Program-made: the position numbers and the translations under genes
IMG/VR virus record: IMGVR_UViG_3300027983_000098
Coordinates: 1 to 27,815 of that record
From: a virus
DNA length: 27,815 bases
Reading direction: 5' to 3' (one strand)
Notes under the pieces: generated by a model
Databases searched by the model: none
What the model was told of the DNA's origin: nothing
Seen by the model: only the letters and a program-made list of their open reading frames with translations
Shown here: piece after piece, positions 1-27,815 of the stretch
How positions within the stretch are numbered: the first letter of the stretch is position 1
Layout of the letters: every line of letters starts with the position of its first letter

Positions 1-1027
1 CTGCTACTGCCCACAAACGCGTGCGTCGACTTTGCCTTGATAGAGTCTGGGGCCGCTTGGCACAGCCACACCAAGGGTTGCAGACATGGGCGCTCTCACC
101 ACTATCTCCCCCGCTGCCGCCACCAGAGTTGCCCAAATAGGAAGTTCCTCCTGTGAAAGATCCGCCGACAGCGCCTCCGCCGCCGCCTCCTCCGCCTCCG
201 CGCACGGTATTACTCGCGATATTACCGGGAGCGCCTAAGCCCCCATTGCCTAAACTGGCCACCCCTGCACCACCGGCCGCATTGGTGCCGAACAGACTAG
301 TAAAACTGACAAATCCGCCGCCACCACCACCACCGCTGGCGCTGCCCAGCACCCCAGGCGCCCCACCACCACCGCCGCCCGCATAGGCCAGCGTGCCGAA
401 GCTAGTCACCCCACCGCGCTCACCCTGCCCGGCAATCGTGCCACCAGTCGGCGTTACGCCAGACTGCCCGCCGGCAGCCGTCGCGCCGACGATGACCGTC
501 ACGCTGGCCGGCACGTCAGATGCATTGAACAGCATGTAGTTACTGCCGGCACCGCCACCGCCGGCACCACCGGAACCCGACCCGGCCGCGTAGGTGCCGC
601 CGAAACCGCCAGCCCCACCGGAGCCGACAGCAAACACGCTGAACTCCCTCGCACCAGTCGGCCTGGTGAATGTGAAGGTGCTGTCCGACGCAGCAAGCTG
701 AATGAACCCGCCCACCAGCAGGATCGAGGTAAGGTTAGTGCCGTCCGATTGGATGATCCGCGTGTCGCCAGGATACACCGCCGGGTTGACCACACCGTCC
801 AGCGTGCCGCTAATAGCGAGCCTCTTAGTTGCTCCTGTGGTTCCGGTGCCGCTGTGCTTGAGGATGCAATACCAGCCGGCCCCCAACGTCGCCGCTGCGG
901 TCAGCGTGATCGTAGCGGCAACGGACCCGGTGTATTCGATGATCTTGCCGCGGTCGCCAGAGACGATTGTGTAGCTGGCGGTTTTCAGGTCACGCGGCAT
1001 CTGTTCGAAGCCACCAAAAATCGGCAT
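1..1027 (-). CDS. Glycine-rich tail fibre/adhesin 2 (partial, runs off left edge)
   Basis: From ATG 1027 the frame is open to the left edge (about 342 codons). The N-terminus, MPIFGGFEQMPRDLKTASYT then SGDRGKIIEYTG and ITLTAAATLGAGWYCILKHS, is a beta domain found in phage fibres that cover capsular or O-antigen targets. From about 135 the protein is Gly-rich with the same layout as fibre 1: a hydrophobic strand, a Gly block, then SVTVIVGATAAGG and YAGGGGGGAPG. The last 30 codons before the edge change to Cys/Arg-rich sequence (HVCNPWCGCAKRPQ), which may mean a frameshift or simply a different C-terminal module; it cannot be settled here. Confidence 0.7.
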   Translation of the reverse strand, partial: MPIFGGFEQMPRDLKTASYTIVSGDRGKIIEYTGSVAATITLTAAATLGAGWYCILKHSGTGTTGATKRLAISGTLDGVVNPAVYPGDTRIIQSDGTNLTSILLVGGFIQLAASDSTFTFTRPTGAREFSVFAVGSGGAGGFGGTYAAGSGSGGAGGGGAGSNYMLFNASDVPASVTVIVGATAAGGQSGVTPTGGTIAGQGERGGVTSFGTLAYAGGGGGGAPGVLGSASGGGGGGGFVSFTSLFGTNAAGGAGVASLGNGGLGAPGNIASNTVRGGGGGGGGGAVGGSFTGGTSYLGNSGGGSGGDSGESAHVCNPWCGCAKRPQTLSRQSRRTRLWAVA

Positions 1028-1030
1028 GGG

Positions 1031-1378
1031 TCAGCCCTCCAGGATCGTGACGAGGGACGACCCGACGCTCGCCGACATCCGCACCTGGCCACTGGAGATG
1101 ACGGGTCCGCTTTCGTACGACTGTCCCGGTCCCAAATAGATGGTGCCTGGTTGTCCGAAAGCCGCCGGTCCGCCGGTCATGTTGAACCACACGCCAGTGC
1201 CGGGGTTTGACGCCTGGATAAACAGGTATCGGCGCGACGGAAAAGCCGCCAGCACGACCGAGCTTGCTGTTCCAACCGTGGTCGAAACATCGGCGATCGC
1301 GGACGAGGGGTCTCCACTGGTTACGTAGACTGGAATGGCGCCGACGGGGTTGCTCTGGCTGTTCGGAAAACCTGTCAT
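1031..1378 (-). CDS. Small beta-rich virion protein between two fibres, 115 aa
   Basis: The protein starts at ATG 1378 with AGGGA about 10 nt upstream. It is beta-rich: ASSVVLAAFPSRRYLFIQAS followed by VWFNMTGG and TIYLGPGQSYES. This order (PSRR, a strand, then an aromatic strand and a PGQ turn) recurs in the 134-aa protein upstream of the sheath, so the two are probably relatives. It may be a fibre cap, fibre chaperone or decoration protein. It has no catalytic motif. Spacing of 3 nt to the next gene suggests coupled translation. Confidence 0.58.
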   Translation of the reverse strand: MTGFPNSQSNPVGAIPVYVTSGDPSSAIADVSTTVGTASSVVLAAFPSRRYLFIQASNPGTGVWFNMTGGPAAFGQPGTIYLGPGQSYESGPVISSGQVRMSASVGSSLVTILEG

Positions 1379-1388
1379 GGCATCGTCC

Positions 1389-2384
1389 CTACGAGTAGCA
1401 GCTGATCAGCAGCAGTCCCGGTGCTCCAGCGCCGCCTGCCCGCGCGACCACTTCGCTCTGAAGATTCATGCCGCCTGAGCCGCCCGCGCCTTTGCCGGTG
1501 GCCGTAGCGCCAGAGGACGATGTTCCCGCTTCGCCGCCGCCAGTGCCGTAGCTCGAATTTGCACCCGACCCGGAGAAGCCGTTGCCCGGACTGAATGCCT
1601 GGCCGATTCCGCCAGCATCGCCGCCGGCGAGATACAGCGCTGTGCCGCCGCTCTGGCTGGCCAACGCCCCTGCGCCGCCGCCGCCGACCGCGCCGGGCGG
1701 CACGATCCCAGTCACCCCGAGGCCGCCCAGAGCACCGGGAAATGTGATGGACCCGAAGGTCCCGACCAGGGTTGTGACGGTGCCGGCCGCCCCGTTGCCG
1801 CTGCTGATGCCGATGACGCCGCCGGCGCCGCCGACCCCGATGGTGGCCACCAGGGAGGTCAGGCCGCTGGCGACTTCGACCTTGCCCCAGCCGCCGCTGC
1901 CGCCGCCCGGGCCGGGTGCGAACTCCCCCACGGCCGTGACATCAGCTGCACCCCCCCCGCCGCCGGCGCCCACGCCTTCGACCAAGATCCGGTTGGTGCC
2001 GGCTGGCAGTGCGACAGCGCCGTTGGAGGTGACCGCCAGTGTGCCGAGCAGTCGCCCTGGCGTGGCTGCCAGCTGCGCCATCGCCTCCATCGTGCCCTTG
2101 GTATTGAGGTTGGCCGCGATGTCGCCCGCAGTCCAGCTCAGCGCGGTAGTGCCTTCCTGCGCGCGCACGACGGTCAGCGCATCGCCTGATCGGACGGTAA
2201 CGTGGACCACTTCGCGCAGCAGCTTCGTGACCGCGTCGATCAACGTCATGACGAAGTATTGGCCGACGCTGGGGTTGGGAAACAGCACCCCGGTGCCAGG
2301 CGCCAGATTGCAGGTGGTGGCGACGTTGCTGATTGATCCCGCCAGGGTGGACGCGGCGTTGTTGCTGAATCGGATAATGGACAC
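1389..2384 (-). CDS. Glycine-rich tail fibre/adhesin 1, 331 aa
   Basis: The start is GTG 2384 with GGGAGA 8 nt upstream. Residues 1-100 are a baseplate-attachment-like domain (SIIRFSNNAASTLAGSISNV, TVVRAQEGTTALSWTAGDI). Residues about 135-325 are dominated by Gly-rich stretches (VGAGGGGG, GPGGGSGGWG, GGGGAGA) separated by short hydrophobic loops, the pattern of polyglycine-II bundles in T-even gp38-type adhesins, whose loops bind receptors. The protein ends GAPGLLLISCYS. It follows gpJ, as tail fibre genes do. The 108-nt gap before it contains an 11-bp tandem repeat and no gene. Confidence 0.7.
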   Translation of the reverse strand: MSIIRFSNNAASTLAGSISNVATTCNLAPGTGVLFPNPSVGQYFVMTLIDAVTKLLREVVHVTVRSGDALTVVRAQEGTTALSWTAGDIAANLNTKGTMEAMAQLAATPGRLLGTLAVTSNGAVALPAGTNRILVEGVGAGGGGGAADVTAVGEFAPGPGGGSGGWGKVEVASGLTSLVATIGVGGAGGVIGISSGNGAAGTVTTLVGTFGSITFPGALGGLGVTGIVPPGAVGGGGAGALASQSGGTALYLAGGDAGGIGQAFSPGNGFSGSGANSSYGTGGGEAGTSSSGATATGKGAGGSGGMNLQSEVVARAGGAGAPGLLLISCYS

Positions 2385-2492
2385 GCGACTGTCTCCCGCC
2401 AGGATGCGGGCCTTCTTTATCCCGATTGCGGCACGACTGCATAGAGTTTCCGCCGCGCCACCGCTGCGCCACCGCTGCGCAGCACGTCGAGA

Positions 2493-3911
2493 TCAGCCCT
2501 GGACGATGTCGATGTGCGTGGCGTCGCTGTAGACGTAGCTCTCGGGATCGCCTGCGATGATGCCTGTGCCGGCGCTGGGCGGAACGCCGATGCCGTTGAT
2601 CGAGACAGCGAAGATCATCCGCGTCAGCTGCGAGGCAGGCACCAGCGAAGCCACAGCATTGGCGAAGACCACTTGCAGCTCGAACAGGTTCATCGGCTGG
2701 CCGACGACCACGTCCATTACGTAGGCGACCAGCGCCGGCGAGCCCAACTGCGCCACGGCCGCGGGCGGCACCAGGTTTGTGCTGGTCGTGTTCCAGGTCA
2801 CTGAGATATCGACCACCTGCTGCGGCGGCTGCACGTAGCGGATGATGTATGTGTCGGGGAAATCGAAGATGTCGACTGCCTGATTGCGATCGTTCGGTGT
2901 GCAGATGCCCCCGCTCACATATGCGCCAAAGGCCGTCGTATTGACGCCGATCGAGAAGGTTTTCTGGGTGATGACCGTCGCTGTGTACGTGTTGCCGTTG
3001 AGCGCGGTCATGCCGACCACGTCAGCGATCGTGACCGGATCGCCGGTGATGTAGCCGTGGTTCAGGTCGGTCGTCACCACCCCAGGGTTGGCCTGTGTCA
3101 CGTCGGTGATGGCGATGGTGCTGCCGACCAGCGTGCTGATGTCGAAAAGCGCGATGAATATGGCGTACGCCACCTGGTAGGGATCGCCGCCGCCACAGAT
3201 CACCTCCCAGCCGCTCGCCTTCTGGCGCACCGAGACCAGCCGCGCCTGCACACCCTCCACAGCCTGCAGCGCGGTGCGCAGCGCCGTCGGCATGCCCTGG
3301 CTGACCGCGAGCCCCGCTTGCAGCACCTGCGCGCGGTATTGCTCCGTCGTCTGCGCGCCGATGCCTGGCAGCCCAGCGGTAGGGTTGCTGACGGCCAGGG
3401 TCACTTCGGCCGGAACCGAAGTCACCATCTGGTCGACGGTTCCGGGCGGCACAGCCCAAGAGCCCTGTTCGGTGGCCAGCGCGAAGATGCTGGCCGACTG
3501 GCCTGCCGTGCCGATCACTCCGCCGGTCTGCACCACGTACTGGCGGATGGTATCGCTGACCACAAACCCGGCTGAGATCACGAAGCCGACCGATCCGGTG
3601 AAAGTCACCTGAACGCTGGTCGTGCTGTTCCGGCCCAGCGGGACGCCGTAGATGTTACCCAGCTGCCGCAGTAAAAAGACATTAGCGCCATACGGCGTGA
3701 GGCTGTTGACCAGCTCCACGCGCGCTGCATCAGCCAGAGCGATTGCAGCCACGTCAGTGCTGGCGATGTCCTCGATCAAGGAGCCCGGCAGGTTCGCGGT
3801 GTATCCGGGGTTCGTGCTGGCCACCCGGTCAATCAGCGCCTGGCGGATGACGATCGGCGACTGCGGCTGCAGCCCGGCCGCCGTGACCAATGTGGGAAAG
3901 CTGTCGCTCAT
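2493..3911 (-). CDS. Baseplate protein J-like with inserted beta domain
   Basis: This 472-residue gpJ/gp6-type protein starts at ATG 3911. Typical J features are PGSLIEDIASTDVAAIALAD, NIYGVPLGRN, a beta ring segment (VQVTFTGSVGFVISAGFVVS), then GAQTTEQYRAQVLQAG with GMPTALRTALQAVEGV and the C-terminal YVMDVVVGQPMNLFELQVVF. The J ring forms the wedge that rearranges during triggering. Residues about 266-338 are an extra beta module (NHGYITGDPVTIADVVGM, LNGNTYTATVITQKTF) that interrupts the usual J core and resembles modules in the sheath and decoration proteins. Confidence 0.85.
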   Translation of the reverse strand: MSDSFPTLVTAAGLQPQSPIVIRQALIDRVASTNPGYTANLPGSLIEDIASTDVAAIALADAARVELVNSLTPYGANVFLLRQLGNIYGVPLGRNSTTSVQVTFTGSVGFVISAGFVVSDTIRQYVVQTGGVIGTAGQSASIFALATEQGSWAVPPGTVDQMVTSVPAEVTLAVSNPTAGLPGIGAQTTEQYRAQVLQAGLAVSQGMPTALRTALQAVEGVQARLVSVRQKASGWEVICGGGDPYQVAYAIFIALFDISTLVGSTIAITDVTQANPGVVTTDLNHGYITGDPVTIADVVGMTALNGNTYTATVITQKTFSIGVNTTAFGAYVSGGICTPNDRNQAVDIFDFPDTYIIRYVQPPQQVVDISVTWNTTSTNLVPPAAVAQLGSPALVAYVMDVVVGQPMNLFELQVVFANAVASLVPASQLTRMIFAVSINGIGVPPSAGTGIIAGDPESYVYSDATHIDIVQG

Positions 3912-4255
3912 ATCGCGATCTCCTGCTGGATCGTCGTGCCGTAGTTGGTGACGATGTTCACCCGATAGGTAGGAGTCGGCTCAGGCATCCTGGTGATGAT
4001 CACCGACGCAAAGTAGGGCGCGAACTGTCGTTGCGTCTGGAACACGTAGAAGTCGGGGAATATCTGCTGGATGATCGACTGCTCGGACGGAATGCCGTGG
4101 TTCGCAAAGAACGGCGATTCGCCCAGGATCAGCAGTAGGCACTGGCAGAGCGTGGTCACGAATACATAGTCGTCCGACCCATTGTCCTGGGACTGGATCT
4201 CGACCCACTGCTTGTAGCCAGTCGCGTCCGGTGGCAGGCGTCCGTACGTCCTCAT
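3908..4255 (-). CDS. Baseplate wedge/sheath-initiator protein, gp25/W-like
   Basis: The 115-residue protein begins MRTYGRLPPDATGYKQWVEI and lies between gpV and gpJ, exactly where gpW/gp25 occurs. The centre, VTTLCQCLLLILGESPFFAN followed by HGIPSEQSIIQQ, fits the gp25 helix-loop pattern in which GE and a following Phe/Asn region are conserved. The end (YRVNIVTNYGTTIQQEIAI) is a beta hairpin that could start sheath assembly. Both ends overlap neighbouring genes (ATGA). Confidence 0.7.
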   Translation of the reverse strand: MRTYGRLPPDATGYKQWVEIQSQDNGSDDYVFVTTLCQCLLLILGESPFFANHGIPSEQSIIQQIFPDFYVFQTQRQFAPYFASVIITRMPEPTPTYRVNIVTNYGTTIQQEIAI

Positions 4256-4857
4256 GTCGGTGGTCCCGATGTTCCGCCGCCTGGCTGGACCGCCGAGTGG
4301 CGATGCGTCTTCAGGCTGATGCCGTCGGCTATCACGTCGCCGCCCACCACGGTGACATTTCCGCCGCCCGGCAGAGTGATGACGATGCCGGCGGGGGTCA
4401 ATTCGATCTTGCAGGTGCCTCCGCTGTCGCGGATCGTCACGCCGCCCGGGCCGTAGAGCGTGACCACGTTTGGCCCCACGTCCTGGAACCCGAGGTTCCC
4501 GATCGGCGCGAACACCAGCGCGCCGAGGTTGCTCTGCTGGGTGAGGTCGGCAGTGCCTCCGCCCAGGCCTGACATGCCGCCGAGGTAGGCGTCAGCCGGA
4601 ATGACGAAACCGCGGCAGCCCACCGGCAGGGGCGCGCGGATGTATTCGCTGGTCAGCACCGGCACCTTCACGCGCGGCAGAGTGAAGGGGATGGCGCCGA
4701 GCTCGAATTTGACGGTCACGATGGCGCCCGCCTTGTTCACAGCCACGATCGACGCCGGCAGCGCCTTCCCGAGCAGCTGGATCGCGTCGAGCGCTCGCTG
4801 TCTGCTGAGGTCGTTGAGGCTTTGGCCGAGAGGTTTGCGCAGATATGCGTCAGACAT
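4252..4857 (-). CDS. Baseplate spike protein gpV-like
   Basis: This 201-residue protein starts at ATG 4857. The N-terminal part has an OB-like barrel (GKALPASIVAVNKAGAIVTV), followed by a segment with NLGALVFAPIGNLGF. From about 125 the sequence becomes a short-repeat beta helix (VTLYGPGGVTIRDSGG, IELTPAGIVITLPGGGNVTV). It ends with KTHRHSAVQPG, where the HxH pair (H185 and H187) is the iron-binding tip motif of P2 gpV-type spikes. The trimer would pierce the outer membrane on sheath contraction. Its stop overlaps the next start (ATGA). Confidence is high from motif plus context. Confidence 0.85.
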   Translation of the reverse strand: MSDAYLRKPLGQSLNDLSRQRALDAIQLLGKALPASIVAVNKAGAIVTVKFELGAIPFTLPRVKVPVLTSEYIRAPLPVGCRGFVIPADAYLGGMSGLGGGTADLTQQSNLGALVFAPIGNLGFQDVGPNVVTLYGPGGVTIRDSGGTCKIELTPAGIVITLPGGGNVTVVGGDVIADGISLKTHRHSAVQPGGGTSGPPT

Positions 4858-5851
4858 TGGCCAACATCTTCACCATCTGGAACGTGGTCACCCACGACAT
4901 TCCGCTGGACGCGCGAAACCGGCCGGTGTGGCGGGCGTTATTGATCTGGAACATGCCAGCAAATGCATCGCGCGCGCGCGCCTGCGATTGCGACTGCGCC
5001 GTGGTCAGGCTCTGGAGGAATGCGAGGTTCGGCGGCAGCGCCACGAAATCGCCCGGCTGGAGGTCTCCGCGCATCACGGTGGTGACCGAAATCGTGTTGG
5101 CTGACAGCCAGACGATCTGGCCCACCAGGTCGTTGAACATGATCGCCTTGGGCGGAGTGCGCGTCGAGCCGTCCTGGATGACGAACTCCGTGCCGCGCAA
5201 GGAGATCTGGACACCGGCATAGCCGCGGTCGCGGATGATGCCGAGACTGATGTTCCGCACAAAAGTCGCAAATTGGAGCATCGTCGCGTAGTAGCCCGGC
5301 TGGACATGCGGCAGCACCAGGCGCGGGCTGATGTTGATCGTCAGCGTGTAGGGTGGCGGGAATGCCGCGCGCAGGGTGGCGCGCAGCGCGTCGGCCAGGC
5401 TGCGGCCGGCTTCCCAGTTGATGGTCAAGTTGATCGGAACTTCCGGCAGGGTTGCGCCAGCAGAGTAGATCAGCTCCAGCGTCATGTCCGTGCCGACCCA
5501 ATTGCCGAACGCTTGCTGGATCGTGCCTGTCATCAGCAACCCGGCCTGTGCGGGTTTTGCCAGGGGCAAGCCGCGCTGCATGCCGCCGAACACCTCGATG
5601 TTCATGAGGTTGAAGTTGCTCGCCTGGATCAGAGTGTCGAGGTCGATGCCGTAAATCCGCACATGGCCGCCGCCCATTGGGGTGGCAAAACTGGTGACCG
5701 GAATGTCGAAATCAACGTCCAGGGCGTTCGGCAGCACGAACCCTGCCGGGCTTTGGGCGCGATAGGACCGCAGCACGACGCCCGTCACCGCTGGCCTGCC
5801 TGCCGCCGCCGGCGCTGCAGGACGCACGATGTTGATCAGGTAGTAGCGCAC
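4850..5851 (-). CDS. Baseplate hub protein (gp27/gp44-like), 333 aa
   Basis: The start is GTG 5851, with GAGGT about 9 nt upstream; the product begins MRYYLINIVRPAAPAAAGRP. It has beta-rich N-terminal and central parts (PNALDVDFDIPVTSFATPMG, RIYGIDLDTLIQASNFN), then a region with LADALRATLRAAFPPP and IVWLSANTISVTTVMRGDLQ typical of hub proteins that connect the tube to the spike. The C-terminus (FRASSGMSWVTTFQMVKML) is like that of related phages. It precedes the gpV spike and overlaps its start by 8 nt. Confidence 0.7.
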   Translation of the reverse strand: MRYYLINIVRPAAPAAAGRPAVTGVVLRSYRAQSPAGFVLPNALDVDFDIPVTSFATPMGGGHVRIYGIDLDTLIQASNFNLMNIEVFGGMQRGLPLAKPAQAGLLMTGTIQQAFGNWVGTDMTLELIYSAGATLPEVPINLTINWEAGRSLADALRATLRAAFPPPYTLTINISPRLVLPHVQPGYYATMLQFATFVRNISLGIIRDRGYAGVQISLRGTEFVIQDGSTRTPPKAIMFNDLVGQIVWLSANTISVTTVMRGDLQPGDFVALPPNLAFLQSLTTAQSQSQARARDAFAGMFQINNARHTGRFRASSGMSWVTTFQMVKMLANV

Positions 5852-5861
5852 GCGCGCGACC

Positions 5862-6137
5862 TCACGGGTCGATGACTTCGAACTGCCCGCGCGCCGGTCG
5901 CCAGACCAGTTTCGTCGCTGTGTAGTTGGCGGTCAGGCTGATATCCCGGTCCAGCGGCGACCCCACCATGGCGATCGCGAGCAGCAGGACGGCATCGTCG
6001 GAGTAGATGTTGGCGTACCAGCGCTGGCCGAACAGGTTCCACGTCACCACCACCGTGTACGCTTGGCCGTCCAGCACCGCCTGGAACTGGAATGGTGTCG
6101 TCGGCGTCGGCAGGAAGGGAACGAGCACCGTGCTCAT
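5862..6137 (-). CDS. Baseplate plug protein, Pam3 gp18-like
   Basis: The 91-residue protein begins MSTVLVPFLPTPTTPFQFQA at ATG 6137, overlapping the preceding stop. The core PFQFQAVLDGQAYTVVVTWN and FGQRWYANIYSDD, followed by VGSPLDRDISL and a C-terminal WRPARGQFEV, matches the small beta proteins identified as the baseplate plug in cyanophage Pam3. These sit at the end of the tube and close it until contraction. The length fits the family, and its position just before the hub gene agrees. Confidence 0.78.
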   Translation of the reverse strand: MSTVLVPFLPTPTTPFQFQAVLDGQAYTVVVTWNLFGQRWYANIYSDDAVLLLAIAMVGSPLDRDISLTANYTATKLVWRPARGQFEVIDP

Positions 6138-6889
6138 ATCAGCGGAACCTCCGCGGCGCCCGGCAGGACGCCTGCGCCGATCACGTTTTGCGCCGCGGAC
6201 AGCACAGACGCCGCGGCTCCGGCCAAGGCCTGGCCGACAGTGAGCGCCGCACCGCTGGACGCGCCCGTAGTCAGAACGCCCCTGGCGATCGGCGCCATCT
6301 GCGCGTTGAGTGCGCCGAGCGCGTCGTCCTCGGTGATCAACGGGCGGGTGAAATCGAACTGGAATTCCGCCTGCACCTGGCGGCCGGAACTCTGCGTGAT
6401 GTCGCGCAGGTCGGTGAGCAGGCAGTTGGTATAGATGAACGCCGGCGTCGCGACGATATATGTGCCCCCGGTCGTGCTGTGCAGGTTTAGGGTGGCGCGC
6501 AGCGCGGTCATTGTAGACAACTTGGTGATGTAGCCGCCCGGGCCGCGGGCTGGGCAGATCATGCGCAGCGAGATTCGCAGGGGATCGGAGATGATCGCGT
6601 TGGCTGCCACCTGCTGGTTCGCGAATGGATAGTCACCCACCCGGTTGGCGATCAGCGTGCCGCCCGGCAGCGGTTCGAAGTGGCCGAAGAAGTCGTTCAG
6701 CGCCAGGTTGTCCGCGCCGCCCATGATGCCGCGGATGAAGTTGATCGACTCCGTCAGCGCGATGATCGGCAGCACGCCGGTCGGCACAAACTCTGTCACG
6801 CGACTCGTGCCGGTCAGGATGACGGGGCTGATCTCGTAGCCGAGCTTGAAGATCTCTCGCCCGATCGAGGTGAAGGCGCTGCCGCTCAT
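6134..6889 (-). CDS. Tail/baseplate hub-associated protein, 251 aa
   Basis: ATG 6889 overlaps the tape measure stop (ATGA). The protein begins MSGSAFTSIGREIFKLGYEI and includes TEFVPTGVLPIIALTESINF and a beta-rich middle (GPGGYITKLSTMTALRATLN); the end is Ala/Gly-rich and helical. In myophages with DUF3383 sheaths, a protein of this size sits between the tape measure and the baseplate plug and is thought to cap the tail tube or link it to the hub. I see no enzymatic motif. The assignment is by position. Confidence 0.6.
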   Translation of the reverse strand: MSGSAFTSIGREIFKLGYEISPVILTGTSRVTEFVPTGVLPIIALTESINFIRGIMGGADNLALNDFFGHFEPLPGGTLIANRVGDYPFANQQVAANAIISDPLRISLRMICPARGPGGYITKLSTMTALRATLNLHSTTGGTYIVATPAFIYTNCLLTDLRDITQSSGRQVQAEFQFDFTRPLITEDDALGALNAQMAPIARGVLTTGASSGAALTVGQALAGAAASVLSAAQNVIGAGVLPGAAEVPLI

Positions 6890-8871
6890 TGCGCCCTCAC
6901 CGCTGCACCCGTGACCGCCACGCGCGCGCCCGTCTGATTTTCGATGCGCACGTCCACACGCGGCGGTGTTTGGCCGGTGCCGCGACCGACGTCGCGCCCT
7001 TCGCGTTCATCGCGCCGCAGCCGCTCGATAATCGGGTCGACCACGGCTGCCAGGTAGTCGCGCGTCTCGCGCGGCATGCGGGGGCTAAGACGCCAATTCT
7101 CGCCGTGCTCCTGCACCGCAGTGTCGACGTGGCGCATCCCCCAATTGTATGCAGCCGTCGCTTTCGCCAGGTCGCCCTGATAGCGGGACATCAAGTCCTG
7201 CATATAGCTGCCGGCCGCCTCGCTGGACCGGCCCAGGTCGTTGAAGTGCTCGGGGCGGCTGAGCCCGTATTGCGCGCCGGTGGCAGGCATGAACTGGAAG
7301 TGGCCCAACGCGCCGGCGCTGCTGGCCTGCAATTGCGTCCCGCGAGCGGACTCGCGCTGCCATATCCTGTCGAGCAGACCGGACGGCAGCCCGCGGCGCG
7401 CCTCGATATCGCCGAACGGTGTGCCGGCGGCGCGGCTCATGGCCAGCCACGAGGCAGCGTCCAGATGCTCCAGGTTCACCCCTGGCACTGAGCCAGTGCT
7501 CCACTGCTCCAGGAAGGAAGCGCCCATCGTCTCGCGGCTCATGCCTGCGCGTGCGCCTCGCCGGGCTACGTAGCCCGCCCACTGGCCCGATTGAGCCAGC
7601 CCGGCATCGACTTCGAAGGTGCCCGCGCCGCCGGCAGCGCCTACCGTCCCCGCGCCGCCGGCAGCGCCTACCGTCCCCGCGCCGCCGGCAGCGCCTACCG
7701 TCCCCGCGCGCCCGCCGAACAGCCCATCGATCCAGGATGCCACCCGCGACACCGCGCGCCAGACGGACTCGACCACCCTGCCGAATTGGCGGATGTCCTC
7801 GAGAAAGTCGTTAGAGCTGATGTAGTCGCCCGCGCTGCGGATGCCGGTGGCCAGCACGTTGATCGCCGACCGCATCACGTCGATCGAGAGCGCGGTCTTC
7901 ACCGCCTCGGTGAACGCGTCAGACAGCTTCTCGATCTCGGGTGCGAGCGGCGACAGCTTGTCGAGGAACACCGTCTGGACCACATGGCCCGCCCGGTCGA
8001 ACTGCGCGCTGAGGCTCTGCCACCGCCGCGCCAGCGCGTCCGACACCGTCATGCGAACCCGGTCCTGCTCGACCATGAGCCGGCTGGACTCGATCTCCTG
8101 CACCGTCATCGCGTGCAGTCGTTGGAGGTCTTCCTCCGAGAAAATCTCGAGCAGGCCGCGGGCACGGGCGTAGGACAGCGACTGCCCGCCTTCCTCGTAG
8201 ATTTGCTTCGCCCTAAGCGGCGCCTGCTGCCCCAGCTCCCCGGTGCTGGCGACAGGGTCCAGTCCCATCGAGAGCAGCGCCCATCGCCGATCGGGGTCGT
8301 TCCTGGCGCTCGACAGGTTGCCCAGCACGCTGCGCGGGTCGAACGCAGTGCCGAAGTTGGTCTCGTACGCACGCAGCTCGCCCGGCTCCAGCCCCAGGCC
8401 CTGACTGGTGCGGCGTGTGGCGCCTGCACCGCTGGCCAGGGAGGATACGCCCCACAAGCCGCCGGCGCCCACCAGGCCCGCGCCCATGGCGCCCACGGTG
8501 GCCCATTTGAGCAAGCCCACAGCCGCGGTGGTGATGCGGCTGCTGATCGCGCCGTAGATGCCGAGCATCTGGCGGCCGTTCTGCATCGCCAGCCGCGTCC
8601 AGTGGACGATGGAGCCCCAGCTGCCAGCCGTCTCGCGCAGCGCGCGGTTGTAGTCGCGCTGGCCGTCCACCGTCTTGTTGGTCGCGCTGATCACTTTGGA
8701 CAGCGAATCGGTTTGCGCGTCGATGCGGTCACCGACGCCGGCGATCGCAGCCTCGATGCGTCCCCATGCCATCGGCAGTTTGTCGATGGCGATCGTGTAT
8801 TTTGCGAAGTCCTCGCTGAACTTCTTGAAGGCTTCGTCGTCGACCTGGACTTCAAAAATGCTGGTCGCCAT
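6886..8871 (-). CDS. Tape measure protein with lytic transglycosylase domain
   Basis: I start at ATG 8871 (TTG just before it is also possible); AGGGGG lies about 6 nt upstream and the chaperone extension stop overlaps. The protein has 661 residues. The first 110 are helical; 110-150 is a hydrophobic Gly/Ala segment typical of tape measures (MGAGLVGAGGLWGVSSLA). A linker at 389-419 contains three exact GTVGAAGGA units. The C-terminal soluble lytic transglycosylase-like domain (about 497-590) has the catalytic Glu in RIWQRESARG (E508), then GHFQFMPATG and ATAAYNWG. It sets tail length and probably opens peptidoglycan during DNA entry. This length suggests a rather short tail. Confidence 0.88.
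   Translation of the reverse strand: MATSIFEVQVDDEAFKKFSEDFAKYTIAIDKLPMAWGRIEAAIAGVGDRIDAQTDSLSKVISATNKTVDGQRDYNRALRETAGSWGSIVHWTRLAMQNGRQMLGIYGAISSRITTAAVGLLKWATVGAMGAGLVGAGGLWGVSSLASGAGATRRTSQGLGLEPGELRAYETNFGTAFDPRSVLGNLSSARNDPDRRWALLSMGLDPVASTGELGQQAPLRAKQIYEEGGQSLSYARARGLLEIFSEEDLQRLHAMTVQEIESSRLMVEQDRVRMTVSDALARRWQSLSAQFDRAGHVVQTVFLDKLSPLAPEIEKLSDAFTEAVKTALSIDVMRSAINVLATGIRSAGDYISSNDFLEDIRQFGRVVESVWRAVSRVASWIDGLFGGRAGTVGAAGGAGTVGAAGGAGTVGAAGGAGTFEVDAGLAQSGQWAGYVARRGARAGMSRETMGASFLEQWSTGSVPGVNLEHLDAASWLAMSRAAGTPFGDIEARRGLPSGLLDRIWQRESARGTQLQASSAGALGHFQFMPATGAQYGLSRPEHFNDLGRSSEAAGSYMQDLMSRYQGDLAKATAAYNWGMRHVDTAVQEHGENWRLSPRMPRETRDYLAAVVDPIIERLRRDEREGRDVGRGTGQTPPRVDVRIENQTGARVAVTGAAVRAQ
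7622..7702 (-). repeat. 27-bp tandem repeat, three exact copies, in the tape measure gene
   Basis: Three identical 27-bp units (7622-7648, 7649-7675, 7676-7702) encode a Gly/Ala linker between the tape measure body and the lytic domain. They keep the frame, so copy number can change without a frameshift. Confidence 0.9.
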
Positions 8872-9178
8872 CAAAACCCCCTGCCGGCTGCCGCGGCGAC
8901 CAGATATCGCTGCCGGTAATGATGCGCGTTGGCATAGTCCTCAAGGCCTGCTTGCAGCGCGAATTCAGGCCACCCCGATGTCGCCTGCCAGTCGAGGATT
9001 GCGCCTAGATGGCCGGTTCCGTCGCGCCAGTATTCGCGGCCGCGGTCGATATCGGCAAGAAAGCGGCGAAGTCCGTAGAGTTGGACGAGGTGGTCCGGGT
9101 GCCCCAGAGGTCGCCCGTGCTCTTCAGCAGCGCTGCCAGCGATTTCGGGCGGTGCATGGCAGAGAGCACCGTAAAAAA
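8871..9178 (-). CDS. Frameshifted (-1) extension of the tail chaperone, GT-like
   Basis: In the -1 frame relative to the G-like gene, an open frame continues to a TGA at 8871 that overlaps the tape measure ATG by one base. Its latter part has the look of real protein (QLYGLRRFLADIDRGREYW, WPEFALQAGLEDYANAHHYR), and no good ATG or GTG with a ribosome site begins it. A run of six T on the coding strand (9173-9178, read GTG TTT TTT ACG) is a candidate slip site. A single-codon slip near TTC further downstream is an alternative. The left part of the span is arbitrary because the slip point is not proven. Confidence 0.5.
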
Positions 9179-9565
9179 CACGACGGCGCCCATCACCTCG
9201 GACTTCTCGCGCTCGCTGAAAACGCCCTGTTGCACCGCCACGGTGAGCGGCAGCGAGGCCCAGCCGTTGTCGCCGGGCTGCACGACATTGGACAGACGCG
9301 CCATCTCGGCCACCAGGCTGCGCTCCACGCCCTCGGCGCCGTCCCAAACCTGCATCGCCTTGGCCACGTCTTTGAGCGCCAAGGCGGCCAGCCGGGGCCC
9401 GGCGATGACCGACAAGCCCTCGGCGTTGATGACGGCAAACGTTTTGCCCAGCACAAGCCAATGCGCCTCAAACACCTGGCGCGACAGCGGCGCGACGTGA
9501 ACGAATATCTCGTGCGCGCCGCGGGGAATCGGGATGATGAGGTTTAGCTCCTCGTCCATACGCAT
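9005..9565 (-). CDS. Tail assembly chaperone, G-like short product
   Basis: I start this at ATG 9565, preceded by a G-rich Shine-Dalgarno; an earlier in-frame start lies inside the tube gene. The 186-residue protein begins MRMDEELNLIIPIPRGAHEI and is helical (ALALKDVAKAMQVWDGAEGV), with a low-complexity Ser/Thr/Ala end. Position between the tube and tape measure genes is diagnostic of tape-measure chaperones (lambda G/GT), which are usually made in a short and a frameshifted long form. A second frame continues without interruption to the tape measure start. Confidence 0.7.
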   Translation of the reverse strand: MRMDEELNLIIPIPRGAHEIFVHVAPLSRQVFEAHWLVLGKTFAVINAEGLSVIAGPRLAALALKDVAKAMQVWDGAEGVERSLVAEMARLSNVVQPGDNGWASLPLTVAVQQGVFSEREKSEVMGAVVFFTVLSAMHRPKSLAALLKSTGDLWGTRTTSSNSTDFAAFLPISTAAANTGATEPAI

Positions 9566-9578
9566 GGTCCGCCCCCCC

Positions 9579-10025
9579 TCAGATGAGGTTCCACATGGTC
9601 GAATTGACGTTGTAGTAGCCATGGATCGACACGACGAAGCCGGGATCGTCGCCGGCCATGCTCATTTCACGCACCGATGCGATCGCGGTGTTGAAGAAGT
9701 CGTAGTTCTGGAAGTTGGACGCATCGGGGATTAGCTGCATCTGCCCCAGGCGAGCGTCGAGCTCCATCCGTTGCTTGTAGAGCACGGCCAGCTGCTGGGT
9801 CTTTAGCAGGTGGACGGTCAGGTTTGCGATCATGTAGGGCTCGGGGCTGGTGACCGCGCCTGTCATCGTGGGGATGAACAGCGTGGACTCGCCCTGGAGC
9901 GCCAGCGAGATGCCGGCCTTGCCCAAAAAGGCGGCCGTCACGTTGAGGGTGGGGAAAGCGGCCAGCACCAACGAGCCGCGGATGCGGTTCAGCGTGCCCT
10001 GGTCCTGCAGCGGGTTGGCGGCCAT
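9579..10025 (-). CDS. Tail tube protein (DUF3277-like)
   Basis: The 148-residue protein begins MAANPLQDQGTLNRIRGSLV at ATG 10025 and directly follows the sheath gene. Its size, mixed alpha/beta composition (LNVTAAFLGKAGISLALQG, MTGAVTSPEPYMIANLTVHL) and a conserved-looking centre (LLKTQQLAVLYKQRMELDAR) fit the small tube proteins paired with DUF3383 sheaths. Such proteins stack as hexamers to make the DNA conduit. It is followed by the tail chaperone and the tape measure gene, the canonical order. Confidence 0.8.
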   Translation of the reverse strand: MAANPLQDQGTLNRIRGSLVLAAFPTLNVTAAFLGKAGISLALQGESTLFIPTMTGAVTSPEPYMIANLTVHLLKTQQLAVLYKQRMELDARLGQMQLIPDASNFQNYDFFNTAIASVREMSMAGDDPGFVVSIHGYYNVNSTMWNLI

Positions 10026-10058
10026 CGTGTGTGCTCCTGGTGGGTGCGACGCAGCGGA

Positions 10059-11375
10059 TTAGGCTGCCGGGAAGTCGGTCACGTTGACGTTGAAGATAAT
10101 CTCGATGAAGCCGCGCGCTGGCGTGTACGTCACCGACATGCCTGCGTATTTGCCGATCGAATAGTCGCTGGGGTTGGTGAGCACGTAGGAGGGGAAGTCC
10201 ACCGCCTCCACCGTGACCGGCGCCAGCACCAGGCCGTAGGAGATGCCGCGATTCATCGTGGCCTGCGCGCGCGCTTGCAGCCGGTTGATGCCGTTCTGGT
10301 CGTAGTAGAGCGGGTTGATCGGGTTGTTGCTGCCATTGATGATGTCATTGGCCAGGTCGATCGCCACGTTGATCTGCGTCCAGTCAACCGAATACCAGTA
10401 GCTCGCATCGCGGCCGTCCATCGTCGTGCCCCACAGCAGCACGGTGTTGGTGATCCTGCCCTCAGCGCCGGTCCCGACCCAATTGACGTGTGCCGCCTTG
10501 AGCGTGTTGAACAGCGCGTGGTTGCCGCGCAGGGGATATGCGGTCACCCCGTAGAGATACCGGAACGCGGCCGGCGCCACCTTGTTTGTGCTGCTGGGGT
10601 TGTTGTTCAACCAGGAGTAGAAGGCCGCGGCCAGGGATACCTCCGTCACCGGCGTCAGCGGCGCTTCGATCAAGCCGACGACGCCCTTCATCGTGTCGTT
10701 GAAGCTGGTGTAATTCGCCGTCGTCATCGTGACCCAGAAGTAGGTTTTCGATGTGGTGGATGAGAAAGTCGCCATGTACGAGTGGAAGGTGGGCTCAGCC
10801 GGGAATGTGCGCGGGATGAGGTAGGCGTAGATTTCCTGGGGCACGCTGGCAGCGATGAACGCCTGCAGTGCGACCACGGCGTTGACGTTCGTCACGTTGC
10901 CCAGCTCGAGCACATAGACGCTGACCGCTGTGCCCTGCGCGAAGAAAGTGGCGTTCATCGCGATCAGGTTGGAGCGGCCGACAGGTGCCCAGGAGCCCTG
11001 GATCGTGACAACGCCGGGGGTCGCGGCCAGCGGGAATGTGAAGGTGCTGGCACCAGTCACGGTGCAAACGCGGTCGACGCCGTTGTACGCCACGGGTGTG
11101 ACGCCAGCGATGGAGATGCTGAGCACGTTACCGATCGTCATCCCGTGCGGCGCAGCGGTGGTGACGGTCACGACGCTGCCCGACCAAGTCATCGAGGTGA
11201 TGGCCGCGAGCGGCCGCAGGATGGCAGCCAGGTCGCCCACCGCGCTCAGCAGGGTCGTCGTGCCCGCAGCGGTGGTGGTGCCGCCCTGGCTGACGAATGC
11301 GCCGGTGCGCTGCAGGGTGGATGGCGCCGGTGCAATCGTCTGGGAGACGTTGACCGTGACGATTTGGTTGGCCAT
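10059..11375 (-). CDS. Contractile tail sheath protein (DUF3383-type)
   Basis: ATG 11375 has GGAGG 7 nt upstream. The 438-residue protein resembles DUF3383 sheath-like proteins: N-terminal VTVNVSQTIAPAPSTLQRTG, middle YFWVTMTTANYTSFNDTMKG with AAFYSWLNNNPSSTNKVAP, and a C-terminal beta part ending ARGFIEIIFNVNVTDFPAA. In this group the sheath surrounds the tube and contracts to drive it through the envelope. It is shorter than T4 gp18. Residues about 59-132 form the same inserted beta module as in the decoration protein and gpJ (AAPHGMTIGNVLSISIAG, VAYNGVDRVCTVTG). The tube gene follows, as expected. Confidence 0.85.
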   Translation of the reverse strand: MANQIVTVNVSQTIAPAPSTLQRTGAFVSQGGTTTAAGTTTLLSAVGDLAAILRPLAAITSMTWSGSVVTVTTAAPHGMTIGNVLSISIAGVTPVAYNGVDRVCTVTGASTFTFPLAATPGVVTIQGSWAPVGRSNLIAMNATFFAQGTAVSVYVLELGNVTNVNAVVALQAFIAASVPQEIYAYLIPRTFPAEPTFHSYMATFSSTTSKTYFWVTMTTANYTSFNDTMKGVVGLIEAPLTPVTEVSLAAAFYSWLNNNPSSTNKVAPAAFRYLYGVTAYPLRGNHALFNTLKAAHVNWVGTGAEGRITNTVLLWGTTMDGRDASYWYSVDWTQINVAIDLANDIINGSNNPINPLYYDQNGINRLQARAQATMNRGISYGLVLAPVTVEAVDFPSYVLTNPSDYSIGKYAGMSVTYTPARGFIEIIFNVNVTDFPAA

Positions 11376-11389
11376 GGGCGGAGCCTCCA

Positions 11390-11425
11390 GGGGCTGTGCG
11401 ATCAGGGATGCGCGGCGACAGCCCC
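11390..11425 (-). promoter_or_regulatory. Hairpin just upstream of the tail sheath ribosome-binding site
   Basis: An 8-bp perfect stem (GGGGCTGT with ACAGCCCC) closes a 20-nt loop and ends a few bases before the GGAGG of the sheath gene. No T-run follows. It may define the 5' end of a processed sheath message or modulate ribosome access. Confidence 0.4.
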
Positions 11426-11447
11426 GGAGGGATGCCGCCGGCAGTCA

Positions 11448-11852
11448 TCAGGTGACGACGCGGGTCAGCTGCGTCGAGGTGAACGTCTGGGTGTCGGTGC
11501 CCGTGATGGAGACAATTCCGAGGAACGGCTCGGTCGGGAACACGCTGGCGAGGAACAGCGTGCCGCCGGGGATGACCTGGACGCCGCGCCCGGCCGCGGT
11601 GGTGCCGAACGCGACCAGCATCAATGCTGCGCCGTGGTTGCTGATCGAGCCCCCGACAGCGCGCGCAGGGTTGGCGGCCATCGCCACTTGGAATGTGCCG
11701 CTCACCGCGATGGTGCCGAGCGTCTCCGTGACCGTCAGCGTGACAACAGGCGCATCCTGGGTGACGATCAGCGCGCCGGCGCTGTCGACTGCCAGCGTCA
11801 TGGGAATGCCGTTGCGCATTCCGACGAGGACTTGGGAGGGATTCTGAGGCAT
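11448..11852 (-). CDS. Small beta-rich virion protein, 134 aa
   Basis: The start at ATG 11852 has AAGGAG about 9 nt upstream. The sequence alternates hydrophobic and small residues throughout (VVTLTVTETLGTIAVSG), typical of a beta sandwich. The core, MAANPARAVGGSISNHGAAL followed by VAFGTTAAGRGVQVIPGGTL, matches the layout of a small phage domain in which NPaR, a strand ending in N, and a PGG turn recur. The 115-aa protein at 1031-1378 has the same layout. It lies directly upstream of the tail sheath gene, so it is likely structural. No catalytic motif. Confidence 0.6.
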   Translation of the reverse strand: MPQNPSQVLVGMRNGIPMTLAVDSAGALIVTQDAPVVTLTVTETLGTIAVSGTFQVAMAANPARAVGGSISNHGAALMLVAFGTTAAGRGVQVIPGGTLFLASVFPTEPFLGIVSITGTDTQTFTSTQLTRVVT

Positions 11853-11879
11853 GGGTGGCGCTCCTTGCGCTGATGACGA

Positions 11880-12005
11880 TCAGGAACTCGCCGATACCAC
11901 GCCCGGCGATGCGATGCACTCTGCTTCCGCAATGTCCTGGACAAATGCTGGAATGCATGCATGCACGATCCGCCAGCTGCGGAACGCAGCGACGATCGCC
12001 GTCAT
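11880..12005 (-). CDS. Possible small protein, 41 aa
   Basis: ATG 12005 overlaps the stop of the preceding micro-frame. The product begins MTAIVAAFRSWRIVHACIPA, continues with a short helix (FVQDIAEAE) and ends SPGVVSASS. It fills the only gap of about 230 nt in this otherwise tightly packed module, which is the main reason to list it. I do not recognise it, and it could be non-coding spacer. Confidence 0.35.
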   Translation of the reverse strand: MTAIVAAFRSWRIVHACIPAFVQDIAEAECIASPGVVSASS

Positions 12006-12055
12006 GTTCTGCCAGCCGCCCCGCGGTCGACGCGCTGGCTTTTACGGGTGCTCAT
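12002..12055 (-). CDS. Possible 17-aa peptide after the PhoD fibre gene
   Basis: ATG 12055 has GGAG 8 nt upstream and encodes MSTRKSQRVDRGAAGRT, a basic peptide. Its stop overlaps the ATG of the next small frame (ATGA). It may be a leader peptide for the downstream frame, or have no function. Length gives no statistical support. Confidence 0.25.
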   Translation of the reverse strand: MSTRKSQRVDRGAAGRT

Positions 12056-12083
12056 CAGAATAGCTCCTGCATGGGGGTGGCAC

Positions 12084-14729
12084 TCATGGGATAATTCCAA
12101 CCGCCTGAAGGAAGGTCGTTTCGCGGTTGTGGTAAAGCAGCACGTCGGCGTCCGTCAGCCCGGCGGAGATCATGCCCATTGCTACGCGCCGCCCACCCGA
12201 TTGACGACTGGCTGGAATGATGGAGTTCCATCCACAGAACCACATGGTTGTCGCATCTGGTGCGGTGCTGACTTGGGTTACAGTTTCCACCGCCACCCCG
12301 TTCACGAACTTCTTGTAGTTTGCGCTGCCGGTGCGGCTCATGCCAAAGCTCCCGATTTGTGACGCGCTTTGAATTAAATTATTGGAAGTGGTGGAAGAAG
12401 ATCGGGTGCGGAAATCAAAAGTTAACAAAGCCCCGTTAGAGTTGATGAGGTATTTTTCCCCGCCAAAATCTCCATTCCCGGAGCTTAGCGTGGTGGTGTA
12501 GCGCAAGAAAGCGGCCATGCTATTCTGGTTGCCAGCCGGGATTGCATATCCCGTTTCAAGATGTGCCTTATTTGCGCCGCCGATGTTTTCACCGCGCCAA
12601 CCAGCTTTGGCCGAGAAGTTGACAGCGCCGTTTGGAACAATCGCCCCGGTCCCTGGCGCCTTAAATTCAATCAGACTGGCCTGCTGGGTATGCGCCCCGA
12701 GCCAATAAAGTTTAAGCACCTGAGACCAAACGCTGTCAGTTTTTAGCCCCGCGATGAACTCGTTGAGCGCAAAAACTTGTTCATCGTTTGGCCGAACTGT
12801 CACCTCAGCCAGCCATGCAGATGTTTCCGCTTCCAGAGTGATCCAGTTGACAATGCGCGCTGTGTTGACCCCTAGCGCGCATCGCACCGGACCGCTGAGC
12901 GTTACCGTGTCTGGAGCCCCATCGGTATAAGCGCGCTGGATATCTGCGGTATTCCGGTTAGGATCGAAGGTCAAAACTCCGCTGGGGCCGCTGGCCCAGG
13001 CGTAGTTGACCGTGCAACCGGGAATAGGCCCGAACCAGTTTTTTTGCACCTGTACTGTTGCGGCACGCAGAGTTTCGATTGTGAGGGTGCTTGCGGCGTG
13101 GAAACCAACCGCCACAGCAACGTCGTTGCTGCGATGGCTCGTTAGCAAGGTCGACGCGGGCCCGGCTAACGGGGCACCACGAAAATCTGCCTGCCATGCG
13201 ATATTATCGCCGCCGTCATCCTCGATTGAAACATTTAGAAACGCCGTGCCGTTGCCGAGCCCAGCAGCCGCATCGCCGTCAACACCGTTCCAGGTGAAGA
13301 TTGCAGAAACGGGGCTCAGCGTCCCGATATTCCAACCCGAGGACGTGAAGAACGGCAGTTTTCCATCTTTTAGCGTGGAGCGGTCGGTGTTAGTCCCATC
13401 ATCTGCCACCACAACGTGCGTGTCACCAGTAATAAGCATCACATGCACAGGCGAGTTGCGGAACTTATTGGCCAGCGTCTCTTGTTCGGCCGAGTTGAAT
13501 CGGTCCCAGCTATCAAGAATTGATGGCGTCCATGTGCTTGTGCTAATAAACACCAACATCTTCATGCCGTCAGTCGCCGCCTGGTCGATTGCCGCCAGCA
13601 CGGCCGCGAGGTGGTCGTATCCGGTTGGCGGATCGGCCCCATCGCCCAAAAAGGTCGGGCCGCCGTTCACGTAGCGTCGCTGGCTCCTCAAATCAGGCAT
13701 GATAAACCGCACCCGCCCCCAGGTCCACGACTGCGATAGCACCCCGGCATTCCAATCAGGATAGCGCGGGGTGGTTTCGCGCACGACAAGGCGCGTATTT
13801 GCGCCGATCTGCGCGTGAGTTACCTTGGTGGCGGTAGCAATATCCCAATGATTATCATCGGGGCCGAAATCATGGTCATCCGGCATGTAGACTATAGGCA
13901 CTGTCTGAGTCATGCCGGCCACCCCGCGAAAGCCCCGCCAAGCGCGCGTGTTGCGGTCCCGCGGGGCGCGAGGGTCGTTCAGAATGATATCGGAATAGTC
14001 CATATCGCCGCAGTGAACCGCGAAGGCAGGCGACAGTGCGGCGACGGGGGCGTAGGGATCGCCAAGCTGGAATGCCCCATTGGTGCAGGAGCCGACGATG
14101 AAGTTGAACCGCTTGGCCGTGCCGTTGGTAGGAGCGGTGCGGAACTGGCCGACAGTGCCGGAAGCAACCCCATTGATCCGCGCGGAGTAGAAATATGCGG
14201 TATCGGGCGCAAGCCCGGTCGCGGTGAACGTCCCGGTGAAGTAAGCGGCGCTGAAGCCAAGTGACGCAACCGGCGCAGTATTTGCCGAGACAAACACCGG
14301 CGATGAAAGATTGGCGTTCACGCTGACCACAAGGCCCACAGTTGCCGCATCCGTCGCCGGGTCCGTGCCGATCACGTCGTAGTTGACCACGGCAGAGGAT
14401 GACGTGACGCCGCCCGACCACATGCGGGTCACGCTCGGCAGCGTGTAGAGACCAAGCGCGATTTTGGTGTCCAGGAGCGCAGCGGCAGGAACGCTGCCGC
14501 CGATCGCCACGCCGTTGATGGTGCCACCTGTAATGGCCACGCCGTTGATGGTGCCACCTGTAATGGCCACCGCTGCTGGGTTCTGCGTCGCCATGCCGCC
14601 CAGCCCGAGATTGCCTCGTGCAGCGGGCATGTTCGGCACATCTGCGAGGTTCGCCGCCCGCAACAGCCGCGCTTGCAGCTCCGCGTTGACGTCCTGAGCA
14701 GTGGCTAGGTTGCCGGGCGCGATCGTCAT
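12084..14729 (-). CDS. Fibre-like protein with PhoD-type metallophosphatase domain, 881 aa
   Basis: ATG 14729 overlaps the preceding stop. Residues 1-95 look like a tail-fibre N-terminus (AANLADVPNMPAARGNLGLG) with a duplicated AITGGTINGV unit. Residues about 98-200 form a fibronectin-like domain as in alkaline phosphatase D. The PhoD catalytic motifs follow in order: GSC (213-215), GDMDYSD (241-247), MPDDHDFGPDDN (282-293), PDLRSQR (345-351) and ITGDTH (433-438), which would hold two metals and cleave phosphodiesters or monoesters. The C-terminal third has a beta-rich, lectin-like look (FVNGVAVETVT, MWFCGWN). No signal peptide. Placed between the neck and sheath genes, it is probably a virion fibre that hydrolyses a phosphate-containing surface polymer; the substrate is unknown. 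The 3' part has clearly AT-richer DNA, suggesting acquisition. Confidence 0.8.
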   Translation of the reverse strand: MTIAPGNLATAQDVNAELQARLLRAANLADVPNMPAARGNLGLGGMATQNPAAVAITGGTINGVAITGGTINGVAIGGSVPAAALLDTKIALGLYTLPSVTRMWSGGVTSSSAVVNYDVIGTDPATDAATVGLVVSVNANLSSPVFVSANTAPVASLGFSAAYFTGTFTATGLAPDTAYFYSARINGVASGTVGQFRTAPTNGTAKRFNFIVGSCTNGAFQLGDPYAPVAALSPAFAVHCGDMDYSDIILNDPRAPRDRNTRAWRGFRGVAGMTQTVPIVYMPDDHDFGPDDNHWDIATATKVTHAQIGANTRLVVRETTPRYPDWNAGVLSQSWTWGRVRFIMPDLRSQRRYVNGGPTFLGDGADPPTGYDHLAAVLAAIDQAATDGMKMLVFISTSTWTPSILDSWDRFNSAEQETLANKFRNSPVHVMLITGDTHVVVADDGTNTDRSTLKDGKLPFFTSSGWNIGTLSPVSAIFTWNGVDGDAAAGLGNGTAFLNVSIEDDGGDNIAWQADFRGAPLAGPASTLLTSHRSNDVAVAVGFHAASTLTIETLRAATVQVQKNWFGPIPGCTVNYAWASGPSGVLTFDPNRNTADIQRAYTDGAPDTVTLSGPVRCALGVNTARIVNWITLEAETSAWLAEVTVRPNDEQVFALNEFIAGLKTDSVWSQVLKLYWLGAHTQQASLIEFKAPGTGAIVPNGAVNFSAKAGWRGENIGGANKAHLETGYAIPAGNQNSMAAFLRYTTTLSSGNGDFGGEKYLINSNGALLTFDFRTRSSSTTSNNLIQSASQIGSFGMSRTGSANYKKFVNGVAVETVTQVSTAPDATTMWFCGWNSIIPASRQSGGRRVAMGMISAGLTDADVLLYHNRETTFLQAVGIIP
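14506..14565 (-). repeat. 30-bp tandem duplication in the fibre gene
   Basis: Two identical 30-bp units (14506-14535 and 14536-14565), followed by the first few bases of a third, encode the decapeptide AITGGTINGV twice. Confidence 0.9.
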
Positions 14730-15817
14730 GACCAGGTGGCCTCACTGTTCCAAAAGAATTCGTTCCAGCGGGCGGTGCCGGGGTCAGGCGTCACGCCCGC
14801 CTGGGGTATATATGCGACGAACGCAGAGAGGATCATCTGCCTCGCCATGTCGCGCGCTGTCGCCTGGAGGTAATTTACCTCGTATTCGATCGTCTTCTTC
14901 TGCGCCAGCACACCCATCTCGATCTGCGGCTGCTTTTCATCGCGCGGCACTGGCATGTTCATGATGCCCAATTTGGCGGAATTCTGGAACTGCCACTGCA
15001 CGTAGTCGCAGAGGTCCAGCACCGCGGCGTTGCGCAGGCCATAGGTCGTCAGCCGCACTTTCTCCCGCACAAGCTGGCTGCGGCTCTGGGTGCGGTTGAT
15101 GATCGGCGCGGAGCTGATCGCCTGCGTCGATTCGGGGAAAACATGCACCGAAACGAACGGCGGCGGTAGGTCGGCCGGCACCAGGAACGACGGAAGAATG
15201 GGCCAGGGCAGACCGCCCAGGCCAAGCATCGGGATATAGGGGTTCATCAAGTCCAGCCAGATCGGCAGCGAATTGGAGACCACTTGATCCGGCGAGAACG
15301 ACAACAGATCGTCGATGATCTGCGTCTCCATCGTCGAGAGGATCGCGTTGCCCTCGTAGTGGTGGATTTTTGCCTGCTCGTAATACATGCCGCGCTGCGC
15401 GAAGCTAAAACGTATGTCCTGCCAGTCGCCAATATACATTACCGTGGGCGAAATATCGCTGAAGTCCTTGATCTCTTCCTCGCTGGTGAACAGCACGCGA
15501 TTCAGTGCGGCGCTATCGCCCTCTTCCTGGACCGCCTGGCTCATGTAGTGCAGCGAGCCATGCGCCACCACGACCGGCGCAGAGTAGATCTGATCCGGCA
15601 CGGCGTTGTAGGAGACGGCGTTGAACCGGTGCGCATTGAACAGCGCCGATGGGCTGGCGAGGTCGGCTCTGACCCAAAACACCGAGCCGTCGATCGGCAG
15701 CGCCAGGCGCACGTATTTCGTGAATGCGATCGTCTGCTTTTCCGAGAGCACGCGCTCGCCGGCTTGGATCGTGGACGCCATCTGGTGGCGCGCCCGCGCG
15801 GACTCGCTGGCCGACAT
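14726..15817 (-). CDS. Conserved structural protein of the neck region, 363 aa
   Basis: The start at ATG 15817 lies 3 nt after the preceding stop. The protein begins MSASESARARHQMASTIQAG, followed by a region rich in Tyr, Phe and Val (KYVRLALPIDGSVFWVRADL). The middle includes YIGDWQDIRFSFAQRGMYYE and QIIDDLLSFSPDQ, and the C-terminal part is helical (RNAAVLDLCDYVQWQFQ). No enzymatic motif is seen. Proteins of this size occur between the adaptor and sheath genes in related myophages, but I cannot name the family. The stop overlaps the next gene's start (ATGA). Confidence 0.55.
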   Translation of the reverse strand: MSASESARARHQMASTIQAGERVLSEKQTIAFTKYVRLALPIDGSVFWVRADLASPSALFNAHRFNAVSYNAVPDQIYSAPVVVAHGSLHYMSQAVQEEGDSAALNRVLFTSEEEIKDFSDISPTVMYIGDWQDIRFSFAQRGMYYEQAKIHHYEGNAILSTMETQIIDDLLSFSPDQVVSNSLPIWLDLMNPYIPMLGLGGLPWPILPSFLVPADLPPPFVSVHVFPESTQAISSAPIINRTQSRSQLVREKVRLTTYGLRNAAVLDLCDYVQWQFQNSAKLGIMNMPVPRDEKQPQIEMGVLAQKKTIEYEVNYLQATARDMARQMILSAFVAYIPQAGVTPDPGTARWNEFFWNSEATWS

Positions 15818-15820
15818 GCC

Positions 15821-16306
15821 TCAGTCCACCCAGGCCATGAACGAGGCCTGGTACAGCCCGGTGTCGCGGAACGACGGCCGCCGCTTGCCGCGGCGCTTCT
15901 TCAGCCGGCTGTTCACGCCCATCAGCGCCGCCCGTGTCGGCACGCCGGGATATCCCAGCGTCTCCATGGTCCGGTTGCTGATGAACTGCTTGAACCGCTT
16001 CTGGATCTCGCTGGTGGCGCCGAGGAAGGGGTTTGCACCCACTGGCGCGCCCATCAGCGTGCTCTCCATGGCGTCTTCTATCGACTCCCGCAGTGCAGCC
16101 TGCACCCCGCCGTCGACCTCATAGAATATCTCCATGACGTGGTAGCGGTCCTCCAGCCAGCGGGCGACCATGGCTGTCGTGACCGGCGGACGGACCTTCG
16201 TGGGCGGGGGCCCGGCTTTGCCGCGGCGCTTCGGGTTGGCCGCCTTCTTGCCGCCGTCCCAGCTGGTGTAGGGCTGGTCGATGACGCCCAGGTGCAGGGT
16301 GATCAC
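15821..16306 (-). CDS. Putative neck/tail-completion protein, 161 aa
   Basis: I placed the start at GTG 16306, which overlaps the preceding stop in a GTGA arrangement. The frame is open to 16513, but the extra part is the Arg/His/Pro-rich shadow of the previous gene. The protein is basic, with KKAANPKRRGKAGPPPTKVR near the N-terminus and RLKKRRGKRRPSFRDTGLYQ near the end; the latter, followed by ASFMAWVD, is a pattern I associate with conserved neck-region proteins of myophages. It probably acts in head-tail joining. An HK97 gp10-like tail-completion protein is an alternative. Confidence 0.55.
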   Translation of the reverse strand: MITLHLGVIDQPYTSWDGGKKAANPKRRGKAGPPPTKVRPPVTTAMVARWLEDRYHVMEIFYEVDGGVQAALRESIEDAMESTLMGAPVGANPFLGATSEIQKRFKQFISNRTMETLGYPGVPTRAALMGVNSRLKKRRGKRRPSFRDTGLYQASFMAWVD

Positions 16307-16752
16307 GTCAGCCCCCACAGCGGCCCGTAGGACTGCGCCCAGGCCAGATACTGGCGCCCGTAGGGCGTCTTCAGGTTCTGCAGGTTGGCGAGCGTGAATT
16401 CCTTCATCTGCTCCGGGTTGAGCAGGCTGGTGCTGGTGCCGCCGTCGCTGGACGATGTGACGACGCCAGGGGCGAATGCGAATGTCGCGAAGCTCGTGCG
16501 CAGGTCCGACCAATATGTCGATGGCGGCACGTCGGGAGCGAAATTCACCAGGTTGTCGCCGGCGAGGTTGTAGACGGCGAGCATGTAGATCGGCGGCACC
16601 GCGGCCAGCTCTGGGTTCGCGATGGCAATCGCCACGTCGTAGGCGTAGGCGATGAAGACGCTGTCGTCGGGCAGCGCGTCGACCGGCACGGCCATCCTGG
16701 AACGCACCCAGAGCAGGAAGCCGGCTTGCGTGGGGATGGTGCTGCCCGACAT
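16303..16752 (-). CDS. Putative neck/head-tail adaptor protein, 149 aa
   Basis: The 149-residue protein begins MSGSTIPTQAGFLLWVRSRM and has a helical core (SVFIAYAYDVAIAIANPEL, then PIYMLAVYNLAGDNLVNF). That pattern and size resemble the small helical adaptors (DUF4054-like/gp6-like) that follow capsid genes in myophages. A Ser/Thr/Gly loop separates this core from a C-terminal helix (LNPEQMKEFTLANLQ) and an aromatic end. The stop overlaps the GTG of the next gene (GTGA). The adaptor role is inferred from position and fold impression; sequence alone does not prove it. Confidence 0.55.
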   Translation of the reverse strand: MSGSTIPTQAGFLLWVRSRMAVPVDALPDDSVFIAYAYDVAIAIANPELAAVPPIYMLAVYNLAGDNLVNFAPDVPPSTYWSDLRTSFATFAFAPGVVTSSSDGGTSTSLLNPEQMKEFTLANLQNLKTPYGRQYLAWAQSYGPLWGLT

Positions 16753-16760
16753 GGCCTGTT

Positions 16761-17282
16761 CTACGCAGCGCGGCGTTTGCCGCCTCGGCCCGTACCGGGC
16801 GTCGGCGGTCCGCTTGCGCCAGTGGCGTCCACGCGGATGCCCTCGTTCACCGCCAACGCGCCGCCGTCCGTGCGTTCCTCCTGGATGGTCATTTCCAGCG
16901 AGGTGAGTCCGGCTTCGGGATGATTCTGCTGCACCATGCCGGCCACAGCCACCGCAGCATGCTGGCGCAGCATGCGGCCACGCTCCTCCAGCACCTCCTG
17001 GTTCGAGGCCAGCGCGCGCCGGATCTTCTCGACAGCGATCGGCTTGTCGACCGAGTAGCAGATGCCGACGAAGTCGCGGGTGCGGTCGATCTCATCGACC
17101 GGGATCAGCCCGTAGCGCCGGTGCTGCTCCTCCAGATACGCCACGTCCTCACTGTTCCACTCGCCGGGCAGAGAGACCTGCTGGCCGACATCGATCGGCA
17201 TGCGCCGCGCCTCCTTGCCGCCAATCGATCGCCACTGGAAGTCCTGGACTTGGCGTGTGGTGTTGGCGACATAGATCTTCAT
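16761..17282 (-). CDS. Hypothetical protein, 173 aa, after the capsid gene
   Basis: It begins MKIYVANTTRQVQDFQWRSI at ATG 17282, with AAAAGG upstream. The N-terminal half looks beta-rich (PIDVGQQVSLPGEWNSEDV); the middle has a helical stretch (IRRALASNQEVLEERG). The C-terminus is Gly/Pro/Lys-rich and probably disordered. Lying between the capsid and connector genes, it is probably a virion or head-completion protein. I recognise no named family, so the role is inferred from position only. Confidence 0.6.
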   Translation of the reverse strand: MKIYVANTTRQVQDFQWRSIGGKEARRMPIDVGQQVSLPGEWNSEDVAYLEEQHRRYGLIPVDEIDRTRDFVGICYSVDKPIAVEKIRRALASNQEVLEERGRMLRQHAAVAVAGMVQQNHPEAGLTSLEMTIQEERTDGGALAVNEGIRVDATGASGPPTPGTGRGGKRRAA

Positions 17283-17334
17283 GGAGAAGCCTTTTGTGGC
17301 AGCGCAGCGCGGCCGTGGCGGGGAGGGTGGCCAG

Positions 17335-17382
17335 GCCGGGTGCTTCCCCCCGGCTCTGCGCCGCCCCGGCGCGTAGCGCGCC
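17335..17382 (-). other. Two GC hairpins downstream of the capsid gene
   Basis: In the 121-nt gap after the capsid stop, a 6-bp stem with a 3-nt loop (17368-17382, GGCGCG/CGCGCC) is followed in the direction of transcription by a 6-bp stem with an 8-nt loop (17335-17354). Neither is followed by a T-run. They may act as mRNA 3'-end stabilisers or weak terminators. The AAAAGG site of the next gene lies just beyond. Confidence 0.4.
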
Positions 17383-17403
17383 CGGAGCGGTCTACGGCGC
17401 GGC

Positions 17404-18426
17404 TTATGCGTACGGCATGCTCATGATGGTGACTGCCTCGGGTCGCACGCCCCAGCCGCTGGTGATGCGCAGCTCGGAGAGCACGTCGATCGCGCCGCCA
17501 GGCAGAGCCGTCGGGATTTCACGGGGCGCTGCCATGTCGCAATACATCAGCGTGCATGCCTCGATGCCCGGCGCGAGCTTTGCGAACACGTTCGTATTCA
17601 CGCCGCGCACAGAGGGTTTCTTGACTTTTGGCATGGTCATAATGACCGCGTCGGTGCCGCCGGCGCCCTTGCCGACCAGCGTGTCGTCGTACGTCCAGAT
17701 GATGGTGTCGCCGTTCATGTCGGCGACATCCTTGACCATGCCGGCGGTGGTCTGGCTGCCGGCGCCGATGCGCTGGAACTGCGTCAGCTGCACGATATTC
17801 TGATACTCCATCACGGACAGGGTGCGCTGCGGCCCGCAGATGGTGATCTCTTGGCCCAGGCCCAGCTGCATCGTGCGGGTCTTCAGCGCGGCCAGCTGCG
17901 ACAGGATCCACACTCCCAGCTGCCCATTGTCGTACGTCAGCACAGTGGTGTTGCCGTTGCTGTCGGCAGGCAGGGTGGTGGCGGTGGCGCCAGCGGTGTT
18001 CAGCAATCCTTCGCCGTTTGCCGGATTGAAGCCGTCGAGCAGCGCCGAGCGCATCAGCTGGAAATGGCCCTGCTGCATGCCCAGACGCTGCGCGCTCTCG
18101 ATCGGCACGCCCCAGCGAGACATCGCAGCGGTATCGTGGTGGTCGTACTCGCCGCGGACGCGCAGCAAATAGGTTGGCGTGCTGATCATCGACATGGTGG
18201 TCGAGATGGACGGCAGCGAGTTGTAGGCGGCCTGGCCTGCGGCCATCTGCGTGCGCAGCTGGATTTGCTTGAGGTAGACGAACAGGTCGCCTTCGCTGAG
18301 ACGTGCGAGTGGCTGGCCCTCGGCGATCAGATCGAAAGCGCCGGAAGCCTGGGCGTAGGGCAGCAGCAAGCCAGGCTCGATGAACGACGGATTTACCGTC
18401 ACGAATGCGGGGGCGATGTTGGCCAC
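17404..18426 (-). CDS. Major capsid protein (DUF2184-type)
   Basis: The 340-residue protein begins with GTG 18426; an AGGAGA Shine-Dalgarno lies about 10 nt upstream and no alternative ATG precedes conserved sequence. It resembles DUF2184 major capsid proteins with the HK97 fold: an N-terminal arm (NPSFIEPGLLLPYAQASGAF), a middle with YLLRVRGEYDHHDTAAMSRW and GQQ/GHFQLMRSALLDGFN, and a C-terminal part with VRGVNTNVFAKLAPGIEACT and YCDMAAPREIP. There is no obvious long N-terminal delta domain; scaffolding is supplied by the upstream fusion protein. GC-rich hairpins flank the gene, consistent with a separately stabilised, highly expressed message. Confidence 0.85.
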   Translation of the reverse strand: MANIAPAFVTVNPSFIEPGLLLPYAQASGAFDLIAEGQPLARLSEGDLFVYLKQIQLRTQMAAGQAAYNSLPSISTTMSMISTPTYLLRVRGEYDHHDTAAMSRWGVPIESAQRLGMQQGHFQLMRSALLDGFNPANGEGLLNTAGATATTLPADSNGNTTVLTYDNGQLGVWILSQLAALKTRTMQLGLGQEITICGPQRTLSVMEYQNIVQLTQFQRIGAGSQTTAGMVKDVADMNGDTIIWTYDDTLVGKGAGGTDAVIMTMPKVKKPSVRGVNTNVFAKLAPGIEACTLMYCDMAAPREIPTALPGGAIDVLSELRITSGWGVRPEAVTIMSMPYA

Positions 18427-18480
18427 TGGCGGGGGTCTCCTGGTCGCCGGCCGGTGGCCGGGATGCGATGGGGGGCGGCG

Positions 18481-18504
18481 GCCGGGCGGGTGCTACCGCC
18501 CGGC
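18481..18504 (-). other. Strong GC hairpin upstream of the capsid gene
   Basis: A perfect 9-bp stem, GCCGGGCGG with CCGCCCGGC, closes a 6-nt loop in the 85-nt gap between the decoration and capsid genes. No T-run follows on the minus strand, so it is not a standard intrinsic terminator. It may protect or process the capsid mRNA. Confidence 0.5.
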
Positions 18505-18511
18505 TGACAGG

Positions 18512-19360
18512 TCAGATGAGGATGATCGCAGCGGTGCCGGCGCCATTCCATGTGGCGAAGCGCGTGACGGAGTCGAACGCGACCACCATGCTGGTGCCGA
18601 TCTGCATGCTGAGCACGCGGACGTTCAGCGCGCCGCCACCGGCAGCGAGAGCGCCCTGCACGGTATCGGCGCCGGGGTCGGACGTCAGCGCATAGATGAT
18701 TGTGGAACCGGTGGTGCCGGCGATGGCGGTGAATGTCCCATTGTAGCCGGCAGGCACGAAGCCCCCGACCGTGAACACCGAGCCGACCACCAGGCCGTGT
18801 GCGCTGGTGGTGGTCAGCGTCACCGCGCCGGCCGACCAGACGGCGTTGGTGATGACGTTGGCGGCGTAGGCAGCCACGAACGGCACCAAGCGCTGCTGCG
18901 CAAAGTCCCAGGAGACCTGGGCGTTGATGACACCGCCGCCGAGCGTCGCCAGCACGGGGTCCGCAGCCACCGCGATGCGCGCCTCCGAGCCCAGGCGGTA
19001 GAAATTCATCGTCGCGCCGATGCCGACCAGGGGAACGGGCGACTGCGGCGTGTTGATGGCGCTGTGGTTCTGGTCGAACACAGAAAATCCGGTCAGCGCC
19101 ACCGCACCGGTGAGCAGAGCAGCGCGCCGGATGGAGCCGCCGAACGTGCCGGCGGCGGTCATCGGCGAGGACGGGACGGTCTCGCTGATGCCGACACCGC
19201 CCCACATGGGGAGCGTCTCGGTGGTGGCCAGCACGCCGCCCGCCAGCGAGTTGCGCACGGACGGACTGTCGAGCGCAGTGCCCTGGATCAGGCCGGTCCA
19301 TCCGGTGCCAAACGAGCCGCGGGCGTTCGTCGTCTGCGCCGGGTTAAAAGACATGGACAT
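18512..19360 (-). CDS. Putative head decoration/cement protein with inserted beta domain
   Basis: The 282-residue protein starts at ATG 19360 (GGGAG 8 nt upstream), 1 nt after the protease-fusion stop, and directly precedes the major capsid gene, where decoration or cement proteins usually lie. The N-terminus (NPAQTTNARGSFGTGWTGL, then TLPMWGGVGISETVP) resembles virion proteins found next to DUF2184 capsids. Residues about 172-242 form a separate beta module (SAHGLVVGSVFTVGGFVPAG, YNGTFTAIAG, YALTSDPG), also present in the sheath and in gpJ. No signal peptide or enzymatic motif. The structural role is inferred from position and composition. Confidence 0.65.
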   Translation of the reverse strand: MSMSFNPAQTTNARGSFGTGWTGLIQGTALDSPSVRNSLAGGVLATTETLPMWGGVGISETVPSSPMTAAGTFGGSIRRAALLTGAVALTGFSVFDQNHSAINTPQSPVPLVGIGATMNFYRLGSEARIAVAADPVLATLGGGVINAQVSWDFAQQRLVPFVAAYAANVITNAVWSAGAVTLTTTSAHGLVVGSVFTVGGFVPAGYNGTFTAIAGTTGSTIIYALTSDPGADTVQGALAAGGGALNVRVLSMQIGTSMVVAFDSVTRFATWNGAGTAAIILI

Positions 19361-19361
19361 A

Positions 19362-21170
19362 TTAGCGGCTCCCGTTGCTGATACCGGTCACCCGGCGACG
19401 ATTTGCCATGAATTGCGACATCCATGCACTGGGTTCGCCGACGAAGTTGGTGATTCGGCGTCCGGTGCTGTCCTGGGTCACGATCTCGCGCAGCATGCCC
19501 TCGGGCACGTCGAGCGGGTTGCGCGCCGCGATCGCTGCGTCGGCGTAGATCGCCTGCGCAGCCAGCTCCAGCGCCGGCGACGGCAGCGTGGCCAGGTCGA
19601 TGCTCTGCCACGCAGAGGAGTGCCTCTGCATGCCTTGCGCCATGCGGCGCCGGTATGCGACCAGGGTTTCGCCCTGGACCGGCCGGCTGGCAGCACCACC
19701 GTGCGCAGCATAGACGCCGTCGGCACGGACCTGCTCGGCGGCCAGCTCGCGGCCCTCGTTTTCCGGCATCGGCATGATGCGCGCCGTGAGCGCGTCGATC
19801 TCCCTGCGCATCCGAGCGTTGGCGCTGTCCATGCGCACCAGCGCGGCGTCCTTGGCCCGGACCGCCTCGGTTTCCTTGGCCGCGGCGTCGGCCTTTGTCT
19901 TCTGCGACGAGGACCAGCCGGCGCAGGCAGCGTCCTTGCGCATGCGATCGACCGCCGTCTCTGTCGGCATCGATGCGATCTCGGGCGGAAATTCCTCGCC
20001 GCCGTCGTTGCCGGCAGCAGCATCAGCCACCGGCGGAGTCGGGTCCGGTTCGGCGAGCTGCGGCGGGGACGCGCTGCTGCCGCCATCCATCGCGTCGATC
20101 CGGGTGGCCATGCCATCCAAGCGCGCCAGGAGCGCGTCGAGCTTGCCGCCCATGTCCGCGTCATGCTGGTCGATTTTGGCTGTGGGATCGACCGGGGGGG
20201 CGGAGGGATCGGTCTTCATGTTCGGGTCCACGGGGGGGGGCTCTCCGTTAGTTGCTGTGGTGGCGACGCCGGTCGGTGCCCCGCCTTTGTCCCAGACGCC
20301 TTGCTCGCAGATCGCGAGGTGGTCCAGTAGGCTCGGCTTGCCCTCGATCAGGAGGGTTCCGCCGTCATGAGTCTTCTCTGTGGTGTTCGCGGCGGCAGAG
20401 CGGAATACCACAGCCGGAGAAGTTGACAGACGATGGTCTTCGATCATCTGGATCGTCGAATCATCGTACACCTTCGCAACCCCCCATACTTCATTTTGCT
20501 TGACATATGGAAGCATGATCGTGCCGACCACGCGGGCAGCGAACTCCGCGGAATCGAGCACGTTGGTCTCGGGATGCTCGATCACCACGGGCAGGCCGTT
20601 GCAGCGGGCGAGGAAGCGATCGGTGAGGTAGAGCGACGGATCGCGCCAGACGTGCTCGTTCAGCCCCTCGCGGTATGCCATCCCTGTGCCTGTGATGCGC
20701 ATGGCCACCAGCGCGATGTTCTCGTACCGCTGCGGGCTGGTCAGGTCGCCATCGCGCACCGCCTGGGCGACGGCGAGCTCGTCCATGTCGATCCGCGCCA
20801 GCGTGACCGCGGCGCCGGGATGCAGGGGTTCGGGCGCCTCGCTGGGATACGCCCACTGGGCTGCGTCGTGCTCGCCGTTCAGCCGCGGCTCGAACGGCTC
20901 CGCCACCGGCACCAGGAATGCGGTCCAGTCAACGCCATCGGCCTGGCGTCGCGTCCACTGGCGCAGCCTGGCCGGGTCGCCTGATAGTTTCGGGTCTGCG
21001 CCGACTTCCTCTGCAGCCTCGCGAATGGCTGCCTGTGCGGGCGTTTCGCCTGGCTCTATTTTCCCACCGGGCGTGCCCCACTCGCCCGCATGGTCGCCCT
21101 CGGCGCTGCGCCGCACCAGCAGCACGCGACCGTCAGGGACCATGAACAGGATGCCGGCAGCCGCAATCAC
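19362..21170 (-). CDS. Nudix hydrolase / prohead protease (DUF2213) / scaffold fusion
   Basis: This 602-residue protein starts at GTG 21170. Residues 1-130 form a Nudix domain with an exact Nudix box at 36-58 (GKIEPGE, seven residues, then REAAEEVGA), which binds metal and hydrolyses nucleoside diphosphate-linked substrates. Residues about 155-300 match DUF2213 prohead proteases: MAYREGLNEHVW, NGLPVVIEHPE (H199 a candidate catalytic His), RLSTSPAVVFRS (S249/S251 candidate nucleophile) and LLDHLAICEQG. After a Pro-rich linker at 311-335, the rest is scaffold-like: coiled-coil segments at 342-362 and 422-466, then an Ala-rich C-terminus. Protease plus scaffold in one chain just before the decoration and capsid genes is the classic head-assembly arrangement; the N-terminal Nudix domain is not. 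Which Ser/His are catalytic is inference. Confidence 0.82.
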   Translation of the reverse strand: MIAAAGILFMVPDGRVLLVRRSAEGDHAGEWGTPGGKIEPGETPAQAAIREAAEEVGADPKLSGDPARLRQWTRRQADGVDWTAFLVPVAEPFEPRLNGEHDAAQWAYPSEAPEPLHPGAAVTLARIDMDELAVAQAVRDGDLTSPQRYENIALVAMRITGTGMAYREGLNEHVWRDPSLYLTDRFLARCNGLPVVIEHPETNVLDSAEFAARVVGTIMLPYVKQNEVWGVAKVYDDSTIQMIEDHRLSTSPAVVFRSAAANTTEKTHDGGTLLIEGKPSLLDHLAICEQGVWDKGGAPTGVATTATNGEPPPVDPNMKTDPSAPPVDPTAKIDQHDADMGGKLDALLARLDGMATRIDAMDGGSSASPPQLAEPDPTPPVADAAAGNDGGEEFPPEIASMPTETAVDRMRKDAACAGWSSSQKTKADAAAKETEAVRAKDAALVRMDSANARMRREIDALTARIMPMPENEGRELAAEQVRADGVYAAHGGAASRPVQGETLVAYRRRMAQGMQRHSSAWQSIDLATLPSPALELAAQAIYADAAIAARNPLDVPEGMLREIVTQDSTGRRITNFVGEPSAWMSQFMANRRRVTGISNGSR

Positions 21171-21243
21171 ATTGTTTATCTCGATATGCGATTCCTTCTT
21201 TCGTGCTTCACAACAGGCGCGTCAATCATTTCGCGCGAAAACG

Positions 21244-21273
21244 CTGGCAATCCGATCGAAAACCGCCTATAAA
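21244..21273 (+). promoter_or_regulatory. Candidate sigma70 promoter for the plus-strand cassette
   Basis: A -35-like CTGGCA (21244-21249, 4 of 6 matches) and a -10-like TATAAA (21268-21273, 5 of 6) are separated by 18 bp. They lie in the divergent gap between the protease fusion gene and the first cassette gene, about 40 bp before its start. The gap is AT-richer than its surroundings, as expected for a promoter. A promoter for the minus-strand gene may also lie here, but I see no clear one. Confidence 0.45.
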
Positions 21274-21316
21274 ACCACTGCGCGGCGATTGTGCCGGCAC
21301 GCACAGGATGCACGCC

Positions 21317-21508
21317 ATGGACCTCACAGCCAATCGCACCACTGCCAACCTCTCGGCGGAACGCGCCGCGGAACTGACCAGCGCCCGCGCTGCTATCCGC
21401 GCCGCAACCGACGCGTGGGACGCGGCTGGGACCGACACCGCCGGTTGCCGCGCCGCCCTCGACGACCTCGCTGCCGCGCAGGATCGGGCACGCGCGGCAC
21501 TCGCCTAA
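21317..21508 (+). CDS. Hypothetical helical protein, 63 aa, first gene of the cassette
   Basis: The likely start is ATG 21317, with AGGA 8 nt upstream; an ATG three codons earlier (21308) is also possible. The protein begins MDLTANRTTANLSAERAAEL and is a charged, Ala-rich amphipathic helix throughout. Its end, DLAAAQDRARAALA, resembles the end of the zinc-ribbon-like protein four genes downstream (AAQQRARDALA), and the DNA there is nearly identical. A sigma70-like promoter lies just upstream. I recognise no family. Confidence 0.58.
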   Translation: MDLTANRTTANLSAERAAELTSARAAIRAATDAWDAAGTDTAGCRAALDDLAAAQDRARAALA

Positions 21509-21531
21509 TCCCCACACCCGCACACAGGAGA
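21473..21531 (+). repeat. 59-bp direct repeat, copy A
   Basis: It covers the last codons of the 63-aa gene, its stop and the start-associated element. It differs from copy B (22394-22452) at only four positions, all inside the coding part. Confidence 0.85.
21517..21531 (+). repeat. Start-associated repeat, copy 1
   Basis: The 15-bp sequence CCCGCACACAGGAGA includes the Shine-Dalgarno of the Ala-rich gene and is identical in all four copies. Confidence 0.85.
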
Positions 21532-21538
21532 TACCCAG

Positions 21539-21757
21539 ATGGCCAAGACCTGCTCCGAAGCCGCCGCAGCCGCAGCCGCATCCGTCGCTCACGACGCCGT
21601 CGCTGTCGCAACCACAGCCGCCACAGCCGCATACCGGGCTTACCGGGCCAGCGGCACCCGCGCAGCCCGCGCAGCCAGCGTTGCAGCCGACGCAGCCCGC
21701 GCAGCCGCTGCGGCCGACTACAAAATCGCTCTCGCCGCAGCCTATGCCGCAGCCTGA
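21539..21757 (+). CDS. Alanine-rich helical protein, 72 aa
   Basis: The start at ATG 21539 follows the repeated AGGAGA element by 7 nt. About half of the residues are Ala (38 of 72 by my count), broken by regularly placed Arg, Asp and Tyr, for example AAYRAYRASGTRAARAASVA. This predicts one long helix or a coiled coil. Such composition can also arise by chance in GC-rich DNA, but the in-phase ribosome-binding element and tight spacing favour a real gene. No signal peptide or obvious transmembrane segment. Function unknown. Confidence 0.55.
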   Translation: MAKTCSEAAAAAAASVAHDAVAVATTAATAAYRAYRASGTRAARAASVAADAARAAAAADYKIALAAAYAAA

Positions 21758-21762
21758 GCCCC

Positions 21763-21777
21763 CCCGCACACAGGAGA
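21763..21777 (+). repeat. Start-associated repeat, copy 2
   Basis: Identical 15-bp element ending 5 nt before ATG 21783; it supplies that gene's ribosome-binding site. Confidence 0.85.
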
Positions 21778-21782
21778 CGACG

Positions 21783-21989
21783 ATGGCCTACACCGTTTTC
21801 GCCAACATCGACCAGCAGGACACCAGCGAGATCAGCACCCACCGCACGCTGCGTGCCGCCGGCAAATCCTACCAGGCCGCCCACACCGGCAACCTCCGCC
21901 GCGTGCTGGACCAGGACGGCCGCGACGTCACCCAGCAGGCACTCGACGCGGTGAACGGCTACCCGGCACACGCAAGCCGCTACGTCTGA
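21783..21989 (+). CDS. Hypothetical protein, 68 aa
   Basis: I chose ATG 21783 because the repeated element with AGGAGA ends 5 nt before it; the frame is open further upstream only as a shadow of the preceding gene. The product begins MAYTVFANIDQQDTSEISTH and contains YQAAHTGNLRRVLDQDGRDV. It looks like a small globular alpha/beta protein without signal peptide or membrane segment. I do not recognise a family. Neighbours on both sides are similarly small and carry the same start element. Confidence 0.62.
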   Translation: MAYTVFANIDQQDTSEISTHRTLRAAGKSYQAAHTGNLRRVLDQDGRDVTQQALDAVNGYPAHASRYV

Positions 21990-21993
21990 CGCA

Positions 21994-22008
21994 CCCGCAC
22001 ACAGGAGA
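21994..22008 (+). repeat. Start-associated repeat, copy 3
   Basis: Identical 15-bp element ending 5 nt before ATG 22014. Confidence 0.85.
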
Positions 22009-22013
22009 CGACA

Positions 22014-22223
22014 ATGAGCGACAGCAACATCCGCCTGATCAGCACCGACCGCCTGGCCTACAGCCAGACCCACGGGCCGCATGAAATCTTCGTCGAGGCG
22101 ATGCGCCGCCGCACCGACCTGATTTGCAGCAGGGAGGGCAAGAAGTGGAAGGACACCCACAACAAGGCGGAACGCATCCTTCTGGAAATCATCCGGGGGT
22201 ACTACGCCATGAGGGCCTCCTGA
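22014..22223 (+). CDS. Hypothetical basic protein, 69 aa
   Basis: The start at ATG 22014 follows the repeated AGGAGA element by 5 nt. The protein begins MSDSNIRLISTDRLAYSQTH and continues with GPHEIFVEAMRRRTDL and a Lys/Arg-rich amphipathic region (SREGKKWKDTHNKAERILL). It is mostly helical and positively charged, so nucleic-acid or protein binding is possible, but I recognise no family. The stop overlaps the start of the zinc-ribbon-like gene, so the two are probably translated together. Confidence 0.62.
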   Translation: MSDSNIRLISTDRLAYSQTHGPHEIFVEAMRRRTDLICSREGKKWKDTHNKAERILLEIIRGYYAMRAS

Positions 22224-22429
22224 TGGTTCTCCGCATCGTTCCCCCCTGCCGCAACTGCGGTGGGAGCGGCTGGCATCGGATGCCAGACCCGGCAGGCCGC
22301 GGCGATACCGTGCGGTGCGAGCCGTGCAACCCGACGCCACCACCGCCGCGCATGACTCCCGCCGAGCTTCGCGCCAACCTCCGCACCCTCGGTGCCGCGC
22401 AGCAGCGGGCACGCGACGCACTCGCCTAA
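22223..22429 (+). CDS. Small zinc-ribbon-like protein, 68 aa
   Basis: The ATG at 22223 overlaps the previous stop by one base (TGATG), so I chose it over upstream starts in the same frame. The sequence has two Cys pairs, CRNCGGSGW near the N-terminus and CEPC about 22 residues later. The CxxCGGSG form resembles the DnaJ-type zinc knuckle, so a single zinc site that binds a partner or nucleic acid is likely. The second half (MTPAELRANLRTLGAAQQ) is a helix. Its C-terminal codons and the following spacer nearly repeat the end of the first cassette gene, which points to a duplication. Function unknown. Confidence 0.65.
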   Translation: MVLRIVPPCRNCGGSGWHRMPDPAGRGDTVRCEPCNPTPPPPRMTPAELRANLRTLGAAQQRARDALA

Positions 22430-22452
22430 TCCCCACACCCGCACACAGGAGA
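22394..22452 (+). repeat. 59-bp direct repeat, copy B
   Basis: It covers the last codons of the zinc-ribbon-like gene, its stop and the next start element. It is 921 bp from copy A in the same orientation, which makes recombination between copies possible. Confidence 0.85.
22438..22452 (+). repeat. Start-associated repeat, copy 4
   Basis: Identical 15-bp element ending 7 nt before ATG 22460. It is the 3' part of a longer 59-bp repeat shared with copy 1. Confidence 0.85.
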
Positions 22453-22459
22453 CTTCGCC

Positions 22460-22786
22460 ATGCCCCGCTACATCATGATCGACAACAGCTCCGGCTGCAT
22501 CTTCGGCGACACCGGCGACCTGGACGGCGCCGCGCGGGACGAAACCCCGCTGGAGGCGGTTGCCCGGCTTGACGCCAGCATCTCCGCCCACGGCCGCTTG
22601 TACGCGGAAGAGAGCCGCCACGACCTGCACAGCAATGAGACCGGCTACCACGTCTACCGGGCTGACGTGCGCGGCTCCGAGGCGGTGCCCCTCGTCGACG
22701 ACGGCCAGGACCAGGAGACAATCGACAGCGTCGAGCGCGAGTGCGAGTACGTCACCACGATCCGCTGCACCAGCGCGGGGTGCTGA
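22460..22786 (+). CDS. Hypothetical acidic protein, 108 aa
   Basis: The start at ATG 22460 is fixed by the strong AGGAGA element 7 nt upstream, part of the repeated start-associated sequence. The protein begins MPRYIMIDNSSGCIFGDT and is acidic (LVDDGQDQETIDSVEREC), with four Cys, three of them in its last 18 residues. A pattern of hydrophobic residues alternating with Tyr and His (SNETGYHVYRADV) suggests a small alpha/beta fold. I cannot name a family. It belongs to a run of compact plus-strand genes that look like phage accessory genes (host interaction or early expression); that role is inference from size and context only. Confidence 0.65.
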   Translation: MPRYIMIDNSSGCIFGDTGDLDGAARDETPLEAVARLDASISAHGRLYAEESRHDLHSNETGYHVYRADVRGSEAVPLVDDGQDQETIDSVERECEYVTTIRCTSAGC

Positions 22787-22788
22787 AT

Positions 22789-23274
22789 ATGGCCCGCAAC
22801 CTGGTGCTCTGCCGGTCTGACGCGGGCGACGGCGGGTGGAGCCTGCACCCGCCCGGCACCACAGACGCATCGCTGGCCGATGGGTCCGCGCGCACGCTGG
22901 CAGATGGCAACGCCGAACGGTGCGCCGACGGCGAGTGGAATCGCCCGAACATGGATGACCGTCACGCTGCATGGGACGAGTGCGGACCGAACACCGCGCG
23001 CAGCGTGAGCATCGAGATCGTCTATGGCGCGCGGTCGGTGGACGACGCAGACCGCGAACGGGCCGCGACTGCTGCCGCTCGCATCCTCAATGAGGCCGGC
23101 GTCTCCGCTGCCGTCGCAGCCACCGAATTCCAGCGCCAGTGGCTGCTTTACGACGACGAGACCCCCATGACCGGGCTCGCCCTGGTCTGGATCGAGGCAC
23201 GCGCTGCCGCAGACATCGCGCTGACCGTAGGGTGGGCCAATCCGTGCGGCGCCAGTTGTACGATCATCCTGTGA
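22789..23274 (+). CDS. Hypothetical protein, 161 aa, last gene of the inverted cassette
   Basis: I do not recognise this protein. It begins MARNLVLCRSDAGDGGWSLH at ATG 22789, 2 nt after the stop of the preceding gene. Unlike most of the cassette it has no repeated start element, so it is probably translated by coupling. It is acidic, with a possible helix at DDADRERAATAAARILNEAG and a hydrophobic end (GASCTIIL). Its stop lies 12 nt from the convergent stop of the topoisomerase gene. I see no strong terminator between them, so transcripts from the two strands could overlap. Confidence 0.6.
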   Translation: MARNLVLCRSDAGDGGWSLHPPGTTDASLADGSARTLADGNAERCADGEWNRPNMDDRHAAWDECGPNTARSVSIEIVYGARSVDDADRERAATAAARILNEAGVSAAVAATEFQRQWLLYDDETPMTGLALVWIEARAAADIALTVGWANPCGASCTIIL

Positions 23275-23286
23275 CGCAACCGGGCC

Positions 23287-24588
23287 TCAAGCCGTCCTGG
23301 GGTCGAATCCCAGCATGGCCACGAGGCCCGGCGGGTTCTCTGCCAGTTCCTCGTCGTCGTCGACGCTGTCGTCGGTGTCCCATTCGGCCGGCGGGGTTTC
23401 CGCCGTGCCGAAGAACGCCTCGGGGAAGCTGCTGTCGGGCAGCGGCTCGTCTGCGTCCGCGCGGATGAGCTCATTCATGGCCGACCTCCAAGGGGCGAAA
23501 ACTGCAGGGTTGATGTAGCTTTGCAACGCGACACCCGGCGTGTTGCCCAGCTTGGCCGAAACGACCTTCGCCACTTCCATCGCCATCGCCTGAAACGCTT
23601 TTGCTGAGGTCGGTGGCGGTCCTGTCACCAGAGACGCTGCGGTGCGCGTTCCGAGCAATGTCCGGAAATCCTTGGTTTTGAACTTGCCGCCAATCTGCTT
23701 AACGTGGGCGCCGAGCTTGATTTGGTTGAGCGTGCCGAACAAGCGACCGTCAGCACCCGCGCCGCCAGCGCGTGCTGTCAACATCGCTCGCAACCCTGGA
23801 TCTTCCACGGGCAGGTCGAGGTTCACGCCCTTCTTGCCGACGAATTTCAGCCGAACTTCGTTGCCATCGCGCACGACGTGCTTGCCCAAGAGGTTGCTCG
23901 CGCCGAACGCCTTGACCTTGGCGCCCGTGTCGCTGTCCGACCCAGGCCGGAGCCCCATTTTCATGATCAGGTCCGTGCAGTCGGCCGCATCCTTGGTGGC
24001 TTGGTTCTCGGATTTCGCTTGGGCGTCGTTTTTGCGTTTTATGCTGTCAAACGCCTTGTCGAGCGCCTGCACCCTCGCGAACTTCGACGCCTGCTGCTTT
24101 GCCACGAATTCGGCTGAGTAGATTGCGGTCGGCCTACCCTTGGCGTCCCTTCCCGCGGCGATCAGCTCCGCTTTCGGGTTTTGGTCAACCGTGACGCTGA
24201 GCCAGTTAGGCGGGATTTTCGCAGCCAGCACATGCGCAGGAAGTGCTGCGCCGTTCGCGAGCGTCCTCTTGCCGTCCACCACCTTTGTGGCAGCGTGGCT
24301 CGCTGCGCGGCCCGTCGTCGGGACAGCAGACGGCTCCTCCTGCCGTGGCGGCGGCTTGACTTTCGGCGCCCCCTTCTCCGCGCCGGTGCCAGACTGTTTG
24401 CGCGCGCTGGCCGGGGTGGAAGCGGGACCACCGCTGAGGCTGAATTTCCCATCCTCCGCCCTCGTAATCTTGGACTCGTCGAACTCGGCGGTGTCGGCTC
24501 GGCCGCGCGAATGCTCGATGCGAGTAAGGCGATCCAGCAGACTGTTGGTGAGGAGCAGAACGCGGTCGAGTTTGTCGGCGTCGATCAT
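23287..24588 (-). CDS. Type IB DNA topoisomerase (poxvirus/bacterial-type)
   Basis: This 433-residue protein starts at ATG 24588, which has a good Shine-Dalgarno (AAAGGTGA) and overlaps the MuF-gene stop. Residues 1-120 are a helical then Pro/Ser/Ala-rich leader that includes TRAEDGKFSLSGG, a motif type seen in phage head-associated proteins. The topoisomerase fold begins at about 124 with IPPNWLSVTVDQNP and GRDAKGRPTAIYS, diagnostic of the TopIB N-terminal domain. The active-site set is complete: R214 (MGLRPGS), K252 or K253 (FVGKKG), R309 (KTKDFRT), N349 (KLGNTP, the Asn-for-His swap known in bacterial TopIB) and Y358 (SYINPAV). Such enzymes relax supercoils through a 3'-phosphotyrosyl intermediate. 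An acidic tail follows (DTDDSVDDDEELAENPP). Its place between the MuF and protease genes is unusual. Tyrosine recombinases share the fold but lack this N-terminal domain. Confidence 0.88.
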   Translation of the reverse strand: MIDADKLDRVLLLTNSLLDRLTRIEHSRGRADTAEFDESKITRAEDGKFSLSGGPASTPASARKQSGTGAEKGAPKVKPPPRQEEPSAVPTTGRAASHAATKVVDGKRTLANGAALPAHVLAAKIPPNWLSVTVDQNPKAELIAAGRDAKGRPTAIYSAEFVAKQQASKFARVQALDKAFDSIKRKNDAQAKSENQATKDAADCTDLIMKMGLRPGSDSDTGAKVKAFGASNLLGKHVVRDGNEVRLKFVGKKGVNLDLPVEDPGLRAMLTARAGGAGADGRLFGTLNQIKLGAHVKQIGGKFKTKDFRTLLGTRTAASLVTGPPPTSAKAFQAMAMEVAKVVSAKLGNTPGVALQSYINPAVFAPWRSAMNELIRADADEPLPDSSFPEAFFGTAETPPAEWDTDDSVDDDEELAENPPGLVAMLGFDPRTA

Positions 24589-25415
24589 GCTTTCACCTTT
24601 GCCCGTGCAGCGTCCAGGGCCTCGCGGCCGGTCTTGGTCACCATTTCCTCGGGCAGCTTGCGCACCGAGTAGAGGTATGAGCCGAAGCACCGGCAGAACG
24701 GCTCCTCCGCCGGCTGTGTGATCTCGTCGAGGTATCCAGCAGCGCCGGGCTTCACGAAGCCCTTTTTGTGCGCCCACGAGTCGCGGACCAGATACACCCT
24801 CTCGTCGCGGGCTTTGTGGTCCTTCCGGAAGTCGTAGTTGGTCTCGCGCCAGTTTGAGTGCCAGCGCATGGCGATCGCGCCGCCGTCCTGCGCGATGACG
24901 TCGTTGATGCTGGCGGTGAGCTTGTGGCCCTGGTCGATGATCACGCGCCGCTCTTGGAACGGGAGTTGCTTCAGCGCCTTGCCTACGTCGTACTTCACCT
25001 CGCGCCGATCAGTGACGCGCGAGCCGCCCGCCGGCACTGACGACGCCCACCCCTGGAAGCGCTGCATGGTTTTGGCGATCGACTGTTCCCGATTCAGCGT
25101 GATCAGGCTGGCCGAGGTCATGATGCGTCGATCCAGCTCGGCGCGCAGCTTCGGCTTGACCTCGCGCAAGGTGAACGCCGACACGCCGGGGTGCATGCGA
25201 GCGATCCGGCCGCCGTCGACCAGCCGCTGGTAGAGACCCTTCAGCGTATCGCGCAGCAGCCGGTCCAGGGTGTCCTCTGGGGTCAGCGTGCGCTTGGCGG
25301 CCGCAGCGATCTTCGCCATCCACTCGTCGACCCGGCGCTGGCTGTCGAAGCCGTGTTCCGTCATGTCAGCGACCGCAGCGGTGATGACCTCAAAGAGAGT
25401 TTGGGGCTTTGCCAT
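24585..25415 (-). CDS. MuF-type phage head morphogenesis protein
   Basis: The 276-residue product starts at ATG 25415, just after the portal stop codon; the frame continues upstream within the portal gene, but that part is a basic shadow. The N-terminal 130 residues are helical. The C-terminal part (about 185-245) carries the MuF-like pattern: WRETNYDFRKDHKARDERVY, then a segment with RDSWAHKKGFVKPG, and PAEEPFCRC, where Cys and Asp/His residues resemble the small metal-binding knuckle at the end of many SPP1 gp7/Mu gpF domains. MuF proteins are minor virion proteins bound to the portal and are sometimes ejected with the DNA. Its TGA overlaps the ATG of the topoisomerase gene (ATGA), which implies translational coupling. 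Confidence 0.75.
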   Translation of the reverse strand: MAKPQTLFEVITAAVADMTEHGFDSQRRVDEWMAKIAAAAKRTLTPEDTLDRLLRDTLKGLYQRLVDGGRIARMHPGVSAFTLREVKPKLRAELDRRIMTSASLITLNREQSIAKTMQRFQGWASSVPAGGSRVTDRREVKYDVGKALKQLPFQERRVIIDQGHKLTASINDVIAQDGGAIAMRWHSNWRETNYDFRKDHKARDERVYLVRDSWAHKKGFVKPGAAGYLDEITQPAEEPFCRCFGSYLYSVRKLPEEMVTKTGREALDAARAKVKA

Positions 25416-25422
25416 CGTCTGG

Positions 25423-26985
25423 CTACGCTGCGGCTGCGCGCGCTGCCTGGGCGGGGGCTGGGGCAGCTTCTTCGCTGGCTGCGGCTGCCGGCGCTTCCCC
25501 GCCGCCCTCCCCGCCCAGCGCCGCCTGTGTGCCGCCGTCCTCGCCCTCCGGGCCGCCACCCCCTGGCGCGCCCGGCATGCCGCCTGGCGGTTGCTGCTTG
25601 GCCGCATCCGCTTGCTGCTGTGCGTGGTCGCGGATCGCCTCGTAGTCCAGCTCCAGAGGCTCCGTGAACATCTCGCGCAAGGCGTTGAAGTTGCTCGCAG
25701 CCCACTCGATCAATCGCGCCTGGTTGTCGGGGTCTACCACCTGCATCAGCGCGCCCAGCAGGTCGATGATGGCCTTCAGCTTCGTCTCGGCGACCTTGAC
25801 CTTTTCGCTCTCAGGTTCCTCGACCAGGCTGGGCCACGTCGCGGTGAACGAATTCTGCCAGCGCGTGAAGGCCTGCTCATAGGTGACGCGACCATACTCG
25901 TCTGGGAATTGTGCCTGCACCGTTGCGAAGAAGTCCCGGTTCCATGCCCGATGCTGCACCACGCGATCCATGAACGCATAGAGCGGGTTCATCGCCTCGC
26001 GCACGCTCTTGACGTATCGCACGATTTTGGCTGCATCCTCGGTGCCCTCACCAAAGCCCTCGGCGAAAGTCTCTTCGTTGAGCAACTTGGCAGGCATGTC
26101 CGCAGCGAGCGCAATATTGGTGATGATGTTGTCGCGCGCGAATTTGCCGGCGCCGTCGATGTTCTGCAAATTCAGGCTCTCGATCGACTCCTCGGTCGTA
26201 ATGCCGATGATGTTGTCGGTCTCCGCTTCTTTTATCATCTGGCGTTTAGCTGCGAACATCTTTTGCATCAGGCGGTCGACCACGGACCCTGCCGGCTTCA
26301 TCTTGGCGATGATGAGACCCGCCTTGCGGGCGACCATGTCGTCGGTGACCATGGTCGAGATGAACGACTTCAGGGGATAGAGCGCGCGCTGGAATACGCT
26401 GCGGCCGACGTAGCCGAATGCGGAGCCGGTGTACGCGATATAGATCGGCTTTTCGTGCATCACGACCACCACCCGGCTGCGATGCCATGTATGCCCCGCC
26501 ACTGACACGCTGGTGACTTTCTGGAAATCGGCTGACTGCGGATCTTGATTGAGCACGAGGCTGCCAGCGGTATTCAGCGGATCGAACGTCGAGATAAAAA
26601 TCTGCTGCTTGGCCAGCGCAGCGAAGTTAATCGGATCGTTGGTCGCCACGCCGACGGCGCCAAGGCCCAAGGTGCCGACGCCATACGTGCGCGCCAGGCT
26701 CATGGCGGTGGCGATGTGCTGGTCAGCGCGCAGGTCTTCCCACTCGCGGAGGAACGCGTCGCGAACCGTGTCCTCGGGGCCATCGGGGATCGACAGCACG
26801 CGCGCCTGCGACTGCGCCAGGCTGATGGGCGTGTCGACCATTTTCCCGCCCATCGGGTGGTAGAGGTAGATGGTTTTGCAGATTTCATAGCCCACGTCAG
26901 CGCCGGGCACGATGTCGTCGGTCAGCAGAACTTGCTGGAGCCGCGAACCCAGCGCCGCGCCATTAATCGACACCGTGCCCGACAT
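25423..26985 (-). CDS. Portal protein (DUF1073-type)
   Basis: This 520-residue protein would form the dodecameric ring at the capsid vertex through which DNA is packaged and ejected. It resembles DUF1073/phage_portal_3 proteins: an N-terminal region with YEICKTIYLYHPMGGKMV, an alpha/beta part (GVGTLGLGAVGV, then FISTFDPLNTAGS), a long helix with RDNIITNIALAADMPAKLL followed by EGFGEGTEDAAKIVRYV, and a C-terminal clip-like helical part. The last 75 residues are rich in Gly, Ala, Pro, Gln and Glu and look disordered. The length is normal for the family. It follows terL and precedes a MuF-type gene, as expected for a portal. No second catalytic domain is fused to it. Confidence 0.85.
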   Translation of the reverse strand: MSGTVSINGAALGSRLQQVLLTDDIVPGADVGYEICKTIYLYHPMGGKMVDTPISLAQSQARVLSIPDGPEDTVRDAFLREWEDLRADQHIATAMSLARTYGVGTLGLGAVGVATNDPINFAALAKQQIFISTFDPLNTAGSLVLNQDPQSADFQKVTSVSVAGHTWHRSRVVVVMHEKPIYIAYTGSAFGYVGRSVFQRALYPLKSFISTMVTDDMVARKAGLIIAKMKPAGSVVDRLMQKMFAAKRQMIKEAETDNIIGITTEESIESLNLQNIDGAGKFARDNIITNIALAADMPAKLLNEETFAEGFGEGTEDAAKIVRYVKSVREAMNPLYAFMDRVVQHRAWNRDFFATVQAQFPDEYGRVTYEQAFTRWQNSFTATWPSLVEEPESEKVKVAETKLKAIIDLLGALMQVVDPDNQARLIEWAASNFNALREMFTEPLELDYEAIRDHAQQQADAAKQQPPGGMPGAPGGGGPEGEDGGTQAALGGEGGGEAPAAAASEEAAPAPAQAARAAAA

Positions 26986-26991
26986 GATGGA

Positions 26992-27195
26992 TCAGACCTG
27001 GCGGTCGCTGTGGCGGCTGCCCAGGAGCTGGCTATGCGCGTCCAGGTGCCGCGCCACCGCGGTCCGTGCTTCGGATGACGGGCCGATGAGGTCGGCGACT
27101 GCCACGGCCTCTTCCATCGTCAGCATGATGGCGGTGCCGTCCGCGCGGTTGAGCCCGACGAGTCCCTGGTGACGGAATGCTGTGCAGTGGGCCAT
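26992..27195 (-). CDS. Hypothetical protein, 67 aa, between terL and portal
   Basis: I do not recognise this short protein. The same frame is open further upstream, to 27405. I chose the ATG at 27195 because GGAGGA lies 5 nt before it, whereas the upstream ATGs (27255, 27222) have weak or no Shine-Dalgarno and the longest version would read through the terminator-like hairpin. The protein begins MAHCTAFRHQGLVGLNRADG and has a helical middle (LTMEEAVAVADLIG) and a basic C-terminus with several His. The stop is 6 nt before the portal start, so it is probably cotranscribed with the head genes. Small terminase- or portal-adjacent proteins are common in phages, but no function can be assigned. Confidence 0.6.
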   Translation of the reverse strand: MAHCTAFRHQGLVGLNRADGTAIMLTMEEAVAVADLIGPSSEARTAVARHLDAHSQLLGSRHSDRQV

Positions 27196-27284
27196 GGCTT
27201 CCTCCGGTGAGATCGGGCTCATCAATCTCACGGATTTGCGTGCATTGTCACGCATGACGCGCAACAAAGAGCGCCCTGGCGTGC

Positions 27285-27328
27285 AAAAGCCCCCGGTAGC
27301 GCGCAATCGCTGCGGCGCTGACCGGGGG
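27285..27328 (-). terminator. Terminator-like hairpin after terL
   Basis: On the minus strand an 8-bp perfect GC stem, CCCCCGGT with ACCGGGGG (27321-27328 and 27290-27297), encloses a 23-nt loop and is followed at once by CTTTT. It lies in the 236-nt gap between terL and the next gene, which holds no convincing coding sequence of its own. It could end or attenuate terL transcription before the head genes. The T-run is short, so termination may be partial. Confidence 0.5.
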
Positions 27329-27431
27329 AAGTTTGAGGGAGAAACCACATACGACCGCATCACACGGATGCGGCTGCATTCCATAGCATGCGCGCGCCAA
27401 ACCACACCAGTGCGATGTGAGCCGCACGGTG

Positions 27432-27815
27432 TCAGAAGCCCTCGTCGTTGCCCAGCGCGATCGCCACGGCATACGTAGCGGTGTCGAGCAGGTCGTCAGC
27501 GCGGGTCGCAGCTTTCTTGTCGCCCACACGGTAGGACAGCAATTGCGCCAACATGTGGTTCCGGCTGGCGTTCTTGAACGTGATGATCTTCTCGTATGCG
27601 TGGCGACTGAACTTGATCTCGCCCCGGTGGAAGTAGCCGCTGACGCTGATCGCGCGCGCATCCTTGCCGGCGGCCGTGATCTTGCCTTCAATGGCGATGG
27701 CGTTCCAGCCGCGCCTCTGGGCTTGCTGGATCAGGATCGTGCCGCTGCCCTTGTCCTCGATCCAGATCGGCGGTGTGCCGTCGCCCGGCTGCGCCATGCG
27801 CGCGCCACATGCGAT
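27432..27815 (-). CDS. terL: Terminase large subunit, C-terminal nuclease part (partial)
   Basis: The frame is open to the right edge of the window, so the start and the ATPase domain lie outside; about 127 residues are visible. TerL is the motor that packages DNA through the portal, and its C-terminal RNase H-like nuclease cuts the concatemer. The visible part has two nuclease hallmarks: an acidic strand reading IWIEDKGSG near the start, and a terminal helix DDLLDTATYAVAIAL whose acidic residues would complete the metal site. Between them, a region rich in K, R and H (SGYFHRGEIKFSRHAYEK) fits the family. The first in-window ATG (27797) lies inside the domain and is not a plausible start. Position upstream of the portal supports the call. 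Confidence 0.88.
   Translation of the reverse strand: MACGARMAQPGDGTPPIWIEDKGSGTILIQQAQRRGWNAIAIEGKITAAGKDARAISVSGYFHRGEIKFSRHAYEKIITFKNASRNHMLAQLLSYRVGDKKAATRADDLLDTATYAVAIALGNDEGF

Follow-up and report, generated by a model that had tools for sequence, protein, structure and literature searches.

P0001, the 881-residue product of the gene at 12084..14729, is probably a virion fibre that carries an active PhoD-type phosphoesterase and a lectin-like tip and works on the cell surface, a reading drawn from its sequence, its modeled fold and its locus. The window, by which we mean the whole stretch of DNA analyzed, is a 27,815-base viral record with the structural module of a contractile-tailed phage. 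The structural genes identified in it are all on the minus strand and follow one another toward lower coordinates. Portal, capsid and scaffold, major capsid, and head-tail genes lead to P0001, which is followed by sheath, tube, tape measure (including a lytic transglycosylase-like region), baseplate hub, spike and wedge, and a conventional tail fibre. A DNA search of annotated phages with the window sequence found no relatives. The Certevirus-type phages Pantoea PdC23 and Klebsiella Chronis share the structural module and gene order of the window but have no fibre gene at the P0001 locus. The best bacterial-genome relatives of the major capsid protein are in a Rhizobiales MAG (72%) and Martelella (64%), followed by other Pseudomonadota and one Nitrospira MAG. 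The host is probably a Gram-negative member of the Pseudomonadota, a soft call that depends on major capsid similarity.

Elsewhere in the window, positions 21170-23290 hold no obvious minus-strand gene. This stretch lies between a NUDIX-containing head gene (19362-21170) and the gene at 23287-24777, and it contains a 94-nt repeat (copies at 21438 and 22359) and repeated leaders, CCCGCACACAGGAGA, at 21763, 21994 and 22438, ahead of small plus-strand ORFs. It may be a cassette of small genes that was inserted here and whose ribosome-binding leaders were duplicated.

Domain architecture of P0001

What kind of protein is encoded at this position? The PhoD-type gene proposed in the original prediction corresponds to a real open reading frame, for which the strand, not given at the time, is minus. 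It begins with ATG, overlaps the stop of the upstream structural gene by 4 bp, and is encoded inside the structural module between the phrog_6359 gene and the sheath gene. The features of the protein and its surroundings are as follows.

14726..15817, minus strand: upstream structural gene (phrog_6359), the fixed left border of the P0001 locus
12084..14729, minus strand: putative fibre protein P0001, 881 aa, with anchor, PhoD-like domain and lectin-like C-terminus
14532..14729, minus strand: N-terminal anchor, residues 1-66, with the tail-fibre motif NLADVPNxPAARGNLGLGGMATQNPAA
14130..14435, minus strand: beta-sandwich domain resembling PhoD_N and the purple acid phosphatase N-terminal domain, residues ~99-200
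13110..14129, minus strand: PhoD-like metallophosphoesterase core, residues ~201-540
14085..14093, minus strand: GSC, residues 213-215; Cys215 aligned to the Fe3+ ligand Cys180 of Bacillus subtilis PhoD (BsPhoD)
13995..14009, minus strand: GDMDY, residues 241-245; Asp242 and Tyr245 correspond to GDxxY of BsPhoD (Asp207 and the Fe-binding Tyr)
13869..13880, minus strand: DDHD, residues 284-287; Asp284/285 aligned to Asp265/266 of BsPhoD
13686..13694, minus strand: DLR, residues 346-348, near-invariant in 40 phage homologues
13416..13427, minus strand: GDTH, residues 435-438; Asp436 aligned to the metal ligand Asp436 of BsPhoD
12087..12842, minus strand: ConA/LamG-like C-terminal domain, residues ~630-881, common to large phage tail proteins
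11880..12005, minus strand: 3' end (~41 codons) left over from a small gene whose full form (122 and 120 aa) is found in the related contigs L074 and L075
11448..11852, minus strand: small MPQNP... protein (134 aa), which in the wider family is usually alone at the locus
10059..11375, minus strand: tail sheath (phrog_205), the fixed right border of the P0001 locus
1389-2384, minus strand: conventional tail fibre with a standard N-terminus, at the usual fibre locus

Both ends of the protein are as originally proposed. Residues 23-77 resemble repeats of a solved short tail fibre, gp92 (9zd7; phmmer, whole-sequence E 2.5e-9), which bears out the tail-fibre-like N-terminus. The C-terminal part matches phrog_26223, and its model matches ConA/LamG-type lectin domains at E about 1e-6, so that the lectin-like C-terminus is borne out as a ConA/LamG-type fold in a model of moderate confidence (mean pLDDT 61). 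Botulinum-toxin binding domains also appear among these fold matches and were set aside as a common lectin fold without functional meaning here. A counterpart of residues ~630-881 forms the C-terminus of ~1000-1240-aa proteins in six other viral contigs (L078, L080, L082, L083, L090 and L092), which, judged by their N-termini, are read as host-specificity tail proteins.

The central domain is more divergent. With P0001 alone, Pfam PhoD (PF09423) scores 19.7 bits (E 5e-4), and 22.9 bits with the isolated domain, under the cut-off of 27 bits; P0001 is therefore filed as a divergent PhoD-like protein and not as a canonical PhoD. The N-terminal beta-sandwich behaves similarly, with Pfam PhoD_N at 5e-4 and Pur_ac_phosph_N at 7e-4, both under cut-off, and its strands are seen in the model. 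A search of NCBIfam with P0001 matched nothing, a plasmid search gave one weak match, and the PhoD domain is 22-28% identical to those of phage relatives. Profile searches nevertheless place it in the family: the core matches the phage profiles phrog_13624 ('hydrolase', 7e-23) and phrog_24476 ('phosphodiesterase', 5e-22), and a profile of P0001 with six other phage sequences matches, among solved structures, that of B. subtilis PhoD, 2yeq, at 1.4e-30. Structure prediction agrees, the best PDB match of the AlphaFold model of residues 1-560 (mean pLDDT 72.5, PhoD blocks mostly 80-98) being again 2yeq (Foldseek E 9e-20, TM 0.58/0.62), ahead of purple acid phosphatases.

The hallmarks from which PhoD identity was first proposed, GSC, GDMDY, DDHD, DLR and GDTH, are all present in that order and are not chance matches. 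In BsPhoD the site contains one Fe3+ and two Ca2+, the ligands being Cys180, Asp207, Asp265, Asp266, Asn271, Asn272 and Asp436 plus an Fe3+-bound Tyr, and substitution of the named residues (Cys180 to Asp436) abolishes or lowers activity (PMC4223295). By alignment, the predicted Fe3+ ligand positions of P0001 are all occupied (Cys215, Asp242, Tyr245), as are Ca2+ ligand positions by Asp284, Asp285 and Asp436. Candidate CaB ligands, Asp291/Asp292, reach the Asn271/Asn272 positions only with a one-residue loop shift; Asp is allowed at CaB position 272 of BsPhoD (PMC4223295). In place of the two-metal site assumed originally, homology predicts Fe3+ plus two Ca2+ (PMC4223295). Thus P0001 is like BsPhoD (2yeq; PF09423) in its fold, its N-terminal beta-sandwich and its Cys/GDxxY/DDH[ED]/GDxH ligand scheme, but it lacks a signal peptide, has one extra residue in the CaB-ligand loop, and is fused to a fibre anchor and a lectin-like domain.

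Might the domain be a catalytically dead PhoD fold, kept as a rigid adhesion or spacer module of a receptor-binding fibre? The high sequence divergence of the domain would suit this, but the ligand positions Cys215, Asp242, Tyr245, Asp284, Asp285 and Asp436 have all been kept. Moreover, among 40 divergent phage sequences (~25% identical) the columns of Asp242, Tyr245, Asp284, Asp285, Asp436 and His438 are near-invariant, though DDHD formed part of the pattern by which such sequences were chosen and its constancy carries no weight. The Cys of GSC, a position where BsPhoD-type phosphatases may also have Asp, is the exception among the ligand columns: it varies across the phage PhoD-like family (Ala in Thermobifida phage P1312, for example) but is present in P0001. 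We regard loss of catalysis as unlikely.

An exchangeable body on a conserved anchor

The clearest evidence on the role of P0001 comes from its closest relatives. On both sides of P0001 the IMG/VR contig L074 is 93.7-93.9% identical to the window in DNA, and the flanking DNA of L075 is 77-79% identical. Each has a fibre gene at the same place, with a 66-residue anchor that is 88% (L074) or 74% (L075) identical to that of the window. Past residue ~66, P0001 has no significant similarity to the fibre of either one, and the L074 and L075 fibre bodies share 68% identity with one another across 416 residues. Since L074 and L075 share one body, theirs is taken as ancestral and the window state as derived. 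On this comparison of sequences, the PhoD-lectin body is a gain of the window lineage that replaced everything beyond residue ~66, and the right breakpoint of the swap is placed inside the downstream small gene, whose 5' part was lost in the exchange. GC3 is 0.82-0.88 in neighboring genes, against 0.70 for the PhoD portion and 0.60 for the C-terminal portion, and the lowered values are consistent with recent acquisition. As a single query against viral contigs, P0001 found only the same phage, L002, and this contig, 99.9% identical in DNA, shows that the arrangement did not arise by misassembly in a single sample. A constant anchor with an exchangeable body is typical of host-interaction fibres, and we take this arrangement as the strongest evidence for a virion role of P0001.

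How widespread is a fibre at this locus? We surveyed 77 relatives, L074 and L075 included, that have both border genes, the phrog_6359 gene and the sheath gene. Between these there is usually just a ~100-135-aa MPQ... or similar protein, and in some relatives other sequence is inserted, glycosyltransferase-like genes and beta-helix-like extensions among it. Pantoea phage PdC23 and Klebsiella phage Chronis have no fibre gene here, their upstream gene being directly adjacent to the sheath gene. The NLADV-type anchor is found at the locus in the window, L074 and L075 only, among the 77 relatives and the window, from which the fibre appears to be an accessory appendage of their lineage. A role for P0001 as the main tail fibre was set aside: a fibre with a standard N-terminus is present at 1389-2384, and at the P0001 locus most of the wider family has no gene beyond the small MPQ... 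one, if it has that.

Other occupants of the locus are varied. In L118, L119, L122 and L129 a ~230-270-aa protein is found with glycosyltransferase-like genes, to which L118 adds NAD-epimerase- and methyltransferase-like genes; this suggests a hot spot for surface-related cargo. The L096 locus (9122-14521) encodes a 170-aa protein with a related start (MTIAAGQPATAEDV), after which come proteins of 506 and 1127 aa whose starts resemble signal peptides, an unusual feature in phage structural loci. The small MPQ... protein is extended by glycine-rich or beta-helix-like sequence in L111, L116 and L165, and may itself be a small fibre. GIY-YIG-like endonuclease ORFs are inserted near the sheath gene in L131 (10746-11507), L165 (6958-7800) and L155/L156.

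PhoD-like proteins of other phages

Because P0001 as a single query found only L002, the wider family was sought in IMG/VR viral contigs with a degenerate DNA pattern for DDHD[FY]G[PA][ND][ND]. The pattern matched 63 contigs, each with a long ORF holding the motif; 62 are additional to the window phage, which is represented among the 63 by L040 (the same contig as L002). DDHD is part of the selection pattern and its conservation is therefore uninformative, so only the other motifs were counted: GDxxY and [GAS]DxH are kept in all ORFs long enough for assessment (52/52). The complete ORFs (n=39) have a median length of 799 aa, and 28 of the 39 are at least 650 aa. Testable loci were those with a sizeable same-strand upstream gene, and the longest gene within three positions was compared; with one tape-measure family matched, a tape-measure gene lies no more than three genes upstream in at least 17 of these 34 loci. 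Other neighbors are tail-fibre or head-morphogenesis proteins, and in L038 the PhoD-like ORF is fused to LamG.

An anatomy identical to that of P0001 would be expected of an ordinary receptor-binding fibre whose working part is the lectin-like tip and whose phosphatase acts on virions already released or on debris, perhaps detaching progeny from phosphorylated glycans as the cell lyses. A part in release as well as entry is ascribed to many enzymatic fibres. The tape-measure-proximal position in other phages suits entry somewhat better, and we consider a fibre of this ordinary kind very unlikely.

Two other members of the family have unusual settings. In L073 (6839-13222) a 2127-aa ORF has its PhoD domain at the C-terminus, weakly matches a PA-IL-like lectin, and adjoins a gene with an RNA-ligase-like match. 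In L061 (1618-5812) the PhoD ORF directly follows head-morphogenesis genes and not tail genes, and judging by this contig, virion PhoD might sit on heads too.

Is P0001 instead an auxiliary metabolic gene (AMG) product, a PhoD phosphatase expressed during infection that frees phosphate for the host? A 2024 soil-metagenome study counted 23 phage phoD genes as phosphorus-acquisition AMGs, and the product of one, PhoD22, which is longer than some bacterial PhoDs, is active on pNPP (PMC10987575). Phage-encoded PhoD-like proteins are common, and the copy in Streptomyces phage Samisti12 is away from any obvious tail module; positions of this type elsewhere indicate that the phage PhoD-like class may be mixed. 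P0001 itself, however, has no export signal, and a Tat-like motif near the start occurs in 0/63 of the PhoD-like ORFs. It is not free-standing but fused to a fibre anchor and a tail-type C-terminal domain, it overlaps a structural gene, and it appears to have replaced the body of a fibre. A homologue in phage YongM was found with particles (PMC8875764), and the word 'tail' is absent from the main text of the study that named the AMGs (PMC10987575). A metabolic role for P0001 is decidedly improbable.

The protein of cyanophage YongM, annotated 'alkaline phosphatase D' (QLF85062; 5775..7658, minus strand), is a distant homologue of P0001. Like P0001, it and its counterpart in the Dolichospermum phage Dfl-JY23 have a PhoD-like domain with a C-terminal extension, and both adjoin a 'capsid fiber' gene. 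They differ in lacking the NLADV anchor, and their identity to P0001, 27% for YongM and 25% for Dfl-JY23, covers the PhoD region only. In LC-MS/MS of concentrated YongM, a sample whose purification for MS is not clearly described, the PhoD homologue ranked seventh by score (1132, 35% coverage) in a list that also includes capsid, sheath, tube and baseplate proteins and the adjoining capsid fibre protein (61% coverage); the authors place alkaline phosphatase D with DNA metabolism (PMC8875764). A UV-derived mutant, UV3, has a one-base deletion at 6196 in the PhoD ORF and is viable (PMC11356776), so that laboratory growth may not require the protein at full length. Tolerance of this C-terminal frameshift could be taken to favor a dead fold in P0001 as well, but the deletion lies past the PhoD domain and, by its position, would truncate the part that follows.

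The gp22 'phosphodiesterase' of Thermobifida phage P1312 resembles P0001 in having a PhoD-like domain and a carbohydrate-binding C-terminus, and it lies two genes after the tape measure; unlike P0001, its metallophosphatase is at the extreme N-terminus and lacks the GSC cysteine. Its authors suggested a secreted superinfection-exclusion DNase, and virion MS did not detect gp22, but that analysis likewise failed to pick up its neighbor, the tail protein gp21, and several further tail proteins (PMC4569894). In the literature outside most subscription journals, we found no paper that describes PhoD-like phage proteins as virion enzymes. The fibre role of the original prediction is strengthened by the module swap, the tail-module context of relatives and the proteomics of a distant homologue, and it is weakened by the position of P0001 between the head-tail joining genes and the sheath, which is not the usual fibre locus (1389-2384).

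Proposed action and significance

How might such a fibre work? We infer its location on the virion, its catalysis, its substrate and the order of events from the evidence above. The ~66-residue anchor would have been inherited with the phage and the PhoD-lectin body acquired as a module. When the phage meets a cell, the lectin-like domain would keep the fibre bound to a surface glycan, the Fe/Ca-dependent PhoD domain would hydrolyze phosphodiesters or phosphomonoesters nearby, and the surface would thereby be cleared or edited ahead of injection. Known targets of the PhoD family are teichoic acid phosphodiesters, as a proposed role, and phospholipids in the case of Streptomyces chromofuscus PLD (PMC4223295). 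These activities make phosphate-linked polysaccharide, LPS phosphate or phosphoethanolamine groups, and phospholipid head groups candidate substrates. Teichoic acid itself was set aside, the closest prophage capsid matches being in Pseudomonadota, by major capsid similarity only.

The original prediction regarded a phosphoesterase on the virion as a distinct mechanism, which has to be given up in that general form: GDPD phosphodiesterases encoded in the tail modules of enterococcal phages are predicted to attack surface polymers (PMC10194240). They have a fold unrelated to that of P0001, and their setting is that of Gram-positive hosts and wall teichoic acid.

The fibre enzymes known to date are for the most part glycan lyases, hydrolases, deacetylases and esterases. 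Enzymatic fibres, tail phosphodiesterases of another fold, and PhoD-like phage proteins in databases are already known. A PhoD-type enzyme on the virion of a phage with a likely Gram-negative host, if confirmed, would point to phosphate-bearing surface structures as its target. The window and L074, with 94% identical flanks and different fibre bodies, come near to a ready-made experiment. For the family as a whole, the chances seem evenly balanced that many phage 'phoD' genes, including published phosphate-acquisition AMGs, encode virion enzymes, forming a widespread class of tail- and fibre-borne PhoD-type depolymerases or lipases that edit phosphate-bearing surface structures, Gram-negative hosts included. 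If many phage phoD products are indeed parts of the virion, the inference of phosphate acquisition from these genes would need revising.
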